A stretch of DNA of 64,000 bases from a virus. The notes under the pieces were generated by a model. The model was not told where the DNA came from, did not search any database, and saw nothing but the letters and a program-made list of their open reading frames with translations. Shown here in pieces: positions 1 to 64,000 of the stretch. Within the stretch, counting starts at the first letter, position 1. The number at the start of each line of letters is the position of its first letter. The stretch lies in IMG/VR virus record IMGVR_UViG_3300031787_000065, positions 1-64,000 of that record; one strand, given 5' to 3'. Position numbers and translations under genes: made by a program.

Positions 1-2
1 TT

Positions 3-275
3 AAAGCTACGGTTAATGCTATTACTAGAGAAGAATCAGAAGTAGCCATTATACCAGACGTAAGATTTCCTAATGAGGTAGAAGCGATAAAGAAAATAGG
101 TGGCACTATGATTAGGCTAACACGAAATATCCATTATAGTAACCATGAGTCAGAAGTAGCTTTAGATAAAGATAACTTTGATTGGAACAATTTTGATCTT
201 ATTCTTGATAATGAAGATCTAAAAATAGAGCAGCTATCTGAACTACTAAAACACAACTCTAGAATTTGGCTATAA
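3..275 (+). CDS. Deoxynucleoside monophosphate kinase, C-terminal part (partial)
   Basis: Open reading frame entering from the left edge, about 90 codons to the TAA at 273-275. It contains VAIIPDVRFPNEVEAIKKIG followed by GGTMIRLTR, and then a Ser-His-Glu-Ser-Glu stretch. This DVRFPNE...GG.hIR pattern is typical of the C-terminal half of phage dNMP kinases of the T4 gp1 type, which phosphorylate dNMPs for DNA synthesis. The P-loop half lies outside the window. The role fits the DNA metabolism genes downstream. The identification rests on this motif only. Confidence 0.72.
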   Translation, partial: KATVNAITREESEVAIIPDVRFPNEVEAIKKIGGTMIRLTRNIHYSNHESEVALDKDNFDWNNFDLILDNEDLKIEQLSELLKHNSRIWL

Positions 276-276
276 T

Positions 277-289
277 CCGTGTATAGTAT
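277..289 (+). promoter_or_regulatory. Candidate phage late promoter upstream of HNH gene
   Basis: CCGTGTATAGTAT matches the recurring motif TTCGTGTATAnTA found at five other gene starts in the window. It lies about 44 bases before the ATG at 322, the same spacing as at the structural genes. No convincing -35 hexamer is seen. If TATAGT (282-287) acts as a -10 element, transcripts would start near 294-296. Confidence 0.5.
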
Positions 290-322
290 TGTGTATCTCC
301 GTCCCTTTATGGAAACACAATA
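287..322 (+). promoter_or_regulatory. Hairpin covering the start codon of the HNH gene
   Basis: A perfect 8-base inverted repeat, TATTGTGT (287-294) and ACACAATA (315-322). Its right arm runs into the ATG at 322. A transcript reading through from upstream could fold and hide the start. A transcript from the motif at 277-289 would begin near the end of the left arm and so could not form the stem. Confidence 0.45.
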
Positions 323-1008
323 TGAAACTAAAAGAACTTTTAACCAAAGAATTCTTAGAAGAGCATTATATCAAACAGCGAAAAAGTATACAAACCATAG
401 CCGATGAATATAATATAAAATCTAGGAATTCTATTACCCAATATATTAAAAAATATGGATTATCCAGATCAAGCCTTAAAGATAGTTCATCAATATTAAC
501 AAAAGAATTCTTAGAAGAATATTATGTAAGACAAAATCTCAGTTTAAAAGACGTAGCGGTTATGGCTGGATTTCAAAGGAAAACAATCGTAAAAAAGGCT
601 CTAAAGAAACATAATATACCAGAAAGGGAACATACAAAAAGCAAGAAATTACAAAACGCAATTTTTAATAGAAGAATACATCCAGTCATACCGTCTAGAT
701 ATTTTAATTCTATATATCATAATGCTAAAAGAAGAAATCTAGAATTTGAAATAACTATTGATGATATGTGGGAACAGTTTACTAAACAATTAGGAAAGTG
801 CGCTTTGTCTGATATAACTTTAGAATTTCCATCATTTGGAGATAAGGCTACTGTTCAAACGGCGTCATTAGATAGAATTAATAGTGATATAGGATATTTT
901 AAAGACAATATACAATGGCTACATAAAGATGTTAATAAAATGAAATGGGAACTTGGTCAAGAAAGATTTCTAGAACTATGCAAAATTATAACCAATAAGG
1001 GGCAGTAA
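322..1008 (+). CDS. HNH homing endonuclease with duplicated N-terminal helix-turn-helix
   Basis: A protein of 228 residues from the ATG at 322, chosen over an upstream TTG at 289 because GGAA at 311-314 can serve as ribosome site and the hairpin and promoter motif lie upstream. The N-terminal part has two copies of an LTKEFLEE(H/Y)Y unit, each followed by a helix-turn-helix-like segment, probably for DNA recognition. The C-terminal part has GKCALSDITLEF, then ASLDRINSDIGYFKDNIQW and a terminal H-x3-N, the signature of the HNH family in which DRI..D.GY..NIQW.H..VN.MK forms the nuclease core. It lies between the dNMP kinase and the RecB-like nuclease genes and is probably a free-standing mobile gene. 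The target site is unknown. Confidence 0.8.
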   Translation: MKLKELLTKEFLEEHYIKQRKSIQTIADEYNIKSRNSITQYIKKYGLSRSSLKDSSSILTKEFLEEYYVRQNLSLKDVAVMAGFQRKTIVKKALKKHNIPEREHTKSKKLQNAIFNRRIHPVIPSRYFNSIYHNAKRRNLEFEITIDDMWEQFTKQLGKCALSDITLEFPSFGDKATVQTASLDRINSDIGYFKDNIQWLHKDVNKMKWELGQERFLELCKIITNKGQ

Positions 1009-2034
1009 ATGTTATGTACTTACGTTAGAAGCTCATCGTATAATCAATATAATTATTGTCAGATGAGTTATTTTATTACATATAATCTTGGATTCAATCC
1101 TCCTTCTGGTAAACGTGCGGATATTGGAACCATAGTTCATAAAGTTATGGAAATGTTAGCGAGGTTCAAAAAGGAGATCCAAGATAACCCAAAAGCAAAA
1201 AAGATAGAATTATTAGACGATGCTCTAGGGACTGTCTCTACGACAAAAAGCAATTTTTTAAAAGAGAGTATAGTGAGTGATTTATTAGATGCTAGTTTTG
1301 ATTACTACACTAAACGATCTAGCCATAACACATTTTCAAAAAAGGATAAAGACGAATGTTTAGCCATGTGCTGGTCTGCCTTAAACTATAATGATGGTCA
1401 ATTTGATCCAAGAAATAGAAACATAGTGGCGGCAGAGCCACATTTTGACATACCAATAGAAGAAGATTGGGCTAAGTATGAATATACATTTCCAGACGGT
1501 AGAACGATAAAGGGTCAACTGGCTATCAAAGGCACCATAGACCTTGTTACAGAGTCTAGCGATGGTATTATAGAAGTGGTAGACTGGAAAACTGGGCGTA
1601 GGCTGGATTGGGCTACAGGCGAAGAAAAAACATATGAAAAATTATGTTCAGATCCACAGCTATTGCTTTATAATTATGCCATATCTAAACTTTTTCCAGA
1701 CTATAAACAATCTATCATGTCAATATTCTTCATAAAAGACGGTGGTCCATTTTCTATGTGTTTTGATAAAGAGGAACACTCTAAGTTTTTAGAGATGTTA
1801 AAAGATAAATTCGAAGATATAAAAAACAATAATAGGCCACAGCCACTATCTCAGTCTAGAGAAAGCTGGAAATGTACGAAACTTTGCCATTATTATAAAA
1901 ATAATTGGCCAGATAGCGATAAGAACATTTGCCAATATGTGGATGATCATATACAATTATACGGCATAGATAGCACAATAAAGAAATGTACCAAGGATGG
2001 GTTTGATATAGGATACTATTCCGCACCGGGGTGA
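1009..2034 (+). CDS. RecB/Cas4-like PD-(D/E)XK nuclease
   Basis: A protein of 341 residues; the ATG at 1009 directly follows the stop of the HNH gene and is preceded by AAGGGG. Nuclease-core elements are visible: GTIVHKVME (the usual histidine motif), KGTIDLVTE with the motif-II Asp, EVVDWKTG (the D/E-x-K motif) and DPQLLLYNYA. Cysteines at residue 17 and at about 289, 293 and 308 resemble the iron-sulfur cluster of AddB/Cas4-type nucleases, though the spacing is not canonical. The expected role is processing of DNA ends in recombination or replication. No helicase domain is present. Confidence 0.78.
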   Translation: MLCTYVRSSSYNQYNYCQMSYFITYNLGFNPPSGKRADIGTIVHKVMEMLARFKKEIQDNPKAKKIELLDDALGTVSTTKSNFLKESIVSDLLDASFDYYTKRSSHNTFSKKDKDECLAMCWSALNYNDGQFDPRNRNIVAAEPHFDIPIEEDWAKYEYTFPDGRTIKGQLAIKGTIDLVTESSDGIIEVVDWKTGRRLDWATGEEKTYEKLCSDPQLLLYNYAISKLFPDYKQSIMSIFFIKDGGPFSMCFDKEEHSKFLEMLKDKFEDIKNNNRPQPLSQSRESWKCTKLCHYYKNNWPDSDKNICQYVDDHIQLYGIDSTIKKCTKDGFDIGYYSAPG

Positions 2035-2036
2035 TC

Positions 2037-2894
2037 ATGAACAAATTATTAACAATAGGCATGGCGACATATGATGATTTTGATGGAGTGTTTTTCTCCG
2101 TACAGTCTCTTCGTATGCACCATAAGATATGTAATACAGATGATGTAGAATTCATTATATTAGATAATAATCCAAGTAGTTCTCACGGACAGGCTTGTAA
2201 AAACTTCTCTAGCAGTTCTGAGAATATAAAATATATAGAATATAATGCAGTTCCTAGCTCATTTAATAAATACCGCATAGTAGATTACGCTAGTGGTAAA
2301 TATGTACTTATTATAGATTGTCACGTATTATTAGCAGATGGAGCAATTGATAAACTGCTATCTTATTATTATGAAAATGATAATTGTAAGAACCTAATAC
2401 AAGGCCCACTGCTATACGATGATTTACATAACATATCAACTCATTTTAATCCACAGTGGAGCGGTGATATGTATGGCGTGTGGGCAACCAATCTAGAAGC
2501 CTATAATAAAGGAGAACCGTTCGCCATACCTATGCAGGGAATGGGCCTTCTTTCGTTTGAAAAATCAGCTTGGAAGGGTATTAATCCTCACTTCAAAGGG
2601 TTTGGTGGAGAAGAGGGTTATATAGCAGAAAAGTTTAGACAGTGGGGAGGAACAAATATATGTTTACCATCCTTACAGTGGAATCATAGGTTTGGAAGGC
2701 CCAACGGAGTAAAATATCCATTAATATTAGAGGATAGAATCTGGAACTATTTTGTAGGGTGGCTTGAAATAACTCAAGACCCACACCACCCTATGATTAA
2801 AAGTATATATGAGTATTTCTCAAATAGAATACCGCTGTGGAGTTTAGACAACATTTTACAAAACGCAAAGAATACTATTTTAACAAAGGAGTAA
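2037..2894 (+). CDS. Family 2-like (GT-A) glycosyltransferase
   Basis: A protein of about 285 residues. The ATG at 2037 is preferred to the GTG at 2031 because GGGG lies just upstream. The N-terminus has the GT-A pattern: a beta strand LTIGMATYDDFDGV, then FIILDNN, then YVLIIDCHVLL in the position of the metal-binding DxD. A central GMGLLSFEKSAW and GFGGEEGYIAEKF recall the acceptor-binding ED motif of GT2 enzymes. Donor and acceptor cannot be read from the sequence. It is isolated from the main sugar cluster by about 6.5 kb. Confidence 0.75.
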   Translation: MNKLLTIGMATYDDFDGVFFSVQSLRMHHKICNTDDVEFIILDNNPSSSHGQACKNFSSSSENIKYIEYNAVPSSFNKYRIVDYASGKYVLIIDCHVLLADGAIDKLLSYYYENDNCKNLIQGPLLYDDLHNISTHFNPQWSGDMYGVWATNLEAYNKGEPFAIPMQGMGLLSFEKSAWKGINPHFKGFGGEEGYIAEKFRQWGGTNICLPSLQWNHRFGRPNGVKYPLILEDRIWNYFVGWLEITQDPHHPMIKSIYEYFSNRIPLWSLDNILQNAKNTILTKE

Positions 2895-2896
2895 AT

Positions 2897-3919
2897 ATGC
2901 CAATACCATCTAGAGAAAATGAAGAAAATAAAGACAGTTTTATGGCACGATGCATGAGTAGTGAAAAGATGAAGACTGAGTATCCAGATCAGTCACAAAG
3001 AGTAGCTGTTTGTATGCAGCAAGCAACATCGTCGTGCGGACCAATTGAAGCCGCCGACATTGAGCTACAGCTTGAATGTGGCTATGTAGAAGATCTAAAC
3101 GAAGATAATTTTTATATTCCAACAACGGCTGAGTATGAAGACTTTGGTGAAGAAACGGAAGAGTGGGATGTTGCTACAGCAAAGCCTGGACTATGGGAAA
3201 ATATTAGAAAGAAAAAGGAAAGACTTGGTGATAATTATAAGCCAGCCAAGCCGGGAGATCCAGATAGACCAAATAAAGATGCTTTTAAGAAAGCTCAATC
3301 TAGTGGCGACGAAATGGCTCTAGAACAAATTCAAAAGATGCACGATCAACTAATGGAAATTGTTTCTAAGCTACAAACACTATCTTTATCTGTAGAATTT
3401 CAAGATTGGACAAAAGATATGATTTCGAAGGCAGAAATTTATATCCAAAATGTTTATGATTTTGTAAAGTATTATGAACCCGGAAAGTATGAAGACGAAG
3501 AAGAGACAGACAAAGAAGAAACGGAAGATACTGAGGATACAGAAGAGGAAGACGATACAGAAACAGAAGCTAAATTTGAATATAGAGATCCTAAAACTGG
3601 AGAAATCTATCTATATAGAAGACCTGGGATTTATGAGAAGGATGGTCGCATGCTTGTATATCTAGGCCAAGCTTCTGAGTATCAAGGACGAAAGGTGACT
3701 TTAAATAAGCCCTTTAGAACACCCAAAGGTCCAAAGAAGTTTGCAGTATATGTTAAGAATGAAAGCGGAAATGTTGTTATTGTTAGATTTGGCGATCCAA
3801 ATATGACTATCAAGAAGAACATTCCAGAACGAAGAAAGAGCTTTAGGGCGCGTCATAATTGTGATAATCCTGGTCCAAAGTGGAAGGCTAGGTACTGGAG
3901 TTGCCAGTGGTCTTGGTAA
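2897..3919 (+). CDS. Conserved phage protein with acidic linker, possible virion role
   Basis: A protein of 340 residues; the ATG at 2897 follows AAAGGAG. Three parts are visible. The N-terminus has a cysteine-containing SFMARCMSSEKMKTEYPDQS stretch followed by QRVAVCMQQ, a motif common in phage proteins near prohead or portal genes. Next is KPGLWENIRKKKERLGDNYK, a positively charged motif seen in small phage proteins of unknown role (DUF5872-like). An Asp/Glu/Thr-rich linker (about residues 195-225) follows. The C-terminus has VIVRFGDPNM, RRKSFRARHNCDNPG and ARYWSCQWSW, a conserved domain of unknown function in large phages. No catalytic motif was recognised; a structural or packaging-linked role is only inferred. 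Confidence 0.6.
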   Translation: MPIPSRENEENKDSFMARCMSSEKMKTEYPDQSQRVAVCMQQATSSCGPIEAADIELQLECGYVEDLNEDNFYIPTTAEYEDFGEETEEWDVATAKPGLWENIRKKKERLGDNYKPAKPGDPDRPNKDAFKKAQSSGDEMALEQIQKMHDQLMEIVSKLQTLSLSVEFQDWTKDMISKAEIYIQNVYDFVKYYEPGKYEDEEETDKEETEDTEDTEEEDDTETEAKFEYRDPKTGEIYLYRRPGIYEKDGRMLVYLGQASEYQGRKVTLNKPFRTPKGPKKFAVYVKNESGNVVIVRFGDPNMTIKKNIPERRKSFRARHNCDNPGPKWKARYWSCQWSW

Positions 3920-3946
3920 ACTTAGATTTTTTTTACCAGTTTTTAT
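3914..3946 (+). terminator. Weak intrinsic terminator after the acidic-linker gene
   Basis: TGGTAAA (3914-3920) pairs with TTTACCA (3932-3938), followed by a T-rich run GTTTTTATT. The stem includes the stop codon of the preceding gene. It is AT-rich, so read-through is likely. Confidence 0.35.
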
Positions 3947-3975
3947 TCCTCCATCGTGTATAATACGGTGGAGGA
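3947..3975 (+). promoter_or_regulatory. Ribosome-site hairpin with late-promoter motif in its loop
   Basis: TCCTCCATCGT (3947-3957) pairs with ACGGTGGAGGA (3965-3975), 11 pairs including one G-T wobble. The loop and inner stem hold TCGTGTATAATAC (3954-3966), the recurring promoter motif with a perfect TATAAT at 3959-3964. The right arm contains the ribosome site GGAGGA of the GIY-YIG gene (ATG at 3985). Read-through transcripts would hide the ribosome site; transcripts started from the motif, near 3971, would lack the left arm. The same logic is established for T4 I-TevI. Confidence 0.65.
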
Positions 3976-3984
3976 TGAATTAAA

Positions 3985-4845
3985 ATGAAAATCTACATTT
4001 ATGGTTTATACAAGGCTAATTTTGACTATACTACTAACAGTATAGATTCGGGATTATTTTATATAGGAATCACAAAAGACATAAAAACAAGAATATCATC
4101 ACATAAAAGCGCCGATGCAAATCCCTTAAAAAAAGCGTATATGAATAAATATGGATTTTTTGTAAGAGTTTTATACGAATGCTCTTCATATGAAGAGGCA
4201 TTAGAAAGAGAAAGTTTTCTAATTAGATGGTTTGGGAAAATATCAGATGATACTGGCATATTAACAAATATACTTATAGAATCTACAGATATATGTACAT
4301 ATAATCTTGGACAAAAATTTTCTTCAGACCACAAAGCAAAAATGTCTAATGCTTGCTCAACAAGGGGCGATTCATATTGGCAAGAACAAAGAGAAAAGAG
4401 GCTATCTTTGCCTCTAGACGAAATACATAAAATTTTAAAAGAATGGGAAGAGTCTTTTCCAGTAAATAAAAATATCTGCAAAAAATATGGCATTAAGCAA
4501 AATGTTTTTAATTGGTGGATCAGAAAATATAGACCAGATTTAAGAAATCTGACATTTGAAAATAGAAAAAAACATATAGAAAAAATGAATTCATTAGGGC
4601 TAAGCCAAATAGACTATTCAAAATTAATTGGAGTTGATCATAGAACTGTATCTCTATGGTATTGCAAATATGTAAGAGACAATATAGAAATTAAGCCCAA
4701 AAAATCTGTTAAAGATTTAGAATATAAAAAACAAAAATATGAAGAATGGATGAGTTCTGGTTTGTCAAAACGTGATTTCTGTAGTAATAATAATATTAAC
4801 TATAGCTCATTTAAAGCTTGGAAAAAGTACTATGAAGAATATTAA
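3985..4845 (+). CDS. GIY-YIG homing endonuclease with NUMOD3-like and HTH repeats
   Basis: A protein of 286 residues. The GIY-YIG core spans about residues 1-95: YIYGLY (strand 1), GLFYIGITKDIKTRISSH with the catalytic Arg and His/Lys region, and a Glu-rich helix around EALERESFLIRWFG. A NUMOD3-like stretch follows (NLGQKFSSDHKAKMSNACS), then three helix-turn-helix-like units ending in KYGIKQNVFNWWI, LIGVDHRTVSLWY and NNINYSSFKAW, probably binding the target DNA. This modular build matches phage free-standing or intron homing endonucleases such as I-TevI and the Seg proteins. No intron was seen; the gene sits between two unrelated small genes. Confidence 0.85.
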   Translation: MKIYIYGLYKANFDYTTNSIDSGLFYIGITKDIKTRISSHKSADANPLKKAYMNKYGFFVRVLYECSSYEEALERESFLIRWFGKISDDTGILTNILIESTDICTYNLGQKFSSDHKAKMSNACSTRGDSYWQEQREKRLSLPLDEIHKILKEWEESFPVNKNICKKYGIKQNVFNWWIRKYRPDLRNLTFENRKKHIEKMNSLGLSQIDYSKLIGVDHRTVSLWYCKYVRDNIEIKPKKSVKDLEYKKQKYEEWMSSGLSKRDFCSNNNINYSSFKAWKKYYEEY

Positions 4846-4847
4846 AA

Positions 4848-5057
4848 ATGAACCTATACCAAAAATGGATTAACCATTTAAGAGACAATCATATGACTTA
4901 CCGTGAGCATCTAATGTTCGCGGTGGGTCATGGGTTTCTTTGCTGTATAGCTGGCATAATGTTAATAATACACGGATTTCTTCCGTGTTTTTTTGAACAC
5001 ACAGGGTCAAGTTTAGTTAGAAAATTAAAGATATCATTTGACAAACATAGAAGGTGA
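4848..5057 (+). CDS. Small membrane protein, DUF6356-like
   Basis: A protein of 69 residues. The pattern HLRDNHMTYREHLMFA, then a hydrophobic stretch HGFLCCIAGIMLIIHGFLPC and then HTGSSLV, matches DUF6356, a family of short proteins with one or two membrane spans found in bacteria and phages and without known function. It starts two bases after the GIY-YIG stop. An intrinsic terminator is encoded inside it (4970-4994). Confidence 0.6.
   Translation: MNLYQKWINHLRDNHMTYREHLMFAVGHGFLCCIAGIMLIIHGFLPCFFEHTGSSLVRKLKISFDKHRR
4970..4994 (+). terminator. Intrinsic terminator inside the DUF6356-like gene
   Basis: ACACGGA (4970-4976), loop TTTCT, TCCGTGT (4982-4988), then six further T. The hairpin and U-tract are textbook-like but lie within codons for HGFLPCFF. 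Ribosomes translating the gene would tend to suppress it; untranslated transcripts would stop here, just before the polymerase promoter. Confidence 0.55.
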
Positions 5058-5059
5058 CA

Positions 5060-5088
5060 TTGCGTTTGGTTGCGGTTTTGAGTATAAT
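5060..5088 (+). promoter_or_regulatory. Sigma70-like promoter of the DNA polymerase operon
   Basis: TTGCGT at 5060-5065 and a perfect TATAAT at 5083-5088 with a 17-base spacer. It stands in the 63-base gap before the polymerase gene and has a different form from the CGTGTATA motif, which suggests early transcription by unmodified host polymerase. Confidence 0.6.
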
Positions 5089-5120
5089 CTGTTGCACACG
5101 GTTGATAAAGGAGTTGACAT

Positions 5121-6740
5121 TTGAACTGGTTCCCTCTTAAAAATTTGACACACTATAGTTTGCTAAAAGGTTTTTCTAAACCAGAAGAACTTGCTACAAA
5201 GTGTAAAGAAAATGCTTATCCCGCCTGTGGGTTATGTGATTATAAAACAATATCTGGAGCAGTAGCTTTTTATCAAGCTTGTAAAAGCTCTGGAATTAAG
5301 CCCATTATTGGATGCTCATTTGATGGGTATATTCTCTTTGCTAAGAATAAAAATGGTTGGCACGATTTGATAGAGCTTGTATCGTCAATAGACTCGGACG
5401 GCTCTTTATCTAATGATATATTGAACAAGGTGCTAAAGGGCAATAACTTAATAAAGTTATCTGATACTCCCACTTCATCTATGCCAATCAGTTATTATAC
5501 AAAGCAAAGTGATGCCATATACCATAGAATTCTTTTATGCTCAGAGATGAAAACAACGTTGCCCAAAATACACAAACAAATCAGAAAAGATAAGAATAAT
5601 AGCATAAATGTTGATTCATCATTTCCCAAAGAACACTATGATAAATTAAACTATTTTCTTTCGGATAAGTTTTACGTGCTGAATAATGAAGAGTCTAAAG
5701 ACTTAGACACAAAACAATTAGAGGAAATATACAGCCAGTGTGAAGATTATAATATTCTAAATAAGCCCATGTTACCAAAGTTTGACTGCCCAAGAGGACT
5801 ATCAGAAGAAGATTACCTTAAAGAATTGTGCAGAGTAGGATGGAAAAAGCTTTTAATACAAACTGGTAAGGTAAAAGATCCAGATAAGAAAAAGCTATAT
5901 GCAGATAGATTTAATGAGGAATTAAACGTTATAAAAGACGCTAATCTGTTCGGATACTTTCTCATTGTGCAAGATATTATCAGCTATGTTAATAAGCAGG
6001 GGTGGTTGTCTGGACCCGGAAGAGGCAGTGCCGCTGGTTGCTTAATATCATACTTAATTGGTATCACGCAGATTGACCCAATTGAATATGACTTACTATT
6101 TGCACGATTTTATAATGCGGGAAGAAACACTGCGGATCACGTATCTTTGCCAGATATTGATATGGACGTTCCCGGCAAACGACGCGACGAAGTTATTGCT
6201 TATTTAAAGAATAAGTATGGACATGAGCATGTTAGCCAAATGATCACATTTGGCAGACTGCAAGGACGAAGTGCCATTAAAGAAGTATTAAGAGTACATG
6301 AGGCTTGTTCGTTCACTGAAATGAATGCTATTACAAAGAATGTACCAAATGAAGCAGAGATTTCAGATCAATTAGCAGACATGGAAGACGAAGATAGATC
6401 AATCATAAGATGGGCATTAATAAATAGGCCGCAGGAACTACAAGATTTTTGTTCTATTAATGAAAACGGAGAGCTTGAAGGTCAGTATGCTGAATATTTT
6501 AAACAAGCTATTGAGATAGAAGGCACATTCAAAACTCAAGGTAAACACGCTGCCGGTGTTGTAATTTCGGCAAAGCCGCTACAACAAGTTTGCCCCATGT
6601 CTAGACAAAGAGACTCTGATGAAAAAATTGCAGGATTAGAAATGGCTGATCTAGAAGCTTTGGGCCATGTAAAGTTCGACGTTTTAGGACTTTCGCTTCT
6701 TGACAAGATAATGTACATAAAGGAGATAATCAATGGCTAA
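5121..6740 (+). CDS. dnaE: DNA polymerase III alpha (DnaE-type), N-terminal half: PHP and palm
   Basis: A protein of 539 residues from a TTG start at 5121 with AAAGGAG at 5108-5114. Residues 1 to about 230 align by motif with a PHP domain (LTHYSLLKGFSKPEEL, GIKPIIGC), but metal-binding residues are largely lost: the usual HxHSxYS is LTHYS and the usual TDH is CDY. The palm follows: GYFLIVQDIISYV, SGPGRGSAAGCLISYL, and PDIDMDV with catalytic Asp345 and Asp347, then GKHAAGVVIS and VKFDVLGLSLL with the third Asp at about 520. It stops just after this third aspartate, where intact DnaE proteins continue into the fingers. The rest is encoded at 7403-8980. Confidence 0.92.
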   Translation: MNWFPLKNLTHYSLLKGFSKPEELATKCKENAYPACGLCDYKTISGAVAFYQACKSSGIKPIIGCSFDGYILFAKNKNGWHDLIELVSSIDSDGSLSNDILNKVLKGNNLIKLSDTPTSSMPISYYTKQSDAIYHRILLCSEMKTTLPKIHKQIRKDKNNSINVDSSFPKEHYDKLNYFLSDKFYVLNNEESKDLDTKQLEEIYSQCEDYNILNKPMLPKFDCPRGLSEEDYLKELCRVGWKKLLIQTGKVKDPDKKKLYADRFNEELNVIKDANLFGYFLIVQDIISYVNKQGWLSGPGRGSAAGCLISYLIGITQIDPIEYDLLFARFYNAGRNTADHVSLPDIDMDVPGKRRDEVIAYLKNKYGHEHVSQMITFGRLQGRSAIKEVLRVHEACSFTEMNAITKNVPNEAEISDQLADMEDEDRSIIRWALINRPQELQDFCSINENGELEGQYAEYFKQAIEIEGTFKTQGKHAAGVVISAKPLQQVCPMSRQRDSDEKIAGLEMADLEALGHVKFDVLGLSLLDKIMYIKEIING

Positions 6741-7413
6741 TAGGGACTATATTGTATTCGACTTTGAAACTGGTTCTCGTAATCCACACAAAACACAGCC
6801 AACGCAAATAGCTGCATTAGCTCTTGATGGAAGAAATTTTGCTGTGAAGGGTCAATTTAACAGTGAAATTAGACCCATATTTGATGATGAAGAAGCCATA
6901 GCGGCTGGATATGATCCAATTGAAGACGAAGCACTAAAACTTACTGGCAAAACAAGAGAAAAACTAGCAGAGGCTCCACACGTTAAGGCGGTATGGTCTA
7001 AGTTTACAAAATTTGTTAGTCAGTATAACTGGAAGGGTGACGCTTTCTTTAATCCTATTCCGGTTGGTTTTAATATCCTCGGCTTTGATATGATTATCAT
7101 AAACAGACTCTGTAGGGAGTTTGGGCCTTGGGATAAGGAAAGAGAACAGCAGAAGATATTCAGTAAAGTTTATAAGATAGATATTATGGATAATATATTT
7201 GCGTGGACAGAAAGCGATCCATCAGTACGATCAATCAGTATGGATGCCATGCGAGAAAGAATGGGTCTTAGCACAGAAAACGCTCACGACGCTTTGCAAG
7301 ACGTAAAGGACGAAGCTAATATCTTTATTAAGCTAATGAAGACACATAGATCAGTATATCAGAATATTACATTTGATAAAGCTTTTGCAAATGGTGGATT
7401 ATATGTCAAGTAG
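6733..7413 (+). CDS. DnaQ-like DEDDh 3'-5' exonuclease, proofreading subunit
   Basis: A protein of 226 residues starting 8 bases inside the end of the polymerase N-half gene. The active-site motifs are all present: VFDFETGS (Asp10, Glu12), GFNILGFD (Asp119) and ENAHDALQDVKDE (His185, Asp190), the DEDDh arrangement of DnaQ/epsilon. It ends 11 bases after the start of the polymerase C-half gene. Position between the two polymerase halves, with overlaps on both sides, argues that the three are made together and that this is the proofreading nuclease of the same enzyme. Confidence 0.9.
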   Translation: MANRDYIVFDFETGSRNPHKTQPTQIAALALDGRNFAVKGQFNSEIRPIFDDEEAIAAGYDPIEDEALKLTGKTREKLAEAPHVKAVWSKFTKFVSQYNWKGDAFFNPIPVGFNILGFDMIIINRLCREFGPWDKEREQQKIFSKVYKIDIMDNIFAWTESDPSVRSISMDAMRERMGLSTENAHDALQDVKDEANIFIKLMKTHRSVYQNITFDKAFANGGLYVK

Positions 7414-8980
7414 TGTAGATATCAGCTATAATGATGCTCAAACTTGGAAGCTATTTGCAGAAGGCAAAACCAAGGGCATTTTTCAGCTAGAAAGCAATCT
7501 TGGAAAGTCTTGGTCTAAAAAGCTAGCACCAACTAGCATAGAAGAATTATCTGCACTTATCGCTATTATTAGGCCGGGAACATTAAAGGCTTATATAGAT
7601 GGCAAGAGTATGACGCAAATCTATGTAGATAGAAAGCATGGAAGAGAAGAAGTATCTTACTTGCACCCATCTCTAGAAGACATATTAAAGCCAACATATG
7701 GTGTTCTAGTATACCAAGAACAATCCATGCGTATAGCTGAGAAAATTGCTGGATTTAATCTTCAAGAGGCTGACTTGCTTAGAAAAGCTATTGGTAAGAA
7801 AAAGGCTGATCTTATGAATCAAGTAAAAAAGTCTTTTATAGAGGGTGCAGAAAAGAGGGGCATTGTGACTAAAGAAGAGGCGGAAGAAATCTTTGGATGG
7901 ATTGAAAAGTCTTCTAGATATGCTTTCAATAAGTCTCACAGTGTATCATACGCCGTATGTTCTTACTGGAGTGCTTACCAAAAGGCTCATCATACTAAAG
8001 AATTCTTTTTATCTTACTTGTATTATGCCAATGAAAAACAAGACCCTCATCAAGAAATATATGAGTTAATTTCGGAAGCTAAACTTTTTGATATTGGTGT
8101 TAAGACTCCCAATATAGTTAAATTTGGTTCCAAGTTTAATATTGACAAAGATACAATCTTCTTTGGTATTAAAGATGTTAAGTCATTAACTGGAAAAACT
8201 GGAGATAAAGTCATAGAAGCAATAGCGGAAGCGGAAGCAAAGCTGAGCAAGAAAGTCAGTAATTTTTCTTGGCTTGAAGTGTTACTATTTTTCTCTCCAC
8301 TAATTAGTTCAACAGCTTTTAAGGCTTTAGCTTCTATAGGATTTTTTAGAGGATTTAAGGATAGAATAACAAGAAATAAAGCTTTATATGACTATGAAAT
8401 TTTTAGAACTTTGACAAAAACAGAACAATCTTGGTTAGAAAATAATTATCAATCTAAAAAGTGGACAAATTTTATAGACTGTTTGAAAGATTTATCTCCA
8501 GTGAAAAAAGAGGGCGGTGGAACTAGTAGTATTGTCCGAAAGCAAGCTATAGAAAATGAGATTCAGCTATTAATTAGTCCACCGTATTCTCTAGAAGATG
8601 ATCCAAGCTGGGTTATTGATCAAGAAGTAAAATTCTTGGGATGTCCAGTTAGTCTAACAAAAATAGAAACATCTGACACTTCTGCGGCCAATACAACTTG
8701 TAAAGAAATTGTCAATGGTAAAAAGGGGAAGGACTTGTGCATAGTAGCCAATGTCCAAAGAGTTTCGGATTATAAGATTAAAAAGGGCGAGTCTAAGGGG
8801 CAAACCATGTCATTTCTAACAATAGAGGATGACACATGCTTACTAGACAGCGTAATCGTTTTCCCAAAAGTAAAAGATAAATATAAGTATATTTTATATG
8901 AGGGTAATAATTTAATTTTCTGTGGTTCTGTAAGTGACCAAGATAGCTCTTTTATTGTCAATCAGATTCATGAAATTTAG
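7403..8980 (+). CDS. dnaE: DNA polymerase III alpha (DnaE-type), C-terminal half: fingers, clamp-binding, OB fold
   Basis: A protein of 526 residues. The ATG at 7403 is chosen because GGTGGA precedes it; in-frame ATGs at 7373 and 7391 lack a ribosome site. It opens almost directly into DnaE motifs: KGIFQLESNLG, ALIAIIRPGTL, PTYGVLVYQEQSMRIAEKIA, ADLLRKAIGKKK and SSRYAFNKSHSVSYA (fingers and tau/clamp-side regions). The C-terminal 90 or so residues (IVANVQRVSDYKIKKG, MSFLTIEDDTCLLDSVIV) form the OB-fold usual at the end of DnaE. With the N-half it gives about 1065 residues, close to a whole DnaE. No intein residues are visible at either break. Confidence 0.92.
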   Translation: MSSSVDISYNDAQTWKLFAEGKTKGIFQLESNLGKSWSKKLAPTSIEELSALIAIIRPGTLKAYIDGKSMTQIYVDRKHGREEVSYLHPSLEDILKPTYGVLVYQEQSMRIAEKIAGFNLQEADLLRKAIGKKKADLMNQVKKSFIEGAEKRGIVTKEEAEEIFGWIEKSSRYAFNKSHSVSYAVCSYWSAYQKAHHTKEFFLSYLYYANEKQDPHQEIYELISEAKLFDIGVKTPNIVKFGSKFNIDKDTIFFGIKDVKSLTGKTGDKVIEAIAEAEAKLSKKVSNFSWLEVLLFFSPLISSTAFKALASIGFFRGFKDRITRNKALYDYEIFRTLTKTEQSWLENNYQSKKWTNFIDCLKDLSPVKKEGGGTSSIVRKQAIENEIQLLISPPYSLEDDPSWVIDQEVKFLGCPVSLTKIETSDTSAANTTCKEIVNGKKGKDLCIVANVQRVSDYKIKKGESKGQTMSFLTIEDDTCLLDSVIVFPKVKDKYKYILYEGNNLIFCGSVSDQDSSFIVNQIHEI

Positions 8981-9039
8981 TTTGATAGTGTGTTTTTTTC
9001 TTTTGTAGTTGCTAATATATTAAGATCAAGGAGAGTTCA

Positions 9040-9351
9040 ATGAATTTATGTTCTTTTACTGGCTACTTGGTTGAAAATCCAAGAATTACTATGTCTGGAG
9101 ATATAGTTAGGGCCGACTTTGTTATGGTTGTCTATACTTACCGCAAAACTAAGAGCGGTGAAAAGAATAGAATACCAACATATTTACAGTGCGAAGCTTG
9201 GCATACCGGCGCAGAAACCTTAGAAAAATATGCCATAAAAGGCACTAAGTTGACTGTTCACGCTTCTGCAAAAAATGTTTCTAAAGATAATAGTAGTATT
9301 GTTTTTAGAATTAACGAATTTGATTTTTGTCAACAGGATTGTGATGACTAA
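9040..9351 (+). CDS. ssb: Single-stranded DNA-binding protein (OB fold)
   Basis: A protein of 103 residues after AAGGAGAG. It begins MNLCSFTGYLVENPRI and continues RADFVMVVYT and PTYLQCEAWHTGAETLEKYA then KGTKLTVHASAK, the order of strands and the W-x-G/A-E-x(3)-Y segment seen in SSB. The family's acidic tip is short here (FDFCQQDCDD). It follows the polymerase genes, consistent with a replication role. The 59-base gap before it has no clear promoter. Confidence 0.82.
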   Translation: MNLCSFTGYLVENPRITMSGDIVRADFVMVVYTYRKTKSGEKNRIPTYLQCEAWHTGAETLEKYAIKGTKLTVHASAKNVSKDNSSIVFRINEFDFCQQDCDD

Positions 9352-11011
9352 TATGAGAAAAAAAAGAATACTGTTTTGTAGCGAAGCCACGTTTCTAAAT
9401 ACTGGATACGCAACATACACTAGAGAAATTCTAAATTATCTACACAGCACAGGCAAGTACGAACTGGCTGAATTGGCATCTTATGGAGAAAAGAATGATC
9501 CAAGAGCCAATGGAACCCCTTGGAAGTTCTATGGGGTTGTTCCCGGAGAAAATGCTTCTCAGCAGGAAAAGGAACAGTATCAAAACCATCCAACATCTCA
9601 ATTTGGTGAACTAGCATTTGAACCAGTATGTCTAGACTTTAAGCCAGACATAGTATGTGATATTAGAGATTTTTGGATGTTAGACTTCCAAGAAAGATCT
9701 CCATTTCGACCATATTTTAAGTGGTGTATTATGCCCACAGTTGACGCTAGACCTCAAGCCAGACAGTGGGTGTCCACTTATCAAACAGCAGATGCCTGTT
9801 TAACATATTCCGAATGGGCTGGGGAAGTATTAAAAGAACAGTCTGGTAATAAGATTAATTACATTGGAATATCTCCACCATCAGCACATTCAGCATACCG
9901 TCCTATAGAAGACAAGGCAGCTTTAAGAAAGAGCTTTGGCCTTGATCCTAATCTAAAGATTATTGGTACGGTAATGAGAAATCAAAGAAGAAAGCTGTAC
10001 CCAGACCTGTTTGAAGCTTTTAAGCTTTTATTAGATAAAGTTCCAAACCCTCAAGATTATGTTCTATACTGCCATACCAGCTATCCAGATTTAGGATGGG
10101 ACATACCAGAGTTATTACATCAATATCAGTTATCTTCTAAAGTATATTTTACATATATTTGTGGTCAAACTGGAAAGCCTTTCGTATCACTGTTTCGCGG
10201 TGCAGTTACTCAGTCTCCATACACAGGGCAGTATGGTTCAGTATTGTCTAATGTAAAGATGGGAGCAGAATATGAAGATCTAGCCAAGATAATGAATCTT
10301 TTTGATATTTATGTTCAATATGCTAACTGTGAAGGTTTTGGTTTGCCCCAAGTAGAAGCTGCGGCTTGCGGTGTGCCAGTTATGTCTACTGATTATTCAG
10401 CTATGGAGAGTGTGGTTAGAAACTTAAATGGTATACCAGTTAAACCAAAAGCTCTTTATAAGGAGCTTGAAACTGGATGTTTACGAGCCGTGCCAGACAA
10501 TGAACTCGCTGCCAACCTTCTTATCGAATTCTTTAATATGCCAGATGAAGATAGACAAAAACTTAGTATTCAAACTAGAGAGTTGTTTTTGAAGCATTAT
10601 CAGTGGGATCAGAGCGGTCGTGCTTGGGAAACATATTTTGATAGTATAGAATTGCCAAAAGACAATGAGGGATGGAATTCTCCAGCAAGAATATTCCAGC
10701 CAGCAAATAAACCAGAAAAAGTACCAGAAGATGCTAGTCCACAACTGTTGGCAAAATGGTTAATATCAAATGTACTAAGAGAGCCAGAGAGACTAAATAC
10801 TTATTTAGAGTCTAAACTTGTTAGAGATTTAACTTATAAAACTCATACATCTATTACTGGTGGTATGTATTTCAATGAGAGTTCAGCGGCTTTTGATGGT
10901 AAGCAAACAAGAAATCACTTTGATTTTAATATAGCTTATGAGCATATGCTTGCCCTGTGTAATCGCAGAAATTTTTGGGAACAAAAGAGAATAGAGGCTA
11001 TTAAGCGATGA
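9344..11011 (+). CDS. Family 4-like (GT-B) glycosyltransferase with C-terminal extension
   Basis: A protein of 555 residues. The ATG at 9344 has CAGGA five bases upstream and overlaps the SSB stop by 8 bases. The N-terminal Rossmann half has ILFCSEATFLNTGYATYTREIL, the glycine-rich entrance of GT4 enzymes. The C-terminal half has IIGTVMRNQRRKLYPDLFEA (donor-binding basic residues) and EGFGLPQVEAAACGVPVMST, the E-x7-E motif. About 130 extra residues follow the catalytic fold, of unknown role. First gene of a sugar cluster read as one message. Confidence 0.85.
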   Translation: MTNMRKKRILFCSEATFLNTGYATYTREILNYLHSTGKYELAELASYGEKNDPRANGTPWKFYGVVPGENASQQEKEQYQNHPTSQFGELAFEPVCLDFKPDIVCDIRDFWMLDFQERSPFRPYFKWCIMPTVDARPQARQWVSTYQTADACLTYSEWAGEVLKEQSGNKINYIGISPPSAHSAYRPIEDKAALRKSFGLDPNLKIIGTVMRNQRRKLYPDLFEAFKLLLDKVPNPQDYVLYCHTSYPDLGWDIPELLHQYQLSSKVYFTYICGQTGKPFVSLFRGAVTQSPYTGQYGSVLSNVKMGAEYEDLAKIMNLFDIYVQYANCEGFGLPQVEAAACGVPVMSTDYSAMESVVRNLNGIPVKPKALYKELETGCLRAVPDNELAANLLIEFFNMPDEDRQKLSIQTRELFLKHYQWDQSGRAWETYFDSIELPKDNEGWNSPARIFQPANKPEKVPEDASPQLLAKWLISNVLREPERLNTYLESKLVRDLTYKTHTSITGGMYFNESSAAFDGKQTRNHFDFNIAYEHMLALCNRRNFWEQKRIEAIKR

Positions 11012-12132
11012 AATTATTATTTATAGGTCATTACAAAGAGGGAACCGGATGGTCACAAGCCGCCTTAAATTCTATAAAGGCTTTAGACTCTACGGATCTA
11101 GATGTTGTTTGTAGAAATATTAAGCTCACTAACGCTAATCCAACCATTGATCCTCAAATCTTAGGATTAGAAATGAAGGATTTGGAAGATGTAGATTATT
11201 GTATACAAAATGTATTACCGCACCACATGGTGGGAACTAGTAAGTTTAAAAAGAATATAGCCTATTTTGTTTCAGAGTCCAACACTTTAAGACATAATGG
11301 GTGGCTTGATAATCTCAGAGTGATGGACGAAGTGTGGATTCCTAACTATGAGTTAAAACAAATGCTACTAAACGATGGCATAGAAGAATCAAAAATAAGA
11401 GTAGTTCCATACGCTTTTGATATATTAAAGTATAGCAGAAAGTATCCAAAGATAAATTTTTATGATAAGAAAAATACATTTAAGTTCTATTATATAGGAG
11501 AACTGAATGATCGTAAGAACATTGAGTCTATAATTAGATGTTTTCACAGCGAGTTTGAAAATTACGAACCAGTATCTTTAGTTCTTAAAGTAAAAAGACA
11601 TGGAATATCTAGCGGGGACTTAGAGAAGTACATGACCAATCTTTCTAAATCTGTAAAAGAAGAGCTTCGTATCTATAAGAACACAGAGGATTATCTACCA
11701 GAAATTGTAATTGCTAACAATATATCGGACGATGACATACAAGTATTACACAATACGTGTGACTGTTTTGTTGGACCAACTCATGGCGAGGGATGGTCTA
11801 TTCCAGCTTTTGAAGCAATGGCTTATGGCAAAACGCCCATTTGTAGCAATGAGGGTGGACCAAAAGATTTCATAGATGCAAACAATAAATCAACTGGGTG
11901 GCTAGTTAATGGTGTTAAAGATATTTGTACACATTCAGATCCAGCATTTCCAGAACTTTTTACCGGAAGAGAAGAGTGGTTCCATCCTAGCGAATCTGAA
12001 ATTAAAAAAGCTATGAGATTCTATTATGAGAATAAAGATAATATTGATAGGTCTGCTGGACTAAGTAGAGCAGAATGTTTTTCTTATAGCAATATTGGAC
12101 AGCTTATTATGGAGATTCTAAATGATAAATAA
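11008..12132 (+). CDS. Family 4-like (GT-B) glycosyltransferase
   Basis: A protein of 374 residues joined to the previous gene by an ATGA overlap. It starts MKLLFIGHYKEGTGWSQAAL, then has FKFYYIGELNDRKNIESII (donor-site basic pair) and HGEGWSIPAFEAMAYGKTPI, the GT4 E-x7-E motif. VDYCIQNVLP and VDEVWIPN-like segments resemble GT4 proteins of large phages. Acceptor and sugar unknown. Start unambiguous from the overlap. Confidence 0.85.
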   Translation: MKLLFIGHYKEGTGWSQAALNSIKALDSTDLDVVCRNIKLTNANPTIDPQILGLEMKDLEDVDYCIQNVLPHHMVGTSKFKKNIAYFVSESNTLRHNGWLDNLRVMDEVWIPNYELKQMLLNDGIEESKIRVVPYAFDILKYSRKYPKINFYDKKNTFKFYYIGELNDRKNIESIIRCFHSEFENYEPVSLVLKVKRHGISSGDLEKYMTNLSKSVKEELRIYKNTEDYLPEIVIANNISDDDIQVLHNTCDCFVGPTHGEGWSIPAFEAMAYGKTPICSNEGGPKDFIDANNKSTGWLVNGVKDICTHSDPAFPELFTGREEWFHPSESEIKKAMRFYYENKDNIDRSAGLSRAECFSYSNIGQLIMEILNDK

Positions 12133-13126
12133 TTCTGTGAGCAGGCTAATAGATATAACTAATAGCGGAAAAGAACAAAAAGAAAAGTATAATATACTTA
12201 CCTTTCCAACTCATGAAAGGTATGAAACTCAGCTTTGTAAAACGGGTCACAATTTTTATTCCTTTCATTTGCCAAATTTGAAAAAGTGGAATGCTGCACA
12301 GTTGACAGTGCCAGATAATTATTATATTCTTCCAGAGCAAGAATTGTGTTCATATGTGAAGTATGATTTTATTTTATCTCAAAGTAAGTTCTGGCAATTC
12401 CAAGTTGCTGTAGAGCTTAACCAGAGGCTTAATTTGCCTATGATTTCGCTAGAGCATACTCTTCCAACTCCGCAAACCATTAGTGAAAAAAATCTATCAT
12501 TAATGAAGAACATGAGGGGAGATGTTAATGTGTTTATATCTGAATTTTCTAAGAACGCTTGGGAAATCAATATGAATTCAATAATTATACATCATGGAAT
12601 TGATTCTGAAACTTTCAGACCAACAGGCTGTGAGAAAAACAATTCTGTTTTAACGGTCGCTAACGATTTTGTAAATAGAGATTATTGTCTTAATTATAGT
12701 GGATGGAAACGGGTTACTCAAGATTTAGAAACCAGACTAGTTGGCGACACAAAAGGCTTATCTGTATCGGCATCTTCAACGGAAGATTTGGTTGATGAGT
12801 ATAATAAGTGTGCAGTTTATTTCAACAGTTCTACTCTAAGTCCAATACCAACCTCTTTATTAGAAGCTATGTCTTGTGGCTGTGCCGTGGTATCAACGGC
12901 AACCTGTATGATACCAGAAATTATAGAGAATGGAGTAAACGGATTTATTTCTAATGATGAGCGGCAGTTAAGATCATATATAGAATTATTGCTTAATGAC
13001 AAAGAGGCTGCTATTAAGATTGGCAATAATGCTAGGCAAACTATAACAGAGAAATTCTCAGAACAAAAGTTTATTAATAATTGGAATCACGTATTCGACA
13101 AAGTTTATGAGGTATCACGCCGATGA
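12122..13126 (+). CDS. Family 4-like (GT-B) glycosyltransferase, third copy
   Basis: A protein of 334 residues overlapping the previous gene by 11 bases. Motifs include VFISEFSKNAWEI, IIHHGIDSETFRPTG (linker to the donor domain), and STLSPIPTSLLEAMSCGCAV, in which the distal Glu of the E-x7-E motif is kept while the first position is Ser/Thr. LNDKEAAIKIGNNARQTI and EKFSEQKFINNWNHVF form the usual terminal helices. The altered first acidic residue could mean changed specificity or loss of activity. Confidence 0.8.
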   Translation: MINNSVSRLIDITNSGKEQKEKYNILTFPTHERYETQLCKTGHNFYSFHLPNLKKWNAAQLTVPDNYYILPEQELCSYVKYDFILSQSKFWQFQVAVELNQRLNLPMISLEHTLPTPQTISEKNLSLMKNMRGDVNVFISEFSKNAWEINMNSIIIHHGIDSETFRPTGCEKNNSVLTVANDFVNRDYCLNYSGWKRVTQDLETRLVGDTKGLSVSASSTEDLVDEYNKCAVYFNSSTLSPIPTSLLEAMSCGCAVVSTATCMIPEIIENGVNGFISNDERQLRSYIELLLNDKEAAIKIGNNARQTITEKFSEQKFINNWNHVFDKVYEVSRR

Positions 13127-13557
13127 AAATCTATATAACAGAACATCTAGATAAAGCAATAGAGCATTATAAAATCATCCCAATTCTATATGGGAAGATT
13201 GATATGATTAGCATACCAAATAATTCTGCTACAGAAGTAGTAGCTATAGATGCTCTTGATAGCATCCCGTCTAACTTATTAGTAGAATTTGTTCAATCTG
13301 TGAGACAAAAAATGAGGGTGGGAGCTTCTTTAGTCATGGGCGGCGTAGAGCTTTCTGCTTTAGCTAGAGATATCATAAATAATAAAATATCAACTCAGGA
13401 CTTTAACGAGCTAATATTTAATAAGCGCGGTATATATAGATCACTAGATATTGTGGATCTATTAAAGCAAGCAGGACTAGCTATTGATAAAGTAACAATA
13501 AGAGGTTATCACTATGAAATCGCCGCTTCAAGACCAAATGATTCAAACAAGTTGTAA
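13123..13557 (+). CDS. Methyltransferase-like protein lacking the SAM-binding half
   Basis: A protein of 144 residues, ATGA overlap with the previous gene. The segment EVVAIDALDSIPSNLLVEFV then VGASLVMGGVEL resembles motifs II-IV of class I methyltransferases found in sugar clusters, and the rest (SLDIVDLLKQAGLAIDKV, GYHYEIAASRP) resembles their C-terminal sheet. The glycine-rich SAM-binding motif I is absent, so it is either a diverged or an inactive member. Assignment is by pattern only. Confidence 0.5.
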   Translation: MKIYITEHLDKAIEHYKIIPILYGKIDMISIPNNSATEVVAIDALDSIPSNLLVEFVQSVRQKMRVGASLVMGGVELSALARDIINNKISTQDFNELIFNKRGIYRSLDIVDLLKQAGLAIDKVTIRGYHYEIAASRPNDSNKL

Positions 13558-14269
13558 AAATTGTATTTTTGCACTTTATGAAGATCAAACTCAAACCGGA
13601 TGTTATGCGAGTAGAATATATAAATATCAAAAATTAGATAAAGTTGTAGAAGCCTATGACAATGATAAAGAGTTTTATGTTGTCAAAAGCTTTTGTAATA
13701 TGTATAGAAACTCTTCATGGAATAATGGAGAAGCTGATTCTCAAAAAGCTTATGAAGAAGCCAGTATAGCTTTTGACATTTATATAGACTGTTCAGAATT
13801 AAATGAGAATAATGTAGCAAAACTCACAGAGTTTGTTACTAAGCAGAAGTATTATAAGGATAAATATAGGATAACACTGTACCACGGTCACGACGCATCA
13901 AAAGAAACAAGAAAGCTAGTATTACATCTATTTACTTTAAGTAATCATACTATATATATATCTTCTTGCGATAATAAAGAAAACTATTTACATAATCAAT
14001 TGTTACAGTCTAAGGGGTCATACGCTATTACTTGTAGTGTTGATTCTGATTATTATGATAATATCTTGTTAGATATAAACAGTGTCATAAACGAGGATCT
14101 AAAAAAGTGCATAGCTATTAAATATAGCGACATTGTGGCAATTTCTACAGCAGCATATAAGGTAGAATTTTTTACTATCAACCTAAACGAATATTCACCG
14201 ATAGTAGACTCATTATTGAGTAGGATAGATAATACAACGCTATTCTTTGAGATTAAAGATGAAAACTAA
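13514..14269 (+). CDS. Uncharacterised protein with four-cysteine N-terminus in sugar cluster
   Basis: A protein of 251 residues. The ATG at 13514 gives a 44-base overlap with the previous gene; it has AGAGG upstream, while the ATG at 13538 has none. Cysteines at 14, 17, 30 and 61 (C-x2-C-x12-C-x30-C) with QTGCYASRI and SFCNMYRN around them could bind zinc or an iron-sulfur cluster. The remainder alternates strands and helices in a GT-A-like way (AFDIYIDCSELNENNV, YRITLYHGHD), but no DxD is clear. Not recognised as a named family; the place in the cluster suggests a sugar-related role. Confidence 0.5.
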   Translation: MKSPLQDQMIQTSCKNCIFALYEDQTQTGCYASRIYKYQKLDKVVEAYDNDKEFYVVKSFCNMYRNSSWNNGEADSQKAYEEASIAFDIYIDCSELNENNVAKLTEFVTKQKYYKDKYRITLYHGHDASKETRKLVLHLFTLSNHTIYISSCDNKENYLHNQLLQSKGSYAITCSVDSDYYDNILLDINSVINEDLKKCIAIKYSDIVAISTAAYKVEFFTINLNEYSPIVDSLLSRIDNTTLFFEIKDEN

Positions 14270-15002
14270 ATGTGTAACATCAACAAGAAGAAACATCAAG
14301 GGGCAACCTTGTAAAACTGAACTTATTAGTGTGATTTTATTGTGTGATTCGCCTGGATACAGAATGAAATCTTATGGCCCACTGCCCCTAATAAATATAG
14401 CGAGTCATAAACTAATAGATATGCAGATAAAAGCTATACAACAAACGCTTTTAAATTTTGAAATTATACTGTGTGTTGGCTTTGATTCTGATAAAATAGT
14501 AAAATATATTAGAAGTAAATACTCAAACTTACCCATTAGGATTGTGGAGAATCAGCTATTTAACTCATCTAACAATTGTGAAAGTGCCAGATTAGCACTA
14601 AATAACACTCTTAATAATAAAGTGTTAATATGTGATGGCAACCTTTTATTCACCAACAAAACGCTTTCACTTATTAATTACGCTCAAACGTGCGTTCTTA
14701 CAGAAACGAACCCGTGTGAGAATTTAGAGGTAGGCATAAACGTGGACGCTAATGACGAGGCCCAGTATTTTTGTTTTGGGGCGCATTCTATATGGTCAGA
14801 AATTATCTTTTTACATAATGAAGATATAATAGAAGTATTGAGAAGGAACCTAGCATCACAAGATAGTAAAAATAAGTTTTTATTTGAAGCGATTAATGAA
14901 TTAATTAAAACAAAACATAAAATTAAATGCATAAAAAATAAATATCCTATAAATAGAATCAATAATATTAAAACATATCACGCTATAAAAGGTGGAAAAT
15001 GA
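14259..15002 (+). CDS. Nucleotidyltransferase-like protein (sugar-NTP transferase fold)
   Basis: A protein of 247 residues from the ATG at 14259. After a basic N-terminus comes ISVILLCDSPGYRMKSYGPL, which resembles the G-x-G-x-R-M/L nucleotide-binding loop of sugar-phosphate nucleotidyltransferases, followed by a P-L-I-N segment like the K-P-L-L motif. LICDGNLLF stands where the metal-binding Asp motif is expected. It would activate a sugar for the neighbouring transferases. The loop is diverged, so substrate and activity are uncertain. Overlaps both neighbours. Confidence 0.55.
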   Translation: MKTKCVTSTRRNIKGQPCKTELISVILLCDSPGYRMKSYGPLPLINIASHKLIDMQIKAIQQTLLNFEIILCVGFDSDKIVKYIRSKYSNLPIRIVENQLFNSSNNCESARLALNNTLNNKVLICDGNLLFTNKTLSLINYAQTCVLTETNPCENLEVGINVDANDEAQYFCFGAHSIWSEIIFLHNEDIIEVLRRNLASQDSKNKFLFEAINELIKTKHKIKCIKNKYPINRINNIKTYHAIKGGK

Positions 15003-15868
15003 AGTTTGTAATTAGCAATTATGGCTCGACTACTCAAACGGAGTGCTTTTATTTTAACGCTGCTCTGAACCTAATAAACGGCTGTAGTTCAGCAATGTGG
15101 GATAATAAAACAATAAGTGCTTATGATATGTTTGATGCTATAAAGCCAGATTATTTCATAACGCATATAAATACAATTTTTACAGATGTTCTACATTACA
15201 TAGAAGAAAATGGAGGTCCATCTCTAATAATAAATGCTACTGGACTTAAAGCCGATAATATCAAAGAAATAGAATCAGTTTTGCTATCTAAAAAAATACC
15301 AATATCTTTTTTCTATAGCAATTCTGATGATCAAGTTTACAAATTATCTAAAACTAATATGATTTGTATTCCTTTGGGAGCAGACGTATTTTTGAATACG
15401 AGTGGAGCTGACTTTAATATAAATAAATGCTTTTTGATTAATAAAGAAGATCAACTAAAGTCATCAGACGGTACTTATCACAATGTTTCTACTGGAGAGG
15501 CAGATAAAAATATTGGAGACATACATCTAGGCGTATCGGAATTAGCACAAATATATAAGAATTATGACGAAATAGTATTTAGATTTTATGGGTCTATGCT
15601 GCCCCAATCCTTGTTTGACGCTATATACTACGGAAATAAAGTCTATTACGATCTAGAAGACGGGGAAACTCAGGGCGTTGTGGAAAGTAAGCTAAAGAAA
15701 ATATTCAAAGTAGACGATTTAACAAATGTTAAAGAAATCAAGAATATTGTAAAAAATAAACACACATGTTTACACAGAACAAAATCCTTGCTGTCTCAGC
15801 TTCCATCACATAACATTATTAATGGGTTAGATCAGATCATAGACTATCAAAAGGGGCTAACAACATGA
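14999..15868 (+). CDS. Probable GT-B glycosyltransferase-like protein
   Basis: A protein of 289 residues, ATGA overlap with the previous gene. It begins with a strand MKFVISNYGSTTQTECFYFN and has FDAIKPDYFITH, a GT-B-like N-domain segment, then IPISFFYSNSDDQ and a C-terminal DEIVFRFYGSMLPQSLFDAI followed by YYGNKVYYD, similar to the donor-site helix of CgeB/GT1-like proteins. The usual glutamates are not evident. The assignment is tentative and supported mainly by context. Confidence 0.45.
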   Translation: MKFVISNYGSTTQTECFYFNAALNLINGCSSAMWDNKTISAYDMFDAIKPDYFITHINTIFTDVLHYIEENGGPSLIINATGLKADNIKEIESVLLSKKIPISFFYSNSDDQVYKLSKTNMICIPLGADVFLNTSGADFNINKCFLINKEDQLKSSDGTYHNVSTGEADKNIGDIHLGVSELAQIYKNYDEIVFRFYGSMLPQSLFDAIYYGNKVYYDLEDGETQGVVESKLKKIFKVDDLTNVKEIKNIVKNKHTCLHRTKSLLSQLPSHNIINGLDQIIDYQKGLTT

Positions 15869-16635
15869 GCGTAACAGTTGTTCTTAGCGGATTTAAAAGA
15901 CCACACGTTTTAAAACAACAGTTTGAAGCTATCAAGAGGCAAACTGTTGGACAGGTGCCAATCATGTTGTGGGTAAATCTAGTAGATCAAAATATTAAAT
16001 TTGATAATGATATACTAAATAGTTGCGAAACTATTATATCTAATTCAGATTATGGTAGCTGGGGTAGATTCTGTATAGCTCTTAACGCTTCAACGCAGTA
16101 TATTTGTGTTATAGATGATGACACTATACCGGGAAGTAAATGGCTTGAAAATTGTTTTAATACTATGGAAACTCATCGCGGAGTTTTAAGTACAAGGGGC
16201 GTAATAGCTGACAAGATTTATGATTTAGAATATCCAGCACCACGTAGCTATACTCCTATAGGGTGGTGCAATCCAAACGAACAGGTTATGCGTGTAGATA
16301 TGGGTTGCCACTCATGGTTCTTTGAAAAAGATTGGTTACGAGCTTTCTGGATGGAAATGCCATTAACCGTACCAAAAAGATATGGTGAAGATACTCATAT
16401 ATCATATGTAGTAAAAAAACACTTTGGGCTAAATACATATGTTCCACCGCACCCAAAAGACGATATAGAAATGTGGGGTTCTATGCCAGAAACAGCTATA
16501 AAGTATGGCGAAGAACCAGTGGCTATTTCTATGGATTATAATGCTAATATTGGAATGAATAAATATTGGAATTTTGTTAGGTCAAATGGCTATAACATCA
16601 TAGCCCACGAAACAAAGTCGGAGAAAACAGAATGA
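15865..16635 (+). CDS. Family 2-like (GT-A) glycosyltransferase
   Basis: A protein of 256 residues, ATGA overlap. It begins VTVVLSGFKRPHVLKQQFEA followed by IKRQT, the GT2 entrance. YICVIDDDTIPGSKWLENCF holds the DDD metal motif. RYGEDTHISYVVKKHF provides the ED motif with the catalytic-base position. Related enzymes transfer a sugar from a nucleotide donor. Together with the GT4 genes it implies an oligosaccharide of several units. Confidence 0.83.
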   Translation: MSVTVVLSGFKRPHVLKQQFEAIKRQTVGQVPIMLWVNLVDQNIKFDNDILNSCETIISNSDYGSWGRFCIALNASTQYICVIDDDTIPGSKWLENCFNTMETHRGVLSTRGVIADKIYDLEYPAPRSYTPIGWCNPNEQVMRVDMGCHSWFFEKDWLRAFWMEMPLTVPKRYGEDTHISYVVKKHFGLNTYVPPHPKDDIEMWGSMPETAIKYGEEPVAISMDYNANIGMNKYWNFVRSNGYNIIAHETKSEKTE

Positions 16636-17120
16636 ATATAGGGATATATGTTAATTCTCTTAGCGATGCCAACCTAGAGTATATTTCTAACTTTATTAAC
16701 GAGTCTATAGAACATCAATATGCTTCTGATGCTAGCATATTCTTTGATGATGTAGGTTACAATCCTCATAAGGTGCAGTGCGGCATATTTAACGCTGCTG
16801 ATATTTGGAATTTTCATGGAGTTCTTATTACAACGTCGTTAGATACTCTTTCTAGTGCTAAAAATATAGTAAACAATATTGATTTATATTATTATTATGG
16901 ATATGAAGATATTTCAAAAATAAACCTATTAAATCTAATAGAGAAAACAAAGAATGTCAAAGTAATATGTAACAACGAGACAGACAGCTTAGAATTCTAT
17001 AGAAAAACTGGAAAAAAACCATCCGTTATATCTGAATGCTATAAAGGTTTAGCGGCACAACTACAAGGGCACGAAAATGAATACTCAAAAAATACTACAA
17101 ATGTATATAGAGCAAAATAA
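16632..17120 (+). CDS. Hypothetical protein at end of sugar cluster
   Basis: A protein of 162 residues with an ATGA overlap to the GT2 gene. It starts MNIGIYVNSLSDANLEYISN and ends in VICNNETDSLEFYRKTGKKP followed by a short tail. The alternating strand-helix pattern and IWNFHGVLITTSLDTL resemble the N-terminal half of a GT-B fold, but no catalytic motif is present. Its last 44 bases overlap a nuclease gene, so its C-terminus may have been shortened by that insertion. Confidence 0.5.
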   Translation: MNIGIYVNSLSDANLEYISNFINESIEHQYASDASIFFDDVGYNPHKVQCGIFNAADIWNFHGVLITTSLDTLSSAKNIVNNIDLYYYYGYEDISKINLLNLIEKTKNVKVICNNETDSLEFYRKTGKKPSVISECYKGLAAQLQGHENEYSKNTTNVYRAK

Positions 17121-17844
17121 AAGCACCTATGAAATAGCAGAACATTTTAAAACTTATCCCAACAAGATTAGAAGAATTCTTATTAAGCAAGGAATTGAGC
17201 TAAAGACTAAAAGCGAGGCTCAGAAAAATGCTATAGATCGCGGTGTGGCCATACATCCAACGAGCGGCAAAACAAGAACAGCAGAAGAAAAACTTAAGAT
17301 TAGCTCTAGTCTACAAAAATATTGGGATAATATGTCTGATGAAGACTATGAACAAAAAATTCATCAGTCTAGGGAGCGTTGGCATAATATGTCAGCAGTT
17401 GAAAGAGCCAATATGATGGAAGCTGCTATAAAAGGTATACAATTAGCTGGTAAAGAGGGTTCTAAATTAGAAAAGTTTTTATACTCAGAGTTAACCGCCG
17501 CTGGATATAAAATAGATTTTCATAAAAAGCAGCTTATCCAGAATGAAAACTTAGAAATCGACATGTACGTTCCCAAGCTCAAGACTATAATAGAGATAGA
17601 CGGGCCATCCCACTTCCTTCCAATATGGGGAGAAGAAAAGCTTCAAAAGCAAATTAAGGCAGATGCCCATAAAACAGGTTTAATTTTGAGCAAAGGCATG
17701 GTAATTATACGTGTTAAAAATATATCAGACGCCCAATCGTTAGCGTCCAAAGAAAAATTGCGTCTTGACATTTTGAATTGTCTTGGTAAAATAGACAAAA
17801 ACTTTCCACCACAATCAGAAAGGCTTATTGAGATAGAAATATGA
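17077..17844 (+). CDS. Vsr/EDxHD-like homing endonuclease with HTH and NUMOD3-like region
   Basis: A protein of 255 residues; AAGGG precedes the ATG. An N-terminal HTH (STYEIAEHFKTYPNKIRRIL) is followed by a NUMOD3-like repeat region (TRTAEEKLKISSSLQKYWDN and YEQKIHQSRERWHNMS). The C-terminal nuclease has GSKLEKFLYSELTAAGYKI, ENLEIDMYVPKLKTIIEIDG, SHF, and KADAHKTGLILSKGMVIIRV, the PD-(D/E)XK layout of Vsr, DUF559 and the EDxHD homing endonucleases such as I-Bth0305I. Probably a free-standing mobile nuclease. It overlaps 44 bases of the gene before and 4 of the gene after. No promoter motif or ribosome-hiding hairpin was found for it. Confidence 0.75.
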   Translation: MNTQKILQMYIEQNKSTYEIAEHFKTYPNKIRRILIKQGIELKTKSEAQKNAIDRGVAIHPTSGKTRTAEEKLKISSSLQKYWDNMSDEDYEQKIHQSRERWHNMSAVERANMMEAAIKGIQLAGKEGSKLEKFLYSELTAAGYKIDFHKKQLIQNENLEIDMYVPKLKTIIEIDGPSHFLPIWGEEKLQKQIKADAHKTGLILSKGMVIIRVKNISDAQSLASKEKLRLDILNCLGKIDKNFPPQSERLIEIEI

Positions 17845-18608
17845 GTACAACAATCGTTGAAACTGAAAACTTGTTTGCAGAAGTTGAGCTAGCTACGCCA
17901 AGCAATACCGATACTAGAACAAAAGATGTGGTGGTGTCTGACGCTCCATCAATGCTATCTGCTGAATGGCACGACTACGCAATGACGCTATTCCATCCAT
18001 CAGAAATGGTAGATGGTCACCCTCTCGTTGCTGGACTGCGAAGAGTATCAGAGGTTGTTTTGGGACCAATCATGTTTAGTGGCCCAACGCAAGTGTTTCC
18101 AGTACAGAGAGAAGATCATCATGGTAGAGCTACCGTAGTATTTACAGTAGAATTTGCTAATGGAATGAAGTATTCAGAAGTTGCAGACTCTTGGGAGGGT
18201 AATACTGATGACATGTTTTGTGCATTCGCTGTAGCTATTGCTAGCACAAGAGCAGAAGCCAGAGCGTTAAGAAAAGCTCTCAAGATTAAGGGTGTGGCGG
18301 CAGAAGAACTAACTAAGAAAGATACCGCCAAGATAGTGCGAGATATCTCTTCTACCAAGACCGCTAGCGAGGGTGAATATAATGAACAAAGTCGTATGAG
18401 CGATGCTCAGTACAATTTTATTGATGTTAAGTGTAAACAGCTAAATATCAATGGTCAGAAGCTATTTAAGAATTTCAATGTAGATAGCGGAAAGAAGGTT
18501 TCTAAGAAAACGGCAAGTGATATCATTGATGCCCTCAATGACTATCAAAGAGATAAGAGTATGATTCCAAAAGATATTATGGGCTATGAACAGGAGTGGC
18601 GTAACTAA
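17841..18608 (+). CDS. Candidate single-strand annealing protein (Rad52/ERF-like)
   Basis: A protein of 255 residues. The central part has ATVVFTVEFANGMKYSEVAD, FCAFAVAIASTRAEARALRK and ALKIKGVAAEEL; the A-S-x-R-A-x-x-R-A-L-R-K-A-L helix is typical of phage proteins annotated as Rad52- or ERF-like annealing proteins. A separate C-terminal helical module (MSDAQYNFIDVKCKQLNING then a heptad helix) resembles the small DNA-binding tail of such proteins. It would pair complementary strands in recombination-dependent replication with the nuclease at 1009-2034. Assignment by motif, moderate. Confidence 0.5.
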   Translation: MSTTIVETENLFAEVELATPSNTDTRTKDVVVSDAPSMLSAEWHDYAMTLFHPSEMVDGHPLVAGLRRVSEVVLGPIMFSGPTQVFPVQREDHHGRATVVFTVEFANGMKYSEVADSWEGNTDDMFCAFAVAIASTRAEARALRKALKIKGVAAEELTKKDTAKIVRDISSTKTASEGEYNEQSRMSDAQYNFIDVKCKQLNINGQKLFKNFNVDSGKKVSKKTASDIIDALNDYQRDKSMIPKDIMGYEQEWRN

Positions 18609-18943
18609 TGAAACTAACATATACTACTAAAAACGGCAGAATTAATGTAGAGGTAGAAGGAGAGTCCCAAAAGGATTTGTTTCTAGAGCTTAGTAAATTT
18701 CAAGAAGTGTTTGAAGAAACTAAGTGTGGAAAGTGCGGTTCGGAAGATCTGAGATTCGTAGTTAGGACAGTAGAGGATAATCAGTATTACGAGCTACGAT
18801 GTATGTCTTGTGGTGCTAGATTAGCATTTGGTGTACACAAGAAGGGTGGCGGGTTATTCCCCAAGCGTAAGGATAACGATGGAAAGTGGTTGCCAGATAA
18901 TGGATGGGTTAAGTGGAATCCAAAAACAGAGCAATCGGAATAA
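18608..18943 (+). CDS. Zinc-ribbon protein, conserved next to annealing protein
   Basis: A protein of 111 residues, TAATG junction with the previous gene. Cysteines at 40, 43, 65 and 68 form a CxxC-x21-CxxC zinc ribbon: TKCGKCGSEDLRFVVRTVED, then YYELRCMSCGARLAFG. The C-terminus GGGLFPKRKDNDGKWLPDNG followed by W-V-K-W is a conserved signature of a small phage family. Probably binds DNA or the annealing protein; function unproven. Confidence 0.65.
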   Translation: MKLTYTTKNGRINVEVEGESQKDLFLELSKFQEVFEETKCGKCGSEDLRFVVRTVEDNQYYELRCMSCGARLAFGVHKKGGGLFPKRKDNDGKWLPDNGWVKWNPKTEQSE

Positions 18944-18953
18944 AGGAGAGTTT

Positions 18954-19241
18954 ATGAAGAATTTACTAGGCGTATTCATTCTATTACTTGCTAGCGTTTC
19001 TTCTAATTGTTACGCTAATAATGTTATATATGTTACGCCACCACAACCAGTTCCAGTTCTACAGGTAATGGTTTATCAAGCTCCAGCTTATACCGTCATG
19101 GTTCCAGTTGTAGTGCAACCAGTACCAGTGGTAGAACAAAGAGTGGTATGGGGATATCCTTATCAACCCATGATAGTTCCAGTGGCTCAATATGGCCATT
19201 GGGGATATGATAGGCGTTGTAGGCTTATCAATCATTATTGA
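18954..19241 (+). CDS. Small secreted Val/Pro-rich protein
   Basis: A protein of 95 residues; the ATG at 18954 has GGAGAG upstream. It has a clear Sec-type signal peptide, MKNLLGVFILLLASVSSNCYA, cut probably after YA at residue 21. No good lipobox surrounds the cysteine. The mature part is made of Val-Pro repeats (QPVPVLQVMVYQAPAYTVMV, VVVQPVPVVEQ) and an aromatic C-terminus. Low-complexity; probably sits at the host envelope. Function unknown. Last gene before the convergent terminator. Confidence 0.6.
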   Translation: MKNLLGVFILLLASVSSNCYANNVIYVTPPQPVPVLQVMVYQAPAYTVMVPVVVQPVPVVEQRVVWGYPYQPMIVPVAQYGHWGYDRRCRLINHY

Positions 19242-19247
19242 AAAGTT

Positions 19248-19276
19248 GGGGGTAGCCTAAAAACTACCCCCTTTTT
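19248..19276. terminator. Bidirectional intrinsic terminator between convergent blocks
   Basis: GGGGGTAG (19248-19255) and CTACCCCC (19264-19271), eight perfect pairs with a short CCTAAAAA loop, followed by TTTTTC on the plus strand and preceded by AAAAGTT, which gives AACTTTT on the minus strand. It separates the plus-strand block from the minus-strand virion block. Confidence 0.9.
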
Positions 19277-19284
19277 CTTTTCTA

Positions 19285-19998
19285 TTATAGATATTCTACG
19301 GTAAAGTATAGACCGTATTGAGTCTTGCTACCAATGGTAACTGGCTCAGAACTTAGAGCAACGTACCAATCGTGCCTAGCAGCAGTGTGTAAACTGCCAT
19401 TATTACTATTATAACCAAGGGCAACGCTAGTATCTTGAGCATTAGTATTCTTACCACTAGCTCCTGGAGAAGATGTTAAGGTCATGTCTGTCATAGCGTT
19501 TACTGGATCAAATTCATACCAAGCATTTTCTATTCTTCCGCGATGGCTCAAATTAGATACCGTTTGTAGTGTAGCTGGGTGTCTAGACTCATAAACATAT
19601 GTGACCACGCCGCTAGCGTGATTATTAATGTTATTTCGGTCAAATATACGAAGCTTACAATTCTGAACTTTTACAGGTTCAGAGTGAGTGAATCTAATAT
19701 TTAGAGGGCATAAATAGTTAGGTAATTTATCTAGATCTATAGCACTAGCCCCATTTACACTAACAGTGCCAGCGGTAGATAGGGTTCCACTAGATACTAA
19801 AGCTGTATTATTAAGCCTAGCGCCCTCTGATGTGCCGTTAGCATTAGTAATAAAGGTTGTTGTTTGCTGAGTCCCAACGGGAACTGAAATACCAAAACCG
19901 TTGCCGTAGAATCCTACGCCAGAACCGGCTGAGTGATTAATTAGCTCGCCGTCTCCACTTTGGTCTTTAATATTAGCATAAAATTTGATTTCAGCCAT
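19285..19998 (-). CDS. Separately transcribed virion structural protein
   Basis: A protein of 237 residues, start preceded by AGGGAG. It begins MAEIKFYANIKDQSGDGELI, has GFYGNGFGISVPVG, PLNIRFTHSEPVKVQNCKLR, RGRIENAWYEFDPVNAMTDM and ends in a YGLYFTVEYL strand: a beta-rich build without known catalytic residues, resembling conserved tail-end proteins of large phages. It has its own promoter motif (20030-20040) and terminator, so it may be needed in larger amounts than the giant proteins before it. Exact role unknown. Confidence 0.6.
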   Translation of the reverse strand: MAEIKFYANIKDQSGDGELINHSAGSGVGFYGNGFGISVPVGTQQTTTFITNANGTSEGARLNNTALVSSGTLSTAGTVSVNGASAIDLDKLPNYLCPLNIRFTHSEPVKVQNCKLRIFDRNNINNHASGVVTYVYESRHPATLQTVSNLSHRGRIENAWYEFDPVNAMTDMTLTSSPGASGKNTNAQDTSVALGYNSNNGSLHTAARHDWYVALSSEPVTIGSKTQYGLYFTVEYL

Positions 19999-20029
19999 AG
20001 ATTTCTCCCTATTTTATATGGTTCTACTA

Positions 20030-20040
20030 AATAATACACG
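20030..20040 (-). promoter_or_regulatory. Candidate phage late promoter before the 237-residue structural gene
   Basis: On the minus strand TTCGTGTATTATTTAG in the 46-base gap between the 1202-residue gene and this gene, 42 bases before the start. It fits the recurring motif; TATTAT could be a -10. No -35. Confidence 0.55.
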
Positions 20041-20044
20041 AAAA

Positions 20045-23000
20045 TTAGCCTGCTCCTATTTCTAAATCAATATATTGGGCAAATCCTGGGGTAAACGGTG
20101 TTTCAAATAATAATGTATGTAATATATCATTATGCATAAAATAAAAGGCGTCATAGGCATTAGAAGTGCCACCCTCAAGAGATAATGGTGTGCTTAAAGA
20201 CCCTTCCGCTGGCTCTTTTCCTAAATTGCTAGGCAAGCTTAATCTGGTAATACCAACCCTTTCTTGCGGTCCAAGATCATGCTCTAGTTTAGAGTAAACC
20301 TTTCCGCTTCTGAAATAGATTAATGCCCCTCGACCAGTGCCGTCCGTGCCTTGTGGCTTAGCTCCGCTGCCAACAAAATCAAATGTCGTAAAATTTGTTC
20401 CACTATTAATTATTTCAAATCCGCCAACTCCTCCAGTGCCAACAGTAGAAGACACTCTAATGGTAGCATTTCTTGGAAAGTTAATAATATCTCCAACAAC
20501 GTATCCAGACCCAGGATTAGCAATAACATAATCTGAACCATTCAATCCTATGTCAGTTTTATAATATTTAAACCCGCCCTTTGTTAATAAAGCTCCGCGT
20601 CTGATTGGGTTAACTCTCCATTGACTTTGTGACCTTAAAGCTCCTTCTAAAAGACTGCCATTATAGACTCCAGACTCTTTAATGAGTCTACCAACGGGAA
20701 CTATGGTATTGTCTTTTGATGCGTCTTTGGCGTGCATAAATGTTGGCACTCTAAAGTCTACACTAGTTGATATTTTATCTACAGATCTTTGATAAGACAC
20801 GTTTATTTTATCTGGAGTCCAAGTTCCAGTATAAACTTTGCCACTGTCAACAATTTCAGATTCTACTTTATATATATTTGAATCAATCTCTCCAGAAGGA
20901 GGTATAGGATTAAAATGTAAAATAGAAAAATATCTTCCATCATAGACTGTTTGCTCATCTGGCCACTGATCAAAAATTCTAACTTGCAATGCGGTTGTTC
21001 CATAGCTATCGTACTTGTCTTCTCTAAATCTATCTCCCCATTGAGCATTAGCATTTTCTCGTATTGGATTCGCACCAGTACTCCAGCTTAAAAATGCACC
21101 AATAACAGTAACTACTGGACCCTGACCGCCAGCAATGGTTACGTTTGGGGTTAATCCAAAATAGTTTTTAGTCGTTAATGTAATACTGCCATTTGCTGGG
21201 GCAGTGAATTTGTTTTTGGCAGCTATAATACCAAATAAATTACCTCGCTCAGTACTATTTTCTTTTGGCATAACGTTCGGACCACCAAGCGGAGCAACCG
21301 TTGATTGCTTTACATATGGTCCGAATCTATAAGTAGCTAATATATCCACATTATCATTAGAGATTAGAATACCATTTCTCTTTAAGTCATTTCTATCGTA
21401 AAAATCAAATGGATGAAAATCAATATCATTTTGTAAGTCTGGTTTATAAAGAGCCTTGACATATGCGTTTATTGTATTATCAAACAGTGTATATTCAGAA
21501 TTCTCTCTCTTTGGCTTTACGGAAATATTAAATAGCGATGCTTCTAATTGTAGAGGAGAAAATTGAATATAATTTGGTTTGATTGGAGTAAGCCCATACA
21601 CATCTTGGGCATCAAGAACATAGTCTCCACTTGTGCCAACGTTTCTCAATAGCCAAGAAAACCTATTTTCAGAAATTAAATAGTTATGTAAACAGTCTAC
21701 AATATTCCCATTATAAACCGGTGGATGTTCTATTGGGCTACCAAAAGCATTCTTTTTTCCGTTTGTAGCAACTTCTGCTGGTAACTGAAGACCATTTCCA
21801 TCTGATGAATCGGAAAACATCCAATTGCCAGAATCGGCTAAAGATGATTTAGATGTACTAAATGGAGATATACCATTAAGGCCAAAAGCATCAAAGAATA
21901 GTCTACTGATTCCGATTTTATATTTAGCTAGTTGATCTTTATCAGAATATAGCTTACTAACGCTTAATGCTTTTAATGTTCCAAGCGATGATTCATTTCG
22001 TAATCTAGATAATTGAGATGAAGAATATCCATCTGGAAATACTGGACCCCAAAATAAAGGCAAGCTTTTTTGCATTGGATAATACCCGTCTTCTTCTGTA
22101 TTAACCGTGGGGCTTGGAGAATATTTTACATTAGTTCTTCCAATAACATCATAAGTATTTGTTCCTCCAAAATTTTCTGACAATTGATCAAATACTGTGC
22201 TTTGATAATATGCAGCATTAACATCTATATAGTATGTTGATTTTTCTGGTAAAGACTTGGCTAAAGCATCCTTTTCCGATAAATCGACGTACATATTTAA
22301 TTTAGCTATTACATTTGTGTCGATTCCCGCAGATTTTAAATAAGATGCCCTAGACCAAACCGGTCCAGCAGAATCTCCCTGCCCTTGAAACATGTTTGTA
22401 TAGAATAGTAATCTCATTTTAGTTTCGTAGCTGTCTGGAGAAATATTATTTCTATAAGCGTCAAACCCAGTAATAGCGTCACCACTAACATATCTGGCGT
22501 CTTTAAAGAAATTGTCACTATTAACAATATATTTTTGAAAAGACCATTTGCCAATTTTTGTAGCCTTGGTTTTACTAATAGCTCCAGCGTCAAACCCTTG
22601 CAATATCCACTCATTATCTATATGACTACATAGAACAGTATCGCCCTTCTTAAAGCTTCGTCCAGAGCGATTAACTACCATTATTTTTTCCATTTTTGGA
22701 TTTGTTCCACTTGGGCAACCAACAAAGTTGGGTCCAAATTGATGAGGATTTCCCGCCTCTACACTTAATGGTAAAGCCATTCCAATGGTAAATTTAGAAA
22801 AATATAAGGAATTATTTGGGTCGTAAAAGTTTTGAGGAGAACCATTTTGTATGCTATCTGCATTTATTTCTTCTGATGGTGCTGGATCAACATCTGTAAC
22901 TAATTTAGCAAGTATTTGGTGAGTACCAGCTTGCCATTTTCCAAAAGATGGGCTATATCTTAAATCTAAAGGAGCGGCTATAGAATTTTTTGGGTTATTA

Positions 23001-23653
23001 ATTCCTCCTTCGTATGGATTTTGATAAACACCAATAGCTGAATCTTCAGTGCCTCTATAAGAATATTGAGATGTAGAAGATCTTCTAGGAATATCCACAA
23101 TGACAGGAGCGCCTTTTTGGGCTATCTGTCTAGAATCATCGCTATTCTCTTTATCTCTTAGAAAAAATCTAACTAATGGATTTCTATCAGACCCAAGAAC
23201 ATTATAGCTAGTGTTAAATGTTAAGCATCCAGAAAAACTATTTTGAATATTTTGTGTTACTTCTTTTATATTATTATTTTCTATTTCGTCGCTAATTCTT
23301 CCTAAAATATAGTTTCTGTGCTTAATAATAAAGTCTACCAAATCATTTGCTACAAGGGTGTTCGATTCTGTTTTAAAAATTTCCTGACCATTGACCATAT
23401 CGTATTTTAAAGTTTCTTTATTAAATTTAAGCATATATAAGCTAGTAGTATCTGTACACAGAAGTTTGTTTTTAATAATATAATTGGGCATCCCATTAAA
23501 ATAGGCAGAAATTTCTGCGTCAGATGTTCTACCAAAATATCCACTACAACTAAACAGTGTATAATTACCTAATCCTATAGCTGTTAAAGAAACTTCATCT
23601 GAACCAAATAGGTGAAACTCTTTTCTTTTACTGTGAATATTAGAATTAAACAT
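20045..23653 (-). CDS. Large tail-tip or baseplate protein (1202 residues)
   Basis: TAATG junction with the gene before it. It opens MFNSNIHSKRKEFHLFGSDE and is beta-rich and Gly/Ser/Asn-rich throughout. Recognisable pieces are RSGRSFKKGDTVLC followed by WILQGFD, which look like a small barrel as in baseplate proteins, and GSGYVVGDIINFPRNATIRV and GSGAKPQGTDGTGRGALIYF, glycine-rich turns of the type GxGYxxGD found in baseplate wedge and fibre proteins. No enzyme motif. Position late in the tail cluster, after the tape measure and large tip genes, supports a distal tail or baseplate location. Confidence 0.55.
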   Translation of the reverse strand: MFNSNIHSKRKEFHLFGSDEVSLTAIGLGNYTLFSCSGYFGRTSDAEISAYFNGMPNYIIKNKLLCTDTTSLYMLKFNKETLKYDMVNGQEIFKTESNTLVANDLVDFIIKHRNYILGRISDEIENNNIKEVTQNIQNSFSGCLTFNTSYNVLGSDRNPLVRFFLRDKENSDDSRQIAQKGAPVIVDIPRRSSTSQYSYRGTEDSAIGVYQNPYEGGINNPKNSIAAPLDLRYSPSFGKWQAGTHQILAKLVTDVDPAPSEEINADSIQNGSPQNFYDPNNSLYFSKFTIGMALPLSVEAGNPHQFGPNFVGCPSGTNPKMEKIMVVNRSGRSFKKGDTVLCSHIDNEWILQGFDAGAISKTKATKIGKWSFQKYIVNSDNFFKDARYVSGDAITGFDAYRNNISPDSYETKMRLLFYTNMFQGQGDSAGPVWSRASYLKSAGIDTNVIAKLNMYVDLSEKDALAKSLPEKSTYYIDVNAAYYQSTVFDQLSENFGGTNTYDVIGRTNVKYSPSPTVNTEEDGYYPMQKSLPLFWGPVFPDGYSSSQLSRLRNESSLGTLKALSVSKLYSDKDQLAKYKIGISRLFFDAFGLNGISPFSTSKSSLADSGNWMFSDSSDGNGLQLPAEVATNGKKNAFGSPIEHPPVYNGNIVDCLHNYLISENRFSWLLRNVGTSGDYVLDAQDVYGLTPIKPNYIQFSPLQLEASLFNISVKPKRENSEYTLFDNTINAYVKALYKPDLQNDIDFHPFDFYDRNDLKRNGILISNDNVDILATYRFGPYVKQSTVAPLGGPNVMPKENSTERGNLFGIIAAKNKFTAPANGSITLTTKNYFGLTPNVTIAGGQGPVVTVIGAFLSWSTGANPIRENANAQWGDRFREDKYDSYGTTALQVRIFDQWPDEQTVYDGRYFSILHFNPIPPSGEIDSNIYKVESEIVDSGKVYTGTWTPDKINVSYQRSVDKISTSVDFRVPTFMHAKDASKDNTIVPVGRLIKESGVYNGSLLEGALRSQSQWRVNPIRRGALLTKGGFKYYKTDIGLNGSDYVIANPGSGYVVGDIINFPRNATIRVSSTVGTGGVGGFEIINSGTNFTTFDFVGSGAKPQGTDGTGRGALIYFRSGKVYSKLEHDLGPQERVGITRLSLPSNLGKEPAEGSLSTPLSLEGGTSNAYDAFYFMHNDILHTLLFETPFTPGFAQYIDLEIGAG

Positions 23654-26600
23654 TATACAACCTCATCCTGTGTAAATGGCGTGTCCTGATTAAAATATAA
23701 CGATTGTCTAGCTGAAGTATTAGGGTCTGGCTTAAAGGCCATTGAGCTATGAAATGGTTCATTAGAAGCTGGCGCATACATGTCATTAACAGACGAAAAA
23801 GCCGAATCTTGATATGCTTTTGCTACACCGTCTTCCCCAATATAATTTGAGGCCACATTATTTAAATCTTGATGAGACGTAAAAGAACCATCTGAAGAAT
23901 ATGCAGTACTATTAACTTCAGATTCTCTAGATAAAGAATATCCGGTTTGTTCATACGGTTTAACTTGAATAGAAACTCCAGCTATTGGAGCTTGACCATT
24001 AATCATTGAGTTATTAATATTATTATTTATGTCTTGATATTGTTTAACATAATTAGTATTGTTATAATTTTTACCAAGACCCTTTCTGATTAGGGAATTT
24101 TTTTCATCTTTTAGCTTTTGTCTTTCTCTGCTTATTGTCGAAATAGCATCTTGTTTTTGTTTATGAAGCTTCCCGAAGCTAGCAGTATAAGAATCTAATT
24201 TATACGTTGTTCTTGCTCCAGCTTCAGAAACATCAACCTGAATATTAGTAATGATGGGTCCAGACCTCATAAGTTCTGTACCCAAAGATAATCCAAGTGG
24301 AACAAATGGTATTACAAAACCTCCACGTTCAGAAGAAAGCATAAGGCTATTTGAAAATTGGGCCTGCAAACGGCCAGCGGTATTCATTAAATCATATCCA
24401 CAATAGTTCCACGGTGATAAATTTTCATCTTTAACAAAGTCAACTTTACCGCCTATATTAGAGTATAGTATGGCATCATTGTTTAATTGAGATGATATCC
24501 AAGGACCGTAACATCTATCTTTAGACATAAATGGTAAAACAACCAGATCTGGATATACTGGAGATGGAACACTATAGTTCATTAACTGAGGAACGCCAAA
24601 TGATATTAAAGAATCATTAGCTTTTTTAGCAGCCAAAAATGCGTGAACACGTACATCTGCGGATATTGATTGATCATCAAATATCTCTAAGATCTTTTTC
24701 TGAGGACTTGGTGTAAAGGATGGTTTATCAAATCCATTCAATCCTTTTACTGTATCCATCGTCATATAATGTTTAAATTTTTCGGCATTGGAAGACTGAA
24801 ATGGTCCGTCACGAAATCTTGCATCTTTTGTGGGAACGACTCTTCCAGGAAGTGTAATCAAGGCATAAACATGGTTTGTGTCTAATTTTCCAAGTTGAGT
24901 ATCTATTAATCTTCCTTGTATTGTTACTCCAGCGATTTGTAGCCCAGAAGACGCATTAAAATCCCAGATATTGACTTTCTGGCCCCTAGTTGTTCTTGGG
25001 TAGAATTGGGCTACGTAATATGAAAAGCTATCAAAATATTCATCTTTACATGGATCATATATTTTTTTAGGCGGTCTAAGAACTTTGGTTTGTGATACAG
25101 TTTGCCCATAAACATGTGTTTCTTGATAAGTGATTTTTGGCGTCATGTATAGTTTTTCATCGACTTGACACTTTACATAAGCAATTTGTGGAGGCTTAGT
25201 AGTTGTAGCCACATTGCCCTGTGGAAAAGAGTAAAAAGTATCTACTCCAGCATTATCTAAATTATTTGATATATCTGGAATCATGCCTTGAGCGGTGATA
25301 ATTTGCTGACTGAAATCAGAAGAATTAAAACCCTCAAAAGATAAGTCTTCGCTATGATCAAATCTCACGTAAGGAGAAACGCGATTATTATCAGAAATAA
25401 AATTAGATAAATCTATTGGTATTAGCTGATTCTGCACCCCTAAAGGTAATGATTTATATCCACTAGCTACCAACTGCTGTATGCTAGATGCAGATATTAG
25501 ATTTCTATAAAGATCAAAATCAAAAAATCCACCCTCATTAACTGGCATATAATTAAATTCATATTGATCTATTACAGGATTAAAATGAGCATTCAGTTCT
25601 CCAACTAAATTATAATTATATGATCCAGAATCTAATAAAAATTCCATCATATGTCTACCGCCGAAGGTGCTAGTTCCTGGAAGGCTTTTAGCATCCTGTT
25701 GCATCTTAGCAATAACCGGTTGGATATTATTAGCATAAAATTCATAACCAATACCAGAAGTAATAGGTCTTGGTTTAAAGCCAAACGGTCCATAAGTATA
25801 TTCCATATTAGTTCGCGCAGATTCTGATGCTCTTGGATTTAATGACTCTGATCCCTTTTGAGTTATAGAGATTTGATTCTCAAAAAATGGATTAACAACC
25901 TTTGGTAATTTAACTAAGAACTTTTTGCCCAAGCACTCTTCGGCAATGGATTTTACAAAGTCGTATACTTTCATGGCGTTTCTTAGATTACGCTTAGCTA
26001 ACTTAGACATGTCTGGGGAAAAGAATAATGGCTTATAATTTTCCATAGTTTCTTCAATTAAGGATATCATATTATTAACATCGCCCTCACTGGCTTTTTC
26101 TGCTTTGTCTAAAAGGTCTTCTAGCATTTCTAAGTAATCAGCTTCAGCTTTATTTAGCTTTTTACCTACCGCTAGTAAATCTTTTAATCTATTTATTTCA
26201 CTATTTAATATATGTTTAAAATTTGTTTTATCTACTGAGCCTAAAGACGCCATACCAGTTAATAAGCTAGTAAATCTACCCTGTATTTCAACAAGACCTC
26301 CCTCTGGAATTCCAATTTTAGTCATTCTCTTATAGTACAAAGGGTAACCATAAGGAGGATTACAAGGACTATATGGAAGCCCATCAGATCCAAACGGTTC
26401 TGGGGCATACGTATTAAATACAGATCTTGGAACTGTAACAGCATAATTATTACTAATACTTTCTATCGGTGGGAATCCAGATGGTGCAACAGCTTGTAAG
26501 AGTGCAGCAGAATCGGTGGCATCGCTATCCTCTATAGATTCTAAATAAATATCATTATATAATTGTAAAAATTGTTTCCATCTTTCAAAAGATACTAATG

Positions 26601-28410
26601 CGCATCTCAGTTCCATTTCTGTGGCTACGTAATATGACCCAACTCCATTAACGCCCAAGCTAGTAGCATCTAACAAAATTTGTTGATAGGCTCCAAATCC
26701 TTTTGGAATAGTAACTGCTCTATTTCCCAATAATCCATAGTAAGGTAAGATCTGTTGTTTAAGAGATGTTTCTAGTAACCACTGCTTACCGATAGACTCT
26801 GTTCCCAACCTATTTCTATCACTGTTGGACGAAAAGTAGTGCATATCAACTTCTTGCGCACCAACAACAAACTTATCTGTTGTAATATTAGATAGCTCAA
26901 ATCCAACATCTTGATTTTCTGTATATATTCCGTAATAAGCTAAGCTATCTATATAACTCTTAATAGCCCCGTAATTGGGAGAACGAGATCTATTAATAGC
27001 ATCTAATCGAATAATTCCAGATATAAGTTTAGATGGATTATTAATATTGTTTTGATTCCAAGAGTATATAAATGAACAAGCTGGATGATTTATAACCGGC
27101 AACAGTGTGACAAATAAATCATGACTAGTTATGTCGCATATCTCCAATGCTAGTTCCAGCATAGTTATTTGATCAAAATCAAGATAATACAAATCTGGAA
27201 TTTCTGGAAGCGACCCAAAGTCTATCACATAATTAAATCCTCTAAAGTTAATGACTCCACCAAAACCCTTCGTTGCATATTCTAATGGAAGCTCCATATT
27301 ATATTGCATTAAAGCGTTAACAGCTTGTTTTACTCTATAATAAGGTATTCCTTGTGGACCCCTTCTTGAAAAACCGGTGCCGGTCATGGGGAATGTGACT
27401 GTGCCTACAGGTAAGGTTGCTGGATAAGGAGTTGTTGTTGCGTTTGGGTTATATGTTGTAGTTGTAGTAGTGGTTAATGGTATATTAGAATAAGTATCAT
27501 TGCCACGAAAAAATGTTTGACCAGATGGCAACGTATACTTAGTCAAAATGTTTTCAGTAGGTAATTTAGATTTAATAAAATTGATAGTATCGTCGCTTGG
27601 ATTATATTCTAAAAATCCATAAATATTAAGAATATTGTGATGATTAAATATTGTTCCTGTATAATTATTTAAAATCAACACTGTGTTAGATAGTATTTCT
27701 CTTGGGTCAATAACTTGGATTGAAAACGTTGGACTACCTCCCGGACCTTTATTTTGTAAATAAGATTGTAAAATGCCACCAAACACTGTGTGATACTTTC
27801 CCCTGCTTGCACTTCTGATATATGATGAAATGTCAACATATGTTCCACTTCCACCGGCGGGGTTATAAAAATCTACTAATTGATTATTTTCAAGATTTTC
27901 AAAAGTTAAAGGATTGAAAGGGCCATCGTATACTGGATCAGTAAATACTGGAAAAGTATTCACTTTATACAAAGAATCAAAAGTTGACCTGTATGCTTCT
28001 TCAATAGTAGCTAAGTTCATTCCAAACTTAAAATAAACAGGAGAACCAACTGGTGGTGGGCTGAAAAAGTCACGAACGCCATTGTGATAAGGATCATCAC
28101 CTCCACCAAGACCAGTTTGATCAGATTTATTATATTCATCATTAACTAGTTCTACTGATAATGTTGAACTATTATCACCGAAACCGCCATTAATACTAAA
28201 ACTACGAATAGATGCTCCTAAGAAAGTTTGTTGAACAAAGCCTTTATCGCTCAATGACCAACCGGCAGAAGAGAAAGACGTTGGAATAGACCCGCTGGCT
28301 GGCCAATTAGTTCCAAAAAAGCCAGAATCTGGAACTACGCTATGAGAATATAGCTCTCCACCAGTGATACTGCTCGGATATGGATAAGATGTAGTATTTG
28401 TAGCAGTCAT
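23653..28410 (-). CDS. Giant tail-tip or baseplate protein with poly-Thr linker (1585 residues)
   Basis: Start with weak ribosome site AAAG. The N-terminal 300 residues have a beta-rich part (SFSINGGFGDNSSTLSVELV then PPPVGSPVYFKFGMN) resembling the entrance of baseplate hub proteins. A threonine run with TYNPNATTTPYPATLP follows at about 27430-27480. A long middle part has an amphipathic helical hairpin (HILNSEINRLKDLLAVGKKL followed by AEADYLEMLEDLLDKAEKA), and a C-terminal coiled region (QKQDAISTISRERQKLKDEK). No peptidoglycan hydrolase motif is seen. Probably part of the tail tip; the exact position is inferred from gene order. Confidence 0.55.
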   Translation of the reverse strand: MTATNTTSYPYPSSITGGELYSHSVVPDSGFFGTNWPASGSIPTSFSSAGWSLSDKGFVQQTFLGASIRSFSINGGFGDNSSTLSVELVNDEYNKSDQTGLGGGDDPYHNGVRDFFSPPPVGSPVYFKFGMNLATIEEAYRSTFDSLYKVNTFPVFTDPVYDGPFNPLTFENLENNQLVDFYNPAGGSGTYVDISSYIRSASRGKYHTVFGGILQSYLQNKGPGGSPTFSIQVIDPREILSNTVLILNNYTGTIFNHHNILNIYGFLEYNPSDDTINFIKSKLPTENILTKYTLPSGQTFFRGNDTYSNIPLTTTTTTTYNPNATTTPYPATLPVGTVTFPMTGTGFSRRGPQGIPYYRVKQAVNALMQYNMELPLEYATKGFGGVINFRGFNYVIDFGSLPEIPDLYYLDFDQITMLELALEICDITSHDLFVTLLPVINHPACSFIYSWNQNNINNPSKLISGIIRLDAINRSRSPNYGAIKSYIDSLAYYGIYTENQDVGFELSNITTDKFVVGAQEVDMHYFSSNSDRNRLGTESIGKQWLLETSLKQQILPYYGLLGNRAVTIPKGFGAYQQILLDATSLGVNGVGSYYVATEMELRCALVSFERWKQFLQLYNDIYLESIEDSDATDSAALLQAVAPSGFPPIESISNNYAVTVPRSVFNTYAPEPFGSDGLPYSPCNPPYGYPLYYKRMTKIGIPEGGLVEIQGRFTSLLTGMASLGSVDKTNFKHILNSEINRLKDLLAVGKKLNKAEADYLEMLEDLLDKAEKASEGDVNNMISLIEETMENYKPLFFSPDMSKLAKRNLRNAMKVYDFVKSIAEECLGKKFLVKLPKVVNPFFENQISITQKGSESLNPRASESARTNMEYTYGPFGFKPRPITSGIGYEFYANNIQPVIAKMQQDAKSLPGTSTFGGRHMMEFLLDSGSYNYNLVGELNAHFNPVIDQYEFNYMPVNEGGFFDFDLYRNLISASSIQQLVASGYKSLPLGVQNQLIPIDLSNFISDNNRVSPYVRFDHSEDLSFEGFNSSDFSQQIITAQGMIPDISNNLDNAGVDTFYSFPQGNVATTTKPPQIAYVKCQVDEKLYMTPKITYQETHVYGQTVSQTKVLRPPKKIYDPCKDEYFDSFSYYVAQFYPRTTRGQKVNIWDFNASSGLQIAGVTIQGRLIDTQLGKLDTNHVYALITLPGRVVPTKDARFRDGPFQSSNAEKFKHYMTMDTVKGLNGFDKPSFTPSPQKKILEIFDDQSISADVRVHAFLAAKKANDSLISFGVPQLMNYSVPSPVYPDLVVLPFMSKDRCYGPWISSQLNNDAILYSNIGGKVDFVKDENLSPWNYCGYDLMNTAGRLQAQFSNSLMLSSERGGFVIPFVPLGLSLGTELMRSGPIITNIQVDVSEAGARTTYKLDSYTASFGKLHKQKQDAISTISRERQKLKDEKNSLIRKGLGKNYNNTNYVKQYQDINNNINNSMINGQAPIAGVSIQVKPYEQTGYSLSRESEVNSTAYSSDGSFTSHQDLNNVASNYIGEDGVAKAYQDSAFSSVNDMYAPASNEPFHSSMAFKPDPNTSARQSLYFNQDTPFTQDEVV

Positions 28411-28425
28411 AAGATTAAATTTTCT

Positions 28426-29268
28426 TTATACCGATGAACCTTGAGGTGAAGTTGAAGACCAAGAAATTACATATTGGCAGCTATAATTAAATGATTGTGA
28501 AAGTGCCTGTTGTAAAATTACTAATTGTCCTGGATACATAACTATAAAACGATTAGCAAGTGAGCAACTGATACTAACATGTACATATAGTTTATCACTA
28601 GACCTATTAGTTATTCTGAATACACGACCATCGCGCCCCACAAATTCCGAATGGTAACCATTACTTGTACTGTATAAATCGCTGGATTGGATTATATTGG
28701 GAGATGAAATTGGCGCAGACTCAATTAATATGAAGTGTGTGCTAGGAGTAGTAGTAGGTTGATAAGTGGTAGTAGTAACAGATTGACCGCCATTAGGATT
28801 AGAAGCATTAGTTGTTGACGTTGAAGTTATGGTTCTAGTAGATATTTTTACTGATGGAGCAAATACGCTAGCTTGTGGCATACTTATTGCAGGGGTAACT
28901 GGCGCAGACGTTGTGGTTGTAGTAGTAGTAATAGATAATATGCCACTAGATCTGGATTTAGTATCATATAATTCAAATCTGCTTTCAGAGTATTTTAACA
29001 AATTATTAGGATTAATTGTAACTGCAACAGCATTTGCTCCACTTGGTAATTGGTAATGAACGTAAGAACCTGTAGAAATAAAATCTGTTATACCGCTTCC
29101 ACTTGGACTAACTCCGTATCCATTCCAGCTATCAGAAAGAGAAAGAGAATAAACCCTCTTTAATCCAGATGCATTAAATATGTTAGGCTGTTGAGTAGTT
29201 GTGTAAAGTGGTGGGCTTGTGCTTGTTGTTGTAGTAGTTGTGGCTGGTATTGGAGTTGTATTAACCAT
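28426..29268 (-). CDS. Thr-rich tail protein with several poly-Thr tracts (280 residues)
   Basis: Ribosome site GAGA upstream. Low-complexity threonine tracts (ATTTTTTSTSPP, SITTTTTTTSAPVTP, SVTTTTYQPTTTPST) separate three small beta segments such as VYSLSLSDSWNGYGVSPSG, EFVGRDGRVFRITNRSSDKL and RFIVMYPGQLVILQQALSQS. The tracts use mixed Thr codons. Flexible mucin-like linkers between domains are likely. It lies between two other tail proteins with the same kind of tracts. Function unknown. Confidence 0.55.
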   Translation of the reverse strand: MVNTTPIPATTTTTTSTSPPLYTTTQQPNIFNASGLKRVYSLSLSDSWNGYGVSPSGSGITDFISTGSYVHYQLPSGANAVAVTINPNNLLKYSESRFELYDTKSRSSGILSITTTTTTTSAPVTPAISMPQASVFAPSVKISTRTITSTSTTNASNPNGGQSVTTTTYQPTTTPSTHFILIESAPISSPNIIQSSDLYSTSNGYHSEFVGRDGRVFRITNRSSDKLYVHVSISCSLANRFIVMYPGQLVILQQALSQSFNYSCQYVISWSSTSPQGSSV

Positions 29269-29269
29269 A

Positions 29270-31114
29270 TTAATTCTCTAGTTCATATGTCCAACTTAAA
29301 TTTAAGTTATAAGTTCCGTCCATAGGATTCCACGATTCTTGCGGAGGATTAACAAAATATTTTCTAATACCTAGTTCGTAGGCTGGGCTGATAGCTTTAA
29401 TCATATTATTTATATGTGTTCTAGCTGGTTCCCACATGGTAGGTTTACTTAATACGTATTGATTTCTATATAAAAATTGTAATTGTGCTGGATGTAAAGT
29501 GGTTGTTGTTGTAGTCGTTGTGGAACCGTTTGCAGGCGCTGGCGTTGTTGTCGTAGTGCGTCCATACTGAGTGTCAAATACTAGCTCTATAGATACATCT
29601 CTTTTGTATTCTGTCCTAGTTCCTAAATATTGTAAAACTGGACCGTTTGACCTACCAATTACAGGTATTGTCGCAAAAACATCTCCTGGATATGTATCGT
29701 TGATGGATATGCTACTGGATTTTAATCCACCAACATTGTCTATCAACGGTCTATTATCAAAATCTATATTATAAGTAATTTCACCAGTAAATTCATTATG
29801 ACCAATAGATATTGATTTTGGCGTTGGATTAATATCAAAGTTGACTAATTTTCTCGCTCTTTTGTATAAATCAGATGTTATCCCAAACGTTCCTTGGTTG
29901 CTAATAAGGTTATATTTATTAATTGCATTTTGATATGGTGTAACATGAACAGTAGACCTATAATCTCCACCATAAATGTATCCGCTTGGCGGCATACTAG
30001 ATAAGCCCTTAACTGTACCGTTGACAGATATGGTAGTTAAAGTATCTTCTGCCGAGGAACCGATAGAAGATGAATAGTTTTCATAAGCCGTTCCGCTAGA
30101 TAGCAACCAAGTATCAACGATGTTATAGCTACCAGTAGACACATCGAAGCTTTCGCTTCTAGAATGATTAAAACCACCATACATTTGTGCTGATAAATAT
30201 ATAAATCCACTACCAAAATAATGACCAGCCGTCCAGCTTTGAGATGGCAAATCGGAATGTTGACGAGTTATTCCATTGTCATCATGCAAATATCCATTAT
30301 AATTATGGCTATATTTATCTAAATATTTTTTAAGAAAACCCCTAGCTTGAGCAAAAGCTTCTCCACCTTGATTTGGCGCAAGGCAATCAGAGATACGTTT
30401 ACCAGTAGCAGATAAATTTCTAGTTAATCTATATGTTCTAGTTACAGCGTCGTTTGGCGCGGAGTTTCCACCATTGCTATAAGGTGGAGTAATACCATTT
30501 CCATCTTGTGGCTCTAAAGACCAATTCTCAGAAAAATCAGAAACAATACCTCCATATTTATTTATATAATCTGGTATAGATACACCGCTTGTATCTTCTA
30601 TATTAATATTAATAATTCCTTGACCATAGCTATTCATAGCTATAATCTTATCTTCCTTATTGAGCAAGAAATCAGTTTCTAACGTAATCGAATACCTACA
30701 TGTGTCTACCCATACCCCTTCTTCAAAAGATATAGACGTTAGCTTTGGATAAAATTGAATTACCGGCTCATTTCCATCAATAGAAGAAACTTCTACCCTG
30801 TTGCAACTGTCTGCAAACAAGCTTCTTAAAGCTACTTGTTTTGATAAAATGCTACCAAGGCGACCACTTGCTGGAATAGTCTGGCTACTTGGTCTAGGAT
30901 CATACTGGTTAGCAAACGAAGATGGTGAACTAGATAGGGTAGGACTATTAGTATATGGAGAACCCTCATCGGCTATAATGGAGCCATTAAGAGTAATAGT
31001 ATAAGATCCACCAGCATTTCCAGTGGCAGTATTAGTAGAATTCCAATCTATATTCATTAATGGGCATGGCCTAATCACTTTAGCTGTGCCAGCTTTATCA
31101 TATACTATAATCAT
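29270..31114 (-). CDS. Tail protein with poly-Thr linker (614 residues)
   Basis: TAATG junction and AGAGGA ribosome site. The N-terminus MIIVYDKAGTAKVIRPCPLM is followed by a beta-rich segment FYPKLTSISFEEGVWVDTCR and YSITLETDFLL, typical of conserved tail proteins. A second beta domain has SISIGHNEFTGEITYNIDFD. Near residue 530 a poly-Thr linker (GRTTTTTPAPANGSTTTTTT) precedes a final helical-beta segment ending in NLNLSWTYELEN. No catalytic motif. Place after the integrin-like protein suggests a tail-tip location. Confidence 0.55.
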   Translation of the reverse strand: MIIVYDKAGTAKVIRPCPLMNIDWNSTNTATGNAGGSYTITLNGSIIADEGSPYTNSPTLSSSPSSFANQYDPRPSSQTIPASGRLGSILSKQVALRSLFADSCNRVEVSSIDGNEPVIQFYPKLTSISFEEGVWVDTCRYSITLETDFLLNKEDKIIAMNSYGQGIININIEDTSGVSIPDYINKYGGIVSDFSENWSLEPQDGNGITPPYSNGGNSAPNDAVTRTYRLTRNLSATGKRISDCLAPNQGGEAFAQARGFLKKYLDKYSHNYNGYLHDDNGITRQHSDLPSQSWTAGHYFGSGFIYLSAQMYGGFNHSRSESFDVSTGSYNIVDTWLLSSGTAYENYSSSIGSSAEDTLTTISVNGTVKGLSSMPPSGYIYGGDYRSTVHVTPYQNAINKYNLISNQGTFGITSDLYKRARKLVNFDINPTPKSISIGHNEFTGEITYNIDFDNRPLIDNVGGLKSSSISINDTYPGDVFATIPVIGRSNGPVLQYLGTRTEYKRDVSIELVFDTQYGRTTTTTPAPANGSTTTTTTTTLHPAQLQFLYRNQYVLSKPTMWEPARTHINNMIKAISPAYELGIRKYFVNPPQESWNPMDGTYNLNLSWTYELEN

Positions 31115-34100
31115 TATTTTCCTCTAATTCGCATGTTAAGCGACTGATTTTCACTTCCTGTCCCACTGGCGGTAAATAAACTCAAACCAGAACTAGAAAC
31201 CGTAATCGGATCTGGACAATCTGTATATAGATACAGGCCAGAAGGACTACTGGATACAATATCTTTGACCGCTCCAGTGAACATTCCTATGTTATTATAC
31301 ACAATTGCTGAATCATCTACTTGTGTAAATATATTCATATTTTCTACTTCTGGAGGATTATTAGATAGGACATACAGGCTCATAATACCGCTATTTGGAG
31401 TACCATATGCATACTGACCGTTAACTGACTTAATAAATGGCCTATGCTGTATAAATCCTTTAGCTACTGGGTCTTGACCAGAAGCCTCTAAGAAAATCTG
31501 ACCCCTTGTATCTGTATAGATTATTCCACTAGCATAATATGATTTATTATTAGATTGCCCATTTGTGACTTCTAAAAATACATTCGGATACCAATTTTGA
31601 TCTATTTCTCCAAAGACTCTAGCTTGAATAAATGCGTCTGGACTTTGAATAGAAGGGGTTTGTTGACGCAGCATAATATCAGCCGTATAAACTTCACCGC
31701 TATTCACTAAAGATCCAACACATAACGTATAATCAGCATCAGTTCTATTACTTCTATCTATACTAACAGCGCATCCAAACCTACCACTATCTTCTGTAAA
31801 ACCAAACATTTCTGGAGTCAATTTTTCTACTAATGACCAATTTTGGGTTTTTGTGGCCCAATCAACAATGCTATTTTCAAATAAATATACTGCGCCATTA
31901 TCTTGTACTCCAGATTCTAAAAATTCTGTTACTATCCTAGATGGTATATAAAATTCTGGATTAAATGATTTTCTAATAAATTCTCCAGAACCATTAGTAT
32001 AAATATTACTAAAATTATGATTTGGTGTGCCAACGGCTATAATATCACTAGATATATCTAAAGATATTCCAAACCTATCTGAACTTGATCCACTTACTCC
32101 TACGTGTAAACTATCTGGCCTTAGTTTTTGTATACATTCCCAAGGAGTGGTTAATCCGTGATATCCAGAGCCTTTAAAAGTTTGTTCAAAAATATATACC
32201 GCCCCAGCGCCTCCATCATATCCAACTTTTAGTCCAGAGTTAGCAGAATGATAAGCCCAATCACCAATACTGTTATTACTAAATGCTGATCCTGGCGATC
32301 CAACTACAACTTTATTTTTATGAATACTAATATCGTATCCAAATAAATCTCCCTTATATAAATTAGTAAATTTATCAAAATCTAGATAATCATATCCTTT
32401 ATCCTTCATTAACTTTGGTAAGCCGCCTTTGTAATTAGCATCAGAGTAAAGTTGACCATCTATTATACCGCTAAACTTAGCGGTAGATCCTGCTAAATTT
32501 TGTTTTGCCACAAATGTAGCTATTTCTTGACGCTTTTTTTCTGCTCTCATTTGTTCTATAATTTCTGGATTTCCAATCTTTGGAATTTCAGCATATGGCG
32601 TCATTGGATCTTTTACAAATGCTGGATCATATCTAGACTCATTATTATTAAACGAAGAAAATCCTAAACTAGAACTTGCCGACATGTATCCACCATTAAA
32701 TAGTTTGTTAATTCCAGAATTATGTGGAGCTAATGTTAGATATTTTGCTGGACTTCCTCTTTCTGGAGAAACAATTTTAGTTATAGTGTCAAATGATCTT
32801 CCTCTATTTGCGTTTCCAAAAAATGTTTCTGGATATAAGCTACGCAAAAATGTTACAGATTCTCTAGACGCTCTATAGAATTCATCTCCCATACATTTAC
32901 CCTGTACCAAAGATGAATCTGAAATTAATGTAATCCTAGAGCGATTATAACCAACATCGAAAGAAGAAAAATGTTCTATTTCTTGAGCAACAACTACTGG
33001 GCCATCGGCAATCCATTGATTATTTAAATTTTGTTCAAAACATTTGTTGCCATTACAATATTGATCATTTCTATTACTAATATGCGCAAATCTTGTACTA
33101 GTAAAAGAAAACTCTGGCTGCGCTGGAGACATTTCTATAAGTTCAAATCTATCAAACACTTTATAAGATTGAGAAGATGACGTTTTAGTATTAATGATTG
33201 GTGCTAATACGCCGGATATAGCCATTAATCTAGTGGTTTTTGGTATAAAGTCGCTAGTTATTAAAGGGAATCTATTATTATATGCAGATATATAAATAGA
33301 AATTTCACCAGATGTTGCCTGTATATCAAAATGCTTAGTAGAAGATTTGTTAATGGTTACACTGGTTAATGAGCTATCAATACCAATGCGTTCCATAGAA
33401 TAACCGTTTTCTAAAGTTATCGTAGTCATATCTGAACCGGCATATGTTGGTAGACCGTATGCGCGAGTAACATTATCTATATAGATTCTTATTGGCTCTA
33501 ATTCTGTTGGGGATTCTGATATATTTGTAAAAAATAGTCTATATCCAGAATTTGGGATTGATGGAAAAGTGACTTTGGTTATTCCACTATCAAATCTCCA
33601 GTAACCAGCCGTATCAAGTTTAGTTTGATATATTTCTTGTGTAGAGTGGGCGAGGGGCGACAACCCATTAATCAATTTAATTGGAATAAATTGTAAACTA
33701 CTTATAGAGAAAGAATCTATTTTACTTTTTCTATCATGTCCATTGGCTATGTATGTATTTGGATTTACTCTTAATGCTCCCATTGGCACTCCTGCTGTAG
33801 CAAATTTTTCATCAGCAAATAAATATAATGGTTCTAATTTACTATTTAAAATTGATAATAATTCTGACACTAGTCTTGCTTGGGTTGATTTATTGCTATA
33901 AGTAATAATTAACTTTTTATTTGATAGCCTTAACCACGACAACAATTCTTGCAGTTGTTGAGGGCTTGGTAATTGAATTGGGTCTGCTATCCAGCAAACG
34001 TCATGACTAGGAGATATTGTTGGCACATTTAGTTCAACGCTATTGTTAGAATTAGTAAATACTTCATATAATATAGAATTAGGATTAGCAGAAATAAAAC

Positions 34101-37100
34101 TGCTATGACCTGTCCATCCGCCCAATTGAGCAATTCTAGACTCGCCCCGCTTGAAAGGCTGTGATACAAGATTGATATAAAAGTATAGATTTTTATCACC
34201 AAAACCAGACATTAATGAGCTTGAGCTTTCAGTATCGGTAGATGCTATACATACAATTCTAGAATTATTTATAAATGTTTCTTCTACCGCAAAATAAGAT
34301 AATTCTGAAACTAATTCATTACCTTTCAATACTTCTTGTTCCGATATAGCGTTTGATTGCAATAAAGCTTGCCTATCTTCAAAAGATTCTGGAGTATAAA
34401 ACTTCTGAGTACTATTGCTAGCACTGGCATTATAATTAATACTAGTATAATTAGAAGTTCCAGAGTTCCATATTATGCTAACATCAGAGGAAATATTATT
34501 CTCATCAAATAAGGCTCTTTCTGTAATAGATGTAGATATTTCTTCTCTAAATATTGCTATATTTCCAGACACTGCCGGTTTTGCTGGTATAGTAATGGTT
34601 TCAGTTACTAAAGAAGCCGCAGCTAATAAAGGAACCGGTTCTTGATTTGGTAAATCTTTATAAATTGGTGGACCATTCAATGCACAAGAGGAAGCGTCAT
34701 AAGTTTTAAACAGTGTTGGCCAATTAACTGGAATAAATATGGTTTTTAATTGATCGTTTAAACATTTATGATTCCATTGCGCTCTTAAATCTCCAATGTG
34801 TTTAAGTGGTAATTCACATTTAGTATTAGCTGGTGTTGGGTCCATATACATTGATATAGTTTTATTAAAAGAATCTTGATTAGAATCATTACAAGGCATA
34901 TATAGTTCAAACTCTGGATCTTCAAGATTCATTCTAATATCCGCAACCCCATAAGCATTAAGATTTTGAGGTATTATATAACTATGAGTTGCATTGGTTG
35001 GAATAAATGATGGAATGACCTTGCCACACCCAGAAGGCATCATCAATGCTTCAGCATAATTTCTAGCTGGAACCAAAGTCATTCTAGATTTTATATGTAA
35101 TAATATTTTATTAATAATTTTATTAGAATCTGCATAGGCTCCATTTTGTTCCCAAGAAGGATCATTTCCAACCAAGACCAAGTTCCTATCACCCAAAGCT
35201 AACCAAGATGAAATATTTTCTAAAACTTCTTCACTAAGGGCGTCCACTGCTGGAGTTATTATGAAAGCCAAGCCAGCATCCTCTGGTATCTTAACCTCAG
35301 AAAAATCTGTTTTTCTAAAGTTTTTATCTCTAAATATATTAGATAAATATCCAAAATGTCCAGAATCTATAGGATCGCCTATGTCTTCTTGCAAATTTCC
35401 AAATTTACCAAATTCAACAACAGAGTTGTGTGGATAATATTTTCTAGACTCTAATAGTGTTACTGATCCAGCATTTACAGTAGCATCCCAAGAAGGAGTT
35501 ATTGAAGTTGTAGATAGTAACGGTCCTCTATATCCATCGTTCTGATAATAAACTCTAGCATCTCCACCTTTATTAAAACTGTCAGTTGGGGAACCCACCG
35601 CTACAAGTCTACCGTCTTCACTAACGGCAACGCTGTATCCGCACCTTGGGGTTGGGGCAAAGTTATCTATAATAAATTCCCAATCGTCAGCATCTTTTTG
35701 CTCTCTATTTTCTGGCAATGTTAATATAATTGATTGTCCATTATAAATATTTGATAATTGATATTCTGATATGCTAAGAAATTTTCTAGCTTCTAATTTT
35801 TCAGTCGATGTTAATGAACAATATAGCATCTTATTAGCAGATACTATATTCATAGTATTTAACCACTCTTGCAAAGAAGATATCAAAGATGTATATCTTA
35901 AATTATTTCCACCAACAAGGGAGCTTTTATTATAAAGCCAAGTATGTAAAGAAGAATATAATCTATCTTTTTCTTCTTTTTTATATTCATAAATCTGACA
36001 TGCTTGGCTAATGTATGGAGATCCAATAGCAATAACTTCTGAGTTTTCACTAATCGCTACAGCATGACCAAATCTATCTGGAGTATCGTATATAATATTT
36101 GGTGATTGTATTTCTTGAATACAATTCCAATATCCGCTCTCTTTTTCAAAAATAAACACGCTGCCACCGCTTGGTGGAGGATAATTAAACTGAGAAAGGT
36201 TAGAATTGAATGCTTCTGGTCCGACACCGGAAGTAAAAAATCTAACTTGATTTTCTTTTACTAGTCTTCCTGTGTCTAGAACATAATCTAAAATTTTCTT
36301 ACTGTTATCTATCCAATCTTCGCTATCGTCAGAAGCAAATTCTACACATTGCCCAGAAGATGGAACTCCATAAAAATCTTTTAATCCGCTGGCAAAGCTA
36401 TATTCTCCAAAATAAGAAATAAAACGATTTAGTGCTGGAGAAACAGCTTCTTTGCCTAAAGATGCGCTATCATCAACATATATACCAAGAATAACTGGTA
36501 TATTATTATTTAGTTTTGATTCATCATATGGATAAGCTTCGTGAAAAGCGCTCTTAATGTCATTAAATATTAAGTTTGTTCTTTCTTCGCTGAGTATACC
36601 TTGATTTCTAGCTATTCTCTTTTTTACAATATAGTTTGGCTTTGGCTCTGGGAAATCTTCTAATTGTCTATTGGAATAATCAGCAATTGGTTCACATATA
36701 ATAAGTTTAACATCAAATTTTACAGGGGGATCTGAAAAATATTGAAAGATTAAATCTTTATTCTGTATAGCTCTCTGTATCTCGTAATGCTCTATTCTAT
36801 CAAATGTATTATATCTATTTTTTTTGTAAATAATTGGAGTAAACTCGTCAGTAAATATCATTAATCCTATTTGGACGCCAGAAGATGATAGTTCTTCAAA
36901 GCTTCTGTGCTTCCATTGTGCGCTAGGTGCCCCAACTACTAATATTTTTCTGTCACTTTCTCCTATTGACGGATCGCCACTTGATGTTACGGCTAGATCC
37001 AAAGAGTGACCAAACTCTCTTCCCTCTTGACCCACCATCCATAATCTTTCTTCTACTGGTAGAGGCATGTCAATGCCGCCTATTTTATTTGTATATCTTA

Positions 37101-37689
37101 CATTGTAGTAATCTTTAATAAAACCGGATGGAAGAGTAATAATTTCATCAAGAAGCCAAGGAGACTTATGTTTTTCTTCTGGCCAACTATATCCAGAAGG
37201 TCTATCTTCTCTGCGATAAACGTGTACTGATCCCGTTTTCTCTAAATTAAAAGTTACCGTATTACCAGAAGCGTCAAGTTCTGAATAGGTAATAGTATCA
37301 AATGGAGAACCAGCAGCTAAATAATTTTTCTTTACACTGACAGCTTTGCCATATTTTTGAGAATTGTGCGGAAGAGTATGTCCAGAGTAATTTACAAAAT
37401 CATTAGAGCCATACTCTACTTCTGTAAACTCTAGCGGGGTGTTGATAGCTCCACCGCTACCAGTTTTGCCTTCAATTACTATAGAATATGGAGCATTTGG
37501 TATTAACCCATCATACTTTCTAATGCCATAAAAATTTCCGCTATATCCAACTGGAGTATTAAATCCACTAGATTCAAGATTGGTGTAAGTATTTTTAGCT
37601 CTTAGAATACCACCATCAACGCACTCGCTGGGAGCGGCCCATTTTAAATCGTGTAAAACCACAGGCGTTTCAGAGCATTTTTTAGTCAT
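31114..37689 (-). CDS. Giant integrin-like tail protein: FG-GAP repeats with vWA-like insertion (2191 residues)
   Basis: The start MTKKCSET at 37689 shares ATGA with the previous stop; the ATG 18 bases upstream is not needed. FG-GAP-type repeats are visible at about residues 112 (KYGKAVSVKKNYLAAGSP), 225 (EFGHSLDLAV, then ILVVGAP), 540 (RFGHAVAISENSEVIAIGSP), 683 (CGYSVAVSEDGRLVAVGSP), 1783 (FGYDISIHKNKVVVGSPGS), 1873 (RFGISLDISSDIIAVGTP) and 1971 (RFGCAVSID). Several are followed by a GSVHVYR, GAVYIFE or GAVYLFE strand. Between repeats 2 and 3 a segment VILGIYVDDSASLGKEAV has the D-x-S-x-S MIDAS pattern of a vWA domain. Two Rossmann-like segments with SWLALGDRNLVLVGND and SWLRLSNKKLIITYSN lie in the middle. 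The C-terminus has repeated NIFTQ, GLYLYTD and LSLFTASG strands. Probably a host-contacting or structural tip protein. Confidence 0.65.
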   Translation of the reverse strand: MTKKCSETPVVLHDLKWAAPSECVDGGILRAKNTYTNLESSGFNTPVGYSGNFYGIRKYDGLIPNAPYSIVIEGKTGSGGAINTPLEFTEVEYGSNDFVNYSGHTLPHNSQKYGKAVSVKKNYLAAGSPFDTITYSELDASGNTVTFNLEKTGSVHVYRREDRPSGYSWPEEKHKSPWLLDEIITLPSGFIKDYYNVRYTNKIGGIDMPLPVEERLWMVGQEGREFGHSLDLAVTSSGDPSIGESDRKILVVGAPSAQWKHRSFEELSSSGVQIGLMIFTDEFTPIIYKKNRYNTFDRIEHYEIQRAIQNKDLIFQYFSDPPVKFDVKLIICEPIADYSNRQLEDFPEPKPNYIVKKRIARNQGILSEERTNLIFNDIKSAFHEAYPYDESKLNNNIPVILGIYVDDSASLGKEAVSPALNRFISYFGEYSFASGLKDFYGVPSSGQCVEFASDDSEDWIDNSKKILDYVLDTGRLVKENQVRFFTSGVGPEAFNSNLSQFNYPPPSGGSVFIFEKESGYWNCIQEIQSPNIIYDTPDRFGHAVAISENSEVIAIGSPYISQACQIYEYKKEEKDRLYSSLHTWLYNKSSLVGGNNLRYTSLISSLQEWLNTMNIVSANKMLYCSLTSTEKLEARKFLSISEYQLSNIYNGQSIILTLPENREQKDADDWEFIIDNFAPTPRCGYSVAVSEDGRLVAVGSPTDSFNKGGDARVYYQNDGYRGPLLSTTSITPSWDATVNAGSVTLLESRKYYPHNSVVEFGKFGNLQEDIGDPIDSGHFGYLSNIFRDKNFRKTDFSEVKIPEDAGLAFIITPAVDALSEEVLENISSWLALGDRNLVLVGNDPSWEQNGAYADSNKIINKILLHIKSRMTLVPARNYAEALMMPSGCGKVIPSFIPTNATHSYIIPQNLNAYGVADIRMNLEDPEFELYMPCNDSNQDSFNKTISMYMDPTPANTKCELPLKHIGDLRAQWNHKCLNDQLKTIFIPVNWPTLFKTYDASSCALNGPPIYKDLPNQEPVPLLAAASLVTETITIPAKPAVSGNIAIFREEISTSITERALFDENNISSDVSIIWNSGTSNYTSINYNASASNSTQKFYTPESFEDRQALLQSNAISEQEVLKGNELVSELSYFAVEETFINNSRIVCIASTDTESSSSLMSGFGDKNLYFYINLVSQPFKRGESRIAQLGGWTGHSSFISANPNSILYEVFTNSNNSVELNVPTISPSHDVCWIADPIQLPSPQQLQELLSWLRLSNKKLIITYSNKSTQARLVSELLSILNSKLEPLYLFADEKFATAGVPMGALRVNPNTYIANGHDRKSKIDSFSISSLQFIPIKLINGLSPLAHSTQEIYQTKLDTAGYWRFDSGITKVTFPSIPNSGYRLFFTNISESPTELEPIRIYIDNVTRAYGLPTYAGSDMTTITLENGYSMERIGIDSSLTSVTINKSSTKHFDIQATSGEISIYISAYNNRFPLITSDFIPKTTRLMAISGVLAPIINTKTSSSQSYKVFDRFELIEMSPAQPEFSFTSTRFAHISNRNDQYCNGNKCFEQNLNNQWIADGPVVVAQEIEHFSSFDVGYNRSRITLISDSSLVQGKCMGDEFYRASRESVTFLRSLYPETFFGNANRGRSFDTITKIVSPERGSPAKYLTLAPHNSGINKLFNGGYMSASSSLGFSSFNNNESRYDPAFVKDPMTPYAEIPKIGNPEIIEQMRAEKKRQEIATFVAKQNLAGSTAKFSGIIDGQLYSDANYKGGLPKLMKDKGYDYLDFDKFTNLYKGDLFGYDISIHKNKVVVGSPGSAFSNNSIGDWAYHSANSGLKVGYDGGAGAVYIFEQTFKGSGYHGLTTPWECIQKLRPDSLHVGVSGSSSDRFGISLDISSDIIAVGTPNHNFSNIYTNGSGEFIRKSFNPEFYIPSRIVTEFLESGVQDNGAVYLFENSIVDWATKTQNWSLVEKLTPEMFGFTEDSGRFGCAVSIDRSNRTDADYTLCVGSLVNSGEVYTADIMLRQQTPSIQSPDAFIQARVFGEIDQNWYPNVFLEVTNGQSNNKSYYASGIIYTDTRGQIFLEASGQDPVAKGFIQHRPFIKSVNGQYAYGTPNSGIMSLYVLSNNPPEVENMNIFTQVDDSAIVYNNIGMFTGAVKDIVSSSPSGLYLYTDCPDPITVSSSGLSLFTASGTGSENQSLNMRIRGK

Positions 37690-40600
37690 TGACAGTCTCC
37701 ATAACAAATGATATCCACACCCCTAATTTCGTCATTTGCCTCTAAGAAAGCTTTATCATTATCAAGGCTTGTAATAGATTTACCAACATTATCAGAAGTC
37801 CACATAATAACGCCTTGTTGATTAATTTGTTGATTAAAAGCTGGATAGTTTATAGTAAATAGTCCAACCGAACTTTCAATAGATTCGTATGATCCTACAC
37901 ATTGTAAATATAGGTTAAAATCATTACCGAAAGAAACAATATCTTTTAATCCGTCTATTACTAAATTCATAGTAGCCAATGGATAGTTATCTTCCACTGG
38001 ACTTCTAGAGTTCACAAATATATTTACACTATTTAATATCGTTTCTGCTACTTTGTTACTTGCAAAAAGACCAATTTGTTGTGATTGAGATGGATAGCTT
38101 TCTTGAACATGAGTATTTAATGGTAGAATTTGATAATCAAATTTCTCATTAGCTATTAGGAACAATCCTAGTTCTGGTACAAAAGATTCATCATTTGGAG
38201 ATATTGATCCAAAATTATTATTAGTAAATGAAGAAATTCTGCCAATATTTAAGCAAGATAACCCTAAATTAGCATTTCTGTTATACGCACTAGTGGTAAA
38301 CATATTGACGGCGACATTGTGAGTATCAATAGGCTTGCCATCAGTCGAAAGGTTTAATGAAGCATATAAGGGAGATAATCCAGCGGTATGTAAGTTAATG
38401 GTATTGAGAGCTTTTTTCTCACCGCTAGATACTAAGTTGAGTATAGAATTGCTATCTTCTTTTTTCAAAATAGCGTCTTGTAACTTAACGTTCGCGGCGT
38501 GTATCTTGATAGAAGATTCAAACGGGCTTCCAGAAGGATAAACAATGTCATACTGTAAAAACATATCATTTATATCATAAGAATAATACTTATGATCAAA
38601 TTCTGATATGAGTTGATCATTATTAAAATTAGACCATTTTTCTGACCTGTCTAATATGTCTTTATGATTAAACGTACTGATTAATTTATGTATATTGCCA
38701 GAAGATCTAATGTAATACGTAGACCTATTAATAAGACCCAAGTTCTTAGTGCTGGGTCGGTTACTATCATCTTTCTTTGTTGTGTATAAGCTTACAATAA
38801 ACTTGGGGCCAATCTCGCCATCTTTCCAAATTAAATTATTAAGAGTTTGATGTTCAATTATTGTTTCTACACAAATGGCTCTTTCAGCAAAGTTGTAATC
38901 TCTTGGTAAAGCTTTGCTTACTCTTGAATTTGCAAACATAAAATTATTGTCAACATTGGACAGACTGAATCTTACAAAGTCATTTTCTATCTGTGTGTGA
39001 TATGAAACGCCATCTAGGTTAATAGACGAAGGGGTTGGTAATAGATTACTTATCTGCAAATATCCGCTACCACTATGATTAAGATTATGAACAATATAAT
39101 CATCTCCATCTCTCTTTGTCATCCTAAAAAAGTCTGCTGAGAAATGTCCATAGTTGTAATCTCCTAAAAGCCACTTATCTGTATCGTCATCAATAAAATC
39201 ATATAATTTATATCTATTATTTGATTGAGATCTGATGCTATCAAAAAATGATGAAACAGAAATTTGTTTATTAGATTTTATAGGATTATTAGAAACAATA
39301 TTACATCCAAAATTAGATCCATCAGATAACCCTAATTCAGATAAGAATATTGGCAAATTCACATCGTTATTGTTAATACGGCCAATAACTATTCCAGATC
39401 CAATTTGCTCAATGTTGAATTCGCTAGATTCTGCTCTTAATATAGTAAAATTATCTATAGACTCATTATCTGTATAGATACGTAATTTTTTAGAATTATT
39501 ATCATTATATGTAATTAATAAAGAAAGTGGATATGTATATTCGCTATAGTGAGCAGTATCACTTATAGAGATATAATTATCATTTGTGTCTTTACATGTT
39601 ACATTTAAGTAGCCATTGCCATATTTAATAGTTAGATTATTAGTGGTGTCTCCAGATATATTACCAAAAGTAGCGATAACGCCAGAATTAAATAAATCAT
39701 AACTATTACTAATGGCTTGATTTGATGGAGTAAATCTAATATAACATGCAAATCCATTCTTATAATTAAATGGCGTAGAGTTGTCTGTTAATCTTGGTAA
39801 ATTGCCAAATCTACCCACATTGACAAATCGATCAAAACTATCGTTAATAGTAATATTAATATTTTGTTGACTATTAGTTTTTGTCCAATCTATAGTTTTA
39901 TTTGGTGTTGGTTCTGAGAAAATTGATGAATTATTTAGTCTATATCCTATATTCTGATCTTGAATTTTAGCAGTAATGCCACCAAGCCACACTAGAGTAT
40001 TTGTAGAATTAGAAGAGGGTGTATTGGGTATAGATTCTCTAGATATTAAATGTACTAAACCGCTTGGATATAGTAGATTAAATATTTCTTCAATATGATT
40101 AAAGTTATAATAACCGTAAGTAAATGGATTATCTGATGGTGGATTGTAAAAGTCGGCAGAAAATTGATCTGGATTAAATGGACCCCAAACAACGTTACCA
40201 TCTACGCCCTTCCATCTATTAGAATAATTAGTAGTCACTCCGCTAGAATAAGAATAGGCATGTGGTAGTGGTGCCAAGCTAGAACTATTAATATTGTGAA
40301 TGATCTGTGTTCCAGAGGAACTGGATGGCAATAGCTTTAAGTTTCTTAATACAAGTTCACTAGATTGCGCTTGACCAAATGTGTGTAGCTGTAAAGCGTT
40401 AGATGGCTTGTATGTTACGACTAAATATGCTGTAGATATAGAAGCTCCACTTGGAATTGGATAAAGATCTATATAAAGATTTTCAAACATAGGACTAATA
40501 TTATACGCCCTAGATTTACCAATACTTACTTGGTCTTCGTAAATTTCTAATGGTATAACATATTCTTGAAACGAAGTAGAGGTTACAAGTGGAGCATTAT

Positions 40601-42416
40601 TAATAATATAATGATCACCGGCTGGATTTGTAATTTCATTTTCTTGAAAATATTGATTCTTGGTTGACAATGGATTGGTAGATATGCCAAGATCATCAAT
40701 GTTATTAAGGCCAGATATAGTAGCTATATTGCCAGCAAAATGGTTGTTATTACTAGCAACGTTTTGTAAAAATGAGTTCTTGCGCGACGTAACGTTTAAT
40801 AAACCGTCATCACTATAACCAATAACGTCTAATGGATAACTATTTGAGCCAGCGACTTTCTTTGCCACTACCCTCAGTTCTATTTGATCAACAGTGAAAT
40901 AATTGTCTGTTTCTGATACATATTGTAATTCAGCAGTATCAAATGCATTATTGTCTCCACCAAATGAGAATGCGCCATCAGAATAAGAAACAACTGACTG
41001 TGGCGGTCTGTGACTAAATTTTAGTGTTAGGCGACCGCTATCTATGGGAGAAGAATTATCATATAAAGTAATAAAATTATATGGGGCATCATCTTGTAGC
41101 TTAGAAGATAGATATTTTATACCAGAAGCGTAGTCGTTATAAGCATAGATACTAGTATTCCCAACTAGTGTTCTCCATGAACTAAGGCCGCTGGGAAAAA
41201 TTCCTAAATCAAATCCACTAGCTAATATTTCTGACGGATAAATATTTCGAACAGTTCTTTGGCCAGTTGGTTTTACTTCTGAGTGGAATGATAGATAATT
41301 ATCCCTTATCACTCCAACGCTTCCACTACCACAAATTTCAATAGCTGATATTCTTATACTATTATTAGGATTTAAATTAAAACCTTGATTTTGTGTTGAT
41401 AGTGGAGAACCTGCGTATGATAAATAATCATTAATATATCCAGATGTTTGTAAAACCTCTACCTTACAAGTGTCTTCATAGCCTTTACTAAATCCTTCTG
41501 AGAATGGATCATCAAGACAGTCTATGTCAAAATCTAAGTTTAAGGTATACCCGCTAGGCAAACCAAAAATGGGATATCCACTATACCAAGAGTAACCAGA
41601 AGCAGGGTTAACTTCTGCATGAGTGATATATGTTGCAAACTTACCATCACCCCTTAACGTAATGTCTTTATATTGAGAAATTAAATTGCCAGATGGGTCT
41701 TGTAAAGATATATTAGATATCGAATACTGTGGCGGAATGTCAGAAGAAAAATCAGACAGTGGAGCAAACGCCCTTAATACCAAAACGCTATCTTTGATGT
41801 CGGCTACTGGTGGAGTTATTTCACACTTATATCTAAACTTGCCCTTTGTAAACACGGATGATGGCTGTATATAGCTAGAATGGTCATCTGATATTATACG
41901 GCTACCAGAAGATCCATGTCTTATATAATCACCGGTAAAAACACCCTCATCAACATAAGAATATAAATTATTTGTATTGAGGTCTTTGTTGATAAAGAAA
42001 CTATTATTCTGCTCTATTGTGATGTCTTTAATTGGATAAAGTTTTTGATTATACTTAGAAGTATCTATAGATTTAGATGCATAAAATTTGTCAACAGAGT
42101 TTATTTTGAATATTGGATTACCAGATAGCTTTGTTATCGCATTATGAGATAGTCTAAAATTTGCTTTTATATTAGTTTCTGGTTTTGTTATAAGTTCTCT
42201 TAAATTCATAGAAGCATTATGAAATGCCTTAACAGTTCCTTGCGCAGAAATTTTGGCAAATCTTGGAACATCAGAAGAATTATTAGGCTTAATAGAGGAT
42301 AGGCCGATTAGTCTACTAGGAATAGAGCAAGAAACATTCATCATAGCTTTGATAGAGCTAGACTGACTTAGTTTTGTGGTCTGATTTTTAGCAAATGATA
42401 GACATACAGTAGACAT
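37686..42416 (-). CDS. Giant tail protein with LamG-like domain (1576 residues)
   Basis: The gene starts four bases after the tape measure stop. Around residues 885-1030 a concanavalin/LamG-like jelly-roll can be read: GFACYIRFTPSN, NSGVIATFGNISGD, NLTIKYGNGYLNVTCKD, YPLSLLITYNDNNSKKLRIY, SGIVIGRINNND and LPIFLSELGLSDG. Such domains often bind carbohydrate. The N-terminal part is beta-rich. The C-terminal part repeats short beta units with GLFLIANE, IGLFASNK, MNLVIDG, LYLQCVGS and VGLFTINY, similar to the C-terminus of the next gene. No enzyme motif. Directly after the tape measure, as expected for a tail-tip component. Confidence 0.6.
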   Translation of the reverse strand: MSTVCLSFAKNQTTKLSQSSSIKAMMNVSCSIPSRLIGLSSIKPNNSSDVPRFAKISAQGTVKAFHNASMNLRELITKPETNIKANFRLSHNAITKLSGNPIFKINSVDKFYASKSIDTSKYNQKLYPIKDITIEQNNSFFINKDLNTNNLYSYVDEGVFTGDYIRHGSSGSRIISDDHSSYIQPSSVFTKGKFRYKCEITPPVADIKDSVLVLRAFAPLSDFSSDIPPQYSISNISLQDPSGNLISQYKDITLRGDGKFATYITHAEVNPASGYSWYSGYPIFGLPSGYTLNLDFDIDCLDDPFSEGFSKGYEDTCKVEVLQTSGYINDYLSYAGSPLSTQNQGFNLNPNNSIRISAIEICGSGSVGVIRDNYLSFHSEVKPTGQRTVRNIYPSEILASGFDLGIFPSGLSSWRTLVGNTSIYAYNDYASGIKYLSSKLQDDAPYNFITLYDNSSPIDSGRLTLKFSHRPPQSVVSYSDGAFSFGGDNNAFDTAELQYVSETDNYFTVDQIELRVVAKKVAGSNSYPLDVIGYSDDGLLNVTSRKNSFLQNVASNNNHFAGNIATISGLNNIDDLGISTNPLSTKNQYFQENEITNPAGDHYIINNAPLVTSTSFQEYVIPLEIYEDQVSIGKSRAYNISPMFENLYIDLYPIPSGASISTAYLVVTYKPSNALQLHTFGQAQSSELVLRNLKLLPSSSSGTQIIHNINSSSLAPLPHAYSYSSGVTTNYSNRWKGVDGNVVWGPFNPDQFSADFYNPPSDNPFTYGYYNFNHIEEIFNLLYPSGLVHLISRESIPNTPSSNSTNTLVWLGGITAKIQDQNIGYRLNNSSIFSEPTPNKTIDWTKTNSQQNINITINDSFDRFVNVGRFGNLPRLTDNSTPFNYKNGFACYIRFTPSNQAISNSYDLFNSGVIATFGNISGDTTNNLTIKYGNGYLNVTCKDTNDNYISISDTAHYSEYTYPLSLLITYNDNNSKKLRIYTDNESIDNFTILRAESSEFNIEQIGSGIVIGRINNNDVNLPIFLSELGLSDGSNFGCNIVSNNPIKSNKQISVSSFFDSIRSQSNNRYKLYDFIDDDTDKWLLGDYNYGHFSADFFRMTKRDGDDYIVHNLNHSGSGYLQISNLLPTPSSINLDGVSYHTQIENDFVRFSLSNVDNNFMFANSRVSKALPRDYNFAERAICVETIIEHQTLNNLIWKDGEIGPKFIVSLYTTKKDDSNRPSTKNLGLINRSTYYIRSSGNIHKLISTFNHKDILDRSEKWSNFNNDQLISEFDHKYYSYDINDMFLQYDIVYPSGSPFESSIKIHAANVKLQDAILKKEDSNSILNLVSSGEKKALNTINLHTAGLSPLYASLNLSTDGKPIDTHNVAVNMFTTSAYNRNANLGLSCLNIGRISSFTNNNFGSISPNDESFVPELGLFLIANEKFDYQILPLNTHVQESYPSQSQQIGLFASNKVAETILNSVNIFVNSRSPVEDNYPLATMNLVIDGLKDIVSFGNDFNLYLQCVGSYESIESSVGLFTINYPAFNQQINQQGVIMWTSDNVGKSITSLDNDKAFLEANDEIRGVDIICYGDCQ

Positions 42417-42419
42417 AAT

Positions 42420-45400
42420 TTACTTACCAAGAACTGTTTGTGATTTCACAATGTTACCACCGGGACCAACTCTATAATTTCCTAATTCTTTAGCTAGTTG
42501 ATCAAAGAGTTCTTTCTGTATTTGATCTTTAAGCGTAGACAAGAATGAAGCTCCTTGGAAGTTAACATTAATATTAGCTGTCTCTAGTTTAATCTGGAAT
42601 TTAGTATTTTGTAAGTTTGTAATATTAGCAGATAGATCTTTATTAAATGTATTTAATGCACTAGCAAGATTGCTGACCACCTGTGGATCAAGATTCACTG
42701 GTTGCATTCCGGTTAACATGGACATTAACTTGCCAACAAGTCCACCATCTGATAGATACTGTGTTCCACCGCGAATCTTGCCGCCACGATTAGCATATGC
42801 GGTGCCGCTACCAGAAACATGATTTCCACTATTTATAGCTTTTAGTAGTTGTAGATTATTCTGCGTAGCCCTTCTATTTACAACAAACTCTCCAGGAGTT
42901 AACATTGCTGGAACAGTATCTGTTCCGCGTGGAACAAACATGCCTCTACTAGCATAAACCATTCCTCCGCGAGCAAATCCAGATGCGGCCTCATTTCCGC
43001 GTTGTATAATTTCTTCTAGCTTAATATTAGCTTGAGATACAATAATCTCGGCTGTATTTAACTCCATTTGTGCCATATCTATGCCAACCTGTCCAGTTTC
43101 ACTTAAAACTCCACCAAGTTCTCGTATTCTTGCTCTCTTTCCTTCTTCTTCCGGTGTTGTTCCAGCTAGAGACTGAGCGGCGAATGGGCTTTGAATTCCT
43201 CTCGCAGCTAAAGCAGATTGAGCAGCCATTTCTCCAAGACCACCAGCGCCAGATAATTGTACTCCATATAGAGACTGAACACCAGCCTCCATTTGTCTTT
43301 GAATATCTTGGAAAGCTGACGCTAAAGCAGAGGCTCCAAATTGATTGATTAAACTTTCATTTCCAGTTGCAATAGCAGCCGTAGCACCAACTGCTGCTTG
43401 TTGTTCAAAGAACTTTTCTATATCGCCAGAAATCAACGATTCCATTGACTGCTTTTCTAATTTATTCTTTTCTTGAATAATCTTAAGCTCATCTTGTTCT
43501 AGCTTAATTAATGATCTGATAGTATCTATTTGTGTTCTATAAGCTTTTTGTAAATCTCTTTGTTGTTCAGAAGCTTCAACGCCAGAAGCTCCTTGCAATC
43601 CGCCCTCTGTTCTTGCTCTTTCCTCATAAGTAGCTGCGCCAGCCCTGAGTTCTATATTTCTGCGTCTAAGTTCTTCTGCGCTACCACTTCTGAAACCACT
43701 TAGACCTAGACGGTCGCCCTCAACATTAGCTTTTCCAAGAATGACCCCTCTTCTTTCCGCTCCGGTAACGGCCATGCCGCCAGCACCAGCTTGTACTTCT
43801 CGTCCCTCTAGGTATAAATCTAATGCTTCTTGTTGTGCTTCAACTAACTTTCTTTCTGCTTCTATTCTCTTTTGAGTTAATTGAATAATTACCTGTTCGG
43901 CCTTTTGTCTTTCTTGAGCAATTTTAATTATGCTTTCAATTTGTTTTTGTTGAGCTTCTCCTAATTTATTGCCAAATACTTCATAATTTCCACCGATTAT
44001 TTGATCAATTTCGTCATCTGTAAGATTAATACCCTCTATAGCTTTCTTAAGATTTTCCTTTGCTGGACCACCAACTAGATTAGAAAGTTCTGTAGCTAGC
44101 TCCTTTCTAAAATCTTCAGCATTTAATCCTTTAAAAGCTTTGTCTCCTATTCTTTGTCTAACATTTTCAAATGCTTGAGAATATTTTTGCTGAGCAGCAA
44201 CGAAAGCGTTGGTATTATTTTCAAACTTAGACACAAACGCTGGAGAAACTCCTAATTTTTCTAAATTTTGCGCAACATTAGATACTGCATTTTTAATGTC
44301 TGTAGGATCCATAGCTTGAGCGGCACTGCTAACAGCTTCTCTTAAAAACTCTGCGTCGGAAACAAACGCTGAAGAACCAGCCTCAAAACTAGAAGCAAAC
44401 CTCGCCATGCTCGCTGACATAGCTGTGGATGTTGCTTCCGCTCCACGTAAACCTAAATTCATTGCCTCAAATGATGCTTTAGCTCTAGCAACTTCTTTTT
44501 CAAGATTAAGTAATTCAGAGTTAATTTGATCTACTTGTCCCTTAAGTTGAATAAATGCTTCTTGCGCTGCTGCTGCACCCTCAGCGTCACCAGCCTTAGC
44601 TAAATTAGTTGCTTTGTCACTTAAATCTCGTAATCTTTGTAATTTATCATCTCTAGTACCAATTCCTAGGGCTTCTCTTCTCACCCGTTCTGGATCTTGA
44701 CCTCTCGCCAAACCAGAACGTATAGCTGCTTGTCTGGCTGGAGACTGTAATTCAAAAGCTCTAGCTTGACCCTCATTGCTCTTTCTAATCATCTCTGCGC
44801 TTTGTTCACCAAGTTTATCGTCTCTTTCTTGTGCAGAATCAACATACCCAAAAGTGGCTGTAGCTCTAACGTCTCGGAAATATCCTCCCCAAGTTCTATT
44901 TCCATTTTTATCATATTGCCTATTTTCTGTATTAGATTGAGCAAAGTCTAAAGCTCTATTTTGTTGTATTGTGGCGGATTCAGTAGAGGTTCTAATTCTA
45001 GCTAATGCTTCTGATGCGGTTATAGTTCCTCTCTCAAAATCCTGCATCGCCGTGGTTGCTGTTTTTTGAGCTTGATCAAGAGATTTCTGCGTACTTATTG
45101 CTCCAGCTTGCGCAGCCGCCAAGTCAACAGCACTTTTTGTTGTTGTTTCAAAATTTGATGCTACTCCAACTAAGCCAGTACCCAAACCAACTAAAGCTCC
45201 CACAGCGGTGCCAACGACAGGAATAAAACTTCCAATTGCAGCGCCAGCAGCAGTAGCTGCTACTACTCCACCAGCAGACCCCGCTCCGCGCTGAAAATTA
45301 CTTTTTTCTAAAGCTACAGACTTAGCTTCTTCAACATTGCCGGATTTTATTGCTTTATTAAGTCTTCCTTCAAAATTATAAATACTTTCGGCTATAGCAT

Positions 45401-48400
45401 TAAAGGCGGCTTGTGCTAGTGCCGCTCCACCAACAACTGCAAGCAAGGGGCCAGCGAGCTTTGCAAGCCCATTAGCTGTACCAGTTAATAATCCAGCTAA
45501 ATCTTTACTGCCACCAACTCCTCTGACAGTATTGAAAACAGCTTGTTTTCCACCATTTCCAATTCCTCCACCGCTAAAGAAGTTCATTAAGGCTTGTTTT
45601 TTCATGCTAACACCAAAGGCTTCTAGCGCAGTCATTGTCGCAAAAACAGTTGTTACACAACCAAGCAAAGAATGGCTTAATTTTGTCAGAGCGCCACTGC
45701 TTTCATCAACTGCTGGTAAAAATCCTTGAAGCAAGCTTGTTGCCATAGATGCAGCAAACATTTTATTATCTGATATCATCCCTCCCGATCCACGACTATT
45801 ATTTACGCCAGCCGATCCGCCCACGCCGCCGCCAGTTCCGCCAGATCTAGCACCAACCGTTCCACCCACTGTAGACCACGGATTAGACGGTCCAGTGGGG
45901 CTAGTTGGTGCAGTAGCTGGTCTACTACTTGTAGATGTTTTTGAAGAAGATGCAGAAGAATTTTTTGCTTTAGTATCATTATCAAGAGCTTTAATATAAC
46001 GAGCCATAGCAGCTTGAATTTCTGCGTCTGACTTTCCTTGTCTTTGTAAAGAGCTAATATATTCAGAATATTTTAGAGCTATTTTTTCTTGAGCAGTTTG
46101 CGTTCTATTGTTTGCTATAGCATTAGCTCTAACAGAATCTACAAGAGCGGGAACAACCGTTTGTATGTTGGCAAATGCTAACCTTGTTTTAGCGGTTTCT
46201 GACCCAAGACCTCTTATTAGATCTGATACTGAAAATACTGTTTTTTCTAAAATACCAAAAATTCTAGGATTGATACCAAACGCTTGAGATCCAACGCGAT
46301 CAAAAGATGGTTTTACTCCAGTTCCGGCAGTACCCGTGGCAAATCTTTGAACAACTCCACCCTTTGCATATCTACCAACCTTATTCATACGATTTAACGC
46401 ACCGTACCCAATATTCTGCGCAGATGCACGATTAATAACAAATTCACCAGGAGTTAGTAGTGCTGGAACAGTATCTGTACCAACGCCGCCACCAGTGGCA
46501 AAGCCTCGCCTTCTCTGTCTTGCGGCTAAGAAGCCCTTTTGCCTTTCGCTGCCACCCTCATACTCTCTAGTCGCTAAACCCTGCTTTTGCCTAAAAGTTT
46601 CTATGCGGTCTTGCTTTTCAAGTTTTGCCGCCATAGTTTTTTGATAAAGAGCAGAGTCTGGTGGTCTATATGAAAGTAAACCAAACTGTTTTTCAAGATC
46701 ATAATATTCTAACGCTAAGCTCTCAGCGCCAGTTCTGGGATTTATTTTTCTTTCTTGCATTAACTCCTTTAACTTGTCTAAAGTTATGCCCTTACGCTTT
46801 GCGGCAGCTTTCATATCATCTATGCTATATCGCAAAGACCCAACAGTAAATAGTTCTGGTCCACCAACTTCGCCACCGGTTGCAAATTTTTGTATTAAAC
46901 CACCAAAATGTTTCTTTTGAATTTTTATGCCAGATAATACGCCATTATTAATAGAATTAATTATTTTACTAGAAATGCTACCGCTTCCAGCATCTCCATC
47001 TATGATTTTACTAGAATAAGACGCCTTTGCATCAGCTTGTTTTAGTTTAGAAATGCCGGTTTCATTTCCAAATAAAGCTGCTAATCTTTTTCTACTACCC
47101 TGTAAAGATGAGGATGGGAAATCAAAAACGGCATTGCCAGAAGCAGGCTTTGCGCCAGTTAAAGCGTCTATAACTCCTTCGTATAGATATCCAGACGTTG
47201 TTCTAATAGCTCCAGCGTCAGATTGAATACGCTTGGCGGCAGACGAAAGCAAAGCATCATTACTGTCAATAGGTGGAATATCTAATAACTTTTTAGAAGA
47301 TACCTCGTTAGCAACAGACATTACTGCTTCTGATAATTTATTTTTTACATTGCTTTGAATAATTTGACTCAAAGATCCAGACTGTATATCGCCAATAGAA
47401 GGATAAAATGTCTGTATTTGTCCAGCTTGAAGAATACCCTTGGCAGAAAATGTGTCTGGCTTGCCAGCCATTTTATCGCCCTTATTTTTATAAGGATTTA
47501 CTCCATTTAATGACAATAATTTAGGATTTGTTATATCAAATGTTTTTTGTTTAAATGGTTTTAATCCGTCTGGAGTTCCTTCTTTGTTCATAAAGAAAGC
47601 TCCAATATTTCCGGGATCTACTGAAAACATTAATTCATCTTTATCTCTTCCAGATGTAAATTTCTTTTTCTTAGTTTGGCTTTCTGTTTTTTGTATTTTC
47701 TGTGCGCCTCTAGCTCTTGCCAATTTTTGAGCCATAGTCATTGGCCCGCCGTCTTCATATCTATTCTCATTCATCGCCGCCAAATTAGCAGCACCCAACT
47801 TTTGAACACTACTCTTTCGTATAACGAATTCTCCAGGACTTAACATGGCAGGAACAGTATCTCTATTACCAGTTCCGGGAACCATGCCACCCCTAGCAAA
47901 ATGGTGAACTTTGCCACCCTTGTTGAAGGTTCTAGCGGAAGCTAAACCTCCACCAATCCCGCCAAGAAAAGAACCAAGACCTCTAGCTATTCTAATAGCA
48001 GCTAAAGCTCCTAATAATGGAAGTAGTGGCTTAATAGAATCAGCGAGCTTGATTAAAGATGTGGCTAAAGATAGGGCGGTATTAGCCATAATCTGGAATG
48101 TGGCGGTTTCTGTAATGCTACGAACTAACGCAAGAAATTCTTCTTTAACCTTAGTTATTCTAATGGCTAAAGCTTGTTGCGCAGTGGCAGCGTCTTGAGC
48201 TAAACTGTTTCCAGATTTTTGTGCAACATTAAGCGCGGATTGTGCTACTGAAAATTGTTGTAGTAATGGTAATACTTTACCAATCTGTCGGAACCCACCA
48301 AGTTCTTCTGCTACTCTAATAAATGTTAAATCACCCTCGCCAAGACCGGCTAATGCGCCACTCAATCTTTTCACAGCTTCAAATGGGCCAACGAACTTGC

Positions 48401-49271
48401 CTTCTAAGTCTACAAGCTCAACACCAAACTGTTTTAAGAATTCAATAGTTTGTGGTCGCTGAATACGTGTGAAAATAGTACGCAAGCCAGTACCAATACT
48501 TTCAGCACTTTCTCGCGTCGTTGCTCTTACTGAAGTAAATAATGCTAGTAATTCATTTAGATCTCCACCAGATGCCTTAAACACACCGCCCGTTCTACGA
48601 ATAACGTCAATTAAGTCTCCAGCTTCTACTGCGAACGCGCCAGCAACAGCATTAATAGACCCAAGCTGCTTTTCTAATGATCCAACTCCCTCTTGGAACT
48701 GTGCTAGAATGGCAATAGCGCCTTCCGCCGTTTCAGTAATACTATCAAAGTTAGGAGCTAAAGCTGCCCTTGCCAATGATTTAAGTGCTACTTCAGTATC
48801 TTTAGAATTTAAACCAGCCTGTAATAGGATGGTAGACACTTCTAATAATGACTGAGAAGATACACCAAGGCCGGTTGATAAGTCAGTAATAGTACTAGTT
48901 AATTTACTAAGCTTACTGAGACTTTCGCCAGTAACCTGAGAAATTTTAACTAATTGTCTTTCAAAATCAATAGCTGTTTGTACAGCGTCACCAAGAGTGC
49001 TGGTAAATAAACCAACAGCCCTTGTGGCAATAGAGAAAGCTGCAAAACGACGAACAGATACAGCAAATGCTCGTCCCATCCTTTCCGCCGCAGTTGTGGC
49101 GTTATTGGTGTTCTGAGTTATTTGCTGTATTTGTCTTTGAGCTTGCTGCGCGCCTTGAACCTGTACATTAACGGTGACGTTATTTAACTGGCTCTGTATT
49201 TGGCGAACAACTTGTGCTACATTATTGGGTGCTTGTAATTGTAATTGTGCGGTCAGTACAAATCTGGACAT
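42420..49271 (-). CDS. Tail tape measure protein (2283 residues)
   Basis: Start preceded by AAAGGA. The N-terminus (SQLNNVTVNVQVQGAQQAQR then QNTNNATTAAERMGRAFAVS) leads into a PhageMin_Tail-type core with DFERQLVKISQVTGESLSKL, LSTGLGVSSQSLLEVSTILL and TTRESAESIGTGLRTIFTRI. Hydrophobic, glycine-rich segments (ALAQAAFNAIAESIYNFEG and AAGAAIGSFIPVVGTAVGAL) could cross the host membrane. Three copies of a DTVPA(M/L)L(S/T)PGEFV(I/V) motif occur near 47800-47850, 46430-46480 and 42885-42935. Long helical stretches are rich in Ala, Gln, Glu and Lys. The protein sets tail length, about 340 nm if 1.5 Å per residue applies. Confidence 0.93.
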   Translation of the reverse strand: MSRFVLTAQLQLQAPNNVAQVVRQIQSQLNNVTVNVQVQGAQQAQRQIQQITQNTNNATTAAERMGRAFAVSVRRFAAFSIATRAVGLFTSTLGDAVQTAIDFERQLVKISQVTGESLSKLSKLTSTITDLSTGLGVSSQSLLEVSTILLQAGLNSKDTEVALKSLARAALAPNFDSITETAEGAIAILAQFQEGVGSLEKQLGSINAVAGAFAVEAGDLIDVIRRTGGVFKASGGDLNELLALFTSVRATTRESAESIGTGLRTIFTRIQRPQTIEFLKQFGVELVDLEGKFVGPFEAVKRLSGALAGLGEGDLTFIRVAEELGGFRQIGKVLPLLQQFSVAQSALNVAQKSGNSLAQDAATAQQALAIRITKVKEEFLALVRSITETATFQIMANTALSLATSLIKLADSIKPLLPLLGALAAIRIARGLGSFLGGIGGGLASARTFNKGGKVHHFARGGMVPGTGNRDTVPAMLSPGEFVIRKSSVQKLGAANLAAMNENRYEDGGPMTMAQKLARARGAQKIQKTESQTKKKKFTSGRDKDELMFSVDPGNIGAFFMNKEGTPDGLKPFKQKTFDITNPKLLSLNGVNPYKNKGDKMAGKPDTFSAKGILQAGQIQTFYPSIGDIQSGSLSQIIQSNVKNKLSEAVMSVANEVSSKKLLDIPPIDSNDALLSSAAKRIQSDAGAIRTTSGYLYEGVIDALTGAKPASGNAVFDFPSSSLQGSRKRLAALFGNETGISKLKQADAKASYSSKIIDGDAGSGSISSKIINSINNGVLSGIKIQKKHFGGLIQKFATGGEVGGPELFTVGSLRYSIDDMKAAAKRKGITLDKLKELMQERKINPRTGAESLALEYYDLEKQFGLLSYRPPDSALYQKTMAAKLEKQDRIETFRQKQGLATREYEGGSERQKGFLAARQRRRGFATGGGVGTDTVPALLTPGEFVINRASAQNIGYGALNRMNKVGRYAKGGVVQRFATGTAGTGVKPSFDRVGSQAFGINPRIFGILEKTVFSVSDLIRGLGSETAKTRLAFANIQTVVPALVDSVRANAIANNRTQTAQEKIALKYSEYISSLQRQGKSDAEIQAAMARYIKALDNDTKAKNSSASSSKTSTSSRPATAPTSPTGPSNPWSTVGGTVGARSGGTGGGVGGSAGVNNSRGSGGMISDNKMFAASMATSLLQGFLPAVDESSGALTKLSHSLLGCVTTVFATMTALEAFGVSMKKQALMNFFSGGGIGNGGKQAVFNTVRGVGGSKDLAGLLTGTANGLAKLAGPLLAVVGGAALAQAAFNAIAESIYNFEGRLNKAIKSGNVEEAKSVALEKSNFQRGAGSAGGVVAATAAGAAIGSFIPVVGTAVGALVGLGTGLVGVASNFETTTKSAVDLAAAQAGAISTQKSLDQAQKTATTAMQDFERGTITASEALARIRTSTESATIQQNRALDFAQSNTENRQYDKNGNRTWGGYFRDVRATATFGYVDSAQERDDKLGEQSAEMIRKSNEGQARAFELQSPARQAAIRSGLARGQDPERVRREALGIGTRDDKLQRLRDLSDKATNLAKAGDAEGAAAAQEAFIQLKGQVDQINSELLNLEKEVARAKASFEAMNLGLRGAEATSTAMSASMARFASSFEAGSSAFVSDAEFLREAVSSAAQAMDPTDIKNAVSNVAQNLEKLGVSPAFVSKFENNTNAFVAAQQKYSQAFENVRQRIGDKAFKGLNAEDFRKELATELSNLVGGPAKENLKKAIEGINLTDDEIDQIIGGNYEVFGNKLGEAQQKQIESIIKIAQERQKAEQVIIQLTQKRIEAERKLVEAQQEALDLYLEGREVQAGAGGMAVTGAERRGVILGKANVEGDRLGLSGFRSGSAEELRRRNIELRAGAATYEERARTEGGLQGASGVEASEQQRDLQKAYRTQIDTIRSLIKLEQDELKIIQEKNKLEKQSMESLISGDIEKFFEQQAAVGATAAIATGNESLINQFGASALASAFQDIQRQMEAGVQSLYGVQLSGAGGLGEMAAQSALAARGIQSPFAAQSLAGTTPEEEGKRARIRELGGVLSETGQVGIDMAQMELNTAEIIVSQANIKLEEIIQRGNEAASGFARGGMVYASRGMFVPRGTDTVPAMLTPGEFVVNRRATQNNLQLLKAINSGNHVSGSGTAYANRGGKIRGGTQYLSDGGLVGKLMSMLTGMQPVNLDPQVVSNLASALNTFNKDLSANITNLQNTKFQIKLETANINVNFQGASFLSTLKDQIQKELFDQLAKELGNYRVGPGGNIVKSQTVLGK

Positions 49272-49304
49272 ATTTTTCCTTTACTGATACGCGCACTATC
49301 CAAA

Positions 49305-50147
49305 TTACTGTCCGTCGCTGGTAGATGTAGTACTAATATCTATTTTCTTACCCTTTTCGTCAATATAAGTAACGGTTGGCACATAATTGCCAAATTCGTC
49401 TAGAATATTGCCGTCTTTGTCTACCCTTTTGCCCTCATCGTTAAGATAAAAGCCATTTCTGTCTATTCTTCGCCCCTCAGTGTCTACGGTTTCACCCCTG
49501 TCATTTACTAAACTAAGGTTATCGTCAACAAAGTGGAACATTTTAAGGAATTTATTTTCTGGTAGCTTGGCCTCAAAATCCTTGTCTACGGCATATAGCA
49601 TTGAAGCTAGATTAGTAGCGGCAGCGAAGCCAATTTCGCTATCAGCATTTTCCTTGTATTCGTCTAAATTAGAATACACCTTATTACCATTTTCATAATA
49701 AGTACAAGCGGAAACTAGGTAATCAAATCTAGAGTTATCCGATATAGATTCGGCTGTATTTTGCTCTAGTGACATTTTCTCAGCTATTAGGTCGCGAAGC
49801 TCATTTCTCTTGATTCTCATCTGAATAGCAATATCCTTGCCCTCTGTAGCTCTCATCTTACTATTCTTGTGAGTACCACCAACGTACAACTTCTTTTCTA
49901 AATCGCTAATTTCTTGAACAATCTTACGCTGTTCTTCGTCCTTACCGTCATCCCAAATGCCCTGTTCTTTCATGAACTTTTCAAGCTCCTTCTTGGTCAT
50001 GATGCCATCTCTGACACAATCTGTCCAAGTTTTAGCTCCAACCCTTTGGGCCTGAGATAAAATTACGTTGTTGGGCTTTTTAATAACGATCTTAGTTTTT
50101 TCGCCGCCCACATTAACTTCTACTATTTTTTCCTTTTCCTGAGACAT
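49305..50147 (-). CDS. Probable tail assembly chaperone with C-terminal 7-residue repeats
   Basis: A protein of 280 residues with AAGGAGG ribosome site. Residues 30-70 (AKTWTDCVRDGIMTKKELEK, EQGIWDD) share the D-G-(I/M)-(M)-(S/T)...G-(I/L)-W pattern with the protein at 50513-51559, pointing to duplication. After an acidic middle part the C-terminus has six successive 7-residue units with glycine in the second place (RGETVDT, EGRRIDR, NGFYLND, EGKRVDK, DGNILDE, FGNYVPT). Position between tube and tape measure, where long-tailed phages keep tail assembly chaperones, suggests the role. No slippery frameshift site was seen. Confidence 0.55.
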   Translation of the reverse strand: MSQEKEKIVEVNVGGEKTKIVIKKPNNVILSQAQRVGAKTWTDCVRDGIMTKKELEKFMKEQGIWDDGKDEEQRKIVQEISDLEKKLYVGGTHKNSKMRATEGKDIAIQMRIKRNELRDLIAEKMSLEQNTAESISDNSRFDYLVSACTYYENGNKVYSNLDEYKENADSEIGFAAATNLASMLYAVDKDFEAKLPENKFLKMFHFVDDNLSLVNDRGETVDTEGRRIDRNGFYLNDEGKRVDKDGNILDEFGNYVPTVTYIDEKGKKIDISTTSTSDGQ

Positions 50148-50150
50148 ATT

Positions 50151-50510
50151 TTAGTCCTCCTTATTTAGTTTTTGTTGAATTACTGGCATTTTCATCGAAT
50201 ATCTTAACCATTCTACCTCATACTGGGCTAATTCAGCATCAATATTACGAGCTTGATTATTGCCCTTGTCTAAAATGTCTGACCTAACCTTATTATAAAG
50301 ATTTTTCATAACCTCTTGTTCTTTGGTCAATTTACCATCTGGGCTTGACCATAAAAATCCAAAGCTCTCCTCTATTGTGCTAAGAGCGCCTATCATAGTA
50401 GTCTGAATTTTCTTCTTCAAAATTTTAGATAGTCTATCTTTAGAATCAGCCTTGTATTTTGTTTCTCTAAGCTTTTTATACTCAGCGTGTTGCTTCCTAA
50501 GATCGTCCAT
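50151..50510 (-). CDS. Small helical protein in tail chaperone region
   Basis: A protein of 119 residues with AAAGGAGGAT before the start, three bases after the preceding stop. It is highly charged and helical (MDDLRKQHAEYKKLRETKYK then DRLSKILKKKIQTTMIGALS) without cysteines or enzymatic motifs. It stands between the two paralogous chaperone candidates and probably serves tail assembly too. Not recognised as a named family. Confidence 0.5.
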   Translation of the reverse strand: MDDLRKQHAEYKKLRETKYKADSKDRLSKILKKKIQTTMIGALSTIEESFGFLWSSPDGKLTKEQEVMKNLYNKVRSDILDKGNNQARNIDAELAQYEVEWLRYSMKMPVIQQKLNKED

Positions 50511-50512
50511 TA

Positions 50513-51559
50513 TTATCCTCCTTTAAGTTTTCCTCTCATTTGATTAGTCTGCTGCATTTGTAGTTTTAATCGCTCATCTATAAAGTCGTGCTGATTTACT
50601 GATCCCTTTTGTTTTATCATAGCTTCTCTTTGTTTTTTGATAGACATTGCATGACTATTGTTCATTGAGTCTATACGCTCAGCGCCCTGTTTATCGCCAG
50701 TGACAACAAATACCTCTGATGCGTTTTTAATTTTATCATTCTTTGTAGCCGATTCAGTTTCCTGTGCGAGTTTTTCCTGTTCGCGCTTTTTGGCTTGAAT
50801 TATAAACCATCCATCTAGCATATCGTCATCTTCAATTACATCTTTTGCTGGACACTCTATGGATTCTTGTATGTTGTCATACATCTGTGACCATATAATT
50901 ATATTTTTTTGATTAAATGTTAACTCAGAATTTTTAGGATTATTAAATAGATTTATTCTTGCGTTTTCTCTTGTAACCCACAATGATTTCCAAGGCTCAT
51001 TTCTTGCTAGTTCTCTAGACTGCTTATCTGTCAATAGTGAGGATTGCCATTCGTCAACCACGTATTGTAATGATAATTCGTTAAACTTGTAAGATTTATT
51101 ATTAGAAAATGTTGAGTTTTTAATAGACCATAAAACCTTTTCGTTAGAAGCATATCCCTCAATAGTATTTTGATAATATGAGTTTTTCTTATGCAGAATA
51201 GAACCCAAAGACTCTTCGCATCTTCTAAGGTATATTCTTATTTGCTCCCTTAGTTTGGGAGAATTTCTAGCATTGTAGATTTCTATTTTGAGCTTTTCCA
51301 AGTCCTTTTTTAATCCTTCTATTTTAGCATCATCGTCGTATAACCATAAGCCATTTTCTCTCATCCAATCCAACATTTCCTCTTCGCTCATCATTCCGTC
51401 AATGTATGCTTGATTATATGCTTCGTTATAAATATAACAAGCTTCTAAAGACTGATCTGTGGTAAGTGGCAATATTGTAAGAGATATATTATTTTTTTTG
51501 ACTGGTACCTTTCCAGATCTTATCATTGCAATAAAAAACTCCCGCTCATGTTGTTTCAT
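50513..51559 (-). CDS. Probable tail assembly chaperone (348 residues)
   Basis: The start codon and its AGG ribosome site lie in the loop of a terminator-like hairpin. The protein is helical and charged, with NEAYNQAYIDGMMSEEEMLD, WMRENGLWLYDDD and a coiled coil EGLKKDLEKLKIEIYNARNS. The D-G-M-M-S-x(3)-M...ENGLW stretch resembles the protein at 49305-50147. It follows the tail tube gene, the usual place of chaperones that load the tape measure. Function inferred from context. Confidence 0.55.
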   Translation of the reverse strand: MKQHEREFFIAMIRSGKVPVKKNNISLTILPLTTDQSLEACYIYNEAYNQAYIDGMMSEEEMLDWMRENGLWLYDDDAKIEGLKKDLEKLKIEIYNARNSPKLREQIRIYLRRCEESLGSILHKKNSYYQNTIEGYASNEKVLWSIKNSTFSNNKSYKFNELSLQYVVDEWQSSLLTDKQSRELARNEPWKSLWVTRENARINLFNNPKNSELTFNQKNIIIWSQMYDNIQESIECPAKDVIEDDDMLDGWFIIQAKKREQEKLAQETESATKNDKIKNASEVFVVTGDKQGAERIDSMNNSHAMSIKKQREAMIKQKGSVNQHDFIDERLKLQMQQTNQMRGKLKGG

Positions 51560-51579
51560 AAAAACCTCATGGCGGGAGT
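51533..51579 (-). terminator. Intrinsic terminator enclosing the next gene's ribosome site and start
   Basis: On the minus strand ACTCCCGC plus CATG (51579-51568) pairs with CATG, a bulged A and GCGGGAGT (51550-51538), followed by a T run to 51533. The 17-base loop (51567-51551) contains AGG and the ATG of the 348-residue gene. It should lower transcription past the tail tube gene and couple it to translation of the chaperone gene. Confidence 0.65.
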
Positions 51580-51632
51580 CTTAATATTTTATTTCCTTGT
51601 AAATCCTAAAAATTAAATAAACTGTAACAGAA

Positions 51633-52739
51633 TTATACGTTGGCTAATTCACCAGCGCCACCGTGTGGAGGAATAACATCAAGATCGTTATATGTAACGT
51701 AGCTAAATGTCATACTAGCATTACCACCGCCAGCGTCTCCACCGCCGTATGTAACAGATGATAGTCTATTCTTAGAGCCTAAATCAAAAGTCGTGCCATC
51801 AGTAAGTCTAATCTTAATGGTTTCTTCTGATGTGTTACTGCCCTCATTTATTGTTCCAACATAGGCTGGATTACCATTCTCATAAGCATAAACAAAATCA
51901 CCAGAGATAGAAATAACTTCGAATTCCGCCGTTACTTCTACTGGGAAATTGGGCGCTCTATAGTATGGGGCGCGCTGACCTAGTTCTAGAATGTCTTCTC
52001 GTCCAAGGTCTGTACTAATGCTAATATTTTGAATATGTGCTTTTGGAGCCTTGGCGCTTGAATCCCAATTATTACCAGTGGTAGCAGTCGCGCTTAAGCC
52101 ATAGCTATTAAGAACGGCTGTTGGTACGATAGAAGATGCCATAACAACATTTTCTCTTCTTTGAACACCACCCGCAACATATCCAGACTGAAGATTCTTA
52201 GGAACGTCAACGTTTCCGCTAGTAGCAAACTTTGGAAAAGCTAAAGACGATGTAAACTTATTAGATAAATTCCACTGCTTATGATTGCCCACAAGCGTTA
52301 CAGATTCTGTGCAATTGCCTTCTACGGGCAAGGTGTATGAAATGGCATTAACATACATGCCAGACATGTAAACCTGTTGCTGTGGAGTGCCACTAACAAT
52401 GTCTTTATCGTCTGGATAGATAGCTAAAACAGCAGAACATCTATTCTTTGTTCTTTCTACGAGCTTATCGCCTGGATTAGAACCGTTTACATTTTGTGTA
52501 GATAAACGGTATGCTAATGGATAGCCGTCAAGAACCTTTTCTATTGTTAGCTCTACGTCGGGAAGACCTTCGATATTTTCATAGATAGAAATCTGACCGA
52601 GTTCGAAAATTTGTTCTAGGTTGAAAGATGTATTAATGCCAACGCTCTGAACGCCGTGAAGCTCTGTGAAATTGCTTGCGTCTGGGCATGGAGCAATGGC
52701 TACGGCTTGGCAGGCATAAAATATTCTATTATTTGCCAT
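51633..52739 (-). CDS. Major tail tube protein
   Basis: A protein of 368 residues with AGGAGAG ribosome site and its own promoter motif 48 bases upstream. Features typical of tail tube subunits in this phage type: an N-terminal QAVAIAPCPDASNFTELHGV, EQIFELGQISIYENIEGLPD, then VELTIEKVLDGYPLAYRLST, and a second copy of the fold with IQNISISTDLGREDILELGQ and FPVEVTAEFEVISI. The two halves share an E-L-G-Q loop, suggesting an internal duplication. A terminator follows. No sheath gene lies nearby. Confidence 0.85.
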   Translation of the reverse strand: MANNRIFYACQAVAIAPCPDASNFTELHGVQSVGINTSFNLEQIFELGQISIYENIEGLPDVELTIEKVLDGYPLAYRLSTQNVNGSNPGDKLVERTKNRCSAVLAIYPDDKDIVSGTPQQQVYMSGMYVNAISYTLPVEGNCTESVTLVGNHKQWNLSNKFTSSLAFPKFATSGNVDVPKNLQSGYVAGGVQRRENVVMASSIVPTAVLNSYGLSATATTGNNWDSSAKAPKAHIQNISISTDLGREDILELGQRAPYYRAPNFPVEVTAEFEVISISGDFVYAYENGNPAYVGTINEGSNTSEETIKIRLTDGTTFDLGSKNRLSSVTYGGGDAGGGNASMTFSYVTYNDLDVIPPHGGAGELANV

Positions 52740-52770
52740 TATAATTCTCTCCTAATTAAGTGGAAAAACT

Positions 52771-52787
52771 CTATTTAGATATACACG
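52771..52787 (-). promoter_or_regulatory. Candidate phage late promoter before the tail tube gene
   Basis: On the minus strand TTTCGTGTATATCTAAATAG, directly after the stop of the upstream gene and about 48 bases before the tail tube start. Fits the recurring motif; no -35 at the usual distance. Confidence 0.6.
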
Positions 52788-52791
52788 AAAT

Positions 52792-53763
52792 TTATATAGT
52801 GACCTCAATCGTTTCAGCCGTCAATCTCACTATACCAGCATAAAAATTGCTGTTAATTAAATCCATATTTTGAACTGTAGAATTTTTAAATCTCAGTTTT
52901 CCTCTATAAAATAGATCGATTAGCTCTGGATATCTTAAAGCTCCAGAAACCGGCACTCCCATATTGTCCATAGGAAACGCCCCGGAATCCGCTATGGCGT
53001 TACTATTAAACATATGTATTGTTTTTTCGTTTTGTAGTGATATAATATCTACTAACTTATTCCTAGTGAATTCGTCTTCAGCTAAGCAGTGAAATATAAC
53101 GTCGGTTTCTACCGTTTGACCTCCACCAAGCTGATATCCACGAACAGTCCTTCTGGGAACTATTTCTACAGCTATAGCTGGTAATTGAACCCTGCTTTCT
53201 GCTGATAGAGCATATTCATTCTTATTATTAGTATTAAAGTTAGATGGGGCGTCTAATGTTCTGTATTGTATTTCTTTTATCCAGGGTAAACTATTAGCAT
53301 ATAATATATTAATATATTTATAGCTATATTCAGCTTTAACAATTGATCCAGTGGGAATTGGGTTATTAAATAAGACACGCCCGTTAAAATAGTCTACTTT
53401 GTGAGAATATTGACCACTAGCGGAAGATGGGACAAAGGTATTATTTACATAAACTCCAGAAATTCCAGGGTGGCTATGATTATTCCCAACAATTGGTGGC
53501 GGATTAAAAGATACCCCACTTTGCCAGACCCAGTTTTTTCTAAATCCTTCCCAGGCTAATCCGCTAGGAAAGTTTTTATTAGAAGATAATTTTAATCTAC
53601 TATAATCTCCACCCCTTAAAGAAGCCTCTCCCAGAGAAACATTTTGGTAATTTCCCTTTTGTAACAAGGCCCAATCTAAAAATTCAATAATATTATCTTG
53701 CAACTCATTATTTAGAGTTGTAGAAAATACATTATCAAATCCTTTTAAGTTTAGGTGGTCCAT
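52792..53763 (-). CDS. Virion structural protein near tail tube, possible tail completion
   Basis: A protein of 323 residues, TAATG junction. It begins MDHLNLKGFDNVFSTTLNNE, with ELQDNIIEFLDWALLQKGNY and then a beta-rich body (YFNGRVLFNNPIPTGSIVKA then YSYKYINILY) and LPAIAVEIVPRRTVRGYQLG then FHCLAEDEFTRNKLVDIISL. Such proteins are conserved beside tail tube genes in large phages and may end the tail or join it to the neck. No named family can be given with certainty. Confidence 0.5.
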   Translation of the reverse strand: MDHLNLKGFDNVFSTTLNNELQDNIIEFLDWALLQKGNYQNVSLGEASLRGGDYSRLKLSSNKNFPSGLAWEGFRKNWVWQSGVSFNPPPIVGNNHSHPGISGVYVNNTFVPSSASGQYSHKVDYFNGRVLFNNPIPTGSIVKAEYSYKYINILYANSLPWIKEIQYRTLDAPSNFNTNNKNEYALSAESRVQLPAIAVEIVPRRTVRGYQLGGGQTVETDVIFHCLAEDEFTRNKLVDIISLQNEKTIHMFNSNAIADSGAFPMDNMGVPVSGALRYPELIDLFYRGKLRFKNSTVQNMDLINSNFYAGIVRLTAETIEVTI

Positions 53764-54395
53764 TAAGCTAAAGCTCTCTTTATAATTGAGGTTATGGCCG
53801 TTTCTTGAGTTGAACCAATTAACGCTCTAGTAATAAAGTTGTCAGTATTTGTACCAGAGAATTGGGGTGGAATTCTAAAAGCTCCACCGGGTAACATGTT
53901 TCCCAAATTAGATCGTCCAAGTCCAGTTTGAGGATTGTAACTATAATTAGCCACGATAATAGTGTCGCCCTTCGTTAATAGCCAATCTAGCCAGTGTAAA
54001 TCTCCATTATTAATGTTCACATGGCCCTCTGGTAAAGCCAATAAATTAGCAAAATTAGATGGTTGAAAGTATATTTCTAATCCGCCAGTTAGATTTGCTT
54101 TAAATGGAGTAAATTTTAAACTAATAGAATTTGCGACTGAGGCACATATCGATTCTATTATTGAATTAGTATCTCCAGGAATTCCAAATAAAGCCACTAA
54201 AGATCCAGTACTGTAAGATTGTAAAGACTGTATTTCTGGCTGAGCTTTAATCCAAGATGGTACAATTTTGACTAATTCAGATAGTATCCAATTTTGTTGA
54301 GATCTTATTTTTTGGGTTAATACATCGGCTATTGCTAAATTAATATTTTTAGTAATTTGCTTTTCTGTTTCTACAAGTCTAATAGAAAGTGTCAT
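53763..54395 (-). CDS. Neck or tail-completion candidate (210 residues)
   Basis: The ATG at 54395 overlaps the previous stop (TAATG) and is preceded by GGAGAAGG; an ATG 15 bases upstream is less likely. The N-terminus is helical (RLVETEKQITKNINLAIADV), followed by WILSELVKIVPSWIKAQPEI and a beta part LTGGLEIYFQPSNFANLLAL. ALPEGHVNINNGDLHWLDWL is a conserved-looking segment. Shape and position fit a tail completion or head-closure protein; no specific family recognised. Confidence 0.45.
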   Translation of the reverse strand: MTLSIRLVETEKQITKNINLAIADVLTQKIRSQQNWILSELVKIVPSWIKAQPEIQSLQSYSTGSLVALFGIPGDTNSIIESICASVANSISLKFTPFKANLTGGLEIYFQPSNFANLLALPEGHVNINNGDLHWLDWLLTKGDTIIVANYSYNPQTGLGRSNLGNMLPGGAFRIPPQFSGTNTDNFITRALIGSTQETAITSIIKRALA

Positions 54396-54877
54396 TACAC
54401 CCTTCTCCACATACAGGCAAAGTATCTGTCTTGTCTTAACCCCATAGGTGTATGCTCGCCCATTCTCTCAAATCTTAACTCTTTATACTCTTTAATATTT
54501 TTATGAACTATTAGTGATTTAGCATTAAGTACTAGTGGTAAATCTTTCATGAATCCTATCGTTTGAATAGAACCGTCTGGCACTTGTATGTTTCCGCCAA
54601 CGCCAATCCACTGTCTAGCATCCCAATATACTTTTAGCTTAATATCTTTTAGTACTTCGACTTCTTTTACAATTTTATGTCCACGCTCATAATCACCACC
54701 TCGTACTCTGTGGGCATTAATAGAATTTTTCTCTGGCACATTATTGTCTGGATCAACAACTAGTTCTTCCACTTTATTTATAGATACTAATTGACATGTT
54801 ACTCCAAAAATATCAAAGGTGGAGTCTATTACATCATAGTATTTATCAAAAACACTTTCTGGAACATATACTGGCAT
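54395..54877 (-). CDS. Small virion protein, possible head-tail joining
   Basis: A protein of 160 residues with TAATG at its start and another at its end. It begins MPVYVPESVFDKYYDVIDST, has CQLVSINKVEELVVDP and a strand-rich part IKLKVYWDARQWIGVGGNIQ, ending MGLRQDRYFACMWRRV. The beta-barrel-like content and the position between fibre and neck genes suggest a joining protein; this is inference. Confidence 0.42.
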   Translation of the reverse strand: MPVYVPESVFDKYYDVIDSTFDIFGVTCQLVSINKVEELVVDPDNNVPEKNSINAHRVRGGDYERGHKIVKEVEVLKDIKLKVYWDARQWIGVGGNIQVPDGSIQTIGFMKDLPLVLNAKSLIVHKNIKEYKELRFERMGEHTPMGLRQDRYFACMWRRV

Positions 54878-55374
54878 TATATTGATTCCAATTCTGAAAT
54901 AGATGTAGCGCTGTGTATGGCGTGTTTCTTATTAGCATACTCAGCACTAAGGGTGGCTCTAGCACTTCCGTATTGTAACATTAAAGAAGTTAGTTCTTGA
55001 ATGGTTAGCTGATGTGGTTCGCCAGCGGTATCAATAATACTAGTTGAATTAGTAAGCCCAGCGTCGGCAGCTTCTTTTGCTAATATAAAAGCTCCAGTTA
55101 ATAATGTAACATCTTGTGTGTCTAAGCCCAACTTCCAGCCTTCTGGAGTTTCCCACCCACTTGCGATACTGTTTTTCCAACCTTGTTCAAGTTCCTCTAG
55201 CTTATTGAACTTGGCTAACTGTAAATCTAAGCTATTAAGTATAGCATTTATTTGAAGATACTGCTCTGGAGTTGGAGTATCAATATAATGTACTATTATA
55301 GAACCGTCATCTGCTGTTGATAGACCCTCAATAGGTACTATACTACTAATCATATTGTGTAAATAACTTATCAT
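54877..55374 (-). CDS. DUF4376-like protein, possible fibre assembly or accessory
   Basis: A protein of 165 residues with GGGAG ribosome site. The C-terminal half, WKLGLDTQDVTLLTGAFILA, then a D-T-A-G-E-P-H segment and LTIQELTSLMLQYGSARATL, resembles the DUF4376 domain found in tail-fibre assembly and fibre-linked proteins. It follows the 641-residue fibre gene directly, consistent with an accessory role for that fibre. Confidence 0.55.
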   Translation of the reverse strand: MISYLHNMISSIVPIEGLSTADDGSIIVHYIDTPTPEQYLQINAILNSLDLQLAKFNKLEELEQGWKNSIASGWETPEGWKLGLDTQDVTLLTGAFILAKEAADAGLTNSTSIIDTAGEPHQLTIQELTSLMLQYGSARATLSAEYANKKHAIHSATSISELESI

Positions 55375-55377
55375 AAA

Positions 55378-57303
55378 TTAGCACTCCCAAGAGCCTTGAA
55401 TACCACCAAAATAATCGCTAGCATTTGATCCAAACAGAGCGTATGCTGATGTGACGGCCCCATTGCCCTTTTCTAGTAAAGTATAATAATGATATCCAAG
55501 ACCAGGATTATCAAACAATGTTACTGATAGTTGTTCATTTGTAGCATCGTTGATATTTGATATTCTGGTTCCCATAAATGGCGCGCTAGTAGAATCTTTA
55601 GCAATAGCAAAGCTGTATAAAACAGTGGGACTAGTTTGGGCGGCTGTAAATAATACGCCAGCGTTTAGAGCTACGGAATTTGTAAATAATCCTTGAACCA
55701 CTTCTACTGGATAAGAGACTGCGTTTAGTAGTCTCCAAGATGTTCCATTATATGTCCAAGGGCCAGCAGAAGACAATATTCTTAAAGATCTATTTACTCT
55801 ATTATACATATTCCAAACAAATCTTTTTGCTTGAGAGTCTTCTGTAGTATTACTTGTTGTGGCACGAATAGTTCCAAGATATCTTCGGCTTAAATTTCCA
55901 GAGAGAACATAAACGCCGTCCTGTGTGGATAAATTTGTAGCTCTTGTGGTATCAGTAGACCAAGCTGTGCCAAGCTCCAAAGTTACAGTTCCATTATTAT
56001 TATAAGCGAAAACGTCATAATTTTTCCCAGATGTCAAGCCGGTTAAAGATAAAAACGCTTGTGTAAAATCTAAAATGTCCCAACTTGCACTTGATGTATT
56101 ATACAAACAAATAGAACTGCCAACGTATGGGGTATAGTAAACAATGCTAGATGTGGCGTCAGAGCTAGTTACTGGAGTATTAGAAGTCAACGTTAGTCTT
56201 CCTCCAACAATATTAGTTAACGCCTTATTAAAGCTCAATTTCTGAGGCGTAACAGAAGAGTTTGCTAATTTAGTAGAATTGATAGCATTGGCATCAATCG
56301 TCCATGTAGTTCCAGTATTTGTAACTAATATATCTCCCTTATCTCCATCTGGAATTCCTTGATTAGCAGATAAAATACCAGACACATCGTTGATCTTTGT
56401 GTTTAATAACCCAGAAACTGACACTATGGCAGAATTTGTAGTGCCAATTAATGTAACAATCTTGTTATTAAGTATGCCAGACAAAGATGATATACCGGGA
56501 ACATCGTCTATAGTTAATTGTCTAAATGTTGGATACGCTGGAGAACATGGAGCAACGCACCCGCTTGGTGGACCAGCAAGGACTAATCCAGCGTTTTGTG
56601 GTTTAAATAGAATGTATTGGTTAGCCACGCCGCTAAGATCAAATACGGCACTAGTACCAGTAAGTTGACCAATTTTCCCTTCGCTAAGAGCTTGACTATC
56701 TAATTTGTTCTTTTCGTAATGACTAAACTGAACGCCACCAGCATAATCATTATTTGGAGGAAAATATATGCCAGAACTTCCAACCATAAAGCCAGAAGCT
56801 TTAACGACTGATTCTGGACCACTACCACCAAGATGAATCCCGTAGTCTGGAGTTGGATGGTTAACGCCTAGTCTTTTGAATGTCTTGTCCCAAACTATAG
56901 ATGAATCATAATCTAAAGTATTACTAGATGACCAGAAAGCAATACCATTTTGAGAAGGTGTGCTTAAGCCGTCTATACCAGAACCCATATATACAGCGTG
57001 GGTTGCTGGATATGTAACAAAGACTTCCTTTACGCCCTCTGGAAAGTCTACTCTATTATTGCTATTGGAACTTTTTAGTGGGAATCTAACGATATAGTTA
57101 ATTGGGCCGGTTTTGAATAATCCAGAACCAATCTCATATCTTGATCCATCAGTAACTGCGTAAAATAAAGAATCATTATTAGAATAAGATGAACCAAAGG
57201 AGCTAAATCCGGCAACTGCCCCATTTAGGGAAAAGTTACCGGTCCCCATTGTATAACTGATTTCTTTTATTCTATCAGATATTTTTATTTTGTTCTGGGA
57301 CAT
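55378..57303 (-). CDS. Tail fibre-like protein (641 residues)
   Basis: AGGAG ribosome site. The N-terminal 130 residues (KISDRIKEISYTMGTGNFSL, GAVAGFSSF, YAVTDGSRYEIGSGLF, EGVKEVFVTYPATHAVYMG) match a common virion-attachment part seen in many phage tail proteins. The middle has a fibre-like repeat part with SGLLNTKINDVSGILSANQG and the C-terminal third has FVWNMYNRVNRSLRILSS, typical of phage receptor-binding regions. It probably forms a trimeric fibre or spike. Confidence 0.7.
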   Translation of the reverse strand: MSQNKIKISDRIKEISYTMGTGNFSLNGAVAGFSSFGSSYSNNDSLFYAVTDGSRYEIGSGLFKTGPINYIVRFPLKSSNSNNRVDFPEGVKEVFVTYPATHAVYMGSGIDGLSTPSQNGIAFWSSSNTLDYDSSIVWDKTFKRLGVNHPTPDYGIHLGGSGPESVVKASGFMVGSSGIYFPPNNDYAGGVQFSHYEKNKLDSQALSEGKIGQLTGTSAVFDLSGVANQYILFKPQNAGLVLAGPPSGCVAPCSPAYPTFRQLTIDDVPGISSLSGILNNKIVTLIGTTNSAIVSVSGLLNTKINDVSGILSANQGIPDGDKGDILVTNTGTTWTIDANAINSTKLANSSVTPQKLSFNKALTNIVGGRLTLTSNTPVTSSDATSSIVYYTPYVGSSICLYNTSSASWDILDFTQAFLSLTGLTSGKNYDVFAYNNNGTVTLELGTAWSTDTTRATNLSTQDGVYVLSGNLSRRYLGTIRATTSNTTEDSQAKRFVWNMYNRVNRSLRILSSAGPWTYNGTSWRLLNAVSYPVEVVQGLFTNSVALNAGVLFTAAQTSPTVLYSFAIAKDSTSAPFMGTRISNINDATNEQLSVTLFDNPGLGYHYYTLLEKGNGAVTSAYALFGSNASDYFGGIQGSWEC

Positions 57304-57321
57304 AATATACTCCTAACAGGA

Positions 57322-58260
57322 TTAAAGAACAGTTACTACTGGTGGCACTCCGCTAGATTCATTAGGAGCTAATCCGTATACTACAATGTCATTAAGTGCG
57401 GCATCTACGAACTGATTGCCGTCATTTAGAACGCAGAACGTCATATTTCTAAGAACAGAAGCGTCATCGCCATTTCTAGCAACAATGCCCACTGTATTTA
57501 GATCAAAATCTTCTGGACTGTTAGAAGTGCCTCTAGAATTACTATTACCCAGTGCTACATAATTATTGCTTCTTAAAATGCCAGAATTAAATATTACTTT
57601 AAATTTACCAACACCTATTTTCTGTAATTCTTTTACATTATAAGATGAGTATACTTGTGGAGAACCGTCTACTCCACTAGCATCAAAGCTTATCCAAGCC
57701 TTGGCTACACCTTTTGCCGTAGACATTACAGAGTTATCTGTATTAAAAACAAATCTTGTATTAGAACCTACTTTGACTTGCTCTACTATGCCAGTATTAG
57801 TGGTTTGAGTTTGAAATTGAAGCCCCCTATTACTACTACTAACAATGTCTGAAGCTCCACTAGAGTTTATCCAATTGTTACCAAGTCCAAGGTTGGCAGA
57901 CATTACTCTTACGCCATTTAGTGGTAAATATTGTAAGTGTGGATCCCCTACGGCTAATCCTCCCAACTGATTATGCTGAATACTTCCTGGACCTGGATAA
58001 GGCTCATACTGAATTCCAGGAGTCTCTGCATTTGGAAAACTAATACCAGATCCTGCTATAATTAGCTTCTGAAATCTAACATTGCTTCCAGTAAATGGTG
58101 TGGACACATCAAAGTCTCCACTAGCTACAATTTGATTTATAGAATCAACAAGGTCTTCCATGTTATGACGAACATCATAAGCTGATATAAGACCGGCGTT
58201 ATTATCGGCCAATTCACCTTGAATATTAGCCTTAATCTGTGCTTGTGATAAAATAGCCAT
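57322..58260 (-). CDS. Short tail fibre with shared N-terminal anchor (312 residues)
   Basis: GGAGG ribosome site. The first 50 residues (MAILSQAQIKANIQGELADN, NAGLISAYDVRHNMEDLVDS) resemble the N-terminus of the 1069-residue fibre at 58862, suggesting a shared attachment point. QHNQLGGLAVGDPHLQYLPL followed by N-G-V-R-V-M-S is a common phage fibre motif. The C-terminal part (VAKAWISFDASGVDGSPQVY, VGKFKVIFNSGIL) is like a tip domain of receptor-binding proteins. Confidence 0.7.
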   Translation of the reverse strand: MAILSQAQIKANIQGELADNNAGLISAYDVRHNMEDLVDSINQIVASGDFDVSTPFTGSNVRFQKLIIAGSGISFPNAETPGIQYEPYPGPGSIQHNQLGGLAVGDPHLQYLPLNGVRVMSANLGLGNNWINSSGASDIVSSSNRGLQFQTQTTNTGIVEQVKVGSNTRFVFNTDNSVMSTAKGVAKAWISFDASGVDGSPQVYSSYNVKELQKIGVGKFKVIFNSGILRSNNYVALGNSNSRGTSNSPEDFDLNTVGIVARNGDDASVLRNMTFCVLNDGNQFVDAALNDIVVYGLAPNESSGVPPVVTVL

Positions 58261-58271
58261 TTAATCCTCCA

Positions 58272-58778
58272 TTAGTATCTAAAATAATTGCTTCTAAAAT
58301 CGTGATCTGAATTTGTACGTGTCACATAGTCACTTCCGGGAGAATATGGACCAAGAATAGCCTGACCGGTAGAGCCGTGATATCCGTAGTCAGAAACTAA
58401 ATCGTCGTATTTCTTGGATATATCTTGATATAATGCTAATAAAGTCGAAGAAACTCCCCTCAAGTCTATAGCAGATGGTCCGTCTTTAATAGATATAGCA
58501 TTTGAAGCCTCAGTTTTGACCTCTCCACCTAATATTACTACAGCAGTTTTTAATACTAGTAAATTCATAAAATAATCATCAGATATTGGGTCTGGAGAAA
58601 TCGTGCGCTCAATCACATTAATGCTGTACTGATTATTAAAATCAAGTTCTAATACTACAAGTTTAGCTGCTACTAAAACGGCAGAATCTATTCTATCGTC
58701 TGTGTACTTATAATTTGACGAATCTACGTCATTTATAAGGTGTCTGACCATTATGTTAGCTTGTTCTTGCCACTGCAT
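58272..58778 (-). CDS. Head-tail connector-like protein (168 residues)
   Basis: Weak ribosome site ACGGGAA. The sequence MQWQEQANIMVRHLINDVDS, YTDDRIDSAVLVAAKLVVLE, NVIERTISPDPISDDYFMNL and LVLKTAVVILGGEVKTEASN matches a conserved phage family with a helical fold, usually placed next to neck and fibre genes and often annotated as adaptor or structural protein. It has its own promoter motif upstream (58811-58825). Confidence 0.55.
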   Translation of the reverse strand: MQWQEQANIMVRHLINDVDSSNYKYTDDRIDSAVLVAAKLVVLELDFNNQYSINVIERTISPDPISDDYFMNLLVLKTAVVILGGEVKTEASNAISIKDGPSAIDLRGVSSTLLALYQDISKKYDDLVSDYGYHGSTGQAILGPYSPGSDYVTRTNSDHDFRSNYFRY

Positions 58779-58810
58779 ATAAAATTCCCGTTAAAATATG
58801 TGGAAATCCA

Positions 58811-58825
58811 TATAAGTATACACTC
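58811..58825 (-). promoter_or_regulatory. Candidate phage late promoter before the connector-like gene
   Basis: On the minus strand GAGTGTATACTTATA, in the 83-base gap between the 1069-residue fibre and the connector-like gene and 47 bases before its start. It differs from the consensus at the CG position (AG). The remaining gap holds no hairpin. Confidence 0.45.
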
Positions 58826-58861
58826 AATCCCTATCGCTCTCTCTTGGAGTCCACATAGTTA

Positions 58862-61800
58862 TTAATTGCCAAAGTTGGGACAGGGCGCACTTTGTGTGCT
58901 AACCCATACCGGTCTATATTCATTATTTATTTTGATAGCTATTACGTAATCTCCAGCACTAATATGTAAGGTTTTATCTCTATTTACAAGATTTATAGTA
59001 CCAACATCGTACCAATGAGAATCCCTTACAATAAGATTTCCAGAGGTTGGAACTGATGGGTCTTGTGGCGAGGATATATCTCTAGAAACATTTCCTTCAA
59101 TAAAAATAGAACTGAGAACACTGTTTATAGTAGAGATTTGACCACTAACTGTTGCAACTTGAGCATTCAGATTAGTTATTTGAGAAGAAGAATCTAAAGA
59201 AGTTCCATCACTGAATCTAACTGAGCCTAGTAGTCTTAAATCTCCACGAAGATCTGCGTGTGGAATGTCATTACTATCGGAGTTATAGTTTGGAGTCTTG
59301 CTAAGCGGTGCAACGTGATGCTTAAGTGTTAAAAGATCAGCCGAAGAATTACCCTTAAATCTAAAGGATAACGTATTGTCTGGGTAATTATTGCCACTAA
59401 AGTCTTGAACCTCTATAATATTAGCTCTAAGACCAAGGGCATCGGCATTAGTATTGTCAAATATATTTAATTTACCGCCGCTTGGTAAAGACAACTGTTT
59501 ATCTTGATCGGTTGGGCCTAGGGTTCCTTGTAGTAATACCAGATTATGTTGCGCACCTAGAATAAAGTTGTAGTTTCCACTAGTATTATTTCCTATAGAA
59601 TTGTTACCTATTACAATATTATGACTTGCACTATTTATAGTGTTATTGAATCCACTGTTACCAATAACTATATTATTAGATCCAGTTGATATACTTCTAG
59701 CTGAATATGGACCAATTATCGTATTATTAGATCCAGTTATTAGCCCGCTTGCAGCATGTGAACCTATCGCGATATTAAAATCGCCATTAGAGATAGAATA
59801 TAATGATCTATGTCCTAAAGTCGTGTTACCATTAGCTCCAGATAAAATCCTAGTTCGTGGAGATTGTAAGCCGCCAAAAGTATTCTCAAAATTATCAGTG
59901 AATAACAGTCTAGCATCGTTAACGTCAAACTTATTTATAATAAGATCATGAGTATTACCGCTGCCGTCCATAAAGAATACAGACTGAGCTTGATAATCTG
60001 CAATTTTAGGTTTTACAAAAAGCTTACCGTATGTGCTTGTGGCAGTTGGTGAACCGCTATAATCTTTCAAACTAATTGCGGCTGTGTTTCTAAAGTTATC
60101 ACCAAGCGTGAGCATGGCATTTGATGTGCCGCTACTGGTAAATAGTCCAACTGTATTGTTATCATACAGCCTAAAGAATACTTGCTTGCCAGAATCTTTG
60201 TATATACTTAGATCTGCAACGCCGCTAGTATTTAAATAAGCAATTTCTATACCATTATATTCATAGCTTTGTTCGCCAAACAACTGTAAGGCAGCAATAG
60301 TTTTACTCTGGTTTTCTGCCGTGGCTCTAATAATGGCGTTACCAGTTGTGCGAATATCCAAGGCGGTTTTTGGAACTATATTTTCTGATAATACTCCAAG
60401 ACCATTAATTCCAAAAATACCTTGAGAACCGTCCTTCATTAAGGATATGGTATTAAACATGTTAGAAGAATTATTGTATGATCCAATAACAAATCTGTCA
60501 GATGGTATAGACAAGTTTTGTGAGCTTGTATCAATAAATTTTAATTCAAAGCCCGTAAGAATGTCTTTATTATTATTGAGAGAATCTTTAACTCTTCGCT
60601 TAGCGCCAGTAATCATTCTTGTGGATACGCTGACGCCAGATTCTAAGGACGCTATTGAGGTCACATAGTCATTAATAATACCAGAATTAGAAATAAAGTT
60701 TACGTTTCCAAGTCCCGCGATATTACCACTAGAACTAGAAGGTCTAGCGTCTAGTATATTTTTTCTTCCAATATATGTATTTCCGCCATCAAAAAATAGC
60801 CCGTGACAGTTATTATCATAGCTAACTATTCGATTAGTTCTTAGGTATGCTCCAGAATCAATAGCTAATGTAGTATTAGTATACCATGAAGCTTGGGCAT
60901 AACCGTTAGTATCGCACTGTAAACCAGAAGATGGTGGTAAGAATGTGAATCTATAATCTCTGCGATAACCAGTACCGCTTGTGCTTGCTATGATGCCAGC
61001 ACCAAGCATTTGTTCATCAGTTATTAGAGAGCATTCATAAATTAATGGAGACTGATAAGCATAGTCATATATACTTGTTGGACCACCGCCATCAAGAGTT
61101 TCTACAACTCCGCTAGAGGCAAGATGGATTGTTTTACAATAATATTCACAGGTTTCATAAGCATTAAATCTATTAAAAGTAGCAACGCCATTAACTACAA
61201 TATTATCAAAGTATCCACCAGACCAAGGTTGGCTTAATGTTCCAATACTTGAATTGTTATTGTTACTGACTATATTAGTATTGGTTATAATATTTTCGTC
61301 GGCAGATAGATAAACACCGCTATTAAAAGATATATAGTTGGTATGTAAATTATTCCACCTATAACTAGAGTTACCTAGACTGCTAATATTTCCAGATGAT
61401 GGAGTGATATCACCATTAACCTCTAGAGTTCCGTTAGAGTTTAGAGTATTGGTATTGATACCAACTTTCTTAGCACCAAAATCTCCATATAATAATGGTA
61501 CTAATCCAGAACCATTAGGATTAGAGCATATGTAAGAGTCATCAACGGGGTGAGAGGCTATAAATAATTTATTAGAAGTAAATCTATCAACATAGTATCC
61601 TGCGCCATGTCCGATAGCAACATTAAAGTTACCGATCTTATTATTTATTAAAGAGTAATTGCCAAGACCAACATTACCAAAACCGTTAGTATTGCCACCA
61701 AGAGCGTTATATCCAACAGCCGCATTATCTTCACCATACACGTTGCATGATAATGAATGAGAACCTACCGCTGTATTTCTGGAGCCTTGATAGTTAGATT

Positions 61801-62071
61801 TAAGAGAAGCGAAACCAAAAGCAGAATTATCTATACTAAAATAACCATTTAAAGATAAATTTTCTATAGTATAATGCCCAGCCCTAGTGGTTCTAGTGGC
61901 GGGAGAAGAAAAGTTATTAGTATCTAACTCATTGTTTTGAAGTAATACAGCTACTGAATCTATAATATCTAACAGATTATGACGTATATCGTATGGCGAT
62001 ATTTGTCCAGTAGAATTATCAGATAGCTCAGTAAGTATGTTCTCAACAAGTTGGGACTTGCTTAAAATCAT
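58862..62071 (-). CDS. Long tail fibre with YadA-head-like repeats (1069 residues)
   Basis: The N-terminal anchor (ILSKSQLVENILTELSDNST and GQISPYDIRHNLLDIIDSVA) is shared with the 312-residue fibre. Left-handed beta-roll-like repeats similar to trimeric autotransporter heads occur at about residues 80-165 (NTAVGSHSLSCNVYGEDNAA, VGYNALGGNTNGFGNVGLGN) and again at about 740-830 (GSNNTIIGPYSARSISTGSN, NIVIGNSGFNN). A coiled coil (ITNLNAQVATVSGQISTINS) stands before the C-terminal tip. The protein is probably a trimeric fibre that recognises the host surface. Confidence 0.75.
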   Translation of the reverse strand: MILSKSQLVENILTELSDNSTGQISPYDIRHNLLDIIDSVAVLLQNNELDTNNFSSPATRTTRAGHYTIENLSLNGYFSIDNSAFGFASLKSNYQGSRNTAVGSHSLSCNVYGEDNAAVGYNALGGNTNGFGNVGLGNYSLINNKIGNFNVAIGHGAGYYVDRFTSNKLFIASHPVDDSYICSNPNGSGLVPLLYGDFGAKKVGINTNTLNSNGTLEVNGDITPSSGNISSLGNSSYRWNNLHTNYISFNSGVYLSADENIITNTNIVSNNNNSSIGTLSQPWSGGYFDNIVVNGVATFNRFNAYETCEYYCKTIHLASSGVVETLDGGGPTSIYDYAYQSPLIYECSLITDEQMLGAGIIASTSGTGYRRDYRFTFLPPSSGLQCDTNGYAQASWYTNTTLAIDSGAYLRTNRIVSYDNNCHGLFFDGGNTYIGRKNILDARPSSSSGNIAGLGNVNFISNSGIINDYVTSIASLESGVSVSTRMITGAKRRVKDSLNNNKDILTGFELKFIDTSSQNLSIPSDRFVIGSYNNSSNMFNTISLMKDGSQGIFGINGLGVLSENIVPKTALDIRTTGNAIIRATAENQSKTIAALQLFGEQSYEYNGIEIAYLNTSGVADLSIYKDSGKQVFFRLYDNNTVGLFTSSGTSNAMLTLGDNFRNTAAISLKDYSGSPTATSTYGKLFVKPKIADYQAQSVFFMDGSGNTHDLIINKFDVNDARLLFTDNFENTFGGLQSPRTRILSGANGNTTLGHRSLYSISNGDFNIAIGSHAASGLITGSNNTIIGPYSARSISTGSNNIVIGNSGFNNTINSASHNIVIGNNSIGNNTSGNYNFILGAQHNLVLLQGTLGPTDQDKQLSLPSGGKLNIFDNTNADALGLRANIIEVQDFSGNNYPDNTLSFRFKGNSSADLLTLKHHVAPLSKTPNYNSDSNDIPHADLRGDLRLLGSVRFSDGTSLDSSSQITNLNAQVATVSGQISTINSVLSSIFIEGNVSRDISSPQDPSVPTSGNLIVRDSHWYDVGTINLVNRDKTLHISAGDYVIAIKINNEYRPVWVSTQSAPCPNFGN

Positions 62072-62072
62072 T

Positions 62073-62765
62073 CTACTTTAAACTTATTTCTAAAGAATTA
62101 ATGTCGAACTTAATATTATCGCCAGTATAAATATATCGTGGATTTTCTATCTTTGCATACATTAATAAATTACCAGAACCATAATTAGCAGTATCTACAA
62201 TGGCTATGCCAGAAACCCATCCCCAATCTGTTAGGGCGGTATCAAATACTATCTGAGAAGAATTCTTTATAAATCCATTTCCATCATACTTAGCATAACC
62301 GGGATCGCCACTCATTGCTGTTTGCTGTAGGTTTGTTGGGGCGTGGAATGTTACATTGGGAAATTCTCTAAATCTATATGATTGAGTAAATCCATTAGAG
62401 GCTGTTAACGCCGTAGACTGATTTAAATAGAGTGGGTAGAAATAACCGCTTTGACCAACGGTTGCTCCAGACGAACTTGTTCCATAAACAGAGAAAACTG
62501 TAGTATCATCTACTCCAACAGCATTCCAGACATTATTACCAGCAGTAGCTGGATTACCTAAATTAATTCTTTTATAGTTTGTTGTAACGAAATTGGTTCC
62601 TCTGTTGACGCCAGAGGGTAATTCTGGTATAGTAGAACCAGAATCTGAATCTAGTGGAACGCCACTAGTAAGAGCAATTGCAATAGTAGAGGGTCTATTA
62701 AACGCTGTATTTCTAAAGATATGATTAAGTAGACCCGACTCCAAATAATCCGATAATGCTGCCAT
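62073..62765 (-). CDS. Gp80-like phage virion protein (230 residues)
   Basis: AGGAGA ribosome site and an own promoter motif. The N-terminus MAALSDYLESGLLNHIFRNT, then PSTIAIALTSGVP, a middle FRFREF-like part and the end TALTDWGWVSGIAIVDTANY, GSGNLLMYAKIENPRYIYTG and DNIKFDINSLEISLK match a small beta-sandwich family of phages (Gp80-like, often called tail fibre or decoration protein). It stands between the capsid and fibre genes. Whether it decorates the head or joins fibres cannot be decided here. Confidence 0.65.
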   Translation of the reverse strand: MAALSDYLESGLLNHIFRNTAFNRPSTIAIALTSGVPLDSDSGSTIPELPSGVNRGTNFVTTNYKRINLGNPATAGNNVWNAVGVDDTTVFSVYGTSSSGATVGQSGYFYPLYLNQSTALTASNGFTQSYRFREFPNVTFHAPTNLQQTAMSGDPGYAKYDGNGFIKNSSQIVFDTALTDWGWVSGIAIVDTANYGSGNLLMYAKIENPRYIYTGDNIKFDINSLEISLK

Positions 62766-62803
62766 AATTTTCTCCTAATTAGAGTCGCATAGACTTCTTC
62801 TAG

Positions 62804-62816
62804 TTTAGTATACACG
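62804..62816 (-). promoter_or_regulatory. Candidate phage late promoter directly after capsid terminator
   Basis: On the minus strand TTCGTGTATACTAAAC, starting on the T-tract of the capsid terminator and 51 bases before the next gene. Close match to the recurring motif. Confidence 0.65.
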
Positions 62817-62849
62817 AAAAAAGCCACCCCCAATAAAATGAGGGTGGCC
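62817..62849 (-). terminator. Intrinsic terminator after the major capsid gene
   Basis: On the minus strand GCCACCC (62848-62842), a 12-base loop, GGGTGGC (62829-62823) and six T. A strong stem; it ends the capsid message. The T-tract runs into the promoter motif for the next gene. Confidence 0.85.
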
Positions 62850-62880
62850 TTAATCTGATTTCTAGAACTCTAATCTTAGA

Positions 62881-63888
62881 TTAGAAAGAACCTAGAATTA
62901 CTCTTCGGTTATCAAGAACACCGAAACCAAGTTCTGACCAACCGTAGTAGCCAGCGCGCTGCTGACGGTGTAGGGTTGGATCTTCGAATACTTGGAGTTG
63001 CTCCTTAACGGGCATTACGAAACTATCACTGGTTGACTGGTCAAGACCAACAACGAGTTCTAGATCGCTAGACTGTAGAGCGCCACCGAGATCCGATGTT
63101 ACGAAGTTCTGATATTCCTGACCTTCGCCTAGTTCGTCAAGATCATGAAGATTGACGCCGAAGATTCTTGTGATTACAGCGCTACCTGGAGCAGCGGTGT
63201 AAATTTCTCTTCGTGTTACTTCATCAACTTGGTCTAGACCCCAGTTACGAACATCTTCTAGAGCTTCTGGACTAACGTAGAGGTCAGTTAAACGACCACG
63301 GCCCACAGAAGCACTATTACCACCAGAGTTACGACGCATTACGGTCTGCATAAGAGAAACTAGTCTCTTGCTGAAAAGACCGGCTGTAGCATCAGCGTCA
63401 TAAACGAGGATGTTACGATCAACGCCAGCAGCTAGAAGTGTGTGCCAGCCATCATCGTTCATCTTCTTTGTAAAACCGGCTTCCATGACCTGCATGGCGC
63501 GACCAACGATATCCCATCTGGCTTCGCGAGCATAGCGAAGTAGATAGTCTACAGAAGATGTGATGCTATATGTTGGGATCATCACATAATCGCTCTCAAC
63601 AGATCTTTCTGGAATTCTACCGTGGCCAGGATTGGTGTAAGCGACATGCTCACCCTCAAGGCCGGGAGAAACTAGATCAAGAGGATACTCTGTTGTAGAA
63701 CCGGCTTCAACATTAATGGTTTCGAAAATGTTACCAAGAATGTTACCAACGAGAACGCCCTTACGAAGGGGTAGTTCTAGAGCCTTGGCAAACTCATGCT
63801 GAGCAGCCGCAGCAACATTCACATCGGCATCCCCTGACTTACGTAGGAGAGCGATAAACTCATCGCTAGGTCTTTTATTAATTGGCAT
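62881..63888 (-). CDS. Major capsid protein, HK97-type fold
   Basis: A protein of 335 residues after AAAGGAG. It has a short helical N-terminus (RPSDEFIALLRKSGDADVN), then IPERSVESDYVMIPTYSITS, AREARWDIVGRAMQVMEAGF, NDDGWHTLLAAGVDRNILVY, RGRLTDLYVSPEALEDVRNW, VTRREIYTAAPG and FGVNLHDLDELGEGQEYQNF. The C-terminus DPTLHRQQRAGYYGWSELGF closes the P-domain. This layout is that of capsid proteins of metagenomic large phages. No N-terminal scaffold is attached, so a separate scaffold or protease gene is expected upstream. It is the first complete gene of the virion block, with its own terminator. Confidence 0.9.
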   Translation of the reverse strand: MPINKRPSDEFIALLRKSGDADVNVAAAAQHEFAKALELPLRKGVLVGNILGNIFETINVEAGSTTEYPLDLVSPGLEGEHVAYTNPGHGRIPERSVESDYVMIPTYSITSSVDYLLRYAREARWDIVGRAMQVMEAGFTKKMNDDGWHTLLAAGVDRNILVYDADATAGLFSKRLVSLMQTVMRRNSGGNSASVGRGRLTDLYVSPEALEDVRNWGLDQVDEVTRREIYTAAPGSAVITRIFGVNLHDLDELGEGQEYQNFVTSDLGGALQSSDLELVVGLDQSTSDSFVMPVKEQLQVFEDPTLHRQQRAGYYGWSELGFGVLDNRRVILGSF

Positions 63889-63917
63889 GTTTAAATCTCC
63901 TTTGTTTAATTTATTAG

Positions 63918-64000
63918 TCAGGGAAGGTTAACTTCTACTTTGGCATAACCGTCTTCATCCTTTGTTGAAAGGAAACGGCCAACCATTAGTACGCCAGAAC
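63918..64000 (-). CDS. C-terminal end of the gene upstream of the capsid gene (partial)
   Basis: On the minus strand a reading frame enters from the right edge and ends at TGA (63920-63918), with LMVGRFLSTKDEDGYAKVEV before the final NLP. The short beta-rich end would fit a head stabilisation, decoration or scaffold gene next to the capsid gene, but too little is present to identify it. Confidence 0.5.
   Translation of the reverse strand, partial: SGVLMVGRFLSTKDEDGYAKVEVNLP

Follow-up and report, generated by a model that had tools for sequence, protein, structure and literature searches.

A family-C DNA polymerase encoded by two genes on either side of a proofreading exonuclease gene in a clade of uncultured phages

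Organization and domain content of the locus

The window analysed here is a stretch of 64,000 nucleotides (positions 1 to 64,000) of the IMG/VR virus record IMGVR_UViG_3300031787_000065. Its polymerase locus consists of three overlapping open reading frames between positions 5,121 and 8,980, which are listed with the adjacent features in Table 1. Their Pfam domains agreed with the preliminary description, made from the sequence alone, in which a replicative DnaE was split into an N-half and a C-half with the proofreading exonuclease gene between them. The overlaps of 8 and 11 bases proposed there were recovered from the ORF coordinates, and the two halves together comprise 1,064 residues (539 + 525), close to the figure of about 1,065 given before. 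The mechanical ORF call of the C-half started at an upstream TTG at position 7373, and the ATG at 7403 was taken instead.

Table 1. Coordinates of the polymerase genes, their overlaps and neighbouring features in the window.
Feature	Coordinates	Strand	Basis and remarks
GIY-YIG homing-endonuclease-like gene	3985..4845	+	Upstream neighbour of the N-half, outside the enzyme; GIY-YIG 6.4e-11; phrog_314 homing endonuclease
Shine-Dalgarno-like AAAGGAG	5107..5113	+	Precedes the N-half; read directly from the sequence
DnaE N-half	5121..6740	+	TTG start, 539 aa; PHP, palm, thumb; ORF call
Overlap of 8 bases, ATGGCTAA	6733..6740	+	N-half stop / exonuclease start; read from the sequence
DnaQ/epsilon-like DEDDh 3'-5' exonuclease gene (predicted)	6733..7413	+	226 aa; ORF call, Pfam, phrog
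Overlap of 11 bases	7403..7413	+	Exonuclease end / C-half ATG; read from the sequence
DnaE C-half	7403..8980	+	ATG start, 525 aa; fingers, putative HhH and OB-fold tail
SSB-like gene	9040..9351	+	Directly 3' of the C-half, replication cassette neighbour; SSB 9.3e-07

The N-half matched the Pfam families PHP (6.7e-18, residues 9-117) and DNA_pol3_alpha (5e-71), the latter representing the Pol-beta-like palm, and the alignment of 33 N-halves revealed that D345, D347 and D520 are invariant, so that the PHP domain and the palm with its three catalytic aspartates lie on this chain, as had been proposed. The chain terminates 19 residues past D520, which bears out the earlier remark that it stops directly after the third aspartate. 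Its profile spans residues 6-572 of E. coli alpha, and the AlphaFold model of the N-half folded alone (pLDDT 90.2) had DnaE proteins as its top Foldseek matches. The C-half matched DNA_pol3_finger (4.6e-49), with a score for HHH_6 under the Pfam cut-off, and its profile begins at E. coli alpha residue 591. It starts about 23 residues upstream of the IFQLES fingers motif, hence shortly before it, as described, and FQLES was invariant among 32 aligned C-halves. When the C-half was folded alone (pLDDT 82.4, pTM 0.57), the top Foldseek matches were full-length DnaE proteins to which the whole C-half aligned, and a part of it aligned to OB folds. The middle gene matched RNase_T (2e-12) and phrog_192, a polymerase exonuclease subunit (7e-23), and its DEDDh residues D10, E12, D119, H185 and D190 were invariant in 77 relatives; judged from these sequence features, its product is a DnaQ/epsilon-like exonuclease.

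The cut is located in the palm/fingers linker, at about residues 573-590 of E. coli alpha, and both halves tile a single phage profile of length 1190, phrog_405 (246-615 and 625-1056). The PHP domain, the palm with three aspartates and the fingers of a DnaE are thus all present, but not on a single polypeptide, and each half is a separate ORF with its own start and stop codons. Since the window has two ORFs, as has every related contig that carries both genes, the enzyme is a two-chain family-C polymerase rather than an ordinary DnaE. The source of the locus is a virus of bacteria that encodes its own replicative family-C polymerase in pieces.

Conservation and history of the split

The search of other phage genomes for the same split and order, suggested in the preliminary description, returned the N-exonuclease-C order in about 237 distinct related viral contigs, and because the identical order recurs in so many of them, an assembly error or chance is excluded. 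None of the related contigs searched encoded a fused N-C polymerase, the exceptions to the order being contigs with the N gene missing at the edge. In the tree, all split sequences fell on one side of one branch with a support of 100; the split has a single origin, in the ancestor shared by the clade, and is old and kept, with no repair seen. The clade consists of uncultured phages, and no cultured phage with the N-exonuclease-C order was present in INPHARED among the matches listed. The N-half of L088, used as a single query against viral_contigs, matched itself alone. A LEPR-XLL signal of planctomycete type was suspected by eye on a phage subtilase, with no NCBIfam or Pfam match.

The overlap of the N-half and exonuclease genes measured 8 bases in 36 of the 77 loci, 11 bases in 14 and 14 bases in five, and that of the exonuclease and C-half genes was 11 bases in 22 of the 77. 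Moreover, the N-half starts in relatives are also preceded by motifs resembling AAAGGAG. The junctions of the window hold no homing endonuclease, whereas nuclease-like genes occupy the junctions of many relatives, where the ORFs include Endonuclease VII-like, HNH_3 and other nuclease-like types and one family that is PD-(D/E)xK-like by eye. Across the 77 loci, small nuclease and other genes were gained or lost at least 13 times at the N/exonuclease junction and at least 17 times at the exonuclease/C junction. In some relatives, the polymerase is broken further by split inteins.

It is plausible that the cut and the insertion of the exonuclease gene came about through recombinational capture around homing endonucleases. 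In one such history, to which we give somewhat less than an even chance, a homing endonuclease gene was inserted in dnaE and brought in, or gave way to, the exonuclease gene. The repeatedly gained and lost nuclease-like ORFs at today's junctions, the GIY-YIG gene adjoining the N-half gene in the window, and the comparable insertions in T4-like phages, which split nrdA, gene 60 and possibly gene 43 (PMC2988022), point in this direction. On the other side, an intermediate with a nuclease alone between the N and C genes was not found, phiT1 and Fowlmouth show a cut in the same linker with no nuclease between the halves, and the nucleases may postdate the break and exploit a gene that was broken before, as has been suggested for gene 43 of phage 25. 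A homing endonuclease origin is compatible with the two-chain explanation.

Proposed assembly of the polymerase and alternative readings

We propose that two proteins make up the alpha subunit, the palm/thumb unit on one and the fingers on the other, with the cut in the flexible linker that connects them, and that the N-half, exonuclease and C-half would be translated in succession from a single message, the epsilon-like exonuclease being produced between the halves via coupled re-initiation at the short overlaps. Having folded separately, the alpha chains would then associate non-covalently where palm and fingers meet, and epsilon may bind at the PHP side, as in other replicases, to afford an N:epsilon:C core. 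This explanation as a whole, namely an N:epsilon:C core replicase, coupled translation and an old break of single origin, is in our judgement very probable. Hundreds of related viruses share the arrangement, which implies that the normally one-chain enzyme probably works as an assembled complex. Non-covalent joining of the two-chain alpha subunit with its exonuclease is most likely, given a function conserved in hundreds of phages and the tested T4-like precedents (PMC2988022): the two parts of the split gp43 from Aeromonas phage 25 co-purify and have polymerase activity, and the NrdA of Aeh1 is active in its split form (PMC2988022). Binding of the exonuclease to alpha is suggested by gene order and precedent. 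Against this explanation, some of the replication might be carried out by a host polymerase.

The exonuclease gene could also owe its place between the halves to a function: epsilon, synthesised from the shared message immediately ahead of the C-half, would then be an obligate structural bridge or an assembly guide for the alpha chains. We regard this as unlikely; if true, the core replicase would be an obligate three-chain one, in which proofreading and polymerisation are inseparable.

Far less probable than separate chains is a joining of the halves into one alpha chain after all, through an unrecognised intron spliced from the RNA or through trans-splicing inteins. Some relatives point towards it, since their polymerase carries split inteins at sites other than this cut, at GPGRG^SAAG in L055, L244, L255 and L349 and at FNx^SH in L088 and L089, and the N gene of L329 is interrupted by a LAGLIDADG ORF, around which Rfam recognised no intron. 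At the palm/fingers cut of the window, however, no intein sequence was found at the N-half end or the C-half start, in line with the earlier remark that no intein signature is seen, and Rfam, with E values allowed up to 1, gave no intron within 4500-9500 and no RNA structure at the cut. In addition, the ends of the halves in the 77 relatives are short and uniform and their stop and start codons are clean, and an intron would be nearly all conserved exonuclease gene overlapping both exons, with a length ranging from 0.7 to more than 4 kb. A second or fused DnaE, the latter named beforehand as evidence that would speak against a split enzyme, was not found in the record, which contains one palm and one fingers domain; the same holds for each of 18 related contigs of 105-231 kb, and there is therefore no hidden fused copy.

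Programmed frameshifting at the two overlaps, which would give an N-exonuclease-C or N-C fusion, is hardly credible. In the window, the reading frames of the three genes do step by +1 and again by +1, and at the N/exonuclease junction the relative frame is mostly preserved, but in group B the N and exonuclease genes have a further, separate ORF between them, about 60 aa long, 44 of the 77 group A loci carry unrelated genes at one or both junctions, and an N-C fusion would need the whole exonuclease gene to be skipped. Because the N, exonuclease and C genes stay intact with 0.3-4 kb of extra genes at the junctions, a fusion is not needed, and it was rejected on account of the separate genes at these junctions in many relatives. 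Just as improbable is a decaying locus whose split genes are a relic in a phage relying on the host polymerase: the gene is an insertion hot spot and the N gene of L356 is broken by stops, possibly a sequencing error, but the catalytic residues are invariant across a clade reaching down to about 40% identity, internal stops are absent from the 77 loci, and the median dN/dS is far below 1 (N, 0.056; exonuclease, 0.023; C, 0.042), which shows purifying selection.

Significance and comparison with known systems

Whereas nearly all bacteria, and most of the cultured phages sampled, have this polymerase as a single chain, here it is in two pieces, and this state, with the proofreader between, has been kept across a large, old clade of uncultured phages. 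For structural studies, the locus offers a replicase that is naturally divided into two parts. At several sites the same gene has gathered split inteins as well as nuclease genes, and this makes it well suited for studying phage gene fracture.

The earlier statement that this was not a described system held for the N-exonuclease-C order, of which no description was found in the literature searched, but not for the split point, which four cultured phages share. In the Mycobacterium phages Fowlmouth, MrMiyagi and Cuke (gp85/gp86 type) and in the Rossellomorea phage phiT1 (gp20/gp18), two neighbouring genes encode DnaE, with the cut in this same palm/fingers linker. Unlike the window, none of the four has an exonuclease between the halves; those of Fowlmouth overlap by 4 bases, and phiT1 has a 49-aa ORF at this place. 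Furthermore, a fused relative, Indlulamithi, exists, whereas none is fused in the clade of the window. Judged by their identity to the window, which is only 31-45%, their cut point is apparently convergent. At least three independent breaks in this linker seem to have occurred, which identifies it as a site where family-C polymerases tolerate being split, and the Fowlmouth-type mycobacteriophages provide a culturable model.

In the phage clade L090/L097-L113, a DnaQ-like gene also lies between DnaE parts, in the order PHP, DnaQ and polymerase, but the cut falls between PHP and palm, the polymerase is about 30% identical, and the tree position is separate. The cyanobacterial split DnaE is cut by its intein, in the FNKSHS region; only L088/L089 are cut there among the relatives studied here. 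Fractured genes with split inteins, and with nuclease genes between the parts, are reported as cited in PMC6892783 (Dassa et al. 2009); L088, L244 and L255 are alike, whereas the cut of the window is without an intein. In group 2.2 jumbo phages, the family-C core (Pol III alpha) also resides in two proteins, but it is minimal, without PHP and other domains, and is encoded by distant genes with a family B polymerase alongside (PMC7824862), whereas the polymerase of the window has a PHP domain and adjacent genes. Like the polymerase locus of the window, gene 43 (43A/43B) of Aeromonas phages 25 and 44RR, nrdA of Aeh1 and gene 60/39 of T4 encode an essential enzyme in separate chains; theirs reassemble without splicing, and homing endonucleases lie at their breaks (PMC2988022). 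Those cases concern a family B polymerase or other enzymes, and their breaks hold a nuclease gene or untranslated sequence (PMC2988022), whereas the window encodes a family-C polymerase whose break holds the enzyme's own proofreading partner. The gene-in-pieces principle is already known, and the N-exonuclease-C arrangement is a variant of it.

Position of the cut in the DnaE polymerase

The preliminary description held that the DnaE polymerase (family-C alpha) of this virus, whose linear record of 79,386 bases is covered in part by the window, is encoded as an N-half and a C-half with a DnaQ/epsilon-like exonuclease gene between them. A check of the open reading frames (ORFs) and the sequence showed its coordinates, gene overlaps and residue numbers to be correct throughout. 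Pfam domains were PHP and DNA_pol3_alpha in the N-half, RNase_T in the exonuclease and DNA_pol3_finger in the C-half, and the phage DNA polymerase profile PHROG 405 was spanned from 246 to 615 by the N-half and from 625 to 1056 by the C-half. On alignment with E. coli alpha, residue 572 is the last one covered by the N-half and residue 591 the first covered by the C-half, which places the cut in the palm/fingers linker. AlphaFold models of the separate halves had DnaE structures as their best PDB matches, with a mean pLDDT of 90.2 for the N-half and 82.4 (pTM 0.57) for the C-half; the lower certainty of the latter would not be surprising in a multi-domain piece modelled without its partner.

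A GIY-YIG gene stands immediately upstream of the N-half, and the two junctions of the window (N|exo and exo|C) are themselves without insert. A glycosyltransferase-like gene follows DnaE in the related loci L088 and L123, as it does in the window.

Coordinates of the polymerase genes in the window and of features in compared loci
Locus	Feature	Position	Strand	Remarks
Window	N-half	5121-6740	+	539 aa
Window	Exonuclease	6733-7413	+	226 aa; overlaps both neighbours
Window	C-half	7403-8980	+	525 aa
Window	Run of about 12 genes	9275-19241	+	Directly after polymerase; first gene a glycosyltransferase
L055	N-half cut by split intein	4346-6311
L244	N-half cut by split intein	2044-5120
L255	N-half cut by split intein	2071-5131		Same layout in L257
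L349	N-half cut by split intein	2835-5126
L088	C-half cut	5166-8047
L329	LAGLIDADG gene	3396-4247
L122	Conserved ORF of about 60 aa	5028-5207
L084	DnaE of Cellulophaga phi13:1	4680-8280
L097	PHP, DnaQ, rest of DnaE	4705-8532
L251	DUF1559 pseudopilin	3809-4882		PF07596, 1.2e-42
L083	Subtilase of the window phage, as listed there	10999-12192

Conservation of the split in related viruses

The split arrangement is real and conserved, and it is neither an error nor a relic. The gene order N-half, exonuclease, C-half is kept in 79 of 80 IMG/VR loci (L003-L082; C-halves 55-84% identical), the sole exception being a 4.5 kb contig without the upstream part. The same order was found in L122 and L123 (40-48% identical), contigs from MAGs labelled Flavobacteriales and Lokiarchaeota that are probably misbinned viruses. 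Fused DnaE occurs in 75 of the 78 remaining loci of the scan that yielded these two; two others have no N part in the fetched stretch, and L153, being out of frame, is outside the fused count. Scans with L122 and L123 added 160 loci, 159 with the order and one cut at a contig edge. Altogether, with five contigs occurring twice in the locus sets, about 237 distinct contigs (L088 and L089 included) have this order, and none has a fused gene. D345, D347 and D520 are invariant in 33 aligned N-halves, FQLES in 32 aligned C-halves and the DEDDh residues in 77 exonucleases, and the median dN/dS of closer pairs is 0.056, 0.042 and 0.023, respectively. A fused polymerase elsewhere in the genome, which the preliminary description had named as contrary evidence, was sought in 18 relatives with contigs of 105-231 kb. 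Each has one palm and one fingers domain, none fused (the palm match of L356 is broken by stops), so that these contigs hold no hidden fused copy.

Cultured phages are cut at the same linker, but with no exonuclease between the parts. In Rossellomorea phage phiT1, gp20 ends in ..VKFDLLGLKTLKVIQNSVDQINQGVAV and is followed by a 49-aa ORF and by gp18, which starts MFDILDIPLDDAKTYKLL; Mycobacterium phages Fowlmouth, MrMiyagi and Cuke have two adjacent dnaE genes, overlapping by 4 bases in Fowlmouth. The cut point alone is therefore not new, and since all four phages are grown in the laboratory, it is compatible with function if they depend on the enzyme. DnaE is fused in Indlulamithi, a relative of Fowlmouth.

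Junction inserts and splicing elements

An extra gene lies at one or both junctions in 44 of 77 close relatives. By parsimony, genes have been gained or lost 13 times or more at N|exo and 17 times or more at exo|C; the content differs even between L025 and L026, whose C-halves are 98.7% identical. Among the inserted genes are Endonuclease VII-like ones (22 loci), an HNH_3 family, a PD-(D/E)xK-like family recognised by eye (7 loci, no Pfam match) and an FkbM methyltransferase. Most loci of the group around L122 and L123 carry a conserved ORF, about 60 aa long, between N-half and exonuclease (..VG..F..NG..Y.K....SCCK..NA..), which has no Pfam match. Because the three genes are intact whatever stands between them, neither frameshifting nor splicing has to be invoked to account for the enzyme.

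Some relatives have further breaks. The split inteins in the N-half lie at GPGRG^SAAG; a nuclease-like gene separates the parts in L244 and L255 but is absent from between them in L349 and L055. In L088 and L089 the C-half is cut at FNx^SH, presumably near the cyanobacterial DnaE split site, and the L088 ORFs comprise a split intein and a DUF559/Vsr-like gene between the C-half parts. A LAGLIDADG gene lies within the N gene of L329 and L332, just before the catalytic PDID motif; it was itself read in L329, where an Rfam search for an intron found no match, though the layout is intron-like. The genes broken in these ways are of the fractured kind that bears splicing elements. No such element is present at the palm/fingers cut, in agreement with the preliminary description, which saw no intein; a split-intein gene there was rejected on this ground, and likewise an intron, none being recognised.

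Origin, assembly and comparison with known systems

A tree was built for 57 polymerases under LG+G4 by a quick search, with SH-aLRT support only. In it, the window group (13 rows) and the L122/L123 group (20 rows) form one branch with support 100; on this tree, the split traces to one old origin. Nearest in the sample are polymerases of Bacteroidota phages, namely the fused DnaE of Bacteroides phage SJC03, the likewise fused DnaE of Chryseobacterium phage MA9V-3, and that of Cellulophaga phi13:1 (phiST group), which is cut at another place, immediately ahead of the first catalytic aspartates. Odd extra residues occur on either end of the phi13:1 cut. The only cultured relatives of the exonuclease are in Bacteroides and Chryseobacterium phages, to which two faecal phage contigs are added (24-30% identity), and in SJC03 some 14 kb separate its gene from dnaE, which suggests that the exonuclease may be an older partner later placed between the halves. 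The hosts may be planctomycetes, as weakly hinted by the L251 pseudopilin, of a kind typical of Planctomycetota, and by the subtilase of the window phage, which begins IENLENRLALTG, a sequence that resembles a planctomycete sorting motif.

Most likely, the three proteins would be made from one message by coupled translation, and the two alpha chains would fold separately and join non-covalently at the palm/fingers contact. Epsilon would bind the PHP side by analogy with other replicases, as is established for E. coli. Tested precedents for function in pieces come from Aeromonas phage 25, in which the parts of the divided gp43 co-purify and polymerise, and from Aeh1, whose split NrdA is fully active (PMC2988022).

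As the preliminary description had supposed, the arrangement appears undescribed: searches of open-access papers, a scope without Dassa 2009 or Kazlauskas and Venclovas 2011, turned up no account of it. The window enzyme is not of the group 2.2 jumbo-phage kind, which is minimal, without PHP, and encoded by genes far apart (PMC7824862). In another phage clade (L090, L097-L113), three consecutive genes encode PHP, DnaQ and the remainder of DnaE in that order, with an additional ORF between PHP and DnaQ in L112; this clade stands elsewhere in the tree. The arrangement would work like a T4-like gene in pieces, here for a family-C polymerase whose own proofreader is the intervening gene.
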